DNA of 64,000 nt from Burkholderiaceae bacterium (GTDB taxonomy: Bacteria; Pseudomonadota; Gammaproteobacteria; Burkholderiales; Burkholderiaceae_E), in assembly GCA_021166725.1 (NCBI GenBank), contig JAJPES010000073.1:1-64000 (forward strand), read 5' to 3'. The position numbers were made by a program, and so were the translations under genes. The notes beneath the pieces were generated by a model, which saw nothing but the letters and a program-made list of their open reading frames with translations, was not told where the DNA came from and searched no databases. Positions 1 to 64,000 of this stretch are shown here, one piece after another (within the stretch, counting starts at the first letter, position 1; the number at the start of each line of letters is the position of its first letter).

Positions 1-44
1 ACCCGGATTGCTCGAGACAGAGCTTCGAATCCGGAGGCCCAGAG

Positions 45-599
45 ATGAACGAATGCAAGGTGGCGGTGCTGGTCGGCAGCCTGCGACAGGATTCCTACAA
101 CCGCCGGCTGGCGCGCGCGGTCGAGAAGCTCGCGCCGAAGGAGCTGAAGTTCGAGCACGTCCGCATCGACGACCTGCCGCTGTACACGCAGGATTTCGAT
201 GCCGACTACCCGCCGAATGCGCAACGCCTGAAGCGCGATATCGAATCGTCGCAGGCGTTGCTGTTCGTCACCCCGGAGTACAACCGCTCGGTGCCCGGCG
301 TGCTGAAGAATGCGATCGACATCGCGTCGCGGCCGTGGGGCAAGAACTCGTTCCCCGGCAAGCCGGGCGCCGTGATCGGCGCGTCGATCGGAGCGATCGG
401 CACCGCGATCGCGCAGCACCACTTGCGCAGTTCGCTGGCCTACCTGGACATTCCGACGCTCGGCCAGCCCGAGGTCTATCTGCATTTCCACGACGACATC
501 ATCGCCGCCGACGGAACGATCTCGAACGACTCGACCCGCAAGTTCCTGCAGGCCTTCGTCGATGCGTACGTCAAGTGGGTCGAGCGTTTCGTCCGCTGA
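45..599 (+). CDS. NADPH-dependent FMN reductase family protein
   Basis: This 184-residue soluble flavodoxin-fold protein belongs to the NADPH-dependent FMN reductase family (chromate/quinone reductase type), which moves electrons from NAD(P)H through bound FMN to quinones, azo compounds or metals. The sequence shows the N-terminal phosphate loop GSLR at residues 11-14, the family motif PEYNRSVPGVLKNAID at 77-92, and a glycine-rich loop GASIGAIGT at 112-120. The length is normal for the family. The ATG at 45 follows a CCGGAGG ribosome site about 8 bases upstream. It stands alone and converges on a lipoprotein gene across a G-rich hairpin. The physiological substrate cannot be told from sequence. 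Confidence 0.93.
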   Translation: MNECKVAVLVGSLRQDSYNRRLARAVEKLAPKELKFEHVRIDDLPLYTQDFDADYPPNAQRLKRDIESSQALLFVTPEYNRSVPGVLKNAIDIASRPWGKNSFPGKPGAVIGASIGAIGTAIAQHHLRSSLAYLDIPTLGQPEVYLHFHDDIIAADGTISNDSTRKFLQAFVDAYVKWVERFVR

Positions 600-618
600 A
601 CGCGGACGAAACAGGGAA

Positions 619-685
619 GGGGGTAGGGGGAAGAGGGAAGGGGAAAGCCCGGGGCGCCGAAGCTCGGGGCTTCTCCCCTACCCCC
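619..685. terminator. G-rich hairpin between convergent genes
   Basis: Between two convergent genes lies an extended inverted repeat. The outer arms GGGGGTAGGGG (619-629) and its complement (675-685) flank an inner stem, AAGCCCGGGGC (645-655) with GCTCGGGGCTT (662-672), which has one mismatch and a 6-base loop. There is no T-run, so this would be an atypical bidirectional terminator. The plus strand at 619-643 also fits a G-quadruplex pattern (G5, G5, G3, G4 with short loops). Confidence 0.5.
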
Positions 686-702
686 TCCCCCCTTCTCCTC
701 CG

Positions 703-1107
703 TCAGGGCCTCGCCAGTCGCCAGGCTCCGTTGAACCCGTTGCCGGCCTGGTCGCCGGGCCTCGTGTCCTTCGACCAGTAGTACAGCGGATGGCCCTTGT
801 AGGCCCACTGCAGGCGTCCGTCCGGGCGCTGGATGATCGTCCAGTCGCCGTTGGCCTGGCTGCCTGCCGGGGCGTACAGCGGCGGCCAGTTCTCCGCGCA
901 AGGACCCACGCAGGCGCTGGTGCCGACCGTGTCGCGGTCGTAGCTGTACAGCGTCATTCCGTTCGGGCCGGTCCAGACGCCGTTTACGGTCCTGGCAGGG
1001 GCTTGCTGGTAGGCGACGCCCTTGTCCATGTCGGTGGTCCAGGGCGGGTTCGGCGCACAACCGGCGAGAATCGCGGTGGCGCTGACAGCGAGCATCAGTC
1101 GGTTCAT
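703..1107 (-). CDS. Secreted-repeat lipoprotein (COG4315 type)
   Basis: This 134-residue predicted lipoprotein has a short N-terminal hydrophobic segment ending in the lipobox LAGC (residues 14-17), so Cys17 should be lipidated. The mature part carries two copies of the repeat found in COG4315 'secreted repeat of unknown function' proteins: one around residues 50-79 (GMTLYSYDRD, then CVGPCAENWPP) and one around 87-131 (DGRLQWAYKGHPLYYW). No enzymatic function is established for the family. The first ATG that gives a signal peptide, at 1107, is chosen; the frame stays open further upstream without signal-like sequence. It converges on the flavin reductase gene. Confidence 0.85.
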   Translation of the reverse strand: MNRLMLAVSATAILAGCAPNPPWTTDMDKGVAYQQAPARTVNGVWTGPNGMTLYSYDRDTVGTSACVGPCAENWPPLYAPAGSQANGDWTIIQRPDGRLQWAYKGHPLYYWSKDTRPGDQAGNGFNGAWRLARP

Positions 1108-1180
1108 CTGCGTCTCCGATGATTGGACCCGCGGTACGCCGGTCCTCGGTGGGGAAGAAGCACGTGGGGTTCCCGCTTGG

Positions 1181-2131
1181 ATGCAGGCAGGCTGGCCGGC
1201 GTTCCCTTTATCGACGGATTCGACCTTGACCGCCACCGGCTCCCGATCGTTCGCACGGCTTGCTGCGTCGCAACGTGCGATCGGCGTCGTCTGCCTGGTG
1301 ATCACGTCGGTCGGCTGGGGCGTGAACTGGCCGGTGATGAAGATGCTGCTGCAGGAGTGGCCGCCGCTGCTCGCGCGCGGCAGCGCGGGCGTGCTGGCGG
1401 CGATCGGCATGGGTGCGCTTGCGCTCGCACGCGGCGAGTCGATCGCGGTGCCGGCGGCCGTCGTTCCGCGACTGCTCGCCGCGGCCTTCGTCAACGTGTT
1501 CGCCTGGATGGGCTTCTCGACGCTGTCTCTGCTGTGGCTGCAGGCTGGCGAAGCGGCGCTGCTGGTCTACACGATGCCGATCTGGGCGATGCTCTTTGCC
1601 TGGCCGATGCTCGGCGCTCGTCCCGACGCGGCCGGCGTGGCCGCGCTCGCGCTCGGCTTCGCCGGCATCGCCGTGCTGCTCGGCTCGCAGGGCGTGGAAG
1701 TCGGCGTGCAGAAGATGCCCGGCGCGCTGCTGACGCTGATGGCAGCGGTGCTTTTCGCCTTCGGCACGGTCGTCTGGCGCACGCCGCTGCCGCTCGCTGC
1801 GCTTTCATCGGTCGCATGGCAGGTCGGGCTCGGCTGCCTGCCGATGCTGATGTACGGCATCGCATTCGAGCCCACGCCTCGCGCGTCGTCGGCCGCCGGC
1901 TGGCTCGCAATGGCGTACATGACGATCGTTCCGATGGGCGTGTGCTACCTCACCTGGTTCGCCGCGCTGCGTCGCCTGCCGCCGCAGACGGCATCGATGT
2001 CGACGCTGCTGGTGCCGGTGGTCGGCGTGCTGGCGGCCGCTTTCACGCTCGGCGAGCCGCTCGGCACGCTGAAATGGATTGCGCTGGCTCTCACGCTGGG
2101 CGGCGTGGCGATCGCGCTGCGCAGGACCTGA
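1181..2131 (+). CDS. EamA/DMT-family inner-membrane transporter
   Basis: The product is about 316 residues of mostly hydrophobic sequence with roughly ten membrane segments in two homologous halves, the usual form of the EamA (drug/metabolite transporter) family. Typical elements are the N-terminal GWGVNWPVMK stretch after the first helix and WFAALRRLPPQTAS before the last helices. The substrate is unknown; relatives export amino acids or metabolites. The frame is open upstream into a neighbouring promoter region. The ATG at 1181 leaves about 30 residues before the first helix, and a TTG at 1226 is an alternative. Ten bases separate it from the DUF488 gene, so the two are probably co-transcribed. 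Confidence 0.85.
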   Translation: MQAGWPAFPLSTDSTLTATGSRSFARLAASQRAIGVVCLVITSVGWGVNWPVMKMLLQEWPPLLARGSAGVLAAIGMGALALARGESIAVPAAVVPRLLAAAFVNVFAWMGFSTLSLLWLQAGEAALLVYTMPIWAMLFAWPMLGARPDAAGVAALALGFAGIAVLLGSQGVEVGVQKMPGALLTLMAAVLFAFGTVVWRTPLPLAALSSVAWQVGLGCLPMLMYGIAFEPTPRASSAAGWLAMAYMTIVPMGVCYLTWFAALRRLPPQTASMSTLLVPVVGVLAAAFTLGEPLGTLKWIALALTLGGVAIALRRT

Positions 2132-2141
2132 GGGACGGCCG

Positions 2142-2702
2142 ATGCCCCGCGAACCGACGATCGAGCGCGATGCGCGCCTGTGGACGGTCGGTCACTCGTC
2201 GAGGGCGATCGACGGGTTCGTCGGGCTGCTGCGGGCGCACGCGATCGAATGCGTCGCGGATGTTCGTCGTCATGCCGGCTCGCGCAAGCATCCGCAGTTC
2301 AACCCGGATGCGCTCGCGCGCTCGCTGCGAGAGGCGGGCATCGACTATGAAGCGATGCCGGCGCTGGGCGGTCGGCGCCCCGCACGTGGGGATTCGCCGC
2401 ATACCGTCTGGCGCAATCCGTCGTTTCGCGGATATGCCGACTACATGGACTCGACCGACTTCGCCCGCGCCCTCGAAGCGCTCGAGGAACTCGCCGGCGC
2501 GAAGCGCACGGCGATCATGTGCTCCGAAGCGGTCTGGTGGCGCTGCCACCGTTCGATGATCGCCGACGCGCTGAAGGCGAAAGGCTGGCGGGTGTTGCAC
2601 ATACTCGCCGAGGGTCCGGCGAAGGAGCATCCGTATACGCCGGCCGCGTCCGTCGCCGACGGGCACCTGGTGTACGGGCAGGCCGACGACGCCGCGCGAT
2701 GA
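2142..2702 (+). CDS. DUF488 family protein
   Basis: This 186-residue soluble protein belongs to the DUF488 family. It shows the family motifs TVGHS (residues 15-19), DVR (40-42), LGG (75-77) and the cysteine-containing segment CSE...CHR (127-137). The N-terminal histidine and the paired cysteines are conserved across the family and suggest a metal or nucleic-acid role, but no biochemical function is firmly assigned. The ATG at 2142 sits 10 bases after the stop of the EamA transporter, implying co-transcription. The short length and DVRR-type motif are typical of the family. Confidence 0.88.
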   Translation: MPREPTIERDARLWTVGHSSRAIDGFVGLLRAHAIECVADVRRHAGSRKHPQFNPDALARSLREAGIDYEAMPALGGRRPARGDSPHTVWRNPSFRGYADYMDSTDFARALEALEELAGAKRTAIMCSEAVWWRCHRSMIADALKAKGWRVLHILAEGPAKEHPYTPAASVADGHLVYGQADDAAR

Positions 2703-2744
2703 GTAGCGGGTGTGCGCGCGGCACGAGGCGCCCGACGGCCCGCT

Positions 2745-3074
2745 TCAATCGACGATGAACAGCTTCGCACCGGACGCGGTGCTCGAGCGGTGCGGCTCGG
2801 CGCCGTCGGCCACCTGGTAGCTCGTCCCCGGCGTGAGCGTGAAGCCGCGCCCGTCGGCCAGCTCGGTGTGCAACTCGCCTTCGACGCACAAGAGGATGTG
2901 TCCCTTCGTGCACCAGTGGTCGGCGAGGTAGCCCGGCGTGTACTCGACCATCCGCACGCGGATCGCGCCGAACCGCCGCGTGCGCCAGTACGCGTATCCG
3001 CGCTCGCCGGCGTGCTCGGTCGGCTCGACCGTCGACCAGTCGGTCGTGCCGAAGGGGATGTCGTTCATCTGCAT
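2745..3074 (-). CDS. Small cupin-fold protein (DHCW-type motif)
   Basis: This 109-residue single-domain cupin resembles small proteins annotated as DHCW-motif cupins. The motif here reads Asp-His-Trp-Cys at residues 52-55, followed by KGHILLCVEGEL, a cupin strand pair with glycines at the turns. Cupins usually bind a metal or small ligand in the barrel; the ligand is unknown here. The ATG at 3074 follows GGGAAG by 5 bases, and another in-frame ATG at 3068 would remove only two residues. It lies just upstream, in another orientation group, of the DUF488 gene with which it converges. Confidence 0.78.
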   Translation of the reverse strand: MQMNDIPFGTTDWSTVEPTEHAGERGYAYWRTRRFGAIRVRMVEYTPGYLADHWCTKGHILLCVEGELHTELADGRGFTLTPGTSYQVADGAEPHRSSTASGAKLFIVD

Positions 3075-3112
3075 CGTCGCTTCCCGGGCAGTCGTTTCCT
3101 GGGCAATGCACG

Positions 3113-3835
3113 TCATCGCTCGTCGCGCGGCGCTTCGCACACGCTCTGCGCAATGCCCCATTGCGCGAACCAGTAGGTGGAAAGTACCCACAGCGACGCG
3201 AGCGGGATCGGTGTGCGGAAGCGGTCGATCGCCAGCAACGCGTCGGACGCGACGAACAGCGTCGCGCCGATGGCCGCGGCCTTCGTCGCGTGTGATCGGT
3301 GATCGCGCCATCTCGCCCAGGCCTGCGCGGCCATCGCGACGATGACGACGACGTAGACGAGCACCGGGCCCTTCAGCGGCGCCGGAAGCGAATTCCACAG
3401 CAACGCGATCATTGCCGCGCCCGCTGCGGCAAGCACCGCCAGTGCGAGCCGATCACCGAACCAGCGTGCGTCCAGCCTGAATGCGCGCAGGTAACACAGG
3501 TGCGCGACGAGGAAGGCGACCAGTCCGGCGACGAACCGGCTCGGCGAGAGCATCAGCAGCACGTCGCCGGCGAGCGAGAAAGCCAGGCCGGCGAGCACGG
3601 CGTTGCGCAGTCGCGGGCGGGCGTCCGGCGCGTGGCGCATCACGAGCACGACGAGCGTGAACGTGGCCAGCGGCTTGCCGACCCAGTGCAACAGCGTCCA
3701 GCCGTCGATCGCGCCGCGATCGCGCATCGTCGCGCCGAGGATCGCGGCGATCGCTGCGAGTACGACGATCGCTGCGCCGCGTCGCCAGGCGGACTCCGTC
3801 GTCGCACGCGCGATAGACGCGACGCTCGTACTCAT
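3113..3835 (-). CDS. YhhN/TMEM86-family lysoplasmalogenase
   Basis: This 240-residue polytopic membrane protein, with about eight helices, belongs to the YhhN/TMEM86 family. Characterised members hydrolyse the vinyl-ether bond of lysoplasmalogens to release an aldehyde and a glycerophospho-base. The conserved aspartates are present in LAGDVLLML (Asp91) and ASDALLAIDRF (Asp198). The ATG overlaps the stop of the upstream monooxygenase gene as ATGA (3832-3835), so the two are translationally coupled. Since the partner looks like an alkylglycerol ether monooxygenase, the pair may degrade ether lipids. The function is inferred from the family; the substrate is not shown. Confidence 0.85.
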   Translation of the reverse strand: MSTSVASIARATTESAWRRGAAIVVLAAIAAILGATMRDRGAIDGWTLLHWVGKPLATFTLVVLVMRHAPDARPRLRNAVLAGLAFSLAGDVLLMLSPSRFVAGLVAFLVAHLCYLRAFRLDARWFGDRLALAVLAAAGAAMIALLWNSLPAPLKGPVLVYVVVIVAMAAQAWARWRDHRSHATKAAAIGATLFVASDALLAIDRFRTPIPLASLWVLSTYWFAQWGIAQSVCEAPRDER

Positions 3836-5145
3836 CGCGCTTCGATGCGGGCAGCAGGCAGCTTGTGCTCGACGACCGGTGCGTCGCCCGATCGGCGCGC
3901 GTCGATCTGCCGGGTATCGGGCGTCGGCGCGCGCCATGCGATCCACGCAGCCCATGCTGCGCCGCCAAGCGTCATCGGGACCAGCATTTCGAGGGAGTCG
4001 GGAGCGGCCGGTGCGAGGTAGACCCGCGCGGCGAGCAACGCCCGCGCCGTTGCCGCCGCGCGCGCCGCCTCGAGCCACGCGCCGAAGCGCCGGCCCTCGA
4101 GCATCCAGCCCAGCGTGGTCAGCGCGAGCGCGATCCACGCGAACCAGGCGAGCGACTCGGCGAGCGAGGCCTGCGCCTGCAGTTGCAGGAAGTGCACGGC
4201 GGCGGCGAGCACGATCGCGAACTGCACGAGCGCATACGAGCGTGCGGCGCGCGACACGGCCGGCGCGTAGCGCGCGCTACCGAGCGAGAACGCGTGGCGC
4301 GCATCGGCGTCGCGCAGATCGTCGGGTCGCCAGCCGGTGCGCGCGACCAGCACGCGCAATTTGTCGCGCCAGCGCTCCGTGTGCACGAAGTCGTGCAGCA
4401 TCGACGCGTAGACCTCGACGTTGGCCCACAGCGGGTTCCACGAGCGCAACGGCTTGCGCGTGCCGTACACCGGAGGCTCGGCTTCGTCTTCCTCGACGAA
4501 GGTGCCGAACAGGCGATCCCAGACGATGAGGATCCCTCCGTAGTTGCGATCGAGGTAGCGCTCGTTCACCGCGTGATGCGCGCGATGGTTCGACGGGCTG
4601 GCGAACACCCGGTCGAACCAGCCGAGGCGGCCGATGTGCTGGGTGTGGATCCAGTACTGATAGAGCAGGTCGACGAGCGCGACGACGGCAAAAACGGCGG
4701 GCGGAACGCCCATCAGGGCCATCGGCAGGTAGAACACCCAGCCGAGCAGCGCGCCGCTGCTGGTCTGTCGCAGCGCGGTCGACAGGTTGTAGTCCTCGCT
4801 CTGGTGATGCACGACGTGCGCCGCCCAGAGGATCTGGCGCTCGTGGCCGAGCCGGTGGTGCCAGTAGTAGCAGAGGTCGTAGAAGACGAGCGCGAACAGC
4901 CATACCCACGGACTGTCGGCAGGCAGCCGCCACGGCGAGACGAACTCGAATGCCCAGGCATACAGCCCGATGCGCAGCACGCGCACGAAAGCGCCGCTCA
5001 CCTGCGACAGCACGCCCAGGCCGATGCTGTTGATCGCGTCGTCGAGCCGGTAGGTGTTGCGCCCGCGACGCACGCCCCACGCAATCTCGAGCGCGATCAG
5101 CGCGAAGAACACCGGCGTGGCGAGGGTGATGATGCGCTCCTGCAT
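3832..5145 (-). CDS. Alkylglycerol monooxygenase-like di-iron hydroxylase
   Basis: This 437-residue membrane protein of the fatty-acid-hydroxylase/sterol-desaturase superfamily resembles animal alkylglycerol monooxygenase (AGMO/TMEM195) along its whole length. It has the eight-histidine di-iron signature: HHRLGH (96-101), HVVHH (110-114) and HRAHH (187-191), plus His167 and His170 in WIHTQH. It also has the AGMO-like segments SEDYNLSTALRQ and RNYGGILIVWDRLFGTF. The extra C-terminal membrane domain of roughly 170 residues matches AGMO rather than short sterol desaturases. AGMO uses O2 and a pterin to cleave O-alkyl glycerol ethers. The ATG at 5145 is preferred over a TTG 18 codons upstream. 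It is the first gene of a two-gene operon with a lysoplasmalogenase. Confidence 0.87.
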   Translation of the reverse strand: MQERIITLATPVFFALIALEIAWGVRRGRNTYRLDDAINSIGLGVLSQVSGAFVRVLRIGLYAWAFEFVSPWRLPADSPWVWLFALVFYDLCYYWHHRLGHERQILWAAHVVHHQSEDYNLSTALRQTSSGALLGWVFYLPMALMGVPPAVFAVVALVDLLYQYWIHTQHIGRLGWFDRVFASPSNHRAHHAVNERYLDRNYGGILIVWDRLFGTFVEEDEAEPPVYGTRKPLRSWNPLWANVEVYASMLHDFVHTERWRDKLRVLVARTGWRPDDLRDADARHAFSLGSARYAPAVSRAARSYALVQFAIVLAAAVHFLQLQAQASLAESLAWFAWIALALTTLGWMLEGRRFGAWLEAARAAATARALLAARVYLAPAAPDSLEMLVPMTLGGAAWAAWIAWRAPTPDTRQIDARRSGDAPVVEHKLPAARIEAR

Positions 5146-5261
5146 CGCCCATTCTGGTTTCGAGCCGGAGAACGGGTCAAGCGCCAGGGCGTTGCGCAAA
5201 GGCGCTGCGCAAAAGGCGGGCTTGCCGCGCGCCGCGCGGCCGTCGGGGTTATCGTTTGGCG

Positions 5262-6167
5262 ATGAACTCCCGGCTCGAACAGGTGATCGAACCTCGGCGC
5301 CACGATCTCGGCGGCTTCGAGGTCGAGCGCATGCTGCCGTTTCGCGCGCGACGAATGGTCGGTCCTTTCGTGTTCTTCGACCGGATGGGGCCGCACGTCA
5401 TGCAGGCGCCGGTGGCGCGCGACGTCGACGTCCGTCCGCATCCGCACATCGGACTGTCCACCGTCACCTACCTGTTCGACGGCGAGATGACGCACCGCGA
5501 CAGCACCGGCGCTACGCAGGCGATCCAGCCGGGCGCGCTGAACTGGATGACGGCCGGGCGCGGCATCGTCCACTCCGAGCGTTTCGACGGCATGCGCGAG
5601 AAGGGCGGGCCGATCGACGGGATCCAGTCCTGGGTCGCGCTGCCGCGCGAGAACGAAGAGGACGCGCCGACCTTCGAGCACTACGCGGCCGATGCGCTGC
5701 CGCGCGGCGAAGACGATGGCGTCTCGCTTCGGCTGATTGCCGGCGAGGCGTTCGGACTGCGCAGCCCGGCGAAGACGCATTCGCCGCTCTTCTACGTGCA
5801 TGCCGAATTGCAGCCGAATGCGCGCATCGCGCTTCCGCAAGGCCACGCCGAACGCGCCGTCTACGTGGTTCAGGGGCAGGTGCGTCATGGCGACGCGCAG
5901 TACGACTGCGGCCGCCTGCTCGTCTTCGGCGCGGGGGGCGCCCCCGAACTGCAGGCGATCGGAGCGGCGCGCCTGATGCTGCTCGGCGGCGAGCCGCTGG
6001 GCGAGCGTTTCCTGTGGTGGAATTTCGTGTCGTCGAGCCGCGAGCGCATCGAACAGGCGAAGGCCGACTGGGCGGCGGGCCGGATGGCGCTGCCGCCGGA
6101 CGACGGCGACGAGCGCATCCCGCTGCCGGCGCCGCAGCGCGACGCCATTCCCAACCCGATGTCCTGA
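5262..6167 (+). CDS. Pirin family protein
   Basis: This 301-residue bicupin belongs to the pirin family. The N-terminal cupin keeps the four metal ligands of characterised pirins: His60 and His62 in PHPHIG, His104 and Glu106 in GIVHSE. Bacterial pirins have quercetin 2,3-dioxygenase activity or bind metabolic enzymes, and the role here is unknown. The C-terminal cupin (about residues 175-250) is degenerate, as usual. The ATG at 5262 starts 116 bases from the divergent AGMO-like gene. The ftsH-type gene follows after 13 bases, so the two probably share a transcript. Confidence 0.92.
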
Positions 6168-6180
6168 ACGAGGAGCGACG

Positions 6181-8325
6181 GTGGCCGATCCCCAGGCAAG
6201 TCGATCGAACGCGACGCGATCGTCGATGCCCCCGCCGCCGCGCGGCACGGGGCCCGATCGCCCGGGAGGCGGACCGCAGATTCCCGGCGGCGGGCGCTTC
6301 GGCAACATCCCGCCGAGCCGCACCTGGATCGTGTTCGTGCTCATCCTGCTGGCGAACTGGTTCCTCGTGCGCTACCTGTTTCCCTCGCCCGGCGAGGCCA
6401 TCCCGCTGCCTTATACGTCGTTCAAGCAGGAGGTGGCCAAGGGCAACGTCGAAGCCATCTACAACCAGGGGCAGTCGATCGAGGGTCGCCTGAAGAAGGC
6501 GATCACCTGGCCGCCGCCCGGCGAGAACGTGCAGGCAGCGCCCGGTGCGAGCCGCGCCGAGCAGCGGCGCCAGCAGGAGCAGCGCACCTCCGACACCTTC
6601 ACCACGGTGCTGCCGGCGTTCGTGGACAACGGACTCGAGGCGTTCCTGATCGACCACAAGGTCGAGATCAGCGCCGTGCCGATCCAGACCGGAAGCAGCC
6701 CGCTGGCGACGCTGCTGTTCGGCTTCGGGCCGGCGATCCTGTTCATCGCGTTCTACGTCTGGCTGTTTCGCCGCGCGCAGCAGGGCATGGGCGGCATGGG
6801 TGGCGGGGGCCTGATGGGCATCGGCAAGAGTCGCGCGCGCCGCTACGACCAGGAGAACGCGCAGAAGGTCACTTTCGACGACGTCGCCGGCATCGACGAG
6901 GCGGAGAACGAACTGGTCGAGATCGTCGACTTCCTGAAAGACCCGGCGAAGTACCAGCGCCTGGGCGGCACCGCCCCGAAGGGGGTGCTGCTGGTCGGCG
7001 CGCCCGGCACCGGCAAGACGCTGCTCGCGCGAGCGGTGGCCGGCGAGGCGGGCGTGCCGTTCTTCTCGATGAGCGCGGCCGAGTTCGTCGAGATGATCGT
7101 CGGCGTGGGCGCGGCGCGCGTGCGCGACCTGTTCAAGCAGGCGCGCGAGAACGCGCCGGCAATCATCTTCATCGACGAGCTCGACGCGATCGGGCGCGCA
7201 CGCGGGCAGATGGCGATCGGCGGTTCCAGCGAGCAGGAGCAGACGCTGAACCAGATCCTCACCGAGATGGACGGTTTCTCCAGCCGCGAGGGGATCATCG
7301 TGCTGGCCGCGACGAACCAGCCCGACGTGCTCGACAAGGCGCTGCTGCGCCCGGGACGCTTCGACCGCCGCGTCGTCGTCAACCTGCCCGACCGCAAGGG
7401 CCGCGAGGCGATCCTGAAGGTGCACACGCGCAAGGTGCCGCTCGACCCCGACGTCGACCTGGGCGTGATCGCCGCGTCCACGCCGGGCCTGTCCGGCGCC
7501 GACCTGAAGAACCTGGTGAACGAGGCGGCGCTGCTCGCCGCGCGTCGCGACCTGAACGCCGTGCGCGCGAAGGATTTCACCGACGCGCTCGAGAAGATCG
7601 TCCTCGGCCCCGAGCGGCCGCTGCTGCTCAGCGATGCCGACCGCGAGCGCATCGCGTATCACGAGAGCGGCCACGCGGTGCTCGGCCTCGTCATGCCCGG
7701 CGCAGACCCGGTCCACCGGGTGACGATCGTGCCGCGCGGGCGCGCGCTGGGCGTCACCTACCAGCGTCCCGACGCCGATCGCTACAACTACCCCGAGGCC
7801 TACCTGCGCGCGAAGATCGTCGGCATGCTGGGCGGCCGCGTGGCCGAGGAGGTCGTCTACGGCACGCGAACGACGGGCGCCGAGAACGACATCGAGCAGG
7901 CGACGCAGCTCGCGCGCAACATGGTCACGCGATGGGGCATGAGCGAGCGCCTCGGCATGGTGCAGCTCGCGCCGCGCGAGAACCCGTACCTGAGCGGGCC
8001 GGGCTACGGCAGCTTCGGCGGCGACAAGCCGTTCAGCGACGAGACGGCGCAGGCGATCGACGAGGAGGTGCTGCGCATCATCGACGAGAGCCACGAGCAG
8101 GCAACGCAGCTGCTGCGCAAGTACCGCCACGCGCTCGATGCACTGGTGGCGGCGCTGATGGCGCGCGAGACGCTCGACGAGCGGGAGATCCTCGAGGTCA
8201 CCGGCCTGCCGCCGGCGCCGCCGCTCGAAACGCGTCCGCTGGACGTGCGCAGCGCGCCGGCCACACCGCAGGGCGACACCGAACGCGACCCGGCACCTGC
8301 GACGAGCGACACGCAGCGCGGTTGA
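6181..8325 (+). CDS. ftsH: ATP-dependent zinc metalloprotease, FtsH family
   Basis: This membrane-anchored AAA+ protease of 714 residues belongs to the FtsH family, which forms hexamers that degrade misfolded membrane and regulatory proteins. Visible elements in order: a Pro/Gly-rich cytoplasmic tail of about 45 residues, TM1 (49-67), a periplasmic domain, TM2 (about 176-196), Walker A GAPGTGKT (273-280), the second-region-of-homology arginine motif RPGRFDR (390-396), the zinc motif HESGH (494-498) and the downstream [11 protein letters not shown] carrying the third zinc ligand. It is longer than the usual 610-650 residues because of the tails. The start is GTG at 6181, behind GAGGAG. The setting next to pirin suggests a paralogue rather than the housekeeping rlmE-ftsH copy. 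Confidence 0.93.
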
Positions 8326-8337
8326 ACGCCGGGTGGC

Positions 8338-9129
8338 TCACCAGGTGTTGCGCAGCTCGCGCAGCTTCAGGAACACCGTCTTCGGATCGGGGCGCTCGGG
8401 CAACTCGGGGAAACGCTCGCGCAGCTGCGCGATCACGCTCTCGCTGGTCAGCCGCAGGAAGGTGTTGACGCGCTTCTCCTGCGCGAGCGTCGTCACGATC
8501 GAGCGTGCGGGATCCTGCCCGGCAACCTGCCCCAGCAGTGCATGCGCGTCCTCGTTGTCGGGCTCGTTCGCCATCGTGAACTTCAGGTTGTTCTCGATGT
8601 AGTCGTGCCCCGGGTAGACGCGCGTGTCGTCGGGCAGCCGGGCCAGCTGCTGCACGAACGTGGTGTACAGCTCGCCCGGGTCGCCGCCGTTGTGGCAGTT
8701 GCCGGCGCCGGCGTTGAACAGCGTGTCGCCCGAGAAGAGCGCCGGCTGGTCGGTGTGCGACCTCAGGCAGACGTGGCACATCGTGTGGCCCGGCGTGTCC
8801 ATGCATTCGAGCTCGACCGTGCGTCCCACCTTGATCACGTCGCCCGCCTTCACGCCGCGGTCGACGCCGGGGATGCTGCGCCCCGCCTTGTGATGCGCGA
8901 TCACTTTCGCGCCGGTGGCGGCAACCACGGCTTCGTTGCCGCCGGTGTGGTCGAAGTGCTCGTGCGTGTTCAGGATCTGCGTGATCTGCCAGCCGCGGTC
9001 CTTCGCCGCCTTCAGGCATTTCGCATGATCGAGCGGGTCGATCGCGAGCGCCTCGCCGGTTTCGGGGCAGGCGATCAGGTAGTTGAAGTTGCGGTAGGCG
9101 TTCGCCGTCCAGATGCGCTCGACGATCAT
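8338..9129 (-). CDS. Glyoxalase-II-like metallo-beta-lactamase-fold hydrolase
   Basis: This 263-residue metallo-beta-lactamase-fold enzyme is most like hydroxyacylglutathione hydrolase (glyoxalase II), which hydrolyses S-lactoylglutathione. All binuclear-metal ligands are present: THEHFDH gives His56, His58, Asp60 and His61, with His115 in TPGH, Asp135 in SGDT and His175 in YPGH. The C-terminal helical region resembles the glutathione-binding part of glyoxalase II. Other thioester or persulfide substrates are possible. The ATG at 9129 has AGAGGGAG upstream. It is transcribed divergently from a TetR gene; the 152-base space between them is available for regulation. Confidence 0.88.
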   Translation of the reverse strand: MIVERIWTANAYRNFNYLIACPETGEALAIDPLDHAKCLKAAKDRGWQITQILNTHEHFDHTGGNEAVVAATGAKVIAHHKAGRSIPGVDRGVKAGDVIKVGRTVELECMDTPGHTMCHVCLRSHTDQPALFSGDTLFNAGAGNCHNGGDPGELYTTFVQQLARLPDDTRVYPGHDYIENNLKFTMANEPDNEDAHALLGQVAGQDPARSIVTTLAQEKRVNTFLRLTSESVIAQLRERFPELPERPDPKTVFLKLRELRNTW

Positions 9130-9281
9130 CGTGCGGCTCTCCCTCTTCGTTGCGCGGCGGAGAATCCCCAAGAATAGCCTCTGTACGCATTCCCGCTCGA
9201 TCGATTCGTTCGGGATGCCGTGCAGCCGTCGGCGCACGATGTCAGAATCGACTTCTGCTGATGGACAAGAGGCAGAACGCG

Positions 9282-9953
9282 ATGGACGGAAACGGCCCTC
9301 GCGCGCAACGGGCGCGGCGCAGCCGCGCCGAGCAGCGCGAGCTCCACGAACGCACGGTGCGCGCCTCGCTGCGGATGTTCGCCGAGGGCGGCTACGAGGC
9401 GCTGTCGATGCGCAAGCTCGCCGTCGAGGTCGGCGTTCCGGCGATGTCGCTGTACCGGTATTTCCCCACCAAGGCGCACCTCGTCCGGCATATCTGGGCC
9501 GATCTCCTGCTGCGCGCGCACCGGGAAGCGCTGTCCGCGTTGCAGGCCGCGAAGAGCGCGTCCGCGCGACTGGCCGCCTATCTCGGTTCGTGGATGCAGT
9601 ACTGGCTCGACAACCGCGAGCATTATTGGGTCGTTTTCGCGATCCGCGATTCCGGCCGCGACTGGGTGGATGCCTCGGGTGACGATGCCCCGCGTCCCGA
9701 TCCCTGGCGGGTGCTCGGCACGCTCGCCGAGCTCGTCGACGGCTGCGCTGCCGAGCGTGCCGGTTCACCCGCGCACCCGCACGTGGTCGAGGCGCTGTTC
9801 TGCAAGACGCTCGGCTTCCTCACCGGCGTCATCGGCATGGCGTCGCTGGCGAAGACCGACGTCGACGGCCTGAAGCAATCGATGGTCGCCGAGATGGTCG
9901 AGCAGGTCGTCTCCGACCGCGGCGTACTGCAGCTGGAGAACGGCGGCGCCTGA
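9282..9953 (+). CDS. TetR-family transcriptional regulator
   Basis: This regulator of about 223 residues has an N-terminal TetR-type helix-turn-helix (AEGGYEALSMRKLA, then SLYRYFPTKAHL) followed by an all-helical ligand-binding domain. TetR proteins usually repress their own and adjacent genes until a small molecule binds. The ATG at 9282 has AAGAGG 9 bases upstream; an in-frame ATG at 9261 would add seven residues. It stands divergent to the glyoxalase-II-like gene and 58 bases before a P-type ATPase gene. Either or both could be targets. The intergenic region has an imperfect inverted repeat near 9187-9219, which I regard as weak. Confidence 0.88.
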   Translation: MDGNGPRAQRARRSRAEQRELHERTVRASLRMFAEGGYEALSMRKLAVEVGVPAMSLYRYFPTKAHLVRHIWADLLLRAHREALSALQAAKSASARLAAYLGSWMQYWLDNREHYWVVFAIRDSGRDWVDASGDDAPRPDPWRVLGTLAELVDGCAAERAGSPAHPHVVEALFCKTLGFLTGVIGMASLAKTDVDGLKQSMVAEMVEQVVSDRGVLQLENGGA

Positions 9954-10011
9954 GCTCTCGTCCGACGATCCTTCGCTGCGCGACATCGCCGGGCTCGCGC
10001 GAGCGCTCGAC

Positions 10012-12786
10012 GTGGACCCCGGGCGCGGCCTCGACGACGCCGAGGCCGCCCGACGCCTTTCGCACGACGGCGCGAACCGCCTGCGCGGTACGCCGCCCGT
10101 GGCGTTCTGGCGCCGGGCGCTCGCGCAGTTGCGCGACCCGCTGGTGTACCTGCTGCTGCTCGCCGCGGCGATCTCGCTGGCTGCGTGGCTCGCCGAGGGC
10201 GCGCTCGGCTGGCCGGTCGATGCGATCGTGATCGCGGTGATCGTGATCGCCAACGCGCTGCTCGGCGCCGTGCAGGAGGCCCGCGCACAGAACGCGGTCG
10301 CAGCGCTGGCGAAGCTCACCGAAGCTACTTCTTCGGTGCTCCGCGAGGCCCGCCTGGTGCGCGTTCCGAGCGAGTCGCTGGTGCGCGGCGACGTGCTCGT
10401 GCTTGCCGAGGGCGACGCGGTGGGCGCCGACGCCCGACTCTGCGAGGCTTCGTCGCTGCGCGTGCAGGAGGCTTCGCTCACCGGCGAGAGCCAGGCGGTA
10501 AACAAGGATCCCGCAGCGCTTGCCGCGCCGGTCGCGCTGGCCGACCGCACGAACATGGTGTACGCCGGTACGGCGGTCGTCCAGGGCAGCGCGCGCGCGC
10601 TCGTCGTCGCCACCGGAATGCGCACCGAAGTGGGCACTATCGCCGGACTGCTGGAAGCGGTGGAGGAGCCGCCGACGCCGCTCGAGCGCGAGGTCGGTCG
10701 CACCGGACGCGTGCTCGGCGTTGCCGTCATCGTCATCGCGACCGTCGTCGTCGCGACCGTTCTCACGCTCTCGCCTCCGCGCAGTCCCGACGAACTCGTC
10801 GACGTGCTTCTGCTCGGCGTTTCGCTGGCCGTGGCCGCGGTTCCCGAAGGGCTGCCCGCCATCCTGTCGCTGGTGCTCGCGCTTGGCGTGCAGCGCATGG
10901 CGCACCACAACGCGATCGTGAACAAGCTGTCGTCGGTCGAGACGCTGGGCGCCGCCTCGGTGATCGCCTCCGACAAGACCGGCACGCTGACGCGTTCGGA
11001 GATGACGATCGAACGAGTGATGACCGCCTCGGGAGCGACGCGGGTGACCGGCGTGGGCTACGCGCCCGAGGGTCGGCTCGAGCCGCAGGACGGACGATCC
11101 GACGACGAGACACGGCGCGAGGCGATGCGCGCCGAGGACGTCGTCGTGCTGTGCGGCGGCAGCCTGGCCGGGAACGCCGCCCTTCAGCAGGCCGACGATG
11201 GCAGCTGGCGGGTGCACGGCGATCCCACGGAGGCGGCGTTCCTCGTCGCCGAGCGCAAGGCCGGGTTCGCCGAGCGGCGCGAGCGCCGTTTCGAGCGCGT
11301 CGCGGAGATCGCGTTCACGTCCGAACGCAAGCGGATGTCCACCGTGGAGATCGACCACGAGCACGGTGGCGAGCGCGTCCTCGTCACCAAGGGCGCGCCC
11401 GACGTGCTGGTGCGGCTGTGCGATCGGGTGCGCGTCGGCGCGCAGGTGGTTGCGCTCGACGACGCGACGCGCGCGCGCATTCTCGACGACGTCGACGCGA
11501 TGTCAGACGCGGCGCTGCGCACGCTGTCGGTGGCATACCGTCCGCTGGCGGCGCAAGAGCACGTCGACGACGGCGAAGCGCTCGAACGCAACCTGATCTT
11601 CGCCGGCACCGTCGGCATCATCGATCCGCCACGCACCGAGGTCGGACCGGCGATCGCGCAGGCGCACCGCGCCGGCATCCGCGTGATCATGATCACCGGC
11701 GATCATCCGCACACCGCCTTGCGCATCGCACAGGACCTCGGCATCGCCGGCCCCGACGGCGAGGTGCTGTCGGGAATGCAGATCGACGCGATGGACGACG
11801 CGGCTTTCGCGCGGGCCGTGCGGCACACCGACGTCTATGCGCGCGTCGCTCCGGCGCACAAGATGCGCATCGTCGATGCCTTGCAGGCCGACGGCCACGT
11901 CGTGGCCATGACCGGAGACGGCGTGAACGACGCGCCGGCGCTGAAGGCAGCCGACATCGGCATCGCGATGGGCATCACCGGCACCGAAGTGACGCGCCAG
12001 GCGGCACGCATGATTCTCGCCGACGACAACTTCGCCACGATCGTCGCCGCCGTGCGCGAAGGTCGCGTGATCTTCCAGAACATCCGCAAGTCGCTGCGCT
12101 ACCTGCTGTCGTCGAACATGGGCGAGGTGCTCACCGTGTTCCTCGGCGTGGTGCTCGCCGACGCGATCGGGCTCGTGCCCGATGCGACGGGCGCGATCGC
12201 ACTGCCGCTGCTCGCGACGCAGATCCTGTGGATCAACCTGATCACCGATTCGGGGCCGGCGCTGGCGATGGGCATCGACCCGGCGATCGGGGACCCGATG
12301 GCATCCGCGCCCCGCCGCTCCGGCGAGCGGGTGATCGACGCCCGGATGTGGGCGAGCGTGCTGGCCGTCGGCGCGGTCATGGCGGCGGTTACGCTGCTCA
12401 CGCTCGACGCGTACCTTCCCGGCGGCTGGATCGCCGGCGAGCGCGACCTGGCGAACGCGCGCACGGCTGCGTTCACCACGCTCGTCCTCGCGCAGATGTT
12501 CAACTGCCTGAATGCGCGCTCGGCATCGGCCAGCGCATTCCGCAACCTGTTCGACAACCGCTGGCTGTGGGCCGCGATCGCGCTGTCGGTGCTGCTGCAG
12601 GTCGCGTGCGTGGAATGGCCGCTGATGAATGCGGCCTTCGGCACCGTGCCGCTGTCCGCCGAACAATGGCTGTTCTGCTCCGCGATGGCGAGTACCGTAT
12701 TGTGGTGCTCGGAACTGGCGAAGGCGTCGAAACGCGTTTTCGGAGAATCCTCATGTTCGGCATCGCCGAAGTCGGCATCACAATGA
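10012..12786 (+). CDS. P-type cation-transporting ATPase (type II)
   Basis: This P-type ATPase of about 924 residues resembles calcium/cation pumps of type IIA. It has the N-terminal cation-ATPase domain (EAARRLSHDGANRLR), the actuator motif TGES (157-160), PEGLP in helix M4 (278-282), the phosphorylation site DKTGT with Asp321, the hinge motif GDGVNDAP (635-642) and a ten-helix plan. The M6 sequence NLITDSGPA has the Asn and Asp that bind cations in calcium pumps. No N-terminal heavy-metal CxxC domain is present. No ATG is available; the GTG at 10012 is the first in-frame candidate and truncates the N-terminal domain slightly, so initiation may be further up at a rare codon (CTG at 9976). 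The ion is probably Ca2+ or Mn2+ (inference). Confidence 0.9.
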   Translation: MDPGRGLDDAEAARRLSHDGANRLRGTPPVAFWRRALAQLRDPLVYLLLLAAAISLAAWLAEGALGWPVDAIVIAVIVIANALLGAVQEARAQNAVAALAKLTEATSSVLREARLVRVPSESLVRGDVLVLAEGDAVGADARLCEASSLRVQEASLTGESQAVNKDPAALAAPVALADRTNMVYAGTAVVQGSARALVVATGMRTEVGTIAGLLEAVEEPPTPLEREVGRTGRVLGVAVIVIATVVVATVLTLSPPRSPDELVDVLLLGVSLAVAAVPEGLPAILSLVLALGVQRMAHHNAIVNKLSSVETLGAASVIASDKTGTLTRSEMTIERVMTASGATRVTGVGYAPEGRLEPQDGRSDDETRREAMRAEDVVVLCGGSLAGNAALQQADDGSWRVHGDPTEAAFLVAERKAGFAERRERRFERVAEIAFTSERKRMSTVEIDHEHGGERVLVTKGAPDVLVRLCDRVRVGAQVVALDDATRARILDDVDAMSDAALRTLSVAYRPLAAQEHVDDGEALERNLIFAGTVGIIDPPRTEVGPAIAQAHRAGIRVIMITGDHPHTALRIAQDLGIAGPDGEVLSGMQIDAMDDAAFARAVRHTDVYARVAPAHKMRIVDALQADGHVVAMTGDGVNDAPALKAADIGIAMGITGTEVTRQAARMILADDNFATIVAAVREGRVIFQNIRKSLRYLLSSNMGEVLTVFLGVVLADAIGLVPDATGAIALPLLATQILWINLITDSGPALAMGIDPAIGDPMASAPRRSGERVIDARMWASVLAVGAVMAAVTLLTLDAYLPGGWIAGERDLANARTAAFTTLVLAQMFNCLNARSASASAFRNLFDNRWLWAAIALSVLLQVACVEWPLMNAAFGTVPLSAEQWLFCSAMASTVLWCSELAKASKRVFGESSCSASPKSASQ

Positions 12787-12920
12787 TCCTGTCGGGACTC
12801 ATGATCATGACCGTCGGCTACGCCGCTCGCGCGCGGCCGATCGGCCCGGTCCTGATCGGCATCGGTATCGTCGTCTCGCTGGCCGTGATCGTGCATTACG
12901 TCATCGGGTCGCTCGGATAG
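12753..12920 (+). CDS. 55-residue two-helix membrane protein
   Basis: This small open reading frame overlaps the last 34 bases of the ATPase gene in another frame. It encodes 55 residues with two hydrophobic segments (about 8-23 and 31-51) joined by a short basic loop (AARARP). The ATG at 12753 has a good ribosome site, GGAGAA, 6 bases upstream. The stop abuts the ATG of the next gene at 12921, so it sits in a tightly coupled operon. I do not recognise a family. By analogy with KdpF-like or sarcolipin-like peptides it could modulate the neighbouring pump, which is inference from position and size only. Confidence 0.7.
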   Translation: MFGIAEVGITMILSGLMIMTVGYAARARPIGPVLIGIGIVVSLAVIVHYVIGSLG

Positions 12921-13424
12921 ATGGGCGCCGACGCGCACGCGTCGAAGGCGGCGAGCCATGCGTCGTCCGAACTCGACGTGCTGATCGAGGTTCCACGCGG
13001 CAGCTTCCTGAAGCGCGGCTCCACCGGCCACGTCGACTTCGTCTCGCCGCTGCCGTGTCCGTTCAACTACGGTTCGGTGCCGGCGTACGTCGGGCTGGAG
13101 GGCGACCTGCTCGACGCGCTTGTGCTCGGGCCACGGCTGGAACTCGGCACGCAGTTGCGGGTGCGCGCCTGGGGTGCGGTGACGATGACCGATCGCGGCA
13201 TGCAGGACGACAAGCTGGTGTGCGCGGCGCATCCGCCCACCGAGGCGCAGCGACGCGCCGTGCTGCGCTTCTTTCGCGTCTACGCGCTCGCGAAGGGGCT
13301 GCTGAATCGCTGGCGCGGGCGCGGCGGACGCAACGCTTGCGAGGGCTGGATCGACGTGGACAGCGCGCTGGCGCGCGCTGTCCCGCGCGACGAGCGCTGG
13401 TCCGGACCGGGGGTGGAGTTCTAG
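12921..13424 (+). CDS. Inorganic pyrophosphatase-like protein
   Basis: This 167-residue protein has the fold signature of family-I soluble inorganic pyrophosphatase: IEVPRGS (residues 22-28), FNYGSVP (48-54), a metal-site loop EGDLLDALV (60-68) and DRGMQDDKLV (91-100). Compared with the E. coli enzyme, the first aspartate of the DGDPxD loop is glutamate (Glu60), while Asp62, Asp65, Asp91, Asp96 and Lys98 are kept. It is therefore divergent but probably metal-binding. The start ATG directly follows the stop of the small membrane protein. A role tied to the pump operon, or cleavage of another phosphoanhydride, is possible. Confidence 0.8.
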   Translation: MGADAHASKAASHASSELDVLIEVPRGSFLKRGSTGHVDFVSPLPCPFNYGSVPAYVGLEGDLLDALVLGPRLELGTQLRVRAWGAVTMTDRGMQDDKLVCAAHPPTEAQRRAVLRFFRVYALAKGLLNRWRGRGGRNACEGWIDVDSALARAVPRDERWSGPGVEF

Positions 13425-13434
13425 GAGGCTGTCG
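13421..13434. repeat. 14-bp motif spanning a stop codon, copy 1
   Basis: CTAGGAGGCTGTCG covers the TAG stop of the pyrophosphatase-like gene. The same 14 bases occur once more at 33557-33570 on the other strand, also placed so that the TAG is the stop codon of ubiB. A 14-mer match alone is expected by chance in a window this size; the identical placement is what makes it notable. Confidence 0.45.
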
Positions 13435-13566
13435 TGCATCGGCACGATCATCGTTCCACGCAGCAAGGTGCTGCGTTCCCGATCGCGTAGACGGGCTCGC
13501 GCGCCGAAAGGCCGCATTTCGCGGCTCTTCGAACGCGCGCGGCCGCAGCCTCTTCCTCGCCGGGGC

Positions 13567-14364
13567 TCAGTTTTCCGTCTTCGGACGCGCAGCGGCCGAC
13601 GCCGCCGGGCGCTCGGCGATCTCTTCTCCTTCGAAACGGCGGCCCGGCAGCAGCATCGAGACCTGCCGGCGGTATCGACGGTACCGCTCGCCGTAGCGCG
13701 CGACGAGGTCATGCTCCTCGAACTGGATGCCGATCAGGATGTAACCGGTCGTCGCCACGGCGAACAGCAGGTGCCCGACCGTCATCGTCGGCGTCGACCA
13801 GAAGGCGAGCAGGAAGCCGAGGTAGATCGGATGTCGCACGTGCCGATAGAAGAGCGGCGTGCGGAACTCGGGCTCCGGCAGCGTTCGTCCGGTGAAGCGC
13901 GCGAGTACCTGCTCGAGGCCGAACAATTCGAAGTGGCTGATCAGGAACGTGCTGAGCAGTACCAGCGCCCAACCGCTCCATCGGACTGCCGCGAGCAGTC
14001 CGGCGACGCCGTCGGGCGCCTGCCAGACGATCGCGGGCAACGGTCGCCATTGCCAGAAGAGCAGCGCGAGCGCCGCGCTGGCGAATACGACGTAGGTGCT
14101 GCGCTCGATCGATGCAGGAACGAAGCGCGTCCACCAACGCTTGAACGCCGGTCGGGCCATGACGCTGTGCTGGACCGCGAAGAGGCCGAGCAACAGCACG
14201 TCGATGGCCACGGCAGCGGCGAGCGACGCGTCCACCGCGCCGTCGGGCGTTCCGAAGTCGATCGACTTGGGCGTGAGGTTGCCGACAAAGCCGATCGCAT
14301 AGAGAAAGGTGGCGAGAAAGAACGCATAGGCGACGACGCCGTACAGAAGAGCGAACGCAGCCAT
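13567..14364 (-). CDS. MddA-like methanethiol S-methyltransferase
   Basis: This 265-residue membrane protein belongs to the isoprenylcysteine methyltransferase/NnrU-like superfamily. It is close to MddA, which methylates methanethiol with S-adenosylmethionine to make dimethyl sulfide. The C-terminal SAM-binding signature [18 protein letters not shown] is clear (from about residue 177), followed by a helix and [21 protein letters not shown]. Five or six membrane helices precede or surround it. The ATG at 14364 follows GGGAGG by 5 bases. It has no obvious operon partners. NnrU-type function cannot be excluded, but the spacing and EEHDL motif favour MddA. Confidence 0.8.
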
Positions 14365-14523
14365 GATGACCTCCCGTGCAGGTCTGCGAGGACGACAGCC
14401 CACCCTCCCCGCTGCAAGCGGGGTCGAGGCGGTCCCAGGATCCGGACGAAGCCTTATGCACCTACGGCACTTCGCTACCCGGCGCACGTGGCACCGGATG
14501 ACGCAGTCGCGTGCGACGCGTCT

Positions 14524-16683
14524 TCATCGCAGCCTGCTCCCGCGGTTCTCGAGCACGTCGGCGACGTGACGCGCGGCGCGCGCCGCGCCGTCGCGCTCGA
14601 CCGGCCGGTACTGCACGGGCGCGTGCATCGCCGTCAGCGCGCGATCGGCCAGGTGGGCGGCGCTAGTCTCCGCGTAGTCGACCGAGTGGTCGGCTTCGTA
14701 GTTCGCCAGTCGCCGTCGCACGTGGATGCACTGCTCGAAGTGGTTGCGCAGCGGAAAGCTGAGGAACGGGCGCTTCGTGGCAACCAGCTCCATGCACGTC
14801 GACAGGCCGCCCTGCACGAGCGCGAGATCGCAGCAGGCAAGATGCTCGAACAGGTTGTGGACGTAGGGACGCACTTCGAGACCTTCGAGCGCGGGCAGCT
14901 CGAGCTTCAGGCGCGGCCCGGCGACGAGGATCATCCGCAATCCGGGCACTTCGCGCTTCATTCGCGGTACGGCTTCGGCGATTCTGCGCAGCAGCGCCGC
15001 GCCGACGCCGGTTCCCCCGACCGATGCGACGACGATGCGTTCGTCGCTGCGGTAGCCGTGCCTGGCGCGTAGCCGCTCGGTGTCGCTCACCTGGTCGGGG
15101 TCGAAGGGCAGGCAGTAGCCGCAGTAGCGGAAATTGCGATCGGTCCAGTCGCGGATCACCGGAAGACCGGCGCCGAAGGTGCAATCGGGAACGTCCTCCG
15201 GGTTGCCGACGAAGAGCGACTCGTCGCGCAGATACGGATAGCGCGCGACGTGCTCGATGTCGTCGGCGTTGCGGTCGGCGCAGAGAAAGGTTTCGCGTTC
15301 GTCGTCGTGCATGGGCAGGCAGCCGACGAAGTCGGTGAGGAACACGAAGGGCTGGCGCTTGAGTTCCGGGTTCTCGTGGTAGTGGTAGTCGATGTCCCAC
15401 GCTTCGTCGCCGACGACGACGTCGTAGTGCTCGACCTGCACCAGGTCGAGGAAGACGAGGAAGTTGCGCGCCATGATCTCGTCCATCGAGCGCAGCGCGA
15501 AGAACGCCGAAAGGTCGTGCTCGCCGGCCACGCGCTCGAAGTGCCGGCTCTCGTTGGCGAGCCGGCTGCAGATCGGGTGGACGCGCTCACCCTCCTGCCC
15601 GAGGTAACGCGCGGCGGGATCGACGGTGAACCAGTCGATCGCGAGATCGGGTTGCAGCTTGCGCAGCTCGCGTGCGATCGCGAGGTCGCGCTGCACATGC
15701 CCCAGGCCGATCGGGCTCGAGACGAACAGCGCCCGGCGCGGGCGGGTCATCGCCCGTACCCAGGTTCGGCGCGACGGCGCCGCATCGACGAAATCGCGCA
15801 CCGCGCGCGCAAACAGGACAGGGTCGCGCACCGCCGGCATGTGCCCGCCGCCGCCGATCGTCAACATCTTTGCGCCGGGCACGAGCGAGTGGATCTCCTC
15901 GCCGTAAGAGTGCGGGATGCGCCGGTCGCCGTCGCCGTGGATGACGAGCGTCGGGCAGGCGATGCGCCGCGCGTGCTCGCGCACGTCGTGGCCGATCCAG
16001 CCGTCGCTGCACCAGCGCATCACCTCGGCAGTGCTTGCCCAGCCGTACCGGACGCCGTCCTCGTGCGGCTTCGTCGAATGCGGTTCGCTGAAGATGCGCG
16101 CCATGAAGGCGTCGACGTAGCCGGGCCAGTCCTCGCGCATGCGCCTGCGTTCGAACTGCGTGCGCTCGACGAGTGCCGGCTCGCGCATCGTCGACTGGGC
16201 GAAGCCGCCGGCGACGATGACGTGCGTGATCCGCTCGGGCGATTCGCCGGCAATCCGCAGCACCGTCATCGCGCCGGCCGACAGGCCGACGAGCGCCACG
16301 CGGTCGGCGCCCGCCGCGTCGAGCACGGCGACGAAATCCGCGCAGTAGCGATCGAAGGTGTACTGGTCCTGCCCCTGCGGTCGATCCGAGCGGCCGTTGC
16401 CGCGTCCGTCGGTCGTGATCACGCGGAAATGCTGGGACAGATACGGGACGATGCCCTTGAGCAACTCGGCGTGCACGATCTGGAAGGGGAATGCGAAAGC
16501 GAGCCAGGGGCCCTGCTCGCCCCAGACGGCGTACCAGATCCGAGTGCCGTCGTCGCCGGTGAATCCCTCCCGGGCGGGCTCGATCGTTTCGTACGGGCGC
16601 AGCGCCTCGCCGGCGAGCCGGCCTGGGCGGGGCAACGGGCCGACGATGGTCCGGAACCGTTCGGGAAGCTCGTCGAGGGCCAT
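14524..16683 (-). CDS. Alpha/beta-hydrolase fused to MurG-type glycosyltransferase
   Basis: A single 719-residue frame joins two enzymes. Residues 1 to about 302 are an alpha/beta hydrolase with nucleophile elbow GLSAG (Ser135), acid in HGDGD (Asp251 or Asp253) and catalytic His281 in GGGGHMP. From about 312 a GT-B glycosyltransferase begins with SSPIGLGHVQRD (322-333), continues with the inter-domain SVGGTGVG (554-561), and has the nucleotide-sugar site QGGLSTCMELVATKRP (624-639). A methionine at 312 could serve as an internal start, but there is no stop between domains. A TetR gene lies 45 bases upstream on the same strand. Substrates are unknown; acyl-glycoside or glycolipid tailoring is a reasonable guess. 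Confidence 0.85.
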   Translation of the reverse strand: MALDELPERFRTIVGPLPRPGRLAGEALRPYETIEPAREGFTGDDGTRIWYAVWGEQGPWLAFAFPFQIVHAELLKGIVPYLSQHFRVITTDGRGNGRSDRPQGQDQYTFDRYCADFVAVLDAAGADRVALVGLSAGAMTVLRIAGESPERITHVIVAGGFAQSTMREPALVERTQFERRRMREDWPGYVDAFMARIFSEPHSTKPHEDGVRYGWASTAEVMRWCSDGWIGHDVREHARRIACPTLVIHGDGDRRIPHSYGEEIHSLVPGAKMLTIGGGGHMPAVRDPVLFARAVRDFVDAAPSRRTWVRAMTRPRRALFVSSPIGLGHVQRDLAIARELRKLQPDLAIDWFTVDPAARYLGQEGERVHPICSRLANESRHFERVAGEHDLSAFFALRSMDEIMARNFLVFLDLVQVEHYDVVVGDEAWDIDYHYHENPELKRQPFVFLTDFVGCLPMHDDERETFLCADRNADDIEHVARYPYLRDESLFVGNPEDVPDCTFGAGLPVIRDWTDRNFRYCGYCLPFDPDQVSDTERLRARHGYRSDERIVVASVGGTGVGAALLRRIAEAVPRMKREVPGLRMILVAGPRLKLELPALEGLEVRPYVHNLFEHLACCDLALVQGGLSTCMELVATKRPFLSFPLRNHFEQCIHVRRRLANYEADHSVDYAETSAAHLADRALTAMHAPVQYRPVERDGAARAARHVADVLENRGSRLR

Positions 16684-16728
16684 GCTCGTCTCCTTCGCTT
16701 CCGTGGCCGGCCGTGCGGCCGGCGTCGC

Positions 16729-17379
16729 TCAGCCGGGCAAGGGCTTCGCCGTGTCCGATTCCAGCGCGATCAGCATTCGCTCGACGGCGTCGAGCGCCTT
16801 CTCGTGACGTGCCTGCTCGTCGTCGTCGCCGATCAGGCGTGCGAACTCCATCCCCAGCCAGAACTCGGAAATCAGCGTCGCGATCGCCTCGGCATCGAAG
16901 GCTTCGGGGAGCTGCGGCCGGTACGTTCGAAGCGCATCGCGCACCGCCTCGAGCACGACGCTCTTCCATGCCTGCACGCGTGGAACGAACTGCCGGCGAA
17001 GCTCTTCGTTCGACAGGCTCGCCGCGTACAGCTCGGCCTGCACGCGTACGAAACCCGACGCGAGGTCGCTCTCGTAGAAGCGTCGCGCCTGCGCCCATTT
17101 GTCGGCGAAGCGTCCGGGCGCCGCGTACATCTCGCGCTGGCGTCGCAGCAGGCGCCGGTTCGCCTCGTCGAGCACGGCGATGACGAGCCGGTCCTTCGTG
17201 CCGAAGTAGTAGCTGATCAGCGCGTGGTTGAGGCCGGCGTCTTTCGCGATCTGGCGCACGCTCAGTGCCGCGTAACCGCTGGACGCCAGGCAGCGGAAAG
17301 CGGCGTCGAGGATGCGCGCCCGCGTGTCGGATCCGGCCGTGGCGGGCGCTTGCAGTCGGGCTGCTTCCGTCGCAGTCAC
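16729..17379 (-). CDS. TetR-family transcriptional regulator
   Basis: This 216-residue TetR-family repressor has a canonical helix-turn-helix (ALSVRQIAKDAGLNHALISYYFGTK split over residues about 39-63) and a helical effector domain. It starts with GTG at 17379. A palindrome centred at 17400 lies 6 bases upstream of this start, the usual place for an autoregulatory TetR operator. The protein may control the downstream hydrolase-glycosyltransferase gene, the divergent ABC importer operon starting at 17566, or both. The effector is not predictable. Confidence 0.9.
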   Translation of the reverse strand: MTATEAARLQAPATAGSDTRARILDAAFRCLASSGYAALSVRQIAKDAGLNHALISYYFGTKDRLVIAVLDEANRRLLRRQREMYAAPGRFADKWAQARRFYESDLASGFVRVQAELYAASLSNEELRRQFVPRVQAWKSVVLEAVRDALRTYRPQLPEAFDAEAIATLISEFWLGMEFARLIGDDDEQARHEKALDAVERMLIALESDTAKPLPG

Positions 17380-17384
17380 GATGG

Positions 17385-17415
17385 TTTATCCATTTGGTTT
17401 AACCGACCGGATAAA
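17385..17415. promoter_or_regulatory. Palindromic operator, probably TetR-type
   Basis: A 31-bp palindrome is centred on position 17400: TTTATCC (17385-17391) pairs with GGATAAA (17409-17415) and GGTT (17396-17399) pairs with AACC (17401-17404). Twelve of the 15 arm positions are complementary. It sits just before the TetR start and about 150 bases before the importer genes, so one repressor could control both directions. Confidence 0.72.
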
Positions 17416-17565
17416 AATACTGCTGCGCGGACTCCGGTGTCAAGCAGGAGAAGGCTGCAGGCCGCCGCGCGCCCGGGAAGCGCGACCGAAACCCCCTTCC
17501 TTGACTTCTCGTCGGCCCGAATGGAAGACTGGCCCGCACTCCAACAAGGACGAGGCGCTTCGAGT

Positions 17566-18426
17566 GTGGCGGGCCTGAACCTGTTCCAGGTGCTCAACGG
17601 GCTGACCTTCGCGGCGCTCCTCTTCATCGTCGCTTCCGGATTCACGCTGATCTTCGGCCTGCTGCGCATCGTCAACCTCACGCATGGCGCGCTGTACCTG
17701 TTCGGCGGCTACATCGGCTACTCCATCGCGAGCGCCAGCGGCTTTTTCGCGCTGGGCATCCTGGGAGCGATGATCGCCGTTGCGGCGATCGGCCTGCTTC
17801 TCGATCAGGGGCTGTTGCGCTTCGTTCGCGGCTTCGAGTTGCGAGAGGTCCTGTTGACGCTGGGCGCAGCGTTCGTCCTCGACGATCTCGCGCTGGTGCT
17901 GTGGGGCGGCGACACCTTCACGGTGCCGGCGCCCGAGGTGCTGCGCGGCGCCGTGCAGTTCGCCGGCGTTTACTACCCCAGATACCGGCTCTTCGTGCTC
18001 GCGGTTGGCATCGTCGTCTTCATCGCGCTGATGCTCCTGCTGAATTACACGCGACTGGGGGCGCTGATCCGCGCCGGCGTCGACGACCCGGAAATGGTCC
18101 AGGCGATGGGCATCAACATTCGCCGCGTCTTCCTCGCGACCTTCATGCTCGGCTCGGCCCTCGCGGGACTCGGCGGCACCGTCGGCGGCGCCTTCCTCAC
18201 GCTGTATCCGACGGCGGACGCCGAGATCCTCGTCTTCTCGCTCGCCGTCGTGATCATCGGCGGACAGGGCAGTCTCGTCGGGGCGGCGGTCGGCTCGCTG
18301 CTCGTCGGCCTGCTCAACAGCATCGGCCAGGTCGCGTTTCCGGAACTCGCCTACTTCGTGATCTTCGGGCCGATGGCGCTGATCCTCGCGTTTCGTCCGC
18401 TCGGGCTGTTCGGGAGGGCTTCTTGA
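17566..18426 (+). CDS. livH: LivH-type ABC importer permease
   Basis: This 286-residue inner-membrane permease of the branched-chain amino-acid-type (HAAT) ABC importers has about eight helices. Typical landmarks are LFQVLNGLTFAALLFIVASG near the start (split across the first helix), FGLLRIVNLTHGALYLFGGY, and the EAA-like cytoplasmic loop LGALIRAGVDDPEMVQAMG. The GTG at 17566 places the first helix as in homologues and has AAGGACGAGG upstream; an ATG at 17521 would add 15 residues. The next gene, livM, starts at a TTG overlapping this stop. HAAT systems also carry amides and aromatic acids, so the substrate need not be an amino acid. Confidence 0.9.
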   Translation: MAGLNLFQVLNGLTFAALLFIVASGFTLIFGLLRIVNLTHGALYLFGGYIGYSIASASGFFALGILGAMIAVAAIGLLLDQGLLRFVRGFELREVLLTLGAAFVLDDLALVLWGGDTFTVPAPEVLRGAVQFAGVYYPRYRLFVLAVGIVVFIALMLLLNYTRLGALIRAGVDDPEMVQAMGINIRRVFLATFMLGSALAGLGGTVGGAFLTLYPTADAEILVFSLAVVIIGGQGSLVGAAVGSLLVGLLNSIGQVAFPELAYFVIFGPMALILAFRPLGLFGRAS

Positions 18427-19418
18427 CCGACCACGCGTCCACGGCGATTCGCGGTGTTGCGCAGGACGAGCTCGCCCGTCGCAGGTCGTCGCTGCTGCGC
18501 GGGTCCGTGTTCGGCGTGGTGCTTCTGGCACTGCTGCCGCTCGTGCTTTCGACGTACCGATTGAGCCTGGCCACCGAGATCCTGATCTTCGCGCTGCTGG
18601 CCATTTCGATCGACATGCTCGCCGGATATGTCGGGCTCGTCTCGCTGGGCCACGGCGCCGTGTTCGGCACCGCGACCTACGTTGCGCTGTACTGGAGCGC
18701 GATCGCCGGCGGCTCGCCGTGGGTCGGACTCGCGCTCGGCGTAGCAGCGGGACTGGGCCTTTCTGCGCTGTTCGCGCTGTTCGCCACCCGCGTGACCGGC
18801 GTGTATTTCCTGCTGTTGACGCTGGCGCTCGGGATGATCGTGTGGGGCGTGTGCCTGCGCTGGACCAGCATCACCGGCGGCGAGAACGGCATCCGCGGCG
18901 ACGGCCGCCCCGAGTCGATCGCCGACCCGATCGTCTTCTATTACGTGATCCTCGCGGTCGCGCTGATCGTGACGTGGGCGGTCTGGCGCTTCGTGCAGTC
19001 GCCGTTCGGCCTCACGTTGAACGGCATCCGCGACAGCGCGAGCAGGATGCGCAGCCTCGGCTACAACGTGCCGTTGCATGTCTTCCTCGCTTTCACCGCA
19101 TCCGGCCTCGTCGCGAGCATCGCAGGCGCCTGCTACGCGCTGTTCAACAACTTCGTGAGTCCGTCCACCGTCCAGTTGTCCCAGTCCGTGGAAGGGCTGC
19201 TGATGGCGATCATCGGAGGCGTCGGTACCCTCGCCGGATCGTTCGTCGGGGCGGCCGTCATCATCGTTCTCGAGAACGTCGTCAGCCAGTACACGGCGCG
19301 CTGGCCGATGGTGCTGGGCGGCATGTTCGTCGTGACGATGATCCTCGCGCCCGAAGGCATTCTCGGTGCGCTGCGCAGGGTATTCACGCGCGCGAGCACC
19401 CGGCAGTCCCGTAGTTGA
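18423..19418 (+). CDS. livM: LivM-type ABC importer permease
   Basis: This 331-residue second permease of the HAAT importer pairs with LivH in the membrane. It begins with TTG at 18423, overlapping the LivH stop (TTGA), which implies translational coupling. Family landmarks include SIDMLAGYVGLVSLGHGAVFG in the early helices, TGGENGIRG in the large periplasmic loop, and the ATPase-contact loop GIRDSASRMRSLGYN. The C-terminus APEGILGALRRV is typical. The substrate-binding protein gene follows 19 bases later. Confidence 0.92.
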   Translation: MTDHASTAIRGVAQDELARRRSSLLRGSVFGVVLLALLPLVLSTYRLSLATEILIFALLAISIDMLAGYVGLVSLGHGAVFGTATYVALYWSAIAGGSPWVGLALGVAAGLGLSALFALFATRVTGVYFLLLTLALGMIVWGVCLRWTSITGGENGIRGDGRPESIADPIVFYYVILAVALIVTWAVWRFVQSPFGLTLNGIRDSASRMRSLGYNVPLHVFLAFTASGLVASIAGACYALFNNFVSPSTVQLSQSVEGLLMAIIGGVGTLAGSFVGAAVIIVLENVVSQYTARWPMVLGGMFVVTMILAPEGILGALRRVFTRASTRQSRS

Positions 19419-19437
19419 AAGTCCGAAGGAGGATTGC

Positions 19438-20694
19438 ATGGATCGGAGAGCCTTTCTGGAATCGGCCGGAGCGACGTTCTCGGCCGCCGCTGTTGCCGGC
19501 CTGCCGCGTGCGGCAGCAGCGCAGTCCGCACCGATCCGCATCGGGATGATGGCCCCGCTGAGCGGTGTCGTCGCTGCCGGCGGGCGCGAGATGGTCGACG
19601 GTTTCAAGATGTACTGGGAAGGCGTCGGCTACGAGGTCGCCGGCCGCAAGATCGAAGTGAGCGTCGAGGACGACGCGGGCAACCCCGACACGGCGTTGCA
19701 GAAGGCCCGGCGCCTGGTCGAACAGACGAAAGTCGATTTCCTGTTCGGCAACCTGCTGGCCAACACCGGCCTTGCGGTGGCCAACTACGTCAAGACCAAC
19801 GGAGTTCCGTATTTCATTCCGATCATCGCTGCGAACGAACTGACGCAGCGCGACCGCATTCCGAACGTGATTCGCGTGGCGGGCTATGCCGCCAGCCAGT
19901 TCCCGATGCCGCTCGCCGACTGGGCGAAGAAGCAGGGACACAGGAAGATGGCGACGATCGCGCAGGACTATTCCTTCGGCCATGAACAGTGCGGCGGTTT
20001 CTGCCAGGTCTTCACGGACGGCGGCGGACGCATCGTCCAGCAGTTCTGGAATCCGTTGAACACTTCCGACTTCAGTCCGTATCTCGGCCAGATCGCGGCG
20101 CTCGACATCGACGGGCTGTTCATCATGGAGTTGGGCTCCGACGCGAATCGCTTCATGCAGCAGTTCGCCAATTTCGGGTTGAAGGGCAGGATCCCCATGT
20201 TGTCGGCGATGAACTTCACCGACCAGTCGGTGATCCGCACGGCAGGACCGGAGTGCGAAGGAATCGTCTCGTCGGCGCACTTCGCCGAAGGCGCCGACAA
20301 TCCGGCGACGCAGAAGTTCGTCGCGGCGTATCAGAAGAAGTTCGGCATCCTTCCGTCGCTCTACGGTTTCGCGATGTATTCGGGCGCGATGTGGGTCGCC
20401 GACGCGATCGCGAAGATCGACGGTGCGGTCGAGAAGCGCCCGGAATTCCTCGAGGCGGTGCGAACGACGGTGCTCACCGACTCGCCGCTCGGCCGGCCGG
20501 TGCGGCTCGACGACTACGGAAACCCGATCTACGACGTCTACATTCGCAAGGTCGTGAAGAACAAGGAAGGCAAGTACTGGAACACGCCGATCGAGATCTA
20601 CAAGAACGTGTCGCAGTTCTGGACCTACGACCCGCAGGCGTACATGAAGCAGCCGACCTTCTCGCGCAACTTCCAGGGAATCAAGCAGAGCTGA
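19438..20694 (+). CDS. Periplasmic ABC substrate-binding protein (type I, HAAT)
   Basis: This 418-residue type-I periplasmic binding protein (Peripla_BP_6 class) delivers ligand to the LivHM permeases. The N-terminus [11 protein letters not shown] followed by an alanine-rich hydrophobic stretch and AAAAQS is a twin-arginine-like signal peptide with cleavage near residue 29. The mature protein opens with [20 protein letters not shown], the usual first ligand-binding strand. The ATG at 19438 follows AAGGAGG by 6 bases, a strong site fitting the need for excess binding protein. The binding protein sits between permease and ATPase genes. The ligand is unknown. Confidence 0.92.
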
Positions 20695-20705
20695 GAAGCC
20701 GCGCG

Positions 20706-21470
20706 GTGACGGACAGCGTTCTGGCGCTCGAGAAGGTAGGGGTCCGCTTCGGAGGGCTCAAGGCGGTCGATTCGATATCGATGAACGTGCGGCGCGGCGA
20801 ACGCCGCGGGGTGATCGGACCGAACGGCGCGGGCAAGACGACGCTTTTCAACGCGATCACCGGGCTTCGTCCCCCGACCACCGGGCGCGTGCTCTTCGAG
20901 GGCCGCGACGTCACGCGCATGCGCCCGCATCTGCGGGCGCACCGAGGCATGAGCCGCACCTTCCAGATCACCAATCTGTTCCAGAGCCTGAGCATCGCGG
21001 AGAACATGCAGCTCGCCCTCGAGGGCCTGAGCCCGCGTCGCTTCTCGATGCTCGGCAGCCGTCGGCTACGAGGCGAAGAGGCCGACCGGATCGACGCTGC
21101 CCTGCGCCTGTCGCGGCTCGACGAGCGACCGGGGGTCCTGGTCAAGGAGCTTTCGTACGGCGAGCAGCGCCAGCTCGAGCTGGCGATGTCGCTGGTCTCC
21201 CGGCCTGCGCTGCTGCTGCTCGACGAGCCGGCTGCCGGGCTCTCGGCGGCGGAGCGCAGCGTCGTGGCCGAGATCATCGGGTCGCTGTCGCGCGAGCTGA
21301 CGGTGATGCTGATCGAGCACGACATGGACCTGGTACTGAACCTGGTCGACCGGGTCACGTGCCTGAACAACGGCGAGTTGCTCGTCGAGGCGCCGCCGGC
21401 CGACATCCGGAGCAATCAACTGGTGCAGGACGTCTACCTGGGCAAGGCACGTCGCCATGCTGCAGGTTAG
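20706..21470 (+). CDS. livG: LivG-type ABC importer ATPase
   Basis: This 254-residue nucleotide-binding subunit of the HAAT importer carries Walker [10 protein letters not shown] (38-46), a signature loop LSYGEQRQ (149-156), Walker B LLLLDEP (169-175) and the H-loop His205. The LivG-specific insertion after [10 protein letters not shown] is present. It starts with GTG at 20706, since no ATG fits the conserved beginning [14 protein letters not shown]. Its 3' end overlaps the livF start by 14 bases. Confidence 0.93.
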
Positions 21471-22161
21471 CGACCTGCACAGCTATTACGGCGACGCGCA
21501 CGTGCTGCACGGGGCCTCGCTGCGCGTCGCCGACGGGGAAGTCGTCGCGCTGCTCGGACGCAACGGGATGGGCAAGACGACGCTGATCCGCTCGATCATG
21601 CGCTTCGAGCAGCCGACCGTGCGCCAGGGCTCGATCACCTGGCGCGACGAGGAACTGATCGGCCTGCTGCCTTACGACGTCGCGCGCCGGCGCATCGCGC
21701 TGGTGCCGCAGGGCCGGCGTCTCTTCGCGTCGCTCACCGTGCTCGAGCACCTGACGATGGTCAAGCCGGCGGGGGATGCGAAGGGCTGGACCGTCGAGCG
21801 CGTGTTCGAGATCTTTCCGCGACTGGCCGAGCGTCGTCGCCATCGGGGCGACCAGCTCTCCGGCGGCGAGCGGCAGATGCTCGCCGTCGGGCGTGCGCTC
21901 GTCATCGACCCGGAGCTCATTCTGATGGACGAACCGTCGGAAGGCCTCGCCCCGGTGATGGTGCAGCAACTCGAGGACACCATCGTCCAGCTCAAGGCCG
22001 CAGGCCTCGCCATCCTGCTCGTGGAGCAGAATTTCTACAGCGCGATCGCAGTCGCCGATCGCGTCTACATCATGGAGACCGGCAAGGTGGTGCACGAGTC
22101 TGCGGCGAACGATTTGCCCGCCGAGCAGGAGTTGCTCACGCGCTATCTCGGCGTGCGCTGA
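21457..22161 (+). CDS. livF: LivF-type ABC importer ATPase
   Basis: This 234-residue second ATPase of the HAAT importer has Walker A GRNGMGKTT (34-42), signature LSGGERQ (134-140), Walker B LILMDEP (154-160) and the LivF-type sequence PSEGLAPVMVQ right after it. The ATG at 21457 lies inside the 3' end of livG, so the two ATPases are translationally coupled. It completes a five-part importer: H, M, binding protein, G, F. Confidence 0.94.
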   Translation: MLQVSDLHSYYGDAHVLHGASLRVADGEVVALLGRNGMGKTTLIRSIMRFEQPTVRQGSITWRDEELIGLLPYDVARRRIALVPQGRRLFASLTVLEHLTMVKPAGDAKGWTVERVFEIFPRLAERRRHRGDQLSGGERQMLAVGRALVIDPELILMDEPSEGLAPVMVQQLEDTIVQLKAAGLAILLVEQNFYSAIAVADRVYIMETGKVVHESAANDLPAEQELLTRYLGVR

Positions 22162-22207
22162 TGTACGGCGCGAGCGGAGCACGCGCACCGAAGGACAGGA
22201 GAAGGCG

Positions 22208-23113
22208 ATGAAGGCGAACGACATCGGAAGCAGCGTGCGCGCCCGCGTGCCATACCAGCCGATCCATCGGCGCCCGCCGCTGCGGCTGCCGGGCGATGCG
22301 CGCGTTGCGGTCTGGACGATCGTCAACGTCGAGAACTGGCAGCCGAGCGCGCCGATGCCTCGCGTCATCCTGCCGCCGCCGATGGGCCAGCCGCTGCTGC
22401 CCGACGTTCCCAACTGGGCGTGGCACGAATACGGAATGCGCGTGGGGTTCTGGCGTTTTCTCGACACCCTGCAACAGCGCGGACTGAAAGCGAGCTTCGC
22501 GGTCAACGGCAGTGCCTGCGACGTCTACCCGGAGGCTTGCAGCGCCGCGCACGAGGCGGGCTGGGATTTCATCGGCCACGGTTTCGTGCAAAGGCCGATG
22601 CACAAGGTCGAAGACGAGACCGACGCGATCGCTCGCACCATCGATGCGATCACCCGATTGACCGGAAAGCCGCCGCGCGGATGGGAGAGTCCCGGCCTGA
22701 CCGAAACCGACGACACCGCCGACCTGCTCGCCGAGGCCGGCATCGAATACGTCTGCGACTGGGTGCTCGACGATCAACCGGTGATGATGCGCACGCGCAG
22801 CGGATCGCTCGTATCGATCCCGTATACGGTCGAGATCAACGACGTCGTCATCAGCGCCGTGCAACAGCAGCCTTCCGACGAGATCCTGCGACGAGGCCGC
22901 GACCAGTTCGATCGCCTCTACCTCGACGGCGCGAAGGCGCCGCGCGTGATGGCGATCTCGATCCACCCGTTCCTCACCGGAGTGCCTCACCGCATCAAGT
23001 ACCTGGAGGCGTTGTACGACTACATCCTCGGGCACGACGGGGTCGTGATGTGGACGGGGTCGGAGATTCTCGATTGGTATCGGGCGCAGTTGTCCGCCGG
23101 CGCCCAGTCCTGA
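22208..23113 (+). CDS. Polysaccharide-deacetylase-family hydrolase (PuuE-like)
   Basis: This 301-residue NodB-type (carbohydrate esterase 4) hydrolase lacks a signal peptide, so it should be cytoplasmic. It resembles the PuuE allantoinase-like branch, which opens cyclic amides, more than secreted chitin deacetylases. Visible motifs are FIGHGF (His124), the GWESPG turn (159-163) and the C-terminal ISIHPFLTG (His253). The HxxxH metal pair of classical deacetylases is modified, as in that branch. The ATG at 22208 follows ACAGGAGAAGG. It lies between an ABC and a TRAP importer, so it probably acts on the imported compound or a derivative. The substrate is unknown. Confidence 0.83.
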   Translation: MKANDIGSSVRARVPYQPIHRRPPLRLPGDARVAVWTIVNVENWQPSAPMPRVILPPPMGQPLLPDVPNWAWHEYGMRVGFWRFLDTLQQRGLKASFAVNGSACDVYPEACSAAHEAGWDFIGHGFVQRPMHKVEDETDAIARTIDAITRLTGKPPRGWESPGLTETDDTADLLAEAGIEYVCDWVLDDQPVMMRTRSGSLVSIPYTVEINDVVISAVQQQPSDEILRRGRDQFDRLYLDGAKAPRVMAISIHPFLTGVPHRIKYLEALYDYILGHDGVVMWTGSEILDWYRAQLSAGAQS

Positions 23114-23144
23114 ATACGGTGGTCAGGCAATGAAGGAGGCAACG

Positions 23145-24158
23145 ATGTTTTCGACTTTTTCCCGATGGATCAGGCCGGCCGCGTTCATCGCGATCATTGC
23201 ATCGGCGCTCGGCGCCATCGGCAGTGCGTGGGCCGCACCTCAGGTGCTGAAGATCGGATGGACCACTGCCGACAGCAAATCGGATCCCTATGCGATAACG
23301 GCCCATTATTTCGCCGAGGAGCTCGAAAAGCTGGCGCCCGGCAAATTCAAGGTCCAGTTCTACGGCGGCCACCAGCTCGGCGACGAGATGCAGATGCTGC
23401 AGGGTCTGCAGCTCGGAACGCTCGACATGGGCGTCATCACCGGAACGGTGATCGGCAACGTGGTGCCGTCGTATCAGCTCAATGACCTGCCGTTTCTCTA
23501 CAAGACCAATCAGCAGGCGCACGAGGTACTGGACGGCCCGGTAGGTCGAATCCTCGAGAAGCAGCTGGCGGCGAAGAGCGTGGTCAATCTCGGCTTCGCC
23601 GAGGCCGGGTTCCGGCACACGATCAACAACACGCGGCCGATCGTGAAACCGGGCGACTTCGACGGCATCCGGTTACGCGTACAGCCAAGTGACATGTTTT
23701 TGGACAGCTTCCGTGCGCTCGGGGCCAACCCCGTTCCGCTGCCGTGGAGCGATGCCTTCACTGCTGTTCAGCAGGGGACGATCGACGGGCTGGAGATTCC
23801 GCTGGCGGTCATCTACGCAAACAAGTTTCCGGAGGTGACGAAATATCTTTCGCTTACCCGTCACGCGTACAACGCACTGGCGCTGCTGATCTCCGAGCAG
23901 ACTTTCAGGAAGTTCGACAAGACCATGCAGGACAACATCCGCCAGGCAGCCAGGAACACGATCACGCGCCAGCGCGAAACGATGGCGAAGAACGACGAAG
24001 ACATCCTGAACAAGATCAGGGAGGCGGGCATGAAGGTGAACGAAGTGCCCGACCTCGGCGCTTTCCGCGCCCTGGAAGCCGAGGTCTACAAGAAATATCG
24101 CGCGAAGATCGGTGCGGATGTCCTCGACGCTGCACTGAAAGAGGTGCAGGAGAAGTAA
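23145..24158 (+). CDS. dctP: TRAP transporter substrate-binding protein (DctP family)
   Basis: This 337-residue periplasmic binding protein of a TRAP importer has a Sec-type signal peptide, with cleavage around residue 30 after GSAWA. Mature-domain landmarks are VLKIGWTTADSKSDPY, MQMLQGLQLGTLDMG and FDGIRLRVQPSDMFLDSF, which contains the conserved arginine that binds the carboxylate of ligands (Arg in IRLRV). The ATG at 23145 has AAGGAGG 6 bases upstream; a further ATG at 23130 lies before that site and is unlikely. The two membrane subunit genes follow. Organic acids are the usual TRAP ligands. Confidence 0.93.
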   Translation: MFSTFSRWIRPAAFIAIIASALGAIGSAWAAPQVLKIGWTTADSKSDPYAITAHYFAEELEKLAPGKFKVQFYGGHQLGDEMQMLQGLQLGTLDMGVITGTVIGNVVPSYQLNDLPFLYKTNQQAHEVLDGPVGRILEKQLAAKSVVNLGFAEAGFRHTINNTRPIVKPGDFDGIRLRVQPSDMFLDSFRALGANPVPLPWSDAFTAVQQGTIDGLEIPLAVIYANKFPEVTKYLSLTRHAYNALALLISEQTFRKFDKTMQDNIRQAARNTITRQRETMAKNDEDILNKIREAGMKVNEVPDLGAFRALEAEVYKKYRAKIGADVLDAALKEVQEK

Positions 24159-24165
24159 ATCCAGG

Positions 24166-24708
24166 GTGCCCGGAAGCGTGCGCCGCCTGCTGCCAACGAC
24201 AGGCCTTCCCGGGCCCGACCGCGTTCGACGTCTCGAGCGCGGCATTGCCCGAGCAGTCGAACTGCTCATCGTCATCGGCGGCGCAGTCATCGTCGGAAGC
24301 CTCATCGTCGGTGTCTTCTTTCGATACGTGCTACGCGATTCGCTTTCGTGGACCGATGAAGTCGCGATGTTCTGCTTTTCGTGGATCGTGCTCCTGGCCG
24401 CGGCGTTGCTGGTTCGCGAGAGCGGGCATGTGCGCGTCGAACTGATCGAGAACTACCTTCCGAATCGCGCGGCGAAGGCACTTCGGCGATTCATCGACCT
24501 CCTGATCTTGATCACGGGGATCTACCTGGTCTGGACCGGGTGGAACTTCATGCTCCTGACCGTCGGCCAGTTGTCTCCGGCCGTCCGATATCCGATCTGG
24601 GCTCGTAATCTTTCGCTGCCGGTGTCCGGCCTGCTGATGGTCGTGTTCGCAGCGTCGAACCTGCTGCGCCAGGGAAAGGCGGCGTCGGGAGCCGGAAGCC
24701 AGCGATGA
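24166..24708 (+). CDS. dctQ: TRAP transporter small membrane subunit (DctQ family)
   Basis: This 180-residue small permease subunit has four membrane helices and the DctQ-family sequences VFFRYVLRDSLSWTDEVAMF and ESGHVRVELI. It scaffolds the large DctM subunit. The GTG at 24166, 7 bases after the binding-protein stop, is taken as the start, although the ribosome site (CCAGG) is weak. Its stop overlaps the dctM ATG (ATGA at 24705). Confidence 0.9.
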   Translation: MPGSVRRLLPTTGLPGPDRVRRLERGIARAVELLIVIGGAVIVGSLIVGVFFRYVLRDSLSWTDEVAMFCFSWIVLLAAALLVRESGHVRVELIENYLPNRAAKALRRFIDLLILITGIYLVWTGWNFMLLTVGQLSPAVRYPIWARNLSLPVSGLLMVVFAASNLLRQGKAASGAGSQR

Positions 24709-25985
24709 GCGAACTCGCCCTGTTCCTCAGTATCGGCCTGGTCGTGCTGCTTGCGATCGGGGTACCGATCGCCTTCACGCTGGCGGTTCTCACGATCGGT
24801 GGGCTGCTCATCGCCGACGTAAATCCGATCATTCTGGCGCAGCGAATTCTCGCCGGCACCGACGTGAACAGCCTGCTGGCGATTCCGGGCTTCATCCTGG
24901 CCGGTGACCTGATGGGCGCCGGAGGACTGTCGAAGCGCCTCGTTCGCTTCGCCTCGGCCATCTTCGGTCACCTGACCGGAGGGCTCAGCATTGCGACGAT
25001 CATCGCGGGTACGTTCTTCGGCGCCATCTCCGGCTCGGCCCCAGCCACTACGGCTGCCGTCGGATCGATCATGATCGACGAGCTTGAAAGAAAGGGGTAC
25101 CGACGCGATTACGCTGCAGCGCTCGCGACTTCGGTCGGGCCGCTGGGACAGATGATTCCGCCGTCGATCCCGATGGTGATCTGGGGAGTGCTGGCGGAGC
25201 AGTCGATTGCCAAGCTGTTTCTCGCGGGCGTCATCCCGGGCCTCGTCGCCTCGGCCGGATTCGTGCTGGTGAGCATTCGGTACGCGCGACTGAACGACAT
25301 CCGACCCGATCGCAGGGCAACGGGGCAGGAATTGCGCTTCGCGACCAGGGACGGCTTCTGGGCGTTGCTGGCGCCGGTCATCATCCTGGGCGGAATCTAT
25401 GGCGGGGTGTTCACGCCCACCGAAGCATCGATGGTCGGCGTCGTCTACGGCCTGATCGCAGGAGTGTTCATCTACCGTGAATTGAACTGGCACCAGTTGT
25501 ACGACGTGGTGCTGCGCAGCCTGAAGATGAGCGGCATGATCGTATTCATCATCGCGACGGCCTACGGCTACGCCTATCTGATCGCCGACGAGCAGATTCC
25601 GCAGCAGATCGTCGACGTGATGCTCTCGACCACCAGCAACCCGCTCGTGATCCTGTTGCTGATCAACCTGTTCCTGCTGCTGCTGGGCGCAGTGATGGAC
25701 AACGTATCGGCCATGGTGATCCTCAGCGGCGTCCTGACCGGGATCGGCGAGCACATCGGCATGGATCCGATCCAGCTCGGCGCGATGGTCGTGATCAATT
25801 TCGCCGTCGGCATGGTCACGCCCCCGGTCGGCTATTCGATCTTCGTCGCTTCGGCGATCAGCGGCCTGAAGATCGAAGAGATCGGACGCAGACTGGGTCC
25901 CTTCATGGTCGTATTCATCGTCGTGATCCTGCTGGTTACCTACGTACCGGCAGTCACCACATGGTTGCCGGGGCTGATGAGATAA
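24705..25985 (+). CDS. dctM: TRAP transporter large membrane subunit (DctM family)
   Basis: This 426-residue large permease subunit is the sodium-coupled elevator of the TRAP importer. It has about twelve helices and family motifs GAISGSAPATTAAVGS, GQMIPPSIPMVIWG and VVYGLIAG in the two inverted-repeat halves, with the ion-site region NFAVGMVTPPVGYSIF near the end. It is translationally coupled to dctQ through ATGA. The amidohydrolase gene starts 11 bases after its stop, so importer and enzyme are co-transcribed. Confidence 0.94.
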   Translation: MSELALFLSIGLVVLLAIGVPIAFTLAVLTIGGLLIADVNPIILAQRILAGTDVNSLLAIPGFILAGDLMGAGGLSKRLVRFASAIFGHLTGGLSIATIIAGTFFGAISGSAPATTAAVGSIMIDELERKGYRRDYAAALATSVGPLGQMIPPSIPMVIWGVLAEQSIAKLFLAGVIPGLVASAGFVLVSIRYARLNDIRPDRRATGQELRFATRDGFWALLAPVIILGGIYGGVFTPTEASMVGVVYGLIAGVFIYRELNWHQLYDVVLRSLKMSGMIVFIIATAYGYAYLIADEQIPQQIVDVMLSTTSNPLVILLLINLFLLLLGAVMDNVSAMVILSGVLTGIGEHIGMDPIQLGAMVVINFAVGMVTPPVGYSIFVASAISGLKIEEIGRRLGPFMVVFIVVILLVTYVPAVTTWLPGLMR

Positions 25986-25996
25986 CGGAGGTCGTC

Positions 25997-26959
25997 GTGA
26001 TCGCAGACACGCGTGCATCAGGCGTACCGGCGCCTGACATTCCGGGACCGATCTCCGATCCCTCGAAGCCGCGCAATCCGCTGCCTTCCGGCAGTTGCGA
26101 CTCGCACGCGCACATCTTCGGACCGGCCGATCGCTATCCGTACAGTCCGACCCGCGAATACACGCCTCCCGATGCATCGCGCCGGCGCTACGCGACGCTG
26201 CTGCATCACCTCGGATTCCAGCGTGCGGTCCTCGTCCAGCCCAGCGTTTACGGCACCGACAACTCGCTGCTCGTCGACGCGCTGCGGGACAGCGCCAGCG
26301 AAGACTTCGGCATCTCGTGGCGTGGCATTGCCGTCGTCGAACGCGGCGTTTCCGACTCGGAACTCGAGACGCTGAATCAGCTCGGCGTGCGCGGTGTTCG
26401 GCTGAACCTGGTGTTCAAGGGAGCGGACCTCGATTTCGAAGGCGTCGAGCAGCTGGCACGCCGTATCGCATCGCTGGGGTGGCATCTGCAGTTTCTCGTC
26501 GACATCACCCGCTTCGAGCACTTCGCAGGCAGGATTTCGCGGCTGCCGGTCCCCAGCGTCGTCGATCACATGGGACATTTCCCGGCGAAGCTCGGCCCGG
26601 AGCATCCGGACTTCCGCGCGCTGTTGTCGCTCGTGCGCGAGGGCAACACCTGGGTAAAGCTCAGTGGCCCCAACCGGATTTCTTCGCGCGACCGTCCGCC
26701 CTTCGACGACGCCAAGCCCATTGCACAGGCTCTGCTTGCCGACGCGCCGCACAGGTTGGTGTTCGGCACCGACTGGCCCCACGTCCGGCTGTCGACCCCC
26801 ATTCCCGACGACGGCGCCCTGGTGGACGAGTTCTTCGACTGGATCGACGGCGACACAGCGCTTGCGCAGCAGATCCTCGTAGACAATCCCGCGAGGCTTT
26901 ACGGTTTCCGAGACGACGCTTGCGTTCGACAAGCCTCGAAACAAGGGAGCAACCGATGA
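25997..26959 (+). CDS. Amidohydrolase-2 family TIM-barrel hydrolase
   Basis: This 320-residue TIM-barrel enzyme of the amidohydrolase_2 family (COG3618) resembles 2-pyrone-4,6-dicarboxylate lactonase and related lactonases. The metal or substrate histidines lie in DSHAH (His37 and His39), His191 is in VVDHMGH, and the catalytic aspartate Asp259 is in FGTDWPH. The GTG at 25997 follows CGGAGG by 5 bases and is preferred over the longer open frame. It sits between the TRAP importer and an unrecognised gene, to which it is linked by an ATGA overlap. It probably hydrolyses a lactone or amide in the pathway fed by the importer (inference). Confidence 0.87.
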   Translation: MIADTRASGVPAPDIPGPISDPSKPRNPLPSGSCDSHAHIFGPADRYPYSPTREYTPPDASRRRYATLLHHLGFQRAVLVQPSVYGTDNSLLVDALRDSASEDFGISWRGIAVVERGVSDSELETLNQLGVRGVRLNLVFKGADLDFEGVEQLARRIASLGWHLQFLVDITRFEHFAGRISRLPVPSVVDHMGHFPAKLGPEHPDFRALLSLVREGNTWVKLSGPNRISSRDRPPFDDAKPIAQALLADAPHRLVFGTDWPHVRLSTPIPDDGALVDEFFDWIDGDTALAQQILVDNPARLYGFRDDACVRQASKQGSNR

Positions 26960-27519
26960 ACAATGCCATCAATCTCAGTTACCGGCCAGGCAGCTACTTC
27001 CAGGACGAGAGACCGGGCCGACCGGAGTTGCCCGCGCCGAGCGATGCCCGCTACGTCGAGGCCCGCCGCGGAGTCGCATCATCCGATGGCATGACCCGGG
27101 ACAAGGAGGTCTCGCTCACCGAATCGATGAACAACGGCTACCTGCCCCGACTGCTCGAAGGCGAGGTGGAGATCGCCCGCATCCGCCTGCAGGCAAAACC
27201 GGCCGACGCGGCCTGCGTCTATGCGCGCGAGGAGCGCGGCGCCATTGCCTACCGGGTGGTCGACGAATACGGCGGCGACACACTGCAGGGCAAGCAGCAG
27301 ACGCTCACCGACAAGCCGATGACGCTCGGCGAGTTGACGAACTTCTTCCTGGGCGCCTGGCCGCTGGTCGATGTGCTCGAGACGCGGGTCATGGAAGACG
27401 AGCACATCAGCCTGAACCTGTTTCGCGCCGAATCCCGGTTCTACCCCGGTTTCGAAGCGTTATGCCGGCAATGCGTGATCGAGCGTCACCCCGAACTGCG
27501 CGATTCCACCCGGAGATGA
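26956..27519 (+). CDS. Unrecognised 187-residue protein
   Basis: I do not recognise this protein. It has 187 residues, no signal peptide or membrane helix, and a mixed acidic/basic composition. It begins MNNAINLSYRPGSYF and ends with a cysteine-containing helix (ALCRQCVIERHPEL). The middle has a beta-like region with DEYGGDTLQGKQ and a hydrophobic FFLGAWPLVDVLETRV segment. The ATG at 26956 overlaps the stop of the amidohydrolase gene (ATGA), so it is the last gene of the TRAP-amidohydrolase operon. Coding quality matches its neighbours. It could be a small partner or enzyme in that pathway. Confidence 0.8.
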   Translation: MNNAINLSYRPGSYFQDERPGRPELPAPSDARYVEARRGVASSDGMTRDKEVSLTESMNNGYLPRLLEGEVEIARIRLQAKPADAACVYAREERGAIAYRVVDEYGGDTLQGKQQTLTDKPMTLGELTNFFLGAWPLVDVLETRVMEDEHISLNLFRAESRFYPGFEALCRQCVIERHPELRDSTRR

Positions 27520-27566
27520 CAGACGGGTTCGTGCAACGCGCGTCGGCTGCCGTGCTCGGCTTTTTG

Positions 27567-27851
27567 TTACGTCGTGCCCTTGTCGGCGTTGCCTTCCGGC
27601 CAGGCGAGGCGTGCGCACGATTCGCAGTACATGGGGCGCCTGGGTAGCTTCTCTGCCGGTTGTTCGCCCCATGCCGAAACGGGAATCGCGGTCGGCATGG
27701 TGGGCGCGCCGCACAGCGAACGCATGATGTTGGAGCGGCGCGAAAGGTGGTAGTCCCAGATGCCGTGCGAACTCTCGGTAACGGCTAGTTCGTTCCGCTC
27801 GGCTTCGGTCGTGGGGAGCGGTACTCCTTTCATCGATTCGAACAGGCTCAT
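27567..27851 (-). CDS. Hypothetical 94-residue cysteine-containing protein
   Basis: This is a small predicted soluble protein of 94 residues, not recognised. A CxxC pair (Cys76 and Cys79 in MYCESCA) plus Cys47 could bind zinc. It has no signal peptide. It is convergent with the TRAP operon end and divergent from a small exported protein. The ATG at 27851 has a poor ribosome site (AGGACGCACC). Third-position GC is lower than in neighbouring genes, so acquisition or a spurious call are both possible. Confidence 0.5.
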   Translation of the reverse strand: MSLFESMKGVPLPTTEAERNELAVTESSHGIWDYHLSRRSNIMRSLCGAPTMPTAIPVSAWGEQPAEKLPRRPMYCESCARLAWPEGNADKGTT

Positions 27852-28222
27852 GGTGCGTCCTGGTGAAGTGAACGACGTTGCAGATTGTCGCGCGGGACGA
27901 GCAATCGTCCTGCAACAGCGCGGTCGGGGAATTCTGCAGCCCTTCCGTCGTGGTGACTGCGGTCGCGCTGCCAAGTGTAGCGTTGCCGCTGCTGGATCGA
28001 TTCGGTGGACGCGGACGCCGCGACGAGCATCCACGAAGGTCTCGCTCGCCGGCAACGGGCATTGCAGGTGAAATCTTTCCCGGATCGATTGAAACGAACG
28101 TGCAATGGCGGCGCGCGACGATGGCGGCATGGAGGCGTTGAATTGCTTCCCGTCACGTGGGCAATTCGTACATCCGTACCCGACTTGCCCGCATCGCACA
28201 CATGTATCGGAAAGGAGCCGTC
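27852..28222. other. 371-base intergenic region between divergent small genes
   Basis: No gene is supported here. The region has lower GC than its surroundings and lies between two outward-facing small genes, so it should hold both their promoters. I found no clear long inverted repeat or convincing paired -35/-10 elements. Short frames crossing it look like chance. Confidence 0.5.
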
Positions 28223-28540
28223 ATGAAATCCGTCATCCAACTCGCCGTGCCTGCCGTTTTCGCGTTCGCAGCCTTTGCCGCGAACGCCCAGACGATCGAA
28301 ACCGACTATCCGAGAGCAGTGCCTACGGGACCCGTTGCCGCGGAGATCGCACCCGTCGCGCCGGTGATGGGCGAATCCATGTACAGCGACAACGCGACGT
28401 ATCTGATTCAGTCGAACGCCGAAGGGCCGCGGGTCGCGCCCGGGTATGCGGCGAAGCACGAGAGCAGGCTGACGCGCCAGGACGTCCAGGCGCAAGCCCA
28501 GGTTCACGTCGGGTGGAATGCGCCCGATCGCCGTTCCTGA
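28223..28540 (+). CDS. Small exported hypothetical protein
   Basis: This 105-residue protein has a clear Sec signal peptide (MKSVIQLAV to FAANAQ, cleavage near residue 23) and a short mature part rich in Ala, Pro and Val with several Tyr and Gln. It resembles the many small periplasmic proteins of Burkholderiales (DUF4148-like) in size and start, but I cannot assign a family. The ATG at 28223 has AAAGGAG 7 bases upstream. It stands alone between the orphan 94-residue gene and glmS. Confidence 0.72.
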   Translation: MKSVIQLAVPAVFAFAAFAANAQTIETDYPRAVPTGPVAAEIAPVAPVMGESMYSDNATYLIQSNAEGPRVAPGYAAKHESRLTRQDVQAQAQVHVGWNAPDRRS

Positions 28541-28577
28541 GCCGGGACGACTTCGGCCGCGCAGCCAGGCGCGCCGG

Positions 28578-30431
28578 TCATTCGACCGTCACGCTCTTTG
28601 CCAGATTGCGCGGTTTATCCACATCCGTCCCGCGCACCAGCGCTACGTGATACGCCAGCAACTGCAGCGGCACCACGTGCAGGATCGGCGACAGCAGCCC
28701 GGCGTGGTCGCCGAGGTTGATGATGTTCACGCCGTCGGTGGGCTCGATGTGCGTGTCGCGATCGGCGAACACGAACAGCTCGCCGCCGCGGGCGCGCACT
28801 TCGTGCAGGTTCGACTTCAGCTTCTCGATCAGAGAGTCGTTCGGTGCGACGACGACCACCGGCATGTCGCGGTCGACCAGCGCGAGCGGGCCGTGCTTCA
28901 GTTCGCCCGCCGCGTAGGCCTCGGCGTGGATATACGTGATTTCCTTGAGCTTGAGCGCGCCTTCCTGCGCGATGGGGTAGTGCACGCCGCGGCCGAGGAA
29001 AAGCGCGTGCTGCTTCGGTGCGAAACGGTTCGCCCAGTGGCGCACCGCCTCCTCGCATTCGAGCACGTGGTTCATCGCCGCCGGAAGGTGGCGCAACTGC
29101 GCGAGCAGCTCCTTCTCCCTGCTCGCAGCGAGGCGCTTGCGCTGGCGCGCGAGCACGAGGGTGAGCACGAAGAGCACGGTGAGCTGCGTGGTGAAGGCCT
29201 TCGTCGATGCGACGCCGATCTCGGGGCCCGCCCGCGTGAGGAAGCGCAGCCGGCTCTGGCGTACCAGCGCCGATTCGGGCACGTTGCAGATCGACAGCGA
29301 ATCGCGCAGGCCGATCGTCGTTGCGTGCTGCAGCGCGGCCAGCGTGTCGGCCGTCTCGCCCGATTGCGATACGGTGATCACCAGCGTCTTGGGTAGCGCC
29401 ACCGAATCGCGGTAGCGGTATTCGCTGGCGATCTCCACCGACACCGGGATTCCGGCGATCGCTTCGAGCCAGTATTTCGCGACGAGCCCGGCGTGCCAGC
29501 TTGTTCCGCATGCCAGGATCAGGATGTGCTTCGTGCGGGCGAACACTTCCTCGGCTTCGGCACCGAACAGGCCGGCGGACACCGACGACGCGTTCGTCAC
29601 CATCTCGAGCGTGTTGGCGATGGCGCCCGGCTGCTCGAAGATCTCCTTCTGCATGTAGTGCTGGTACTGGCCGAGCTCGATCGAGTCGGCCGACAGCTGG
29701 CTCTCGACGACCGGTCGCTGCGCCGGCTTGCCGTCGGCGTCGACGATCGCATAGCCGTCGGTGCCGATGCGCACGACGTCGCCATCCTCGAGGTAGGCGA
29801 CGTGACGCGTGACCTGCAGCAGCGCCGAGGTGTCGGAGGCGAGGAAGTTCTCGCAGCCCTCCGCCGTGCACGCGCCCACGCCGAGCAGCAGCGGCGAGCC
29901 CTTGCGCGAGCCGACGACGGTGTGCGGCTCGGCGGCATGGATCGCGGCGATCGCGTACGCGCCTTCCAGTTCGCGCACCGTGCGCTGCATCGCCTCGAAC
30001 AGCTTCGAACCCGAGGCGACGTGGCTGTGCAGCAGGTGCGCGACGACTTCGGTGTCGGTGTCGCTGACGAACTGGTAGCCCGCCGCGAGCAGCCGCGTGC
30101 GCAGCGCTTCGTGATTCTCGATGATGCCGTTGTGCACCACCGAGACCTCGACGCCGCCGCCCGACGAGAAGTGCGGGTGAGCGTTCTTCTCCGAGACGCC
30201 GCCGTGCGTTGCCCAGCGGGTGTGCGCGATGCCGGTCGGAGCGATCGCGCGCATCTCGCGCGCGCGGGCTTCGAGGTCGGAGACGCGCCCGACCGAGCGC
30301 ACCCGATTCATCGCGCCGTTCAGGATCGCGATGCCGGCGGAGTCGTAGCCCCGGTATTCGAGCCGGCGCAGACCCTCGATGAGGATCGGCACGACGTTGC
30401 GCTGGGCTACTGCTCCGACGATTCCACACAT
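28578..30431 (-). CDS. glmS: Glutamine-fructose-6-phosphate aminotransferase (isomerizing)
   Basis: This 617-residue enzyme makes glucosamine-6-phosphate from fructose-6-phosphate and glutamine, the first step to UDP-GlcNAc. The N-terminal nucleophile amidohydrolase domain starts [10 protein letters not shown] (Cys2 becomes the catalytic N-terminus), then [10 protein letters not shown] and the ammonia-site histidine in HTRWATHG. Two SIS sugar-isomerase domains follow, with [20 protein letters not shown] and the C-terminal AKSVTVE ending. It lies 81 bases downstream of glmU on the same strand, so UDP-GlcNAc genes are paired. No glmS ribozyme is visible, as expected outside Firmicutes. Confidence 0.97.
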
Positions 30432-30512
30432 GTTGCCGACTGCTCCTGTGCGCCGACGCGGTCGCCGGCCGCTCGCGGCCGACCGACGCACTGGCCGGCG
30501 CGTTTCGTCACG

Positions 30513-31883
30513 TTATCCGGTGCGCTGGTTCTTGCGCGCCGGCCGCTTCCATGAATCGATCGTCACCTGCTTCGCGCGCGACAGGGTCAGCCGTCCCTCC
30601 GGCGCGTCGCGGGTGAGCGTGGTGCCTGCGCCGATCGTGGCGCCGCGCCCGACATTGACCGGCGCCACGAGTTGCGTGTCGCTGCCGATGAACGCGTCGT
30701 CGCCGATCACCGTTTCGTATTTGTTCACGCCGTCGTAGTTGCAGGTGATCGTGCCCGCGCCGACGTTCACGCGTTCGCCGATCGACGCGTCGCCGATGTA
30801 CGCGAGGTGGTTCGCCTTCGATCCGGCGCGCATCCTCGTGTTCTTCATCTCGACGAAGTTGCCCACGTGCGTGGCGTTGCCCAGCTCGGTGCCCGGACGC
30901 AGCCGCGCGAAGGGGCCGATGCGCGCATCTTCGCCGATCGCGGCGCCGTCGATGTTCGAGTACGGCAGGACGCGCGTGCCGGCACCGATCCGCGTGGAAC
31001 GGATCGTGCAATACGGGCCGACCTCGACGCCGTCGCCGAGTTCGACGTCGCCTTCGAAGACGCAGCCGACGTCGATGAACACATCGCGCCCGCAGCGCAG
31101 CGTTCCGCGCACGTCGAGGCGTGCCGGGTCGGCCAGCCGAACGCCGTCTTCCTCCATCAGCCGTTCGGCAAGCCGGGCCTGGAAGTGCCGTTCGAGTTGC
31201 GCCAGTTGCAGCTTGCTGTTCACGCCAAGCGTCTCCGACACCTGCCCGGGCTGTGCGGATGCGACACGCACACCATCGTGGACGGCAAAGGCGACGATGT
31301 CGGTGAGGTAATACTCACCCTGCGCGTTGTCGTTGCCCAGCGCCGCCAGCCAGCGCTTCAGCGCCGGCGTCGGCGCGACCAGGATGCCGGTGTTGATCTC
31401 GCGGATCTCGCGCTGCGTCGGGTCGGCATCGCGATGCTCGACGATGCGTACGATCCGTCCGTCACGCCGCACGATGCGTCCGTAGCCGGTGGGGTCTTCC
31501 AGTTCGACGGTAAGCAGCGCGAGCGCGTCGTTGCCGCCCGCCTGGACGAGCCGGTCGAGCGTCTCCGCGCGGATGAGCGGCACGTCGCCGTACAGCACGA
31601 GCGTCGGCACGTGGTCGGCGAGCATTGGCGCCGCCTGCTGTACGGCGTGCCCGGTGCCCAGCTGCGGTTGCTGCAGCACCCAGCGCAGGTCGTCCCCGGC
31701 GATCGCCTCGGATACCGTTTCGCCGCCGTGCCCATAGACGACGACGATCGCTTCCGGATCGAGGCTGCGCGCCTCGTCGACGACGTGCTGCAGCAACGGC
31801 TTGCCGGCCAACGGGTGCAGGACCTTCGGAAGCGCCGAGCGCATCCGCTTGCCCATCCCCGCGGCGAGGATGACGATGTTCAC
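30513..31883 (-). CDS. glmU: Bifunctional GlmU uridyltransferase/acetyltransferase
   Basis: This 456-residue bifunctional enzyme acetylates glucosamine-1-phosphate and then makes UDP-GlcNAc. The N-terminal pyrophosphorylase domain has [20 protein letters not shown] (residues 6-25), VLYGDVPLI and GEYYLTDIV. The C-terminal half is a left-handed beta-helix with hexapeptide repeats, followed by the catalytic region [10 protein letters not shown] and [16 protein letters not shown]. The length matches E. coli GlmU (456). It is 81 bases upstream of glmS. Confidence 0.97.
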
Positions 31884-32014
31884 GTTTTCCTTGTGATTTC
31901 AGCTACTTACTGGGCGTGCGAAGCGCTTGTCGAAAAGCTTAACACGCAGCCGCCGGTCGTCCCGGGATCCCCTGCCCTGTAGAGCCACGAAGTCGTAGGG
32001 GTCGTTGCCGACCT

Positions 32015-33472
32015 TCAATGAGCGATCTTCCCGCGTACCGCATCCGGGTGACCGGCGCCGCCGGCGATGCGCGGGGCGATCGAGCCGAAGACCATGCCGA
32101 AGATCGACGCGCCGAGCCCGACGAACTGCGGCGGAATCAGCGCGTCGGGCGCACTGAGCTCGGCGATGCCCCAGGCGGCCAGCCCGAACACGACCGACAT
32201 CATCGCTCCCTGCGGCGTGGCTCGCCGCCAGAACAATCCGAAGGCGAGCGGCGTGAACGCGGCGACGAGCGTGACCTTGTAGGCGTTCTGCACCATCTGG
32301 AACATCGACGACTCGCTGTTCAGTGCAAACAGCATCACGCACAGCGCGAAGATCACCAGCACCATCCGCAGCATCACCAGCATCTGCCGGTCGCCGATGC
32401 GTCCGCCGAGCAGCGGGCGCAGCACGTTCTCGGTGAACACCGCCGTCGGCGCGAGCAGCGCGCCGCTGGCCGTGGACAGGATCGCCGACAGCAGCGCCCC
32501 GAAGAACATCACCTGCGCGAACATCGGCGTCTGGTTCAGGATCAGTTGCGGCAGGATCAGCTGGAAATCCAGGCTCTCGTCGGCCAGTACCGCGTGCACC
32601 TTGTCGGGTTCGATCAGCAGTGCGCAGACGGCGATGAACATCGGCACGAACGCGAAGAACAGGTAGAAGGTGCCGCCGATCAGCGTGCCGCGCACCGCGA
32701 TGTCCTCGGTCTTCGCCGACGTGACCCTCTGGAAGACGTCCTGCTGCGCGATCGAGCCGATCGCCATCGTGGCCCACGCGGCGACGAACGCGATCCAGTC
32801 CTTCGCATTGGCGCTCGGCCAGAAGCGCAGCTTGTCCTCGCGCACCGCTGCGTCCCAGACGGCGCCGAAGCCGCCCGCCATGCCGCCGAGCAGGACTGCG
32901 ATGTAGAGCAGTCCGACGATGATGATCACCGTCTGGAACAGGTCGGTGAAGGCCACCGACCACATGCCGCCGAACAGCGTGTAGACGAGCACGACCGCCG
33001 CGCCCAGCACGATGCCCTGCGACAGCGCGATCGCGCCGCCCGACAGCGTGTTGAAGACGATGCCGAGCGCGACCATCTGCGCCGAGGTCCAGCCGAGGTA
33101 CGACAGCGTGATCGCCAGGCCGGTGCCGATTTCCACCGTGCGGTTGTAGCGCTTGCGGTAGAAGTCGCCGATCGTCAGCAGCTCCATCCGGTAGAACGGG
33201 CGCGCGAAGACGAGCGCGACAATGATCAGGCAGAAGGCCGCGCCGAAGGGGTCGGCGACGACGCCGCCCAGTCCGTCGCGCAGAAAGGTAGACGAGACGC
33301 CGAGCACCGTTTCGGCGCCGAACCAGGTGGCGAAAACCGTCGCCATGTTCATGTACAGCGGCAGGCTGCGCCCGGCGACCAGGTAGTCCTTCGAGCTCTT
33401 GACGCGCTGTGCTGCGTACAGGCCGATGCCGACCGTCACGGCCAGGTAGACCATCACCAGCGAGGTCAACAT
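32015..33472 (-). CDS. Sodium/solute symporter (SSS family)
   Basis: This 485-residue inner-membrane carrier with about thirteen helices belongs to the sodium:solute symporter family. Family marks are the N-terminal KDYLVAGRSLPLYMN, FATWFGAETVLGVSS, and the central motif YTLFGGMWSVAFTDLFQ, split by helix 5-6. The substrate could be a carboxylate, amino acid or nucleobase derivative. The ATG at 33472 is the first in the frame. It sits between glmU and ubiB, separated from each by about 100 bases, and is probably monocistronic. Confidence 0.9.
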   Translation of the reverse strand: MLTSLVMVYLAVTVGIGLYAAQRVKSSKDYLVAGRSLPLYMNMATVFATWFGAETVLGVSSTFLRDGLGGVVADPFGAAFCLIIVALVFARPFYRMELLTIGDFYRKRYNRTVEIGTGLAITLSYLGWTSAQMVALGIVFNTLSGGAIALSQGIVLGAAVVLVYTLFGGMWSVAFTDLFQTVIIIVGLLYIAVLLGGMAGGFGAVWDAAVREDKLRFWPSANAKDWIAFVAAWATMAIGSIAQQDVFQRVTSAKTEDIAVRGTLIGGTFYLFFAFVPMFIAVCALLIEPDKVHAVLADESLDFQLILPQLILNQTPMFAQVMFFGALLSAILSTASGALLAPTAVFTENVLRPLLGGRIGDRQMLVMLRMVLVIFALCVMLFALNSESSMFQMVQNAYKVTLVAAFTPLAFGLFWRRATPQGAMMSVVFGLAAWGIAELSAPDALIPPQFVGLGASIFGMVFGSIAPRIAGGAGHPDAVRGKIAH

Positions 33473-33556
33473 CGATAGCGGATCCGAAAAAGGCGCGAAA
33501 CCATACCCGATTTTCCGCGCGTCGGTGTGGCTCGTGCGCGACCCCTATCCATAGTC

Positions 33557-33570
33557 CGACAGCCTCCTAG
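33557..33570. repeat. 14-bp motif spanning a stop codon, copy 2
   Basis: CGACAGCCTCCTAG, the reverse complement of the motif at 13421-13434, includes the stop codon of ubiB. In both places the stop is followed by GAGGCTGTCG on the coding strand. No mobile element is visible next to either copy. Confidence 0.45.
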
Positions 33571-35123
33571 GAGAACCAGCGGACCGCCTGGACGGCGGCC
33601 AGCACCACCACCAGCAGGGCGAGCGCGGCGATCCAGCGGCGCATTTCACGCTGCTCGCGCACCAGCCGTTCGAGTGCATGCGTGAGCGGGTCGGTCTTCG
33701 GATGCGCCTGGCGTTCCAGCGCCTGGTGCGCCAGGCGCGGCAACTCGGGCAGCATCCGGCTCCAGTGCGTCGCCTCGATGCGAACCCGATCGAGCAGACC
33801 GGCAAGCCCGACCTGCTCCTGCATCCAGCGCTCGAGGATCGGCTTGGCGGTCACCCACAGGTCCAGGTCGGGGTCGAGCTGGCGGCCGAGTCCCTCGATG
33901 TTCAGCAGCGTCTTCTGCAGCAGCACGAGCTGCGGCTGGATCTCGACGTTGAAGCGGCGCGACGCCTGGAACAGCCGCAGCAGCACCAGTCCGAGCGAGA
34001 TCTCCTTCAGCGGCCGGTCGAAGAACGGCTCGCAGCAGGCGCGCACGGCGCCGGCGAGGTCCTCGATGCGCGTATCGGCTGGCACCCAGCCCGACTCGAT
34101 GTGCAGTTCGGCCACGCGCCGGTAGTCGCGCCGGAAGAAGGCGAGGAAGTTCTGCGCGAGGTAGTCCTTGTCGAATTCCGACAGCGTGCCGACGATGCCG
34201 AAATCGAGCGCGATGTAGCGGTTGAAGTCCTCGCCTTCGGCGCCGACCAGGATGTTGCCCGGGTGCATGTCGGCGTGGAAGAAGCCGTGGCGGAACACCT
34301 GCGTGAAGAAGATCTCGACGCCTTCGCGCGACAGCCGCTTCAGGTCGATGCCCGCTTCGCGCATCCGTTCGGTCTGGCTGATCGGGATCCCGCGCATGCG
34401 TTCCATCGTCAGGACGTTGGTCGCGCACCAGTCCCAGTGGATCTCGGGTACGCGCAGCAGACGCGAGCCCTCGAAGTTGCGGCGCAGCTGGTTGGCGTTG
34501 GCGCCTTCGCGGATCAGGTCGAGCTCGTCGTGCAGGTAGGTGTCGAACTCGTCGATGACGTCCAGCGGGCGCAGCCGGCGCGCATCGGCCGACACGCGCA
34601 CGAGCAGGCTGCCCGCCGTGCGCAGCAGTTCGAGGTCGCGATCGATGACCGCTGCCATGCCCGGGCGCACGACCTTGACGGCGACTTCCCTGCCGTCCTT
34701 CAGTCGCGCCAGATGCACCTGCGCGATCGATGCCGACGCGATCGGCTCGCGTTCGAACACGTCGAACAGCGCGGCGATCGGACTGCGCAGGCCGCGCTCG
34801 ATCTCGCGCACGGCGAGCGTACCGGGGAAGGGCGGTACGCGGTCCTGCAGCAGTGCCAGTTCGTCGGCGATTTCGGCGCTGAGCAGGTCGCGGCGGGTGG
34901 ACAGCACCTGGCCGAACTTGACGAAGATCGGGCCCAGGCTCTCGAGCGCCTGGCGCAGCCGCGCGCCTGCCGGCGCGTCGAGCCGGCGGCCGAAGCGCAG
35001 CACGCGCCCGGCGGCGAGCGCCCAGCGCGACCCGGTCGTCGCGGCGGCGCCGGAGACGGCGATCTCGTCGAGTCCGTAGCGCCAGGCGACGAAGAGGATC
35101 CGGATGAGGCGGGTGATGCGCAA
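33567..35123 (-). CDS. ubiB: UbiB family atypical kinase (ubiquinone biosynthesis)
   Basis: This is a member of the UbiB/COQ8 atypical kinase-like family needed for ubiquinone biosynthesis; it is about 518 residues with a C-terminal membrane anchor (two helices after QREMRRWI). It shows the KxGQ motif in [14 protein letters not shown], the AAAS-like ASIAQVH loop, DMHPGNIL and the DFG motif in LDFGIVG. The family-consistent start is TTG at 35123, giving [24 protein letters not shown] at 35207 would add 28 residues of unlikely sequence. It usually lies near ubiE/ubiJ; here it is alone. Confidence 0.92.
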
Positions 35124-35316
35124 GGCGTGCGGGGGTTCCGGGGAGTGCGGGCCGGCGCGAACGCGACATTCTAGCCAGTGCCGTGTTTCGTGCTGAGCTC
35201 GAAACACTGTGCTGCGGGCGCCCCGGCCAGCGCCTGCCCTTCGCGGGTTTCCCCGAAACTGGACTTCCTCGACCCGGAGGCACTAGATTTCGGAGCACAC
35301 CAGAGAGGAGACATTC

Positions 35317-36354
35317 ATGCAGCCATCGCGTCGTCGAGTCGTGGCGGGTGCGGCAGGGGCCGCCGCCGTGGGCGCCTTTCCCGCCATCGTGCATGCGCAG
35401 CCGAAGATCCAGCTCAAGCTCAGCCACTACCTGCCGCCATCGCATGGCCTGCACACCGACTTCATGGAGCCCTGGGCGCGCGAGCTCGAGGCGAAGACGA
35501 ACGGGGCGGTCGCCGTGCAGGTGTCGCCGGGAACTTCGTCGCTCGGACAGGCGCAGAACCAGCTCGACCAGGTGCGCAACGGCATCGTCGACGTCGCCTT
35601 CGGCTTGTGCGGCCTGCCGCGCGGGCGCATGACGCGAAGCACGATCGTCGAGATGCCGCTGCTCGTGCGCAGGGCGGAGGCCGGCTCGCGCGCATTGTGG
35701 AACCTCTATCCGAAGATGCTCGGCCCCGACTACCAGGGACTGAAGCCGCTGCTGCTGATGACGCACAACGGCGGGCATTTCCACACTCGCGAGAAGCGCG
35801 TCGTGACGCCCGACGACCTGCGCGGGCTGCGCATCCGTACGCCGTCGCCTACCATCTCGATGATGCTCGAGTTCCTCGGCGCGAGCCCGGTCGGCATGCC
35901 GCCGGCACAGGTCTACGAGAGCATCCAGCGCGGCGTGCTCGACGGAGCGTGCTTTCCGTGGGACCCGGTGCGCGCGTTCAAGCTCGGTGAGGTCACCAAG
36001 CACCACTGCGAGGCCTACGTCTACACCGCGGCGTTCTGGTTCGCGATGAGCGATCGCAGGTACAAGGCGATGCCGGCCGACGTGCGCAAGGTCGTCGACC
36101 AGATTTCCGGCGAGGCGCTGCTGGCGAAAGTGCAGGGCTGGTGGGACAAATGGGACGCCGCCGGCAAGGCGACCGCCGTCGAGCGCGGCAACGAGATCGT
36201 CACGCTCACCGACGAGCAGCGCGGGCAGTGGGGCGAACGTCTCACCCAGATGTTCAACAAGGCGATGCAGGACTTCGAGAAGCAGGGCATAGGCAACGCG
36301 CGCGACATCTACATCGCGATGCAGCGCGAGGTGGCGAGAGTCGAGAAGGTCTGA
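35317..36354 (+). CDS. dctP: TRAP transporter substrate-binding protein (DctP family)
   Basis: This 345-residue periplasmic TRAP binding protein is unrelated in detail to the one at 23145. The start, MQPSRRRVVAGAAG, is a twin-arginine signal with cleavage after AIVHA (near residue 28). Mature landmarks are IQLKLSHYLPPSHGLHTDFM, RNGIVDVAFGLCG and LRGLRIRTPSPTISMML with the ligand-binding arginine. The ATG at 35317 follows GAGAGGAG. A long hairpin occupies the gap to the next gene. The ligand is probably a carboxylate. Confidence 0.93.
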   Translation: MQPSRRRVVAGAAGAAAVGAFPAIVHAQPKIQLKLSHYLPPSHGLHTDFMEPWARELEAKTNGAVAVQVSPGTSSLGQAQNQLDQVRNGIVDVAFGLCGLPRGRMTRSTIVEMPLLVRRAEAGSRALWNLYPKMLGPDYQGLKPLLLMTHNGGHFHTREKRVVTPDDLRGLRIRTPSPTISMMLEFLGASPVGMPPAQVYESIQRGVLDGACFPWDPVRAFKLGEVTKHHCEAYVYTAAFWFAMSDRRYKAMPADVRKVVDQISGEALLAKVQGWWDKWDAAGKATAVERGNEIVTLTDEQRGQWGERLTQMFNKAMQDFEKQGIGNARDIYIAMQREVARVEKV

Positions 36355-36511
36355 AGCTGTGAACGAATCCGCCATGCCCGCTCGTTCCGCCCAGGCGCGC
36401 CCACTCTGCGTTGCAAATGCCCGCCGTAGCCCGAGCTACGGCTGCGCTTTGCGCCTTGATTGGACGCGCCTGGGCGGCCCGCTCGGGCACGCCGGATTCA
36501 TTCACAGCTTC
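36353..36511. promoter_or_regulatory. Long imperfect hairpin between TRAP genes
   Basis: The space between the binding-protein stop and the small-subunit start is one large inverted repeat of 159 bases centred near 36432. The base pairs GAAGCTGT (36353-36360) with ACAGCTTC (36504-36511). The CGCCCAGGCGCG segment near 36388 has its complement near 36465, and the tip is CCGTAGC (36424-36430) with GCTACGG (36435-36441). Such a structure could stabilise the upstream mRNA or attenuate the downstream genes. Confidence 0.7.
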
Positions 36512-36533
36512 TGAGCACCGGGGCGCGGCTCGC

Positions 36534-37016
36534 GTGCTCGTGCGTTTCGAGTCGCTGCTGCACGCTTTCTGCCGCGCGTGCGCGTGGATCGGCGTGGCGA
36601 TCCTGATCGCCTGCGCGCTGCTAACCGTGGCCGACGTCGTGCTGCGCCGTGTGAGCGGCGAGGCGATTCCGGGGATGGTCGACGTCACGCAATTGATGGT
36701 GATGACGGGGGTGTTCCTGTGCATCCCCTACGTCTTCCAGCAGCGGGCGAACGTCGAGGTCGAGCTGGTGCACGAACGGTTGCCGCGGGCACTGCAGACG
36801 TCGCTGTCGCTGTTGTGGTCGGTCGTCTCGGCGGTTTTTCTGGTGGCAATCGCCTGGTACGTGCAAATCGCAGCGAGCCAGGTGCTCGAGTACGGGGACC
36901 GTTCGCCGACGGTGGCGATTCCGATGATCTGGTACTGGGCGCCGATCCTGTTCGGCACGGGCGTGTCGACGTGCGTGTGCCTGGTGCAGATCGCGCGCGG
37001 CGGGGGTCGCGCATGA
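36534..37016 (+). CDS. dctQ: TRAP transporter small membrane subunit (DctQ family)
   Basis: This 160-residue small TRAP subunit has four helices. It has VADVVLRRVSGEAIPGMVD, FQQRANVEVELVHERLP and a final helix before VCLVQIARGGG. The start is a GTG at 36534 or 36540; the frame is open upstream through the hairpin, but that part (from 36411) encodes nothing family-like. The stop at 37016 is followed by an unusually long spacer before the large subunit. Confidence 0.87.
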   Translation: MLVRFESLLHAFCRACAWIGVAILIACALLTVADVVLRRVSGEAIPGMVDVTQLMVMTGVFLCIPYVFQQRANVEVELVHERLPRALQTSLSLLWSVVSAVFLVAIAWYVQIAASQVLEYGDRSPTVAIPMIWYWAPILFGTGVSTCVCLVQIARGGGRA

Positions 37017-37398
37017 TGTCTTTCGGCCGCGCGCTTCTCGCGCGGTCGCGGCAGGCGGCAGCGGGCCGGTTGGGCGTGTCGGCGCGCCGTCACCGGGCAC
37101 CCGGCCCCGGCATGGCCCGCCCGTGCGTCCACCCGGCCCGCTGCCGCTTGCCGCTCGAGTCGCGTCGGCGCGGCACGAACGGAAGTCGAAGGCCGGTGTG
37201 CGCGCTGAGCGCACGTCGTTCATCATTCTCGCGGCCGCAATGTCCGAGCGTAGCGAGCGAAGCTCGCGCAGCGACTTCGCCCGCGCAGCCGGCGCTGGGA
37301 GCAGCGCAGCGAACCCCGCGAAGCGGGGCTGCGCATCGGCGCGCCCGCGGCAGACGGTCCGCGGCTTTGCGCGCGCCGAGCCACTTGCCTGCTCCGAC
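37017..37398. other. 382-base spacer with stable mini-hairpins inside a TRAP operon
   Basis: DctQ and DctM genes normally overlap; here they are 382 bases apart with no gene that I can support. The space is GC-rich and holds two hairpins with GAA loops: GCGAGC-GAA-GCTCGC (37253-37267) and GCGCAG, bulge, CCCCGC-GAA-GCGGGG-CTGCGC (37304-37334). An open frame beginning MSERSERSS is a by-product of these repeats. Confidence 0.6.
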
Positions 37399-38700
37399 AT
37401 GACTGCATCTCCGCTGCTCGGCGTCCTCGGCTTCGCGGCCGTCATCGTGCTGGTGATGCTTCGGCTGCCGGTGGCGATCGCGATGGGTGCGGTCGGCTTC
37501 GCCGGGCTCACGGTGGCGTCGGGCATCGAGACTTCGGGCTTCATGCTCGGGCGCACGACCTTCGAGGCGGTGTTCCCGTATTCGCTATCGGTCGTGCCGC
37601 TGTTCATCGCCATGGGGGTGTTTGCCGGACACGCCGGCCTGTCGCAGGCGCTGTACTCGTTCGTCGCGGCCGTCGTCGGGCATCTGCGCGGCGGACTGGC
37701 GATGGCTACTGTCGGCGGTTGCGCGATCTTCGGCGCGGTCAGCGGCTCGGGCATCGCCACTACCGCGACGATGGGACGCGTCGCGCTACCCGAGATGCGC
37801 CGGCACGGCTACGCGGATTCGCTCGCCTGCGCGTCGGTGGCCGCCGGCGGCACGCTGGGCGTGATCATCCCGCCGTCGATCCTGTTCGTCATCTACGGGC
37901 TCGCCACCGAGCAGTCGATCGGACGCCTGTTCCTCGCCGGCGTGCTGCCCGGCATCCTCGGGATGCTGCTGTACGGAGTTGCCGTCGCATGGTCGGTCCG
38001 TCGGCGCGCCGAGGCGGGGCCGGCGGGAGCGCGCAGCTCGTGGGCCGAGCGCGCACGCGCGCTGCGCTCGGTCTGGCAGGTCGCGCTGCTGTTCGGACTG
38101 GTGCTGGGCGGAATGTATTTCGGCTGGTTTTCGCCCACCGAGGCGGCTGCGGTCGGCGCGGTGGGGGCGATCGTGCTCGCCGCGTTCTCGGGGCGCCTGA
38201 CGCTGCGGGTGATCGAACGCGGCTTCACCGAAACCGCGCTCACCAGCGGAATGATCTTCGTCATCCTGATCGGCGCCGGCATCTTCAACGCCTTCATCGA
38301 GGCCACCGGCCTGACCGACGCGCTGATCGCGGCGGTCGATCACCTGCAGTGGAACCGCTGGTTGGTGATGCTCCTGCTGATGCTCACTTACGTCGTGCTC
38401 GGCGCGCTGATGGACGAGCTGTCGATGATCCTGCTTACCGTCGGCCCGGTGTTCCAGTTGATCACCGCGCTCGGCTTCGACCCGATCTGGTTCGGCGTGA
38501 TGCTGATCACCGTCTGCGAAATCGGCATGATCCTGCCGCCGGTGGGGATCAACCTGTTCGTGATCCAGTCGATCGGCAACGTGCCGCTGGCCACGGTCGT
38601 GCGCGGCATCGCGCCCTTTGCCGTCGTCGACATGGTGCGGCTGCTGGTGCTCGCCCTGTTTCCGTGGATCGCGACCTGGCTGCCGTCGCGAATGGTGTAG
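37399..38700 (+). CDS. dctM: TRAP transporter large membrane subunit (DctM family)
   Basis: This 433-residue large TRAP permease subunit has about twelve helices, with family motifs IFGAVSGSGIATTATMG, GGTLGVIIPPSILFVIYG, GMYFGWFSPTEAAAVGA, and EIGMILPPVGINLFV near the end. The ATG at 37399 gives MTASPLLGVLGFAAV, a proper first helix; the frame is open upstream but encodes repeat-derived sequence. It ends 9 bases before the stop of a convergent marR gene. Confidence 0.92.
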   Translation: MTASPLLGVLGFAAVIVLVMLRLPVAIAMGAVGFAGLTVASGIETSGFMLGRTTFEAVFPYSLSVVPLFIAMGVFAGHAGLSQALYSFVAAVVGHLRGGLAMATVGGCAIFGAVSGSGIATTATMGRVALPEMRRHGYADSLACASVAAGGTLGVIIPPSILFVIYGLATEQSIGRLFLAGVLPGILGMLLYGVAVAWSVRRRAEAGPAGARSSWAERARALRSVWQVALLFGLVLGGMYFGWFSPTEAAAVGAVGAIVLAAFSGRLTLRVIERGFTETALTSGMIFVILIGAGIFNAFIEATGLTDALIAAVDHLQWNRWLVMLLLMLTYVVLGALMDELSMILLTVGPVFQLITALGFDPIWFGVMLITVCEIGMILPPVGINLFVIQSIGNVPLATVVRGIAPFAVVDMVRLLVLALFPWIATWLPSRMV

Positions 38701-38709
38701 ACAGCCTGT

Positions 38710-39279
38710 TCAGCCCGTCCTGCCGCGCTTCTCGTTGCCGGCCGGGGGCCGGTTGCCAGCTTCGCGCAATTCCTGGCTGCGCTCGAACAGCCGCGTGAGC
38801 ACGCGATCGAGCGTCTCGCGCTCGTGCGCATCGATCACGTCGAGAAACCAGGCCTCCATCTGGCGCACTTCGGGGATGATCGAGCGGCACAGCGCGGTGC
38901 CTTTCTTGGTGAGGAACAGCACGAGCCTGCGCCGATCGCGTGGATCTTCGCTGACGGCGACGAGGTCGAGTTCGACGAGGCGACGCTGCGCGCGACTGAC
39001 GCGCGCCTTGTCCATGCTCGTATGCTCGACCACCTCGTTCGGCGCCGTCGGGCCGTGCGCGTGCAGCGCCATCAGGATGCGCCACTCGGGGATCTGGATG
39101 CCGAAGCGTTCCTCGAACAGTGCGCCGATCGACTGGCTAAGCCGGTTGGCGACGACGGCCAGCTTGTAGGGGATGAATTCGTGCAGCCACAGCGCGTCGC
39201 CGTCGTTGGGAATCGGCTGCGCGACGTTGCGGCGGGTGCGCGGGGACGCGGGCTTGCGCCCGCCGCGGCTCGTGCTCAT
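38710..39279 (-). CDS. MarR-family transcriptional regulator
   Basis: This 189-residue winged-helix regulator has IPEWRILMALHAHGPTAPNE and the recognition helix/wing MDKARVSRAQRRL with DPRDRRR in the wing. Extensions at both ends are Arg/Pro/Gly-rich. The ATG overlaps the stop of the permease gene upstream (ATGA at 39276), so regulator and permease form one transcript. It probably regulates that permease or a catabolic gene; the effector is unknown. Confidence 0.9.
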   Translation of the reverse strand: MSTSRGGRKPASPRTRRNVAQPIPNDGDALWLHEFIPYKLAVVANRLSQSIGALFEERFGIQIPEWRILMALHAHGPTAPNEVVEHTSMDKARVSRAQRRLVELDLVAVSEDPRDRRRLVLFLTKKGTALCRSIIPEVRQMEAWFLDVIDAHERETLDRVLTRLFERSQELREAGNRPPAGNEKRGRTG

Positions 39280-40676
39280 TCGGAAGCGCTCGCCGCCGCG
39301 ACGTGCGCTCCCACCGCAGGCGCGGCCGTCGTCAACGGAACGGCGCGAAACGGGTTGCGCCGCTGCACGAGAAGCGTCCAGAACAGCGCGAACGCGCACG
39401 TGATGCCCAGCATCCACGCGACGTTGCGGTAGATCGGAGCGGCGAGTTCGGGGGTGGGCGAGATGTTCAGGAAGACGTAGGCCATGCCGAAGATGCCCAG
39501 CAGCTGCGGAAGCGGGAACCACGGCGAGCGGAACGGGCGCGGCGTGTCGGGCAAGCGATAGCGAAGGACGATGTGATCGATGTGGACGATGATATACGCG
39601 ATCAACCAGCAGCCTGCCGCCGCTACGGTGAGCGACAGGATCGAGCCGGCGTCCATGCCCAGCGGAATGCGCACCGCGCCGATGCCCAGCGCAAGGGCGA
39701 CGAGCGCCGGCGCCGGAGCGCCCGCGCGGTTCTCGCGCGCGAACAGCGCGGGCAACTGTCCGCTCTGCGCCATCCCCTGCACCATCCGCGAGACGCTCGC
39801 CAGCACGGTGTTCAGCAGCGTCGCGCTGCCGAGGATCGCAAGCAATGCGAATCCGATGCGCGCCGGCTCGCCGAAGATCGCCAGCGCGAGTTCCACGTGC
39901 GGAGTGGCCGCGCCGAGCGCTTCGGGGGAAAGCATCGCCAGCCCGGCGATGCAGTACATGCAGTAGGCGACGACGATCAGGCCGAGCCCGATGAACATCG
40001 CGCGCGGCACGTCGCGCTTCGGGTTGCGCGCTTCTCCGATCATCGGGCAGACGAACTCGAGGCCGACGAGCCCCCAGATCGCCAGCGCGACGAGCGACAG
40101 CGCGGCGGCCGGCTCGAAGGGCTGGGCAGCGATCACCGCGCCGACGTTTCCGCTGATCGCTCCGGAGAAGCCGATCAGCAGGATGCCGACGAACATCACG
40201 GTGACGAGCACGCTCTGCAGCCGTGCGAAGGCGTCGATGCCGCGCAGGTTCAACAGGCAGAACGCGGCCAGCAGCAGCAGGCTCGGCTGGCCCACCGCAT
40301 CCGACAGCCCGGGGACGAGTTGCGCGACGAGCGCATCGACGAGGATGAGCTCCGCCGGGATGCCGAGCATCGCCACCGCCACGTAGCCCGACAGCGCCGC
40401 GATGATCGCGGGGCCCGGGCCGATCGCTGCCTGCGTGTAGGCGCCGACCGATCCGGCGCGCGGCAGCATCAGCGAGAGCTCGGCGAAGGACAGCACGTAG
40501 CTGGCGGCCAGCAGCGCTGCGAGTCCGATGGCGACGAGGTAGTTCAGTGCGCCGAGGCCCGCCCCGTTGAGCATGCTGATCATCGTGCTCTGCACGACGA
40601 CGACGCCGACCGCGGTAGCGACCAGAGCGGGCAGTCCAAGGCCGCTGCGCGGCGCAATGGGGGATTCGGTAACCAT
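39276..40676 (-). CDS. APC-superfamily amino acid permease
   Basis: This 466-residue permease with about twelve helices belongs to the amino acid-polyamine-organocation superfamily. Early helices contain GVVVVQSTMISMLNGAG and SFAELSLMLPRAGSVGAY, typical of the family, and the loop GEARNPKRDVPRAMF follows helix 6-7. The ATG at 40676 has CAGGAG 8 bases upstream. It is translationally coupled to a MarR regulator. The substrate is probably an amino acid or amine, which would fit the amine dehydrogenase 15 kb away, but there is no direct link. Confidence 0.9.
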   Translation of the reverse strand: MVTESPIAPRSGLGLPALVATAVGVVVVQSTMISMLNGAGLGALNYLVAIGLAALLAASYVLSFAELSLMLPRAGSVGAYTQAAIGPGPAIIAALSGYVAVAMLGIPAELILVDALVAQLVPGLSDAVGQPSLLLLAAFCLLNLRGIDAFARLQSVLVTVMFVGILLIGFSGAISGNVGAVIAAQPFEPAAALSLVALAIWGLVGLEFVCPMIGEARNPKRDVPRAMFIGLGLIVVAYCMYCIAGLAMLSPEALGAATPHVELALAIFGEPARIGFALLAILGSATLLNTVLASVSRMVQGMAQSGQLPALFARENRAGAPAPALVALALGIGAVRIPLGMDAGSILSLTVAAAGCWLIAYIIVHIDHIVLRYRLPDTPRPFRSPWFPLPQLLGIFGMAYVFLNISPTPELAAPIYRNVAWMLGITCAFALFWTLLVQRRNPFRAVPLTTAAPAVGAHVAAASASE

Positions 40677-40914
40677 CGGGTCTCCTGTGCGGCGCGTCTT
40701 CGTGCGAGCGCTTTGGCGCCGTTCTACCATCGGACTGTTGTCATCGCAACTAATTTCGGTAGTACTCCGCTTCGCAGGAAGGTCGAGGGATTGCGCGCGA
40801 CACTGCCCGGTCCTCCTGTGCTGATCGTTCCACAGTTGGTCTCGTTGACAACCATTTCGACGTTCCTGCACACTCGGTCGCCCGTTTGCGGTGCTGCCAT
40901 GAAGCGAGGATGAC

Positions 40915-41745
40915 GTGAGCGAGAGCGAAGACGTGGCGGAGACGGGCGAAGCCAGCCCGGCCATCGCAACCGGGTCTCGCACGACGGCAGCACTCGGAGT
41001 CGGGTCTCGCGCGGCGGTGCGCGCAGTCGGGTCTCGCGCGGCGGTGCGCGCTCGGGCCGTGCGCGGCTTCGACGCGTTGCTGCTCGATTTCGGCAGTGTC
41101 GTCACCTACACCGCGTTCGAGCGGCATCGCGAGTCGGAGCGGCTGCTCGGGCTGGCGCAGGGAACCTTCGCCTGGCTGGGCCCGGTCGATCCGACAACCG
41201 ACCCGTTGTGGCGCAGCATGGAGCGCGGCGAGATCAGCGAGCGCGACTACTGGGCGCATCGCGCGAGCGAGGTGGGTTCGCTGCTCGGGCAGCCGGCCTG
41301 GACACCGCTCGATTTCTTCCAGGCGGTCCGCGGCGAAGATCCGAACCGCTCGGTGCGCGAATCCGCGCGCCGCACGGTGCGCGCAGCGCGCGCGGCCGGC
41401 CTGCGCGTGGGCATCCTGTCGAACGAACTCGAGCTCTTCTGGGGACGTCCGTTCATGGCGCGGCTCGATATCCTGCGCGACGTCGACGCGCTGGTCGATG
41501 CGACCCATACCGGCATCCTGAAGCCCGATCCGCGCGCCTATTGGCTGGCGCTGGAGGAACTCGACACGAGCGCCGAGCGCGTGCTGTTCGTCGACGACCA
41601 GATGCGCAACGTGGAAGGCGCGCGCCGCCTGGGGATCACCACGGTGCACTTCGACGTCGCCGCGGCCGACGCATGCTTCGCGGCGGTGCGCGGCCTGCTC
41701 GGTCTCGAGCCGGATGCAGAGGGCGCGAGCGGGCGGCATCCCTGA
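40915..41745 (+). CDS. HAD-superfamily hydrolase with N-terminal repeat
   Basis: This is a 276-residue HAD-type phosphatase-like hydrolase. Motif I is LLDFGS (Asp58; DxG instead of DxD, as in YihX-like members), motif II ILSNE (Ser169), motif III Lys203 in KPDP, and motif IV FVDDQ (Asp227 and Asp228). The first 48 residues are extra: a low-complexity stretch with a nine-residue unit, VGSRAAVRA, repeated exactly. The start is GTG at 40915 behind GCGAGG. The repeats may mean that the real start is further in, near residue 50. The gene precedes the mazEF pair; no functional link is visible. Confidence 0.86.
   Translation: MSESEDVAETGEASPAIATGSRTTAALGVGSRAAVRAVGSRAAVRARAVRGFDALLLDFGSVVTYTAFERHRESERLLGLAQGTFAWLGPVDPTTDPLWRSMERGEISERDYWAHRASEVGSLLGQPAWTPLDFFQAVRGEDPNRSVRESARRTVRAARAAGLRVGILSNELELFWGRPFMARLDILRDVDALVDATHTGILKPDPRAYWLALEELDTSAERVLFVDDQMRNVEGARRLGITTVHFDVAAADACFAAVRGLLGLEPDAEGASGRHP
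40999..41052 (+). repeat. 27-bp tandem repeat in HAD gene
   Basis: Two tandem 27-base units (40999-41025 and 41026-41052) begin GTCGGGTCTCGCGCGGCGG and differ only at the last base. A third, degenerate copy lies just upstream from about 40969. Because the unit is nine codons, copy-number change would keep the reading frame. Confidence 0.85.
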
Positions 41746-41783
41746 GGATTACGCCGGGCGTCGCATTGCGCAATGCTGCAAAG

Positions 41784-41820
41784 CTCGGTAATGTATCTAC
41801 ATTGGAGATACATTACCGAG
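41784..41820. promoter_or_regulatory. Perfect inverted-repeat operator of mazEF
   Basis: CTCGGTAATGTATCT (41784-41798) and AGATACATTACCGAG (41806-41820) form a perfect 15-bp inverted repeat with a 7-base spacer, ending 8 bases before the mazE ATG. This is the expected place for MazE/MazEF autorepression. The A/T-rich TAATGT and ACATTA parts could also supply the -10 region. Confidence 0.85.
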
Positions 41821-41828
41821 GGCTTGCC

Positions 41829-42071
41829 ATGAGAACAACCGTCAAAAAGTGGGGAAACAGCGCCTCGGTTCGCATTCCCTCCGCAATCCTGCAGGCGGTG
41901 AGGCTCGAAGTGGATGACGCGATCGACATTCGCGAGGAGGACGGCCGGATCGTCATCGAGCCGCTCGATCGCCCCGAGTACAACCTCGACGAGCTCGTCG
42001 CCGGTATAACGCCCGAGAACCGGCATTCGGAGTTCGATCTCGGACATCCCGTCGGACGCGAAGCTCTTTGA
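41829..42071 (+). CDS. mazE: MazE-type antitoxin (AbrB-like)
   Basis: This 80-residue antitoxin has an N-terminal AbrB/MazE DNA-binding fold (VKKWGNSASVRIPSAILQA, residues 5-23, nearly as in E. coli MazE) and a flexible acidic C-terminal tail (NLDELVAGITPENRHSEFD) that should wrap around the toxin. The ATG at 41829 lies right after the operator palindrome. The toxin gene starts in the stop codon region (TTGA overlap). Confidence 0.94.
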   Translation: MRTTVKKWGNSASVRIPSAILQAVRLEVDDAIDIREEDGRIVIEPLDRPEYNLDELVAGITPENRHSEFDLGHPVGREAL

Positions 42072-42406
42072 TCGCCCACAGGCGTTACGTCCCTGAGTCC
42101 GGCGACGTTGTCTGGCTGCAGTTCGATCCGCAGGCCGGGCACGAACAGGCCGGACACCGGCCTGCGTTGGTGCTCAGCGCGTCGAGCTACAACGCTCGCA
42201 GCGGTCTCATGCTGTGCTGCCCGGTGACGACACGAAGCAAGGGTTATCCGTTCGAGGTCGAACTCGGCGGCGAGCCGCGAAGCGTCGTGCTTGCGGATCA
42301 GGTGAGAAGCGTCGACTGGGTCGCGCGCAAGGCGCGCTATCGAGCGAAGGTGTCGTCCGGCGAACTCGACGAGGTCAAAGCGAAGGCGCGGGCGCTGATC
42401 GCGTAG
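42068..42406 (+). CDS. mazF: MazF-type endoribonuclease toxin
   Basis: This 112-residue mRNA interferase is very similar in plan to E. coli MazF (111 residues). It has GDVVWLQFDPQAGHEQAGHRP with the catalytic arginine Arg31 in HRPALVLS, the TTRSKGYPFEV loop with Thr54 and Thr55, and VLADQVRSVDW. The start is TTG at 42068, overlapping the mazE stop; the sequence RRYVPESGD right after it fits. The last 32 bases overlap the 3' end of the nod-like gene on the other strand, so transcripts from the two strands are antisense at their ends. Confidence 0.93.
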   Translation: MIAHRRYVPESGDVVWLQFDPQAGHEQAGHRPALVLSASSYNARSGLMLCCPVTTRSKGYPFEVELGGEPRSVVLADQVRSVDWVARKARYRAKVSSGELDEVKAKARALIA

Positions 42407-44705
42407 GCGCCGGCAACGCCTCCTCCAGCGACGGCTTCAGCGACGCCGAGCGCGTCAGCACGAACCACGCGAGCGGCAGCACGCCGCCGAGCACGAAGAG
42501 AGCGCCGCCGACGACGCGCGCCCAGGTCAGCGTCTGGAAGAGCGGCCCCTGCACGAAGACCTGCGAGCGCGCGTGCCACAGGCCGTTCTCGAGCACGTCG
42601 AGGAGTTGCGCGACGCCGACCGGGAAGAGGTCGAGCACGACCATCCCCATCAGCCCGATGTTGATCGACCAGAACACGATGCGCAGCAGCGACGCGTTCC
42701 AGCGCGCCGGCTCGACGAGGCTGCGTGCGCAGAACACGATCATCGCGATGGCGAGGTTGCCGTAGACGCCCATCAGCGCGGCGTGCCCGTGGTTCACCGT
42801 GAGATAGGTGCCGTGCTCGTAGTAGTTGACGATCGGCAGGTTGATCAGGAAGCCGAACATGCCCGCGCCGAGGAAGTTCCAGAAGTTCACGCCGAGCAGG
42901 AAGAGGAAGGCCTCGCCGTGCGCGAACGACGCGCCGGCGCGCCGCGGCGCGTTGCGGAACTGCCAGGCTTCGAGCGTGAGCAGGATCAGCGGCACCACCT
43001 GCAGTGTCGAGAACACGCTGCCGATGGCGAGCGTGACCACCGGCTTGGCGTTCCAGTAGAAGTTGTGCGAGATGCCGAGCAGCCCCGAGCCGAGGAAGAG
43101 CAGCGTCGCCAGGTAGACGATGCGCGACGCGGCCGCGTGGCTCGCCAGTCGCATCAGCACCATGCAGTAGGCGAGCAGCGCGGTGGCGAACACCTCGAAG
43201 AAGGCTTCGACCCACATGTGGATGACCGCCCAGCGCCAGAAGTCGGCGACGACGAAGTTCGTCTCGGGGCCCGCGACGAAGCCGGAGAGGAACAGCAGCA
43301 GCACGCAGGCGACGCACCAGACGAGCCACTTCGGCAACGTCCACGCGTCGCCGCTTTTCCAGGTAGGGACGACCGCGCGCGCGAGCACGATCGCCCAAAG
43401 CGCGATCACGACGAACAGCATCGACTGCCACAGGCGGCCCTGCTCGACGAATTCCCATCCCTGGCTGCCCAGCCAGTGCCAGCGCTCGCCGAGCACGCCG
43501 TGCGGGCCGAGCGCGACGCCGGCCAGGCCGCCGAGCGCGGTGACGACGAGCAGCACGAACATCGCGTCGACGAGTCGGCGCTGCCCGGCGATCGCCTGCG
43601 GAGCGGCGGTGGAGATCACGAAGATCGACGAGCCGATCCAGCACGAGGTGATCCACAGCAGCGCGAGTTGCAGGTGCCAGCCGCGCACGACCGGAATCGG
43701 CAGCGTCTCGGCGAGATCGATGCCGAACACGCGCGTGATGCCGAGGAAGTCGTGCACGGTGAGAACGCCGGCGACGATCTGCAGCACGAAGAGCAGGGCG
43801 GCAACGACGAAGAACTTCCACGTCGCGCGCTGCAGCGCCGACGGCGACGCTTGCAACGGCGAGCGGACGATCGCCTCGCCGGGAAACGCGACGCGTCGAC
43901 TGCGTTGCGCCTGCGCGCTCGATATCTCGCGTTCCGACGAGCGCCATCCGGCGATCGTCGAATAGCGTCCGTAGGCGAACAGCACGCCGCCCAGCGCCGC
44001 GACCAGCGCGAGCACGGCCACCGCGCTCCACAGCACGACCTGCGCGCTCGGACGGTTGCCGGCGAACTCGTCGTACGGCCAGTTGTGCGTGTACGAGTAG
44101 CTCTCGCCCGGGCGCTTGGCGCCGCACACCCACGCGCCCCAGAAGAAGAACGCGGCGAGGTCGCGCAGTTCGGCGTCGTCGGAGATCCAGCCGGCCGGAT
44201 GGAAGGGCTCGTTGCCCTCGCCCCGAAAGCGCGCGGCGACCTGTCGCTCGAGGTCGCGTGCGGCATAGGCCTGTGCAGCGCCGATGCGCACCGTGTTCGT
44301 CGGCTCGTCGTAGAGGTTGCGCCGCAACTCGCGCTGCGCGGCGGCGAGCGCCGAGTCGGCGTCGACGCCGTTGCGCGACGCGTGCCAGTCGCGCATCGCG
44401 ATCGCCACGCGATGCAGCGCATCGGCGGTGAAGTCGGGGCCGCGTCCGGCGCCGTCGCCGAAGAAGCTGCCGTAATTCATCAGGCCGTATTTCAGGAACA
44501 CGGCCTGCCCGCGCCGGATCGCGTCGGCGGCGACCTGCGTCGCGCCCTTGTCGTCGACGAAGTCGGGCACCGGAGGCGCGTCGGAATAGGTGCGCGCGCC
44601 CATGTACAGCATGCTCAGCACGCCGATCGCGAGTACGGCGGCAAGCGGGATCCACCAGCGGCGCCGGTGCATCACGTAGCGGTTCCATAGCCGTCCCGCG
44701 CTCAT
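42375..44705 (-). CDS. nod: Putative nitric oxide dismutase (qNOR-family, Nod-like)
   Basis: This 776-residue haem-copper oxidase-family membrane protein resembles quinol NO reductase (NorZ/qNOR): an N-terminal pseudo-cytochrome domain (about 40-220) and 12-14 helices. Haem ligands are kept: His344 (RGWHLQ), His639 and His641 (VNHGH). At the FeB site His496, Glu500 and His547 are kept, but the next residue is Asn548 (SHNFYWN) where qNOR has a second histidine, and Gln569 replaces the active-site glutamate. Quinol-site residues are lost: Glu to Gly322, Phe to Val326, Asp to Gly734; only His318 remains. As I recall, this combination marks NO dismutases, which convert 2 NO to N2 and O2. It starts in ATGA overlap with the dihaem gene. 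Routine annotation would say norB. Confidence 0.78.
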   Translation of the reverse strand: MSAGRLWNRYVMHRRRWWIPLAAVLAIGVLSMLYMGARTYSDAPPVPDFVDDKGATQVAADAIRRGQAVFLKYGLMNYGSFFGDGAGRGPDFTADALHRVAIAMRDWHASRNGVDADSALAAAQRELRRNLYDEPTNTVRIGAAQAYAARDLERQVAARFRGEGNEPFHPAGWISDDAELRDLAAFFFWGAWVCGAKRPGESYSYTHNWPYDEFAGNRPSAQVVLWSAVAVLALVAALGGVLFAYGRYSTIAGWRSSEREISSAQAQRSRRVAFPGEAIVRSPLQASPSALQRATWKFFVVAALLFVLQIVAGVLTVHDFLGITRVFGIDLAETLPIPVVRGWHLQLALLWITSCWIGSSIFVISTAAPQAIAGQRRLVDAMFVLLVVTALGGLAGVALGPHGVLGERWHWLGSQGWEFVEQGRLWQSMLFVVIALWAIVLARAVVPTWKSGDAWTLPKWLVWCVACVLLLFLSGFVAGPETNFVVADFWRWAVIHMWVEAFFEVFATALLAYCMVLMRLASHAAASRIVYLATLLFLGSGLLGISHNFYWNAKPVVTLAIGSVFSTLQVVPLILLTLEAWQFRNAPRRAGASFAHGEAFLFLLGVNFWNFLGAGMFGFLINLPIVNYYEHGTYLTVNHGHAALMGVYGNLAIAMIVFCARSLVEPARWNASLLRIVFWSINIGLMGMVVLDLFPVGVAQLLDVLENGLWHARSQVFVQGPLFQTLTWARVVGGALFVLGGVLPLAWFVLTRSASLKPSLEEALPAPTRSAPAPSL

Positions 44706-45985
44706 CTGCCGCTCGTTGCGAGCGCCGCTCGCGTTTCGGTCCCGGAGTGTGGCTCGGTCGTGCAGGCCGCCGGCGCGGTATCGACCAGCGGCATCATCGG
44801 CGGCAGCTTCGGCGTCGCGACGACCAGCGGCTCGTCCATGCTCAACGCTTCGAGGAAGGCGACCAGATCGCTCTTCTCCGCGTCGCTCAGGCCCAGCGGC
44901 CGCAGCAGCGCGGACTTGTTCGGCGCGTCGCCGCCGCCGCGATCGAAGAAGTCGACCACTTCGGCGAGAGTGGCGAACACGCCGTTGTGCATGTAGGGCG
45001 CCGTATAGCGCAACTCGCGCAGCGACGGCGTGCGAAAGCGACCGATGTCGGCCGGATCGCGCGTGCGATACCAGCGACCCAGATCCTCTTCGGCATCGCG
45101 ATACAGCGCGCGCGGCGCGTCGCGCTGGGCGTTCTGCCAGCGCACCGCGACCTGCACCAGCGGACTCGAGTCGAACAGCGTCTGGCGCGGTACGCCGAGC
45201 GCGTGGTACTGCTGGTCGCTCGCCAGCGGTCCTTCGTGGCAGGCGATGCAGCGTGCCTTGCCGGTGAACAGCGCGTAGCCGCGTTGCGCGGCGGGCGTCA
45301 TCGCAGTCGCGTCGCCGGCGATGAAGCGATCGAAGGGCACGCGTTGCTGATCGGAGACGATCGTGCGCTCGAAGGCGGCGATCGCGCGCCAGGCGTCGTC
45401 GAGTTGCGGCCACTCGGTGCCGAACACGTCGCGAAAGCGCTCGACGTATTCGGGCACCAGTCGCAGCCGCATCTCGACGATTCCGGCCTTGCCGTTGCCT
45501 TCGACCGGCGCCTGCATCGCCGAGCGCGCCTGCACTTCGAGGCGGTCGATCGTGCCGTCCCACATCAGGCGGCGGAAATGGGCGGCATTGAGCACCGTCG
45601 GGTTGTTTCGCCAGAGCCGGTGGCCGGGATAGCCGGGAGCGAGCGCTTCGCGATGCGCCCAGCCGTGCTGCGCGACGTGGCACGACGCGCACGACGTCGA
45701 TGCGTCGCCGGAGAGCCGTGCATCGAAGAACAGCAGCCTGCCGAGTTCGATCTTCTGCGCCGACATCGGGTTGTCGACGGGGATCGGCACGGGGGGCAGC
45801 GGGCCCAGAGGAAGGGAAGGGGGAAGGTTGGGAGAAGGGGAAGAGAGAAGGGAGAAGGGGGAAGGGGCAGGCAGAGGCCGGGAAAGGCTCGCGAGCAGCG
45901 TCGACACGGCGACGGCGCCGGCGATCGTCGAGAAGGTGCCCGCGACGACGGCCAGGGCGAAAGCCACCGCCTTTCGCATTTTCAT
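44702..45985 (-). CDS. Dihaem cytochrome c peroxidase/MauG-family protein (second copy)
   Basis: This 427-residue periplasmic dihaem protein has haem sites CASCH (99-103) and CIACH (246-250) and the family ending TPSLRELRYTAPYMHNG. Family members are cytochrome c peroxidases or MauG, which oxidises tryptophans to mature TTQ. A signal peptide (1-24) is followed by a Pro/Ser/Leu-rich linker (about 36-71) from a polypurine tract. The start ATG at 45985 and the stop both overlap neighbours (ATGA at each end), so it is coupled to the first dihaem gene and to the nod-like gene. In an amine dehydrogenase operon a MauG-like role is attractive, but the peroxidase alternative is open. Confidence 0.88.
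   Translation of the reverse strand: MKMRKAVAFALAVVAGTFSTIAGAVAVSTLLASLSRPLPAPSPFSLLSSPSPNLPPSLPLGPLPPVPIPVDNPMSAQKIELGRLLFFDARLSGDASTSCASCHVAQHGWAHREALAPGYPGHRLWRNNPTVLNAAHFRRLMWDGTIDRLEVQARSAMQAPVEGNGKAGIVEMRLRLVPEYVERFRDVFGTEWPQLDDAWRAIAAFERTIVSDQQRVPFDRFIAGDATAMTPAAQRGYALFTGKARCIACHEGPLASDQQYHALGVPRQTLFDSSPLVQVAVRWQNAQRDAPRALYRDAEEDLGRWYRTRDPADIGRFRTPSLRELRYTAPYMHNGVFATLAEVVDFFDRGGGDAPNKSALLRPLGLSDAEKSDLVAFLEALSMDEPLVVATPKLPPMMPLVDTAPAACTTEPHSGTETRAALATSGR
45775..45880. repeat. Polypurine G-rich tract inside a coding sequence
   Basis: About 105 bases of almost pure purine on the plus strand have many runs of three to six G separated by A-rich spacers, giving several G-quadruplex-compatible patterns. 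On the coding (minus) strand they encode the Pro/Ser/Leu linker of a dihaem protein. The composition closely resembles the intergenic G-rich hairpin at 619-685. Confidence 0.7.
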
Positions 45986-47208
45986 CGGCCGGCTCCGGCC
46001 ACTGTCGCGTAGTCGCCGACCGGGGGCGCGCTCTCCGCCTGCAGCGGCGGCGACAGCGCCTCGAGGAAGGCAACGAGCGCGGCGCGCTCGCGCGCGTCGA
46101 GACCGAGCGGCTGCAGTTCGCTTGCGCGGCCGCCGCCGCGGTCGTGGAAATCGACGACCTGCGCGAGTGTCGCGAGAGTGCCGTTGTGCATGTACGGCGC
46201 GGTGTGCCCGACGCCGCGCAGCGAAGGCGTCGCGAAGCGACCGCGATCGGAGGCCCGGTGCGTCCAGGCCTGCGCGCCGCTGTCGATTTGCTCGGACATC
46301 GGATCGCGTGCGCCGTGTACCGCGTGATGGCGCAGCAGGCCGATCGTGCGCTCCGGGTCGCGCAGGATCTCGGGGTTCTCCGGCACGCTGAGACGATGCA
46401 GTCGTCCGTCGCTGAACGCGGCGCCCGAATGGCAGCGCGCGCAGCCGGCCTTGCCTTCGAACAGGCGCAGGCCCTCGCGCGCTTCGGCCGACAACGCCTC
46501 CGTGTCGCCGGCGCGAGCGCGATCCACCGCGTTCTCCTCGTTGCCGTGCGAAGCCGAATAGGCGGCGAGCGCCGCGACGATGCCGTCGATCGTGGGTGTC
46601 GTGCGTTCGCCCCAGGCGCGCTGCCACGCCTGCAGCAGCGGCGGAATCTGCCGCACGCGTTCGGCGATGATCTGCCTGTCCGCGTTCATCGTCACCGGCG
46701 ATACGAGCATGTCGACGACGACGTCGGCGAGGCTTTCGATCGGGTAGCGGCCGTCCCACATCAGGCGCGTCTTCGACGCCAGCCCGAGCAGCGACGGCGT
46801 ATTGCGAAAATGACCGGCGTGGTTGTAGCCGCGCGAAAGGGCTTCGCCGTCGGCGAAGGCCTTGTCGGGCGCGTGGCAACTCGCGCAACTGCGGCTGCCG
46901 TCTCCGGACAGGCGCGATTCGAAGAACAGCTCGCGGCCGAAGGCGACGACCGCGTCCGGCCGCGCCGCTGGCAGGCCGGCGCCGGCGAGCGCGTGCGCAA
47001 GGATCGCGCCGGTGTCCGTTGGCGCGGCGGCGGGCAACGCGACCGAGGTGGGGGCCGGGGTGGGCGCAAGCGAAGTGGAAGCGGTCGCCTTCGATGCCGT
47101 CGATGCCGGCGCGTTCGATGCCGTGGATGCGCGTATCGCGAAGTTTCCCGCCACCGCAGCACACAGCCCGGCGACGAGCGCCGCAGTCCACCCGCGCCGC
47201 CCGTTCAT
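45982..47208 (-). CDS. Dihaem cytochrome c peroxidase/MauG-family protein (first copy)
   Basis: This 408-residue periplasmic protein has two c-type haem motifs, CASCH (108-112) and CARCH (256-260), and the C-terminal TPSLRGVGHTAPYMHNG region typical of dihaem peroxidase/MauG proteins. The N-terminus is a signal or anchor helix followed by an Ala/Thr/Pro linker (about 28-66). It differs substantially from the copy immediately downstream, so the two are not a recent duplication. ATGA overlaps at both ends join it to the monohaem cytochrome and to the second copy. It could mature the TTQ of the amine dehydrogenase encoded at the head of the operon (inference). Confidence 0.88.
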   Translation of the reverse strand: MNGRRGWTAALVAGLCAAVAGNFAIRASTASNAPASTASKATASTSLAPTPAPTSVALPAAAPTDTGAILAHALAGAGLPAARPDAVVAFGRELFFESRLSGDGSRSCASCHAPDKAFADGEALSRGYNHAGHFRNTPSLLGLASKTRLMWDGRYPIESLADVVVDMLVSPVTMNADRQIIAERVRQIPPLLQAWQRAWGERTTPTIDGIVAALAAYSASHGNEENAVDRARAGDTEALSAEAREGLRLFEGKAGCARCHSGAAFSDGRLHRLSVPENPEILRDPERTIGLLRHHAVHGARDPMSEQIDSGAQAWTHRASDRGRFATPSLRGVGHTAPYMHNGTLATLAQVVDFHDRGGGRASELQPLGLDARERAALVAFLEALSPPLQAESAPPVGDYATVAGAGR

Positions 47209-47603
47209 CGCGCGGACGGCTCGCCGTAATAACCGACCATCGGCGCGTCCTGCCGGATCGCCGCGCAGCCGCGCTTCCAGGTGAGCACTTCCTCGAGCAG
47301 GCGCGCTTCCTGCGCCGCGGAAAGGTGCCGGCCGTCGGCCGGCATCCGGATGAAGAAGTTTCGTCCCTTGTCGTTGTGGAAGAACTCGCCGCGCAGCGGA
47401 CCGGCGTCGTGCTCGCGCGTCTTCGGCGCCGGATGGCAGCCCATGCAGTTCAGCGCGTACAGCGTCGCCGCCGGCGAACCCGTGCTGCGCGACTGCGCGA
47501 AGGACGGGATCGCGACAATGCCGCCGGCCAGCGCTGCGACGCCGACGGCCACGCAGGCGGCCGTCGCGATCGCGCTCAGCACTGCACGCATATGCGCGTT
47601 CAT
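47205..47603 (-). CDS. Monohaem c-type cytochrome
   Basis: This small periplasmic cytochrome of about 132 residues has a signal peptide (cleavage after SFAQS, near residue 38) and one haem motif, CMGCH (53-57); Met87 in FFIRMPADG is a possible axial ligand. It could accept electrons from the amine dehydrogenase, taking the place of the azurin or amicyanin used in known systems, since no cupredoxin gene is present. The ATG at 47603 gives the best signal peptide; one at 47621 is possible. Its stop overlaps the start of the first dihaem gene. Confidence 0.85.
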   Translation of the reverse strand: MNAHMRAVLSAIATAACVAVGVAALAGGIVAIPSFAQSRSTGSPAATLYALNCMGCHPAPKTREHDAGPLRGEFFHNDKGRNFFIRMPADGRHLSAAQEARLLEEVLTWKRGCAAIRQDAPMVGYYGEPSAR

Positions 47604-47679
47604 CGGGTCATGGCGAGGCATTTGCAACGATGAGCTTCCTGCCGCGCGAGACGGGCATGGACGATTGGCTCGCACGTTT

Positions 47680-48699
47680 TCAGGGTTGCGGCGCTTCGAC
47701 GCCGGCCAGGCTGAACAGCAGCGGCTTGCCGTGCGCGAGGATCGCCGCGGTATAGGCGTGCCGGGTCGGGCGGATCTCGGTGTTCACCGTCGTGCCGCCG
47801 TCGCGGCTCGTGAGCACGGTGCCGCCCAGGCCGACCAAGACCACTTGGCCGTCGGGCAGGCGGCAGGCCGCGGTGATCGGGTTCTGCGTGTCGGTGGACG
47901 TCTCGCGCCACGAGCGCCCGCCGTCCGCGCTGCGCAGCAGCGTTCCACCCATGCCCCACAGCAGGACCGATCCGTCGGGCGATGCCATTCCGCCCCACAG
48001 CGAGCCGCTGTACGGCACCTCGATGCGCTCGAAGTGCTCGCCGTCGTCGGAGCGGAAGACGCTGCCCATCTCGGCGGCGATCCAGGTGGCGCCGTGCGCG
48101 TCGGAGAAGATCTGGTACAGGTGCACGTCCTCGTCGCCGAGCTTCAGCCGGCGCCAGGTCGCGCCGCCGTCGTCGGTGCGCGCGGCGAAGCCGAAGGAGC
48201 CGACGACAAGACCCCGGCGCAGGTCGTCGAAGTGCACCGAGAACAGTGCAACCTCGTTCCCGGCCTCGTGGCGCAGGCTCCAGTGCTCGCCGCCGTCGTC
48301 GGTGGACAGCACGACGCCGCCGTGGCCGACCGCCCAGCCGTGCCGCTCGTCGACGAACTCGACTGCGGTGAGCGTCGCGCGCGTGGGTACCGATTGCGCC
48401 TGGCGCCAGCTGCGCCCCTCGTCGTCGGACAGCAGGATCGTTCCGAAGTCGCCGGCCGCCACCAGCCGCGCGCCGGTGCGCACCGCCGCGAGCAGCGGTG
48501 CGTGCTCGGGGTGCCGTACCTTCTGCGCCTGCACCGGGCCCGACGCAGCGGTGCCGGCCGATGCGGACTTCGCAGCGGAGTCGGCAGCGGTGGCCGCCCT
48601 GGCCGCGCCGTCGGCGGGATCGTCGCCGACCAGATTGGAGGCGGCGAGCAGCTGCGCCGCGCACAGCGCCGCCGCGATGCGAAGGAACGATCGCTTCAT
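47680..48699 (-). CDS. YCF48-like beta-propeller (Asp-box) exported protein
   Basis: This 339-residue exported protein has a signal peptide and about six BNR/Asp-box repeats (SDDEGRSW, STDDGGEHW, RTDDGGATW, RSDDGEHF, RSADGGRSW, SRDGGTT), forming a beta-propeller like the photosystem assembly factor YCF48. In bacteria such proteins are frequently encoded beside RND exporters and DUF1302/DUF1329 genes, as here. The start ATG at 48699 overlaps the TerB-like gene (ATGA). The function is unknown; assembly or sensing at the outer face is likely. Confidence 0.88.
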   Translation of the reverse strand: MKRSFLRIAAALCAAQLLAASNLVGDDPADGAARAATAADSAAKSASAGTAASGPVQAQKVRHPEHAPLLAAVRTGARLVAAGDFGTILLSDDEGRSWRQAQSVPTRATLTAVEFVDERHGWAVGHGGVVLSTDDGGEHWSLRHEAGNEVALFSVHFDDLRRGLVVGSFGFAARTDDGGATWRRLKLGDEDVHLYQIFSDAHGATWIAAEMGSVFRSDDGEHFERIEVPYSGSLWGGMASPDGSVLLWGMGGTLLRSADGGRSWRETSTDTQNPITAACRLPDGQVVLVGLGGTVLTSRDGGTTVNTEIRPTRHAYTAAILAHGKPLLFSLAGVEAPQP

Positions 48700-49181
48700 G
48701 TTTCGCCCGCCTGCTCCGGGTCGTGCGGGTTGGCGCTCGCGAAGGCCAGCACGCGTGCGCTCTCCGCCGCTTCGTCGTCGATGCCCAGCGCCGCGCACAG
48801 CCGCTGCAGCAGCTCGAGCTCGAAGGCGGCGAGCCGGCCGTCGCTGTAGACGACCTCCCACAGCATGCGCAGCACCTCGACGCGCTCGGTCGGCTCGAAT
48901 CCGTCGCGCACCGCACGCGCGAAGATCCAGTCGTCGAGGCTGGCGGCGTAGCGCTCCTCGGCCTGCTCGACGAGCCGCCGCGCATCGTGCTCCGAAAGTC
49001 CGAAGTGCTCGCGCAGCAGCCGCGCGACCGCGCCGCGCTCGTCGGGACCGGCGTGGCGATCGATGTGCGCGGCCTCGACGAGCAGCGCGGCCACTGCCAG
49101 CTGGCGCCGCTCGAATGCCGCGTGCGCGAGGGGGGGCGCGCTCGGTTCGCGCGACAGTCGGCGGATCAGGGTTTCGAACAC
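48696..49181 (-). CDS. TerB-like protein
   Basis: This 161-residue all-helical acidic protein has the tellurite-resistance TerB/DjlA-type helical domain: LLVEAAHIDRHAGPDERGAV, then LWEVVYSDGRLAAFELELL. Both carry the acidic loop (Asp-x-x-x-x-x-Asp-Glu) suspected of metal binding. It is cytoplasmic, with no signal peptide. TerB domains are found with membrane and stress systems; the role here is unknown. It is coupled to the YCF48-like gene and starts 25 bases after the exporter gene. Confidence 0.83.
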   Translation of the reverse strand: MFETLIRRLSREPSAPPLAHAAFERRQLAVAALLVEAAHIDRHAGPDERGAVARLLREHFGLSEHDARRLVEQAEERYAASLDDWIFARAVRDGFEPTERVEVLRMLWEVVYSDGRLAAFELELLQRLCAALGIDDEAAESARVLAFASANPHDPEQAGET

Positions 49182-49206
49182 GATGACACCCGCGACGCTT
49201 GACGCT

Positions 49207-51567
49207 TCAGTGGACGAGGAAAGGCGCGCGTACCGGCCGGCGGCGCGGGATCAGCACGTCGAGCGTGACGGCGATCGCCGGCAGCAGCGTGATCGCCATC
49301 AGCATGTTCACCATGAACATGAAGGTGAGCAGCAGGCCCATGTCGGCCTGGAACTTCAGTTCCGAGAACGACCAGGTGGCCACGCCCACCGACAGCGTGA
49401 TCGCGGTGAACACTGTCGCGTTGCCGGTCTCCATCAGCGCCTGGCGGAACGCGACGGCGATGTTGGCGCCCTGCGCCAGGTGCAGCTGCAGGCGGTTGTA
49501 GATGTAGAACGCGTAGTCGACGCCGATGCCCACCGCCAGCACCATGACCGGCAGCGTGGCTACCGTGAGCCCGATGACGAGCTCCTTCATGAACCACGCG
49601 CCGAGGAAGGTGGCGAGCGTCAGCGGCATGCAGCAGGCGAGCATCGCGCGCCAGTCGCGGTAGGTGAAGAACACCAGCGCGACGATCGTCAGGTAGACGT
49701 ACATCATCATCGGCAGCTCGGTGGTCTCGAGCACCTCGTTGGTGGCGGCCTGCACGCCGACGTTGCCGCTGGCCAGGCGCAGCGTCACGCCGCTCATCTG
49801 CTCGGCGTCGCGGAAGGCGCGCACGGCGGCGATCACATCCTTGACGGTGGTGGCCTTGTGGTCGGTGAGGAACACGTTCACCGGCAGCACCGTGCAGCCG
49901 GGGTTGAACAGCCCCGTGCCTTCCGGGATCAGGCCCACCGAATTCGCCAGCGAGCGCTCGTCGGCAGCCAGCGCGGTCCACTTCGGATGGCCCTCGTTGG
50001 TGCCGGCATAGGCCTGCTTGGCGAGTTGCGCGACCGAAGCCACCGAGATGACGCCCGGCGTGTTCTGCATCTGCCAGGCGAACTGATCGATGTAGGCCAT
50101 CACCGGCTGCTTGTAGCAGCCGTCCTTCGGCGCTTCGAACACGACGGTGAGCACGTCCAGCCCGAGGTCGAAGCTGGCGACGATCGACGCTGCATCGCGG
50201 TTGAAGCGCGAATCGGCGCGCAGTTCGGGCGCGCCCGAAGCGAGGTGACCGACGTGGCGGTGCTGGCTCTGCTGGAACGCGACGGCGAACAGCACCGCGC
50301 CGGCCAGCGTGCCGATGATCGCGTTGCGGGTGTTGGCGATCCTGCCCAGCCAGGCCATCACCTGCTCGCGGCGCGCACGCAGCCGCGTCATCTGCGCGAC
50401 GTAGGCGTCGTCGAAGCCCAGGTACGACGCGGCGATCGGCAGCATCACGAGATTGGTGACGATCTTGTACGCGACGCCGATCGACGCGGTGATGCCCAGC
50501 TCGCGAATCATCGGGATCGGGATCAGCGTGAGCGTGGCGAAGCCGACGAACGCGGTGACCAGCGCCATCGAGCCGGGAATCAGCAGTCCGGTGAACGCGC
50601 GCCGCGCCGCGGTGCCGCTGTCGGCGCCGGCGCAGGTTTCCTTGACGATGTAGTTGATCTGCTGCACGCCGTGCGAGACGCCGATCGCGAACACGAGGAA
50701 GGGCACGAGCACGGCGAGCGGGTCGAGTCCGTAGCCGAGCAGGCGCAGCGTGCCGAACTGCCAGACGACCGAGACGAGCGAGCAGGCGAGGGTGAGCAGC
50801 GTCAGGCGCCAGGAGCGGCAGTACAGCCACACGGACAATGCGGTGAGCACGAAGGCGAGCGCGAAGAAATGCACGACGCTGGTCGCGCCGTCGGCGATGT
50901 CGCCCACCTGCTTGGCGAAGCCGATGATCTGGATCTCGTAGCCGGCGTCCTCGTGCCGGCCGCGCACTTCCTGCTCGATGCGCGAGGCGAAGTCGAGGTA
51001 GTCGAGTTTCTTTCCGGTGGCACGGTCGGTCTCGAGCAGGTCGGCGACGACCATCGCGCCGGCGTTGTCGGTGGAGACCAGCGTTCCGATGTAGCCGCCG
51101 ACCAGCGCGTTGTGCCGGATGCGCTCGATGCGCCCGTCGTCGAGGCGGTCGGGCGTGATGTCGCCGCCGATGACGTCCTCGGCCTTGAAACCTTCCTCGG
51201 TGACGCCGAGCACGCGGGTGTTCGGCGTCCACAGCGAGGTGACGGTGCGCCGGTCGATGCCCGGCAGGAACATCACCGACTGCGTGACGTCGTAGAGCTT
51301 GCGCAGGCCCGGTGCGCTCCAGATCTCGCCGTCGCGCGCGCGCACGACGACGATGATCCGGTTGGCACCGAAGACCTCGTCACGGAACTCGAAGAAGGTG
51401 CGGATGTACTCGTGGTGCTGCGGCAGCTGCTTGTCGAAGCCGGCGTCCATGTGCAGCCGGCTGGCGAACACGCCCATCACCACGGTGAACAGCGCCAGCA
51501 GCGCGAGCACCAGCGCCCGATGACCGAACAGCAGGCGCTGGAGACGTTCTACGCTGCGGGCGATCAT
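49207..51567 (-). CDS. RND/MMPL-family exporter
   Basis: This 786-residue RND-superfamily exporter of the MMPL type (hydrophobe exporters) has two sets of six helices, with a large periplasmic domain after helices 1 and 7. The N-terminus MIARSVERLQRLLFGHR leads into helix 1. The sterol-sensing-like helices contain FAIGVSHGVQQINYI and AVGIGVDYAFYIYNRL, and the proton-relay residues fit there. It commonly co-occurs with DUF1302, DUF1329 and YCF48-like proteins in operons for hydrophobic compounds. It is 40 bases downstream of the DUF1302 gene. Confidence 0.9.
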   Translation of the reverse strand: MIARSVERLQRLLFGHRALVLALLALFTVVMGVFASRLHMDAGFDKQLPQHHEYIRTFFEFRDEVFGANRIIVVVRARDGEIWSAPGLRKLYDVTQSVMFLPGIDRRTVTSLWTPNTRVLGVTEEGFKAEDVIGGDITPDRLDDGRIERIRHNALVGGYIGTLVSTDNAGAMVVADLLETDRATGKKLDYLDFASRIEQEVRGRHEDAGYEIQIIGFAKQVGDIADGATSVVHFFALAFVLTALSVWLYCRSWRLTLLTLACSLVSVVWQFGTLRLLGYGLDPLAVLVPFLVFAIGVSHGVQQINYIVKETCAGADSGTAARRAFTGLLIPGSMALVTAFVGFATLTLIPIPMIRELGITASIGVAYKIVTNLVMLPIAASYLGFDDAYVAQMTRLRARREQVMAWLGRIANTRNAIIGTLAGAVLFAVAFQQSQHRHVGHLASGAPELRADSRFNRDAASIVASFDLGLDVLTVVFEAPKDGCYKQPVMAYIDQFAWQMQNTPGVISVASVAQLAKQAYAGTNEGHPKWTALAADERSLANSVGLIPEGTGLFNPGCTVLPVNVFLTDHKATTVKDVIAAVRAFRDAEQMSGVTLRLASGNVGVQAATNEVLETTELPMMMYVYLTIVALVFFTYRDWRAMLACCMPLTLATFLGAWFMKELVIGLTVATLPVMVLAVGIGVDYAFYIYNRLQLHLAQGANIAVAFRQALMETGNATVFTAITLSVGVATWSFSELKFQADMGLLLTFMFMVNMLMAITLLPAIAVTLDVLIPRRRPVRAPFLVH

Positions 51568-51607
51568 CGGGTGCCACCGTGGGACGGGAGTTGTTGCTTC
51601 GCGGGAA

Positions 51608-53500
51608 TCAGAACGAAACCGACGTGACCAGCGACAGGAAGTCGCGGTCCTTCATCAGGTTGTTGCCGCCGCCGCCCCAGAAGCGCGTATAGCCGATGCC
51701 GGCCTTCCACTTGTCGGAGCGGTTGAAGTTGAGCGAGACCGTCGTCGCCTTGCGGCCTTCGACGAACGGAACCGCGTTCGGCGAGGTGCCGTGGAAGTCC
51801 CAGGCGACGTCGAGCTGCGGCAGCACGTTCCAGCCGGTGTTGCCTACGTTGGCGTAGGTGAGGCCGGTGGAGAAGACCAGCCCCGCCGACGTCTTGTCGG
51901 GCAGCGTGTAGTCGGTGAGCAGGTACGGGATGCGCCCCGAACGGTCGAGGCCCGGGTAGTGCGCCACCGCGACTTCGCCGAGGAAGTAGCCCTCTTCGGC
52001 ACCGACCGCGCCGATGGCGCCGCCCATGTCGGCGGGTGCCAGCAGCTTGAAGCCGGTGAGGTGCGCCTGCCACTTCTTCTCGGTGACGAAGCCGCGCATC
52101 GTCTTGCCCGGGAACTCGAAGACCGAGTACTTGCCGGCCTGCGGAGGCAACACGGTGGCGTCGATGCCGACGCTGTCCTTCGGCCGGTACGACAGCTCCA
52201 TGCCGACCGCCCAGCCGCCGAGCATCGTGTTCGCCGAGACGCCGAACACGTTGCGGCTCTCGCCGTAGTCGACGAAGTAGCCCAGTCCCGCGACGTTGGT
52301 CGTGTACAGGGCGGGATCGAACTGGAACCCGACGGTGGGCAGCTTGTCGTGATAGCGGATCCAGTACAGCCCGTACTCGGTCTCCGAGCCTTCCGGCAGC
52401 CAGCGCGTGGCCAGGCCGAACTGGCCCGAGTCCTTCGGCTCGTTGGTCGGCATCTGGTCGACCAGCGTAGGCAGCGGCACGCCGGCCAGCGGAATCGTCG
52501 CGGTGCCCTGGGCCAGCTCGGCGCGCGTGAAGCGCTGGCCGGTGGTGGGATTGATCGTGCCCAGGTCGCCCACCGTTCCCGGCGGCAGGCCGAGCAGCGA
52601 CGAGCTCATGAATGCGTTGTGCCCGCCCTTGCCGATGACGTCGGTTACCGAGAAGAAGGTGCCCACCGGGTCGAACTTGAACGCGTTCCAGCGGAACTGG
52701 TAGTAGCCCTCGACGCTCAACCCGTCGGCGACGTTCGCGTTGATCGACACCATCGGCGCGGGCCGGAAGATCTCCTTCAACTGCATGCCCGGCGTATGCG
52801 CGCTTTGCAGGTTGATCGCGTTGGTGACGTTGACGCCGCCGTAGATGAAGATGTCCTCGCCCCAGCTGATCACCTGGTTGCCGACCTTGATCTTCGCCGG
52901 CCGGCCGCCGATCTCGAACTCCTTGGCCAGCCACGCGTCCAGCAGCGTGACCTGGTCGATGGCGTCGCGCGCGTCGGGATCGAGCGGCATGCGCCGGGTT
53001 TCGTCGGCTCTCCAGTCCTTGATCCACGATGCGCGCAGCATCCCGCTCCACTGGCGCGGGAAGTGCAGCACGAGTTCGTGCGTGCCCTTCAATGCCGCCG
53101 AGACGATGTCGCCTTTCTTGTAGTTGAGGTCGCCGTCGTCGGCCTGCAGGTAGTTGAAGTCGGGCACCGCGACGGTACTGCCTGCAGGCAGGCCGTAGAA
53201 CGCGTCGCTGCGCCGCCCGAGCTCGCTCGTCACCGGCGTGTCGCCTCCGTTGTCGTTGCCGATGATGCTTCGGTCGGGCTTCTGCAACCGCTTGACGAAG
53301 CCCAGCGAAATGGTCGAGTCGAAGCTTCCCTTCACCCAATCGTTCTCGAACTTGAAGGCGTGCGCCGGCGTGCCGGCCAGCCCGGCCGCCAGCGTCGCCA
53401 GCGCGAAGGTCACTGCATGCGCGGCGGCCGTCGGCCGTAGCGCGGCGCGCTTCGCCATTGCGGGCCGCTTCGTCGCGGCGCCTGCATTCTTCTTCGTCAT
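51608..53500 (-). CDS. DUF1302 family outer-membrane-type protein
   Basis: This 630-residue DUF1302 protein is probably an outer-membrane beta-barrel. The N-terminus is basic, with a long signal peptide ending GTPAHAFKF (about residue 49). The mature part has alternating amphipathic strands with many aromatic residues and NQVISWGEDIFIYGGVNVTN, a conserved DUF1302 segment; the C-terminus ends with an aromatic residue (SVSF), as barrel proteins do. The ATG at 53500 has GGGGAGAA upstream. It usually pairs with DUF1329, its neighbour here. Confidence 0.9.
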   Translation of the reverse strand: MTKKNAGAATKRPAMAKRAALRPTAAAHAVTFALATLAAGLAGTPAHAFKFENDWVKGSFDSTISLGFVKRLQKPDRSIIGNDNGGDTPVTSELGRRSDAFYGLPAGSTVAVPDFNYLQADDGDLNYKKGDIVSAALKGTHELVLHFPRQWSGMLRASWIKDWRADETRRMPLDPDARDAIDQVTLLDAWLAKEFEIGGRPAKIKVGNQVISWGEDIFIYGGVNVTNAINLQSAHTPGMQLKEIFRPAPMVSINANVADGLSVEGYYQFRWNAFKFDPVGTFFSVTDVIGKGGHNAFMSSSLLGLPPGTVGDLGTINPTTGQRFTRAELAQGTATIPLAGVPLPTLVDQMPTNEPKDSGQFGLATRWLPEGSETEYGLYWIRYHDKLPTVGFQFDPALYTTNVAGLGYFVDYGESRNVFGVSANTMLGGWAVGMELSYRPKDSVGIDATVLPPQAGKYSVFEFPGKTMRGFVTEKKWQAHLTGFKLLAPADMGGAIGAVGAEEGYFLGEVAVAHYPGLDRSGRIPYLLTDYTLPDKTSAGLVFSTGLTYANVGNTGWNVLPQLDVAWDFHGTSPNAVPFVEGRKATTVSLNFNRSDKWKAGIGYTRFWGGGGNNLMKDRDFLSLVTSVSF

Positions 53501-53587
53501 CGCAGCGTTCTCCCCGTTCTTCGTTCTGCTGCCGGCGCTGCCGGCGTCGATGTCATCCGCCAAAGGGTTCGTTCGTGTCGCCGGCGT

Positions 53588-54955
53588 TCAACGCTCGCCG
53601 CGGCGGCGCAACTCGTCCGGACTGAACATGTTCGGGTTGATGCGGCCTTCGCGTCCGGCGAGCCAGTCGGTGGGCGCGGCCTCCTGCGTGGCCGTCTCCG
53701 CGATGTAGCGCCCGACGTTCAGGTCGTAGCCGACGAACTCCTGGCTCACGCACGCCGGAATCTCGGGTGCGACCCACAGGCTCGCTTCCTGCACGCGCCA
53801 GACCTTGCCCTGCGCGTCGTACAGGTCGGTGAGCAGCAGCGTCCAGCTGTCTTCGTCGATGAACATCACGCGGCGCGGGAAGATGTGGCGCATGCCTTCC
53901 TTCAGCGTCGCCTCGACGACCCAGACGCGGTGCAGCTCGTAGCGCATCAGGTCGCGGTTGACGTAGTCGGGCAGGTAGATGTCCTTGTACTTGCGGCTCT
54001 TGTCGATCAGCTTCCAGCTGTTGTACGGAACGTAGAGCTCCTTCTTGCCGACGAGTTTCCAGTCGTAGCGGTCCATCGCGCCGGCGTACATCGGGTACTG
54101 GTCGACCGTCTCGAGGTTCTCGTAGCCGGGCACCGGGTTGTCGTAGGCGAACGACGGCGCGCGGCGCACGCGGCGCTGGCCGGGGAAGTACAGCCACGCG
54201 TCGGAGCCGCGATCCATGAACCAGTGCACGAGGATCATTTCGCCCGCGCGCGCCGCCGGCGAGACGACTTCGTTCAGGATGTTCGCTTCGGACATCTTCA
54301 GCTCGTCGAAGCTCTTGTCCTTGTCCATGTGCAGCGGGTAGGTGACCCACTGGTTCTGCGCGAGCTGGGAGAAGTCGCCGCTCTTGGCCGAGAACAGCGT
54401 CGAGTAGTGTTCGATGCGCCCCTCGCTCTGGATGCGCAGCTTGTGGTTCCAGACCGCTTCCGCGCCGTTCTTCGGAACCGGGAACAGCACGCCGCCGCCG
54501 ACGGCGTTCTCCAGTTCCCAACTGCCGTCCTTCAGTCGCGCCACGCGCGCGTTCTCGGCGCTGCGCTTGTAGACGCTGTCGGCGTAGCCACACGATCGGT
54601 GCGTCGGATAGACGTCCATCCGGTAGCCGGGCAGCGTGCGAATCAGGGTCTGCTGGCCTTCGGAGAGCTTGTCCTTGTACTTGTCGACGTTCGATGCGTC
54701 GATCGAGAACAGCACCTTGTCGTCCTTGTACGGATCGACGCGCGGGTCGGACAGCTTCCAGTTGGCCGGCGCCTTGGTGATGCCGCCGTCCCAGGCCGGA
54801 ATCGTGCCGTCCTTGTTGCCGGCCTTCTCGGCGCCCATCGGGGTGAGGTCCTTGCCGAGGCGTGCAGCCTCGGCCTCGGGAACGGCCGCCGAAGCGGTGC
54901 CGCAGGCGAATGCGAGCGCGAGCGCTGCGCAGAGGGTGGTGGTCCTGGCCTTCAT
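53588..54955 (-). CDS. DUF1329 family periplasmic/outer-membrane protein
   Basis: This 455-residue DUF1329 protein has a clear signal peptide (MKARTTTLCAALALAF through ASA, cleavage near 23), then the family start EAARLGKDLTPMGAEKAGN. It includes PGQRRVRRAPSFAYD and ends with INPNMFSPDELRR. The fold is thought to be LolA/LolB-like lipid binding, which suggests handling of a hydrophobic molecule between membranes. The ATG at 54955 has GGAGGAG upstream. It starts 14 bases after the amine dehydrogenase light chain, so it is certainly in the same transcript. Confidence 0.9.
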   Translation of the reverse strand: MKARTTTLCAALALAFACGTASAAVPEAEAARLGKDLTPMGAEKAGNKDGTIPAWDGGITKAPANWKLSDPRVDPYKDDKVLFSIDASNVDKYKDKLSEGQQTLIRTLPGYRMDVYPTHRSCGYADSVYKRSAENARVARLKDGSWELENAVGGGVLFPVPKNGAEAVWNHKLRIQSEGRIEHYSTLFSAKSGDFSQLAQNQWVTYPLHMDKDKSFDELKMSEANILNEVVSPAARAGEMILVHWFMDRGSDAWLYFPGQRRVRRAPSFAYDNPVPGYENLETVDQYPMYAGAMDRYDWKLVGKKELYVPYNSWKLIDKSRKYKDIYLPDYVNRDLMRYELHRVWVVEATLKEGMRHIFPRRVMFIDEDSWTLLLTDLYDAQGKVWRVQEASLWVAPEIPACVSQEFVGYDLNVGRYIAETATQEAAPTDWLAGREGRINPNMFSPDELRRRGER

Positions 54956-54969
54956 CTCTCCTCCCTGTC

Positions 54970-55509
54970 TCAGGATTTTTCCGCCACGCCGACGATCAGC
55001 GACGTGGTGCAATGGAACATCGTGCTGGTGCTGCCCATGCACCAGTTGATGTCGTTGTGCAGCGTGATGCGGTACGCCGGCCGCTCGCCGATGTTGGTGT
55101 TGCACAGGCAGCGTCCGCACGCGCTCTTGCCGCAGCAGTCGAAGTAGCTGATCAGGTAGTCCTTGCCGTCGGCCGGATTGCGGCAGGTGCCGATCCACGA
55201 CACTTTCGACGGCTCGGTGCCCGGCGGGCACGAGTTCACGGTGCCGCCGCAGCACGAGCACAGGAACCCGTCGACGCCGCAGTATTTCCAGTAATCGCAC
55301 TGCTTGTCGTCGGTCTGCACCTTGCCGCCTTTCGCCGCGCCTGCGCCGTGCGCATTGGCGGCGTGCGCGCTGCGGTCGAAGGGCAGCACCGGCAGCGCGA
55401 CCGAGGCGCCGAGGAGCATGCGTCCCAGTCGTGCGATCGCCGAGCGGCGCGACGTGCGCTGGGCGGCGGCGCGCGCCGATCGTTCGAATGCCGCATCGAA
55501 CCAGTTCAT
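54970..55509 (-). CDS. aauA: Aromatic amine dehydrogenase light chain (TTQ subunit)
   Basis: This 179-residue small subunit carries the tryptophan tryptophylquinone cofactor. A Tat-like leader (TSRRSAIARLG, residues 19-29) precedes the cysteine-rich mature part. Recalled residues of the Alcaligenes aromatic amine dehydrogenase align at constant spacing: TTQ pair Trp105 (SWIGTC) and Trp156 (NDINWCM), catalytic Asp124 (YFDCCG) and Thr168 (FHCTTS). FLCSCCGG and SWIGTC match the aromatic rather than the methylamine enzyme. The enzyme oxidises amines such as tyramine or tryptamine to aldehydes in the periplasm. It is coupled to mauD by ATGA. Confidence 0.9.
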   Translation of the reverse strand: MNWFDAAFERSARAAAQRTSRRSAIARLGRMLLGASVALPVLPFDRSAHAANAHGAGAAKGGKVQTDDKQCDYWKYCGVDGFLCSCCGGTVNSCPPGTEPSKVSWIGTCRNPADGKDYLISYFDCCGKSACGRCLCNTNIGERPAYRITLHNDINWCMGSTSTMFHCTTSLIVGVAEKS

Positions 55510-56129
55510 GGCCTGCTCGCCTCCATCGTCTGCATCGTTTCGCCGCGGTCGCCGAGGAACTCCTGCACCGAAGCGACGCCGAGTTCGCGCGCCGTGAACA
55601 GGCTCTCGAGCTGCTCGCGCGAATTGACGAGCCCCTTGGCGCGCACGCGCCCGACTTCGTCGACGAGCACCGCGTAGGGCAGCTTGCCGATCCGGTAGGC
55701 CATGCCGAGCTCGGTGGACAGCACGTACGGGAAGGCCGCCAGGCCCGCGCGCGTGCGGAACGCCTGGTGCTCGTCGCGTTCGCCGTCGCTGGCGAAGGCG
55801 AGTTCGAGCCAGCTGCGCTCGTCGGCGGCGATGCGCTGCAGGATCGGCAGCAGCTTCTTGCACACCGGGCAGGTGGGCGACAGGAAGAAGAGCAGCAGGC
55901 TCTTGTCGCGCGCGCCGCCGGTGGCGAAGGCGCGCCCGTCGAGCGTCTCCAGCGCCAGCGCGGGCGCGACGTCGCCGACTTTCGGTCCGGCGTCGAGCAT
56001 CAGCGCGCCCATCGGCGCGATGCGTTCGTACAGCACGCCGATCTGGCGCGCCAGCGCGTACACGGTAGCGAGCAGCGCGAGCACCGCGACCCACAGGACG
56101 AGGTTCGAGACGATCAGGGCTTCGGTCAT
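55506..56129 (-). CDS. mauD: MauD-like thioredoxin-fold maturation protein
   Basis: This 207-residue protein is anchored by one N-terminal helix (about 6-26) with a periplasmic thioredoxin-like domain bearing CPVC (87-90). MauD is required for correct disulfide formation in the six-disulfide light chain of TTQ dehydrogenases. The sequence LLLFFLSPTCPVCKKLLPIL is typical. The ATG at 56129 overlaps the mauE stop and the stop overlaps the light-chain start. Confidence 0.93.
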   Translation of the reverse strand: MTEALIVSNLVLWVAVLALLATVYALARQIGVLYERIAPMGALMLDAGPKVGDVAPALALETLDGRAFATGGARDKSLLLFFLSPTCPVCKKLLPILQRIAADERSWLELAFASDGERDEHQAFRTRAGLAAFPYVLSTELGMAYRIGKLPYAVLVDEVGRVRAKGLVNSREQLESLFTARELGVASVQEFLGDRGETMQTMEASRP

Positions 56130-56698
56130 CGGCGGATCCCCGGCGAGGGCAGGCGGTGGGCGTGCGGCGACAGGCGCTGCGAATCGGACAGCAGTTCGTC
56201 GGCGGCGGCGTAGACGAACCAGAGCGCTGCGGCGGCGAAGGTGGCGGTGAAGGCGTCGAGCCACACGAGCGGGCGCGAGGCGGCCGGCGCAGCGGCGAGC
56301 GCGCATGCGGCAACGAGCACGGCGTTGCGCATGGGCAGGCGCCAGGAGAGCGTCTGACGCTGGCCCGGGCCGCCGCAACCGCAGTCGATGTCGATGCGGC
56401 CGCGCAGCAGGTTGGCGACGACGGCGCCGCTGACCAGCACGAGGATCGTGCCGGCGAGCAGCGCGCCGGCCGGGCGCAGGCCCGGCACGACGAGCAGCGC
56501 CACCGCCGCGATTTCGGCGAAGGGCAGCACGAAGCCGAGGGCGCGCGCGGCGGCCGGCGGCAGCAGCCGGTAGCGCTCGACGGCGAAGGCGAAAGCTTCG
56601 AGGTCGACGAGCTTGGACCACGCGCCTACGGCGAGCACCAGGGCGAGCGCGCCGGCCACCGCGTGGCCGAGCACCGGATCGAGCGCAGGCAGCGCCAT
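56126..56698 (-). CDS. mauE: MauE-like membrane maturation protein
   Basis: This 190-residue integral membrane protein with four or five helices belongs to the MauE/DoxX-like methylamine utilisation family. It has GAWSKLVDLEAFAFAVERYRLLP at the start and the conserved cysteine loop DIDCGCGGPG, thought to exchange disulfides with MauD. It is needed for light-chain maturation in known mau clusters. It overlaps the heavy-chain stop by one base (TGATG) and mauD by ATGA. Confidence 0.92.
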   Translation of the reverse strand: MALPALDPVLGHAVAGALALVLAVGAWSKLVDLEAFAFAVERYRLLPPAAARALGFVLPFAEIAAVALLVVPGLRPAGALLAGTILVLVSGAVVANLLRGRIDIDCGCGGPGQRQTLSWRLPMRNAVLVAACALAAAPAASRPLVWLDAFTATFAAAALWFVYAAADELLSDSQRLSPHAHRLPSPGIRR

Positions 56699-57846
56699 CA
56701 CTGCATCTCGATCAGCGTGGACGCCTCGCCGACGCCGTCCATGCGCTGCACGACGCGCGGCTTGTCGCCGGCGTCGATCAGCACCAGGCCCATCGTCATC
56801 GCGTCGAGTGCGACCAGGCGCGGCGCGCCGCCCTGGATCGCCGTGACCGAGATCGCGTTGTTGCCGGGGATGCGCGCGATGCGCTTTTTCGCGGCGAGGT
56901 CGAAGGCCCAGATCTCGGCGGCCGGGTTCTTGTGCGAACCTTCCTGGCCTTCCGGGTGCATCAGCACGTACATCCGGCCGCTCTTCGCGTGAATGGCGAA
57001 CAGCTGGTAGCCGCCGGGGCGCCACGCCTTCTTCGCGTCGGCCGCACCGACCAGCGACCAGCTGCCGACCGCGCGCGGCGTCTCCGTGGAGAGGTCGACC
57101 TCGTACACCTTGCCGAGGAACGAGACGAAGAAGAAGCGGTCGCCGATCGTCTCCGCGTGCACGAAGATCGGATCGACGTCGGCATCGAAGAAGCGCTCGC
57201 TGCGCGCTCGCGAGGCGAGCGCGCCGCGCTCGTCGAGCGTGATCGTTTCCATCGTGCCGTCGCCGCACAGCGTGGCGAAGCGGTTCGGTGCGCTGGGCAC
57301 CGGCAGCGCGAGCCAGCAGCCGGAGTTGGCCACCTCGCTGGCCAGCCTGCGCTCGCGCAGGTCGACGATGCTGATCGAGCTGGCCGGCGTGGCGTTCTGC
57401 ACATAGAGCCAATGCGAATCGGGCGAGACGCTGAGCAGTCCCTTGTAGTTAAGCGCCTGCGCGCGCCGCTCCGGGATCGGGATCTCGCCGATGAACGACA
57501 GCGTTTCCGCGTCCCAGATGTCGATGACGTCGGCGCGCGTGCCGCGCCACAGGCGCGGGTAATAGGTGGTCGAGACGTAGATGCGCTTGCGATCGGGCGA
57601 CAGCACCGCCTGTCCGGCGTAGGCGAGCGGGATCTGGCCGACGTAGCGCGCGGCGTCGACGTCGACCACGTGCAGGCGCCCGTCGACGATGTGCTGGATG
57701 GCGATGTCGGACACGTACGCACGCGTCGGTCCGGCCGGCGGCGCAGCGTGCACCGTTTGTTTCTCGGGAAACGATTGCGCCGATGCTGCGCTGATTCCAA
57801 GCGCCAGCAGCGACGCCTGAAGCAGGTGTGCGGCGAATCGGTTCAT
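56698..57846 (-). CDS. aauB: Amine dehydrogenase heavy chain (aromatic type)
   Basis: This 382-residue large subunit of a periplasmic TTQ amine dehydrogenase is a seven-bladed propeller. The signal peptide is about residues 1-23 (AASA|QS). Landmarks: RAYVSDIAIQHIVDGRLHVVD, TTYYPRLWRGTRADVIDIWD, and a cysteine pair in NSGCWLAL and TLCGDG that forms the family disulfide. It gates substrate entry to the TTQ of the light chain. First gene of a BEDA order identical to aau and mau clusters. GGAG lies about 10 bases upstream of the ATG. Promoter and AraC gene lie just upstream. Confidence 0.92.
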   Translation of the reverse strand: MNRFAAHLLQASLLALGISAASAQSFPEKQTVHAAPPAGPTRAYVSDIAIQHIVDGRLHVVDVDAARYVGQIPLAYAGQAVLSPDRKRIYVSTTYYPRLWRGTRADVIDIWDAETLSFIGEIPIPERRAQALNYKGLLSVSPDSHWLYVQNATPASSISIVDLRERRLASEVANSGCWLALPVPSAPNRFATLCGDGTMETITLDERGALASRARSERFFDADVDPIFVHAETIGDRFFFVSFLGKVYEVDLSTETPRAVGSWSLVGAADAKKAWRPGGYQLFAIHAKSGRMYVLMHPEGQEGSHKNPAAEIWAFDLAAKKRIARIPGNNAISVTAIQGGAPRLVALDAMTMGLVLIDAGDKPRVVQRMDGVGEASTLIEMQ

Positions 57847-58126
57847 CACGGGAGCACTCCTCGTTCGGTCGATTCTTCGTCGACTCGCAGCGATTCTAGG
57901 AGCAGGTTTCGGCAAGGCGTTAGCCGAAATCGGCAATCGATGCGCGCCGGCGCGACCTTTCGTTGAACGCCGGAAATCGGTTGCGGATGCAACGAACCGT
58001 TGATTTCGGGGCTTGCCAAGCGCGTCGAATAGGGATTCAATCTGCCTCCCGCGGTCGTCTCACGACCCGGCCCTGGGCAGTTGCGGCCGCGGGCGATTCC
58101 CGTGGCCGGCAATCGCGGAGACTACG
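57847..58126. promoter_or_regulatory. Divergent regulatory region, amine dehydrogenase operon/AraC
   Basis: This 280-base region separates the divergent amine dehydrogenase operon and AraC gene. It contains TTTCGGC (57907-57913) with GCCGAAA (57923-57929) as a perfect 7-bp inverted repeat, the repeated element GCCGAAATCGG / GCCGGAAATCGG (about 57923 and 57969), and GTTGC-GCAAC (57980-57993). These are plausible AraC half-sites. I could not fix the promoter elements. Confidence 0.55.
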
Positions 58127-59116
58127 ATGTGCATCGGCGAGCGGCCCCCGACGCAGTCCCAGCGCGACGAGTATTCGTTCGCGCGGATGCGCTCGCACGA
58201 TGCCGACGAGCACGCTGCCCATCTGAGCGGCTGGGACCAGACCTACGAGCAGCTCACGCCGGGCCCCTTCGAGGGCTTTCTGTGCGAGGCACTGTTCGCC
58301 GGAATCCAGCTGTTTCGCGAGACGACGAACCAGTCGGTGCACCAGCTCGGCTCGGGACGTTCCGGCGCCTACATGTTCGGTGTTCCCGTCGCGCTGCAGG
58401 GCGAGGGCTGCTTCGACGGTCGTCCGGTAGGCCTCGATTCGGTGCTCGTGCTGCGCGACCGGCGGGGGCTGGATTTCCGCGCGCCGGTGCCGCTGGACCT
58501 CGTCGGCCTGTCGATGCCGATCGACGCGCTGCGCGCCTACGCGCTCGAGATCGACCAGCGCGACGTGGACGATGACCTGCGCGGCGTTTCGGTGGCTTCG
58601 CCGGCGCCCGAACGCGTGCGACGGCTGCGCGCTTTCCTGCTGCTCGCGCTCGAGTCGATCTGCGGGCATCCGCAGAAGCTGCTGCATCCGGTCACGCGGC
58701 GCGCGCTCGAGCAGGCGGTCTATCGCAGCGTCGTCGACACCTTCGCGGTGATGGGCGACGAGAGCGTTCCCGCGGCGGGGCCTACGCGCAGCCACGCGCT
58801 GGTCAGCCGTGCGCAGGAGTACATGCGCGAGCACGTCGACGAGCCGTTGACCATCGAGGACCTGTGCCGCGAGTTGCGGGTGAGCCGACGCACCCTGCAG
58901 TACGGCTTTCGCGAGGTGCTGCGGCTCAATCCGGTGGCCTATCTGCGTGCGCTGCGACTCAACGGCGTGCGGCGCGCGCTGCGAGCGCCGGCCGCGGGAA
59001 CCAGCGTGCAGGACGTCGCGGCGCGCTGGGGATTCTGGCACCTGAGCCACTTCGCCTGCGACTACCGCCGCATGTTCGGCGAGCTTCCGTCGGAGACGCT
59101 GCACCGCGCCGCCTGA
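58127..59116 (+). CDS. AraC-family transcriptional regulator
   Basis: This 329-residue regulator has an N-terminal sensing domain (about 1-215) and a C-terminal AraC DNA-binding domain of two helix-turn-helix units: LTIEDLCRELRVSRRTL and VQDVAARWGFWHLSHFACDY, then RRMFGELPSETL. The sensing domain resembles regulators of amine and ethanolamine catabolism in plan. The ATG at 58127 has GGAG 6 bases upstream. Divergent placement suggests it activates the 15-kb amine dehydrogenase operon in response to the amine. Confidence 0.9.
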   Translation: MCIGERPPTQSQRDEYSFARMRSHDADEHAAHLSGWDQTYEQLTPGPFEGFLCEALFAGIQLFRETTNQSVHQLGSGRSGAYMFGVPVALQGEGCFDGRPVGLDSVLVLRDRRGLDFRAPVPLDLVGLSMPIDALRAYALEIDQRDVDDDLRGVSVASPAPERVRRLRAFLLLALESICGHPQKLLHPVTRRALEQAVYRSVVDTFAVMGDESVPAAGPTRSHALVSRAQEYMREHVDEPLTIEDLCRELRVSRRTLQYGFREVLRLNPVAYLRALRLNGVRRALRAPAAGTSVQDVAARWGFWHLSHFACDYRRMFGELPSETLHRAA

Positions 59117-59193
59117 GCGCCAGGCCGCTGCGCCCGGCGCTCGTCGGCGCCGCGCGATCTGCTACGCTCGATCGCCCACCGGTCCGGTCGCGG

Positions 59194-62069
<2,876 letters not shown>

Positions 62070-62070
<1 letters not shown>

Positions 62071-62411
62071 TGGAAGTCGTCCTCGCCACCGCGATCGGCG
62101 TGCTCGCCGCCTCGGGCGTCTGGCTGCTGCTGCGCCCGCGCACCTTCCAGGTATTGATGGGGCTGTCGCTGCTGTCGTACGCGGTGAACCTGTTCATCTT
62201 CAGCATGGGAAGCCTGTCGATCGACCAGCCGCCGATCGTCGTGCCGGGCGTTCCGCACGACCTGCAGCACTACACCGATCCGCTGCCGCAGGCGCTCGTG
62301 CTCACCGCGATCGTGATCAATTTCGCGATGACCGTGCTGTTTCTCGTCGTGCTGCTCGCGCTGCGCGGGTTGGCCGGCACCGACCACGTCGACGGCCGGG
62401 AGGAAACTTGA
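62070..62411 (+). CDS. mrpC: Mrp antiporter subunit C
   Basis: This 113-residue three-helix protein resembles NuoK. It has SGVWLLLRPRTFQVLMGLSLL, then the family loop VPHDLQHYTDPLPQALVLTAIV with the Gln-Ala-Leu-x-Leu-Thr-Ala-Ile motif. The ATG overlaps the mrpA stop by one base (TGATG) and the stop overlaps the mrpD start (TTGA). Confidence 0.95.
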
Positions 62412-64000
62412 TCGACTGGGCGAAAGCTGCGCTGCCGCACCTGATCGTCGTGCCGATCGTGCTGCCGCTGGCCACCGCCGCGCTGATGCTGTTCCTCGCC
62501 GAGCGTCGCCGTCGGCTGCGTGCTTCGCTCGGCATGCTGTCGTGCGTCGCGGTGCTCGCGGCGGCGATCGCGCTGCTCATGGTCGTCGCCGAGCGCGACG
62601 CGGCCGCGGTCGGCGTGTACCTGCCGGCCAACTGGCCCGCGCCGTTCGGCATCGTGCTGGTGGCGGACCGGCTGTCGGCGATGATGCTCTTCGTCACCGG
62701 CGTCATCGCGCTGGCGGCGCTCGTCTACTCGCTGGCTCGCTGGGACCGCGCCGGCGTCTACTTTCACCCGCTGTTCCAGCTGCAACTGGTGGGCGTGAAC
62801 GGCGCGTTCCTCACGGCCGACGTCTTCAACCTGTTCGTCTTCTTCGAGATCCTGCTCGCCGCCTCCTACGGGCTGCTGCTGCACGGCTCGGGCGCGGCGC
62901 GCGTGCGCGCCGGGCTGCACTACATCGCGGTGAACCTGTTCGCGTCGTCGCTGTTCCTGGTCGGCGTGGCCGTCCTGTACGGCGCCGCCGGCACGTTGAA
63001 TCTGGCCGATTTCGCCGCGCGCATCCCGCAGGTGGCGGCGGCCGACCGGCCGCTGCTGCACGCCGGCGCGGCGATCCTGGCGGTCGCTTTCCTGGCGAAG
63101 GCGGCGATGTGGCCGCTGAACTTCTGGCTCGTGCCGGCCTATTCGGCGGCCGGCGCGCCGGTGGCGGCGCTGTTCGCCATCCTGACCAAGGTCGGCGTCT
63201 ACGCGATCCTGCGCATCTGGACGCTGCTGTTCGGCGTCGACGCCGGCGATTCGGCGAACTTCGGCGGTGCGGCGCTCACCTGGATCGGCATGGCGAGCCT
63301 CGCCGTCGCGTCGATCGGCATGCTCGCCTCGCATCATCCGGGGCGCCTGGCTGCCTGGAGCGTCGTCATCTCGTCGGCGACGCTCGTCGCAGCGATCGGC
63401 TTCGCGCGTCCGGCGCTCACCGCCGGCGCGCTCTTCTATCTGATCGGCTCGACCTTCGCGCTGGCGGCGCTGTTCCTGCTCGTCGAACTGATCGACCGCG
63501 CGCGCGAAGTCGAGCCGCAGGTGCCGCACGACGATGTCGACCCGCTTCCGTTCTCGGTCGAATACATCGAGCGGCCCGACACCAACCTCGACGAGGACGA
63601 GACGGTGCTGCTCGGCCGCGTCATCCCGGGAGCGCTCGCCTTCCTCGGCCTGGCGTTCATCGTATGCGCGCTGATGATTGCCGGACTGCCGCCGCTGTCG
63701 GGCTTTCTCGGCAAGTTCGCGATGCTCTCGTCGGCGCTCGCGCCGAGTCCCGCGCACGCTGCCGACCCGCTGTCGGCACCCGGTGTCGCCGCGTTGACGA
63801 TGGTCGCGGCGCTGATCGGTTCGGGCTTCCTGTCGTTGATTGCGCTGTCGCGAGCGGGCATCCGCTACTTCTGGGCGCCGCAGGAGCGTGCGGCGCCGCG
63901 CCTGCGCGTCATCGAGACGCTGCCGATCGCCGCGCTGCTCGCGCTGTGCGCGCTGATCACGATCCGCGCCGAACCGGTGATGCGCTACACCGCCTTCGCG
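62408..64000 (+). CDS. mrpD: Mrp antiporter subunit D (cut by window end)
   Basis: The first 531 residues of the NuoN/M-like Mrp subunit D are present and the gene continues beyond 64000. It has the helices NLFVFFEILLAASYGLLLHG and KAAMWPLNFWLVPAYSAAGAPV, with the channel lysine in AFLAKAAMWPL and the proline break in WLVPAYS. The start is TTG at 62408, overlapping the mrpC stop, with GGAGG about 6 bases upstream. Subunits E, F and G should follow outside the window. Confidence 0.94.
   Translation, partial: MIDWAKAALPHLIVVPIVLPLATAALMLFLAERRRRLRASLGMLSCVAVLAAAIALLMVVAERDAAAVGVYLPANWPAPFGIVLVADRLSAMMLFVTGVIALAALVYSLARWDRAGVYFHPLFQLQLVGVNGAFLTADVFNLFVFFEILLAASYGLLLHGSGAARVRAGLHYIAVNLFASSLFLVGVAVLYGAAGTLNLADFAARIPQVAAADRPLLHAGAAILAVAFLAKAAMWPLNFWLVPAYSAAGAPVAALFAILTKVGVYAILRIWTLLFGVDAGDSANFGGAALTWIGMASLAVASIGMLASHHPGRLAAWSVVISSATLVAAIGFARPALTAGALFYLIGSTFALAALFLLVELIDRAREVEPQVPHDDVDPLPFSVEYIERPDTNLDEDETVLLGRVIPGALAFLGLAFIVCALMIAGLPPLSGFLGKFAMLSSALAPSPAHAADPLSAPGVAALTMVAALIGSGFLSLIALSRAGIRYFWAPQERAAPRLRVIETLPIAALLALCALITIRAEPVMRYTAFA

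Follow-up and report, generated by a model that had tools for sequence, protein, structure and literature searches.

A putative NO dismutase gene in an amine dehydrogenase operon

The window, i.e. the whole stretch of 64,000 nucleotides analysed here, comes from a Burkholderiales MAG. Its minus strand carries an operon that starts with amine dehydrogenase genes and ends with nod, a gene for a putative NO dismutase. The features are:

42375..44705, minus strand: nod, putative NO dismutase, qNOR-like (Asn548/Gln569, Pfam, match to 3ayf, tree)
44702..45985, minus strand: diheme2, MauG/MbnH-like di-haem enzyme with two CxxCH (PF03150, 145.6 bits; closest PDB entry 6e1c)
45982..47208, minus strand: diheme1, second MauG/MbnH-like di-haem enzyme with two CxxCH (PF03150, 117.6 bits)
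47205..47621, minus strand: cytc, small c-type cytochrome with one CxxCH (CMGCH), start codon uncertain (conserved beside diheme1 in relatives; no Pfam match)
47680..48699, minus strand: YCF48-like beta-propeller protein (PF14870)
48696..49181, minus strand: TerB-domain protein (PF05099)
49207..51567, minus strand: MMPL/RND-family exporter (PF03176)
51608..53500, minus strand: DUF1302 protein (PF06980)
53588..54955, minus strand: DUF1329 protein (PF07044)
54970..55509, minus strand: aauA, AADH light chain (PF02975; 191 bits to AADH 2agl versus 129 to MADH 3l4m)
55506..56129, minus strand: aauD/MauD thioredoxin-like accessory protein (TIGR02661, 196.8 bits, above cut-off)
56126..56698, minus strand: aauE/MauE accessory membrane protein (PF07291)
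56698..57846, minus strand: aauB, AADH heavy chain (312 bits to AADH 2agl versus 108 to the best MADH)
58013..59116, plus strand: AraC-family regulator, divergent from the operon (PF12833)

The first-pass annotation placed nod at the end of an amine dehydrogenase operon, and this is borne out: nod is the last gene, and start and stop codons overlap by 4 bases at diheme2/nod, diheme1/diheme2 and cytc/diheme1. None of the operon proteins was recognised as an oxygenase. Judging from its sequence, the dehydrogenase is of the aromatic amine type and not of the methylamine type, with AADH-type heavy and light chains. In aauA, W105 and W156 align with what we take to be the TTQ tryptophan sites of AADH. 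The oxygens of TTQ reportedly derive from O2.

Active-site residues of nod

The nod reading frame has its ATG at 44705 and a stop codon ending at 42375, and encodes 776 amino acids; a reading on the plus strand was rejected, as the frame there is not the protein. The protein matches COX1 and NorB_cytochrome_c-like (PF22085) in Pfam, while none of the NCBIfam models matches it. Its best solved relative is the Geobacillus qNOR 3ayf (508 bits), and an AlphaFold2 model (pLDDT 85.3, pTM 0.88) has a TM-score of 0.88 to that structure. The predicted fold is that of a qNOR.

In an alignment numbered by 3ayf, the FeB-site residues His508, Glu512 and His559 correspond to His496, Glu500 and His547 of nod, while His560 is replaced by Asn548. 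At the position of the catalytic glutamate, Glu581 is Gln569. Three of the four quinol-site residues are also replaced (Glu332 by Gly322, Phe336 by Val326 and Asp746 by Gly734), and His328 is kept as His318. The residue list of the first-pass annotation was thus exact, except that it omitted the retention of His328, and the AAC and CAG codons that it gave for 548 and 569 are there in the DNA (CAC, AAC and CAG encode residues 547, 548 and 569). An alignment slip or a sequencing error was rejected, as the same nine residues are found in 7/7 full-length orthologues of the genus.

Accordingly, nod lacks the FeB histidine pair, the catalytic glutamate and the quinol-site Glu/Phe/Asp of a qNOR, although fold and length are shared with 3ayf. 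Nor does it resemble a cNOR, in which NorB has a haem c-bearing NorC partner: the single nod chain has its own periplasmic domain and no haem c motif (CxxCH).

The Asn/Gln clade

Among the surveyed proteins, 82 have Asn at position 560, and 81 of these also have Gln at 581; the remaining one is truncated before the site. The pair in nod is therefore not due to chance. The 17 other proteins of the alignment, two of them solved qNOR structures, all have His and Glu, and so do 36/36 qNOR-like loci of a second count, 11 of which are shared with the 17. At the quinol site, His328 is kept in 66 of the 82 Asn-type rows, Phe336 in 48 and Glu332 in none, and Asp746 is kept in 0/80 rows having a residue there. 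Deviations at His328 are also reported for environmental nods (PMC10286720). The alignment omitted seven loci (L021-L026, L047), whose proteins duplicate L002-L009.

In the tree, 51 Asn/Gln rows form one side of a branch with SH-aLRT 100; nod is inside this group, together with rows from Algoriphagus and Cecembia, two genera already reported to carry Nod, and the qNOR rows are outside. The tree is a quick search with long branches flagged; it omits 34/99 rows (L009, L020, L042_2 and L075, which are partial, and 30 for size), and the original Methylomirabilis, HdN1 and Muricauda sequences are not among its rows.

Given the residue pair and a single Asn/Gln clade that holds nod, we assign it to the putative Nod family, and by sequence its membership is close to certain. 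This agrees with the first-pass annotation, which had named two observations that would speak against a Nod-like protein: a position inside the qNOR clade, and a wide occurrence of Asn/Gln in NO reductases. Neither was found among the proteins compared. Two of its background statements were not supported. Nod is not limited to methane and alkane oxidisers, as Planctomycetota, Bacteroidota and other groups have relatives that share these residues. Further, conversion of NO to N2 and O2 by Nod is less settled than stated: it is presented as speculation in the founding paper (PMC3413370), and a recent study points to contradictory results and to an enzyme yet to be isolated (PMC13386854, 2026).

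The di-haem enzymes

The two operon "peroxidases" are by sequence nearest to MauG and MbnH. Like MauG, MbnH and BthA, they have PF03150 and two CxxCH motifs, and their best NCBIfam scores are to MauG and MbnH: diheme2 reaches 213 bits against the MauG model TIGR03791, and diheme1 170 bits against both the MbnH family and MauG. However, all these scores are below cut-off (443.85 bits for the MauG equivalog). The two proteins also differ at the position aligned with the ligand tyrosine of MauG and BthA (position inferred), which is His in diheme1 and Phe in diheme2; in relatives of diheme1 it is Tyr in 8/11 cases where the motif was found. MauG oxidises tryptophan with H2O2, and TTQ biogenesis adds oxygen to tryptophan in the periplasm (PMC7876137, PMC6405878).

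Linkage of nod and AADH across genomes

The genes nod, diheme2, diheme1 and cytc occur together in 8/9 nod-bearing genomes of the genus. Outside the genus, 5 loci (L027-L030, L035) have the same four genes together. The arrangement varies. A co-directional nod-aau operon is found in the genus and in L027, while aau lies upstream on the opposite strand in Sulfuritalea (L028, L030) and, as far as the contig reaches, in L035. In the gammaproteobacterial locus L040, aau is adjacent to nod on the opposite strand, and no di-haem genes were found. In one genome of the genus (G002), nod and aau are unlinked, on separate contigs. There nod stands beside a divergent AraC relative of the operon regulator (58%), and the AADH cluster is less like that of the window (aauA 55%, aauB 42%). 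A plasmid search gave 318 records, each of them below 60% identity.

The TTQ light chain is present in 9/9 nod-bearing versus 0/9 other genomes of the genus. This co-occurrence was rejected as independent proof, as the tree needs only 2 to 3 changes to account for it (p 0.5 in a sign test); in G009 and G015, nested among nod-bearing genomes, nod and aau are both absent. The underlying rpoB tree is a side check with 13 uneven rows, and no rpoB was found in the genome of the window. Outside the genus the light chain is found in 9/14 nod-bearing Pseudomonadota, and in the order in 22/398 genomes excluding that of the window (23/399 over cut-off including it). It is missing in 5/23 nod-bearing Pseudomonadota and in 34/34 nod genomes searched from other phyla, so TTQ cannot be the general role of Nod. 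The AADH and NirS counts leave out 25 nod genomes (L076-L100).

AADH also occurs without nod. A full-length NirS-type match is present in 7/21 AADH-bearing genomes of the order that lack nod (G225, with a partial light chain, is left out), and one of these seven, G117, has the same di-haem pair. At 18/19 AADH loci in 16 nod-less genomes no di-haem relatives were found, mostly within about 10 kb on each side; TTQ can thus evidently be made without them.

Denitrification genes of the host

The search for a nitrite reductase suggested by the first-pass annotation gave a NirS-type match in the genome of the window. This genome also has a NosZ domain and, located elsewhere than nod, a cNOR that has the usual HH and E, along with a NorC-like gene. 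No genome of the genus has NirK over cut-off (193 bits, below cut-off, in the genome of the window). Among the genomes with both nod and AADH, the NirS-type match is missing in 3/18 (G010, G016, G432). For NosZ, NirK and the oxygenases below (PaaA, HmgA, BoxB), coverage outside the genus is 14 Pseudomonadota of 48 nod genomes.

A possible role for the oxygen

Our favoured explanation is that nod is an NO dismutase in the AADH operon of a denitrifier, and that its O2 serves the di-haem enzymes and TTQ. NO made by NirS would reach the active site of nod, where two NO would be rearranged to N2 and O2 with no external supply of electrons. This O2, or peroxide made from it, would be used close by, both by the two MauG/MbnH-like proteins and in oxygen-requiring steps that build the TTQ cofactor of AADH. 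Amine oxidation could thereby start under anoxic, nitrate-reducing conditions. As a whole this chain is tentative, with clearly less than an even chance. As for its parts, the nod protein rather more likely than not dismutates NO, and if it does, use of the O2 in TTQ or di-haem maturation is nearly an even question. A stronger form is rather unlikely: that Nod is a dedicated O2 source for a protein-derived cofactor, with O2 that it forms from NO at the membrane being spent via the operon di-haems on turning Trp into TTQ, letting a supposedly aerobic TTQ enzyme work under denitrification.

The residues and clade, the structural model, the gene overlaps, the conserved linkage in several arrangements, the co-occurrence with the TTQ light chain, the presence of NirS, cNOR and NosZ and the oxygen chemistry of TTQ biogenesis speak for this chain. 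Against it stand that Nod has not been purified (PMC13386854), that AADH occurs elsewhere without nod and mostly without the di-haems beside it, that nod also occurs without the TTQ light chain, that the co-occurrence in the genus reflects few changes and that NirS is not always present, as well as the sub-cut-off di-haem scores, the His/Phe in place of the ligand Tyr and the retained His318.

Alternatively, nod could be a variant NO reductase forming N2O (or N2), with electrons reaching it from AADH via azurin or the operon cytochrome c. AADH must hand on its electrons, the cytochrome gene, immediately upstream, overlaps the di-haem genes, and nod retains a periplasmic cytochrome c-like domain (PF22085). 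However, nod has no haem c motif, one FeB histidine is replaced in 82/82 clade members and the catalytic glutamate in 81/81 reaching the site, and the host already has a normal cNOR; we find an electron sink unlikely. The same cNOR argues against nod serving to remove NO, shielding the quinone cofactor, haem enzymes or amines, with the product being secondary. Regulators of NO and oxidative stress are found near other nods, with detoxification suggested as a possible role (PMC13386854), and the genome of the window does encode a NirS-type protein. Here, however, the adjacent regulator is of AraC type, which would fit induction by amines, and NO protection appears quite improbable.

The O2 might instead feed oxygenases such as BoxB and HmgA, acting on amine-derived aromatic acids rather than TTQ. 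BoxB is found in 8/9 and HmgA in 4/9 nod-bearing genomes of the genus, that of the window included in both, but nod-less genomes have them too (BoxB 9/9, HmgA over cut-off 5/9), and the operon itself has no recognised oxygenase. PaaA, of the usual phenylacetate route, is present in 0/9 nod-bearing versus 6/9 nod-less genomes; given its absence from the former, phenylacetyl-CoA epoxidase was rejected as an O2 user. The probability of this ring-cleavage role is low. Finally, nod may have been inherited and moved with a useful operon and have no special role in amine use. The joint absences in G009 and G015 can be one deletion each, and nod occurs without AADH in 5/23 Pseudomonadota. This is made improbable by the variety of arrangements across lineages, and by G002, which keeps both nod and aau on different contigs with a less similar AADH cluster.

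The favoured role in cofactor maturation offers a readily measured prediction: in anoxic cells, the TTQ content of AADH should depend on whether nod is present. A slow Nod would suffice, since the amount of O2 needed would be small. Biology has few known routes to O2 in the dark; dismutation of chlorite, of NO and of H2O2 is listed in a groundwater paper from 2023 (PMC10264387), and for NO the enzyme is putative. In the MAGs of PMC13386854 no clear O2-consuming system was found beside nod, and its purpose was left open. The neighbours described here are candidate O2 users, namely relatives of the tryptophan-oxidising MauG and a dehydrogenase with the oxygen-requiring cofactor TTQ, so the question of what the O2 of Nod serves becomes testable in an amine-operon setting.

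Comparison with known systems

With the Nod/NorZ of Methylomirabilis, strain HdN1 and Muricauda, nod shares the qNOR-like protein, the FeB His to Asn and the Glu to Gln replacements, changes at the quinol site and the absence of haem c (PMC3413370). The host differs from these in being a Burkholderiales MAG that encodes reductases for nitrite, NO and N2O, and the gene belongs to an AADH operon in which no neighbour was recognised as an oxygenase.

The placement of nod in an amine operon, which the first-pass annotation took to be new, is already published: Burkholderiales nod loci are described in which a mauABED cluster accompanies nod, along with two "cytochrome C-peroxidases" (PMC13386854, June 2026). 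Those loci may share the features that our sequence comparisons add, namely the aromatic type of the dehydrogenase, the MauG/MbnH-like nature of the peroxidases, the recurrence of the link in several arrangements and lineages, and a host with NirS, cNOR and NosZ.

Residues, fold and family of the nod protein

Three features of the window are discussed here:
42375-44705, minus strand, nod, putative NO dismutase gene, 776 aa
41850-42406, plus strand, MazE/MazF (PemK-like) pair, from profile matches
35317-38700, plus strand, TRAP transporter (DctP, DctM), from profile matches, near the amine operon

The nod protein matches COX1 and a NorB cytochrome c-like domain, and its nearest solved protein is the quinol NO reductase (qNOR) of Geobacillus, at 508 bits. 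In an alignment numbered on that structure (3ayf), the residues listed by the first-pass annotation are all in place: G322, V326, H496, E500, H547, N548, Q569 and G734, with the codons of 547, 548 and 569 read directly in the DNA. His328 of 3ayf is also retained, as H318. No CxxCH motif was found along the chain. An AlphaFold2 model with 36 input sequences (pLDDT 85.3, pTM 0.88) has a predicted fold for which Foldseek ranks 3ayf first, at a TM-score of 0.88.

To place the protein, named genome contigs were scanned once for relatives. The best 80 of 236 scan loci, 20 proteins from relatives, two qNOR sequences and the window's own gave a residue alignment of 99 distinct proteins. Positions 560/581 are Asn/Gln in 81 of these, Asn with a truncated end in one and His/Glu in 17; mixed combinations do not occur among the 99. 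Further, all of 36 qNOR-like loci (11 from the genus search, which are also in the alignment, and 25 from the order sample) have His/Glu; none of the NO reductases compared has the pair Asn548/Gln569.

A quick maximum likelihood tree of 65 rows, with long-branch warnings for L011, Geobacillus, L067 and others, agrees with this: the nod protein lies outside the qNOR rows, and the 51 Asn/Gln rows form one side of a branch with an SH-aLRT of 100. Tree and alignment were made without the original Methylomirabilis and HdN1 proteins. Within the Asn/Gln clade the window's protein is placed among Pseudomonadota, and rows of Algoriphagus and Cecembia, nod carriers on record in the excerpts of PMC10264387 and PMC13386854, also fall inside it. 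None of the 82 Asn-type rows keeps Glu332 or Asp746, while 66 keep His328 and 48 Phe336; clade-wide, the argument from the quinol site therefore holds only in part.

Four Candidatus Scalindua (anammox) MAG loci (L048, L050, L051, L058) encode Nod proteins with Asn/Gln, about 52% identical. One Melainabacteria MAG contig (L042) carries a Nod-type Asn/Gln protein (8484-10730) and a partial qNOR-type His/Glu protein (4-2064), a few kb apart.

An operon for an aromatic-type amine dehydrogenase

On the minus strand, the order towards nod is aauB, aauE, aauD, aauA, DUF1329, DUF1302, an MMPL exporter, TerB, a YCF48-like gene, a small c-type cytochrome, two di-haem genes (diheme1, diheme2) and nod. 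With the start codons chosen here, the successive gaps are -1, -4, -4, 14, 87, 40, 25, -4, 58, -4, -4 and -4 bases. The MazF-type toxin gene overlaps the 3' end of nod by 32 bases on the opposite strand; a MazE/MazF pair adjoins nod in locus L021 too. In one genus genome (G010; L200, 12966-15089) an additional gene without counterpart in the window, by eye a candidate PQQ-dependent alcohol dehydrogenase, stands between YCF48 and cytochrome, and the gap at this position is widened in other genus loci as well.

By sequence, both dehydrogenase chains are nearer the aromatic (AADH) than the methylamine type. The heavy chain, aauB, scores 312 against 108 bits and the light chain, aauA, 191 against 129; one light chain of the methylamine type, 3c75, scores 174.5 bits over a longer stretch.

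Co-occurrence of nod and the dehydrogenase

Nine of the 18 genus genomes, among them the window's own, carry orthologues of nod, 76-91% identical. The light chain of the tryptophan tryptophylquinone (TTQ) dehydrogenase (PF02975) is found in 9/9 of these and 0/9 of the others, in eight on the same contig as nod, about 10-14 kb away. In G002 the two are on separate contigs: an AADH cluster (aauA 55%, aauB 42%) is on C33, and nod is on C20, where the gene divergent from it is of AraC type and shares 58% identity with the operon's regulator. On the genus tree the joint trait needs 2 to 3 changes.

Outside the genus, the light chain is present in 9 of 14 nod-bearing Pseudomonadota genomes: on the nod contig in G426, G427, G429 and G439, with aauB adjoining nod in G434 (L035), on different contigs in G431, G432 and G472, and in G428 on contigs too short to place them. 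It was absent from all 34 nod-bearing genomes of other phyla that were searched, 25 further genomes standing outside this count. In the order sample, with the window's own genome left out, 22/398 genomes have the light chain; no Nod-type match was found there beyond the window's genome, the matches in the 51 other genomes being at most 39% identical. Fisher tests of this co-occurrence take no account of relatedness, and the orders they set side by side differ in part.

The reverse comparison used 19 AADH loci from 16 nod-less genomes, mostly about 10 kb per side, four extended. DUF1329-DUF1302-MMPL-YCF48 genes accompany four of the 19, and one (G117) also has the cytochrome and di-haem pair. 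There (L210, 5013-8166) the place after the pair is taken by a small protein, Tat-type by eye, and an 875-aa protein, by the same kind of likeness a candidate arsenite-oxidase-type molybdoenzyme; there is no nod.

Taking a full-length Cytochrom_D1 match above 490 bits as NirS, 15/18 nod-and-AADH genomes have it versus 7/21 AADH-only genomes. The pair thus leans to denitrifiers, and AADH can do without nod even in denitrifiers. The window's genome, which is 89% complete, itself has a NirS match on C48, found in the search for a nitrite reductase that the first-pass annotation had proposed, a cNOR on C12, which has the normal HH and E residues and is preceded by a NorC-like gene, and a NosZ domain on C32. 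BoxB and HmgA are both present, and PaaA (phenylacetyl-CoA epoxidase) was looked for in this genome and not found. In the genus, PaaA occurs in 0/9 nod/AADH genomes and 6/9 others, which suggests that aromatic acids meet different fates.

A possible role for Nod, and known systems

NO would be produced by NirS and converted by Nod into N2 and O2, and the resulting oxidant may be consumed close to Nod. The oxygens of TTQ derive from O2. According to excerpts of two papers, TTQ matures in the periplasm, where after a first hydroxyl on Trp MauG adds the second and the cross-link (PMC7876137), with H2O2 as a reactant of MauG (PMC6405878). A link from Nod to the di-haems is favoured by Sulfuritalea loci, where the di-haems remain with nod although aau is on the opposite strand. 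A link from Nod to AADH is likewise favoured, by locus L040, where aau adjoins nod and the di-haems are absent. G117, with AADH and di-haems but no nod, speaks against both alike. Both links are putative.

The placement of nod had been thought new. It is not: excerpts of PMC13386854 already describe Burkholderiales in which nod is accompanied by genes of the mau type and by two peroxidases, and report no clear O2-consuming system next to nod. No paper joining Nod to TTQ or MauG was among the matches listed from the open-access literature covered, which does not include Murali 2024, Ruff 2024 or Jiang 2025.

The best NCBIfam scores of diheme1 and diheme2 are 170 and 213 bits for MauG and 170 and 205 bits for MbnH, all below the cut-offs. 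A Tyr as sixth haem ligand is a feature of MauG and BthA (for BthA, excerpt of PMC6405878), whereas at the presumed equivalent column the window's diheme1 has His and diheme2 Phe; 11 diheme1 relatives in which the motif was found have Tyr (8) or His (3) at this presumed column. Similar clusters are named mauABED in the excerpts of PMC13386854, while the window's chains are nearer the aromatic type.
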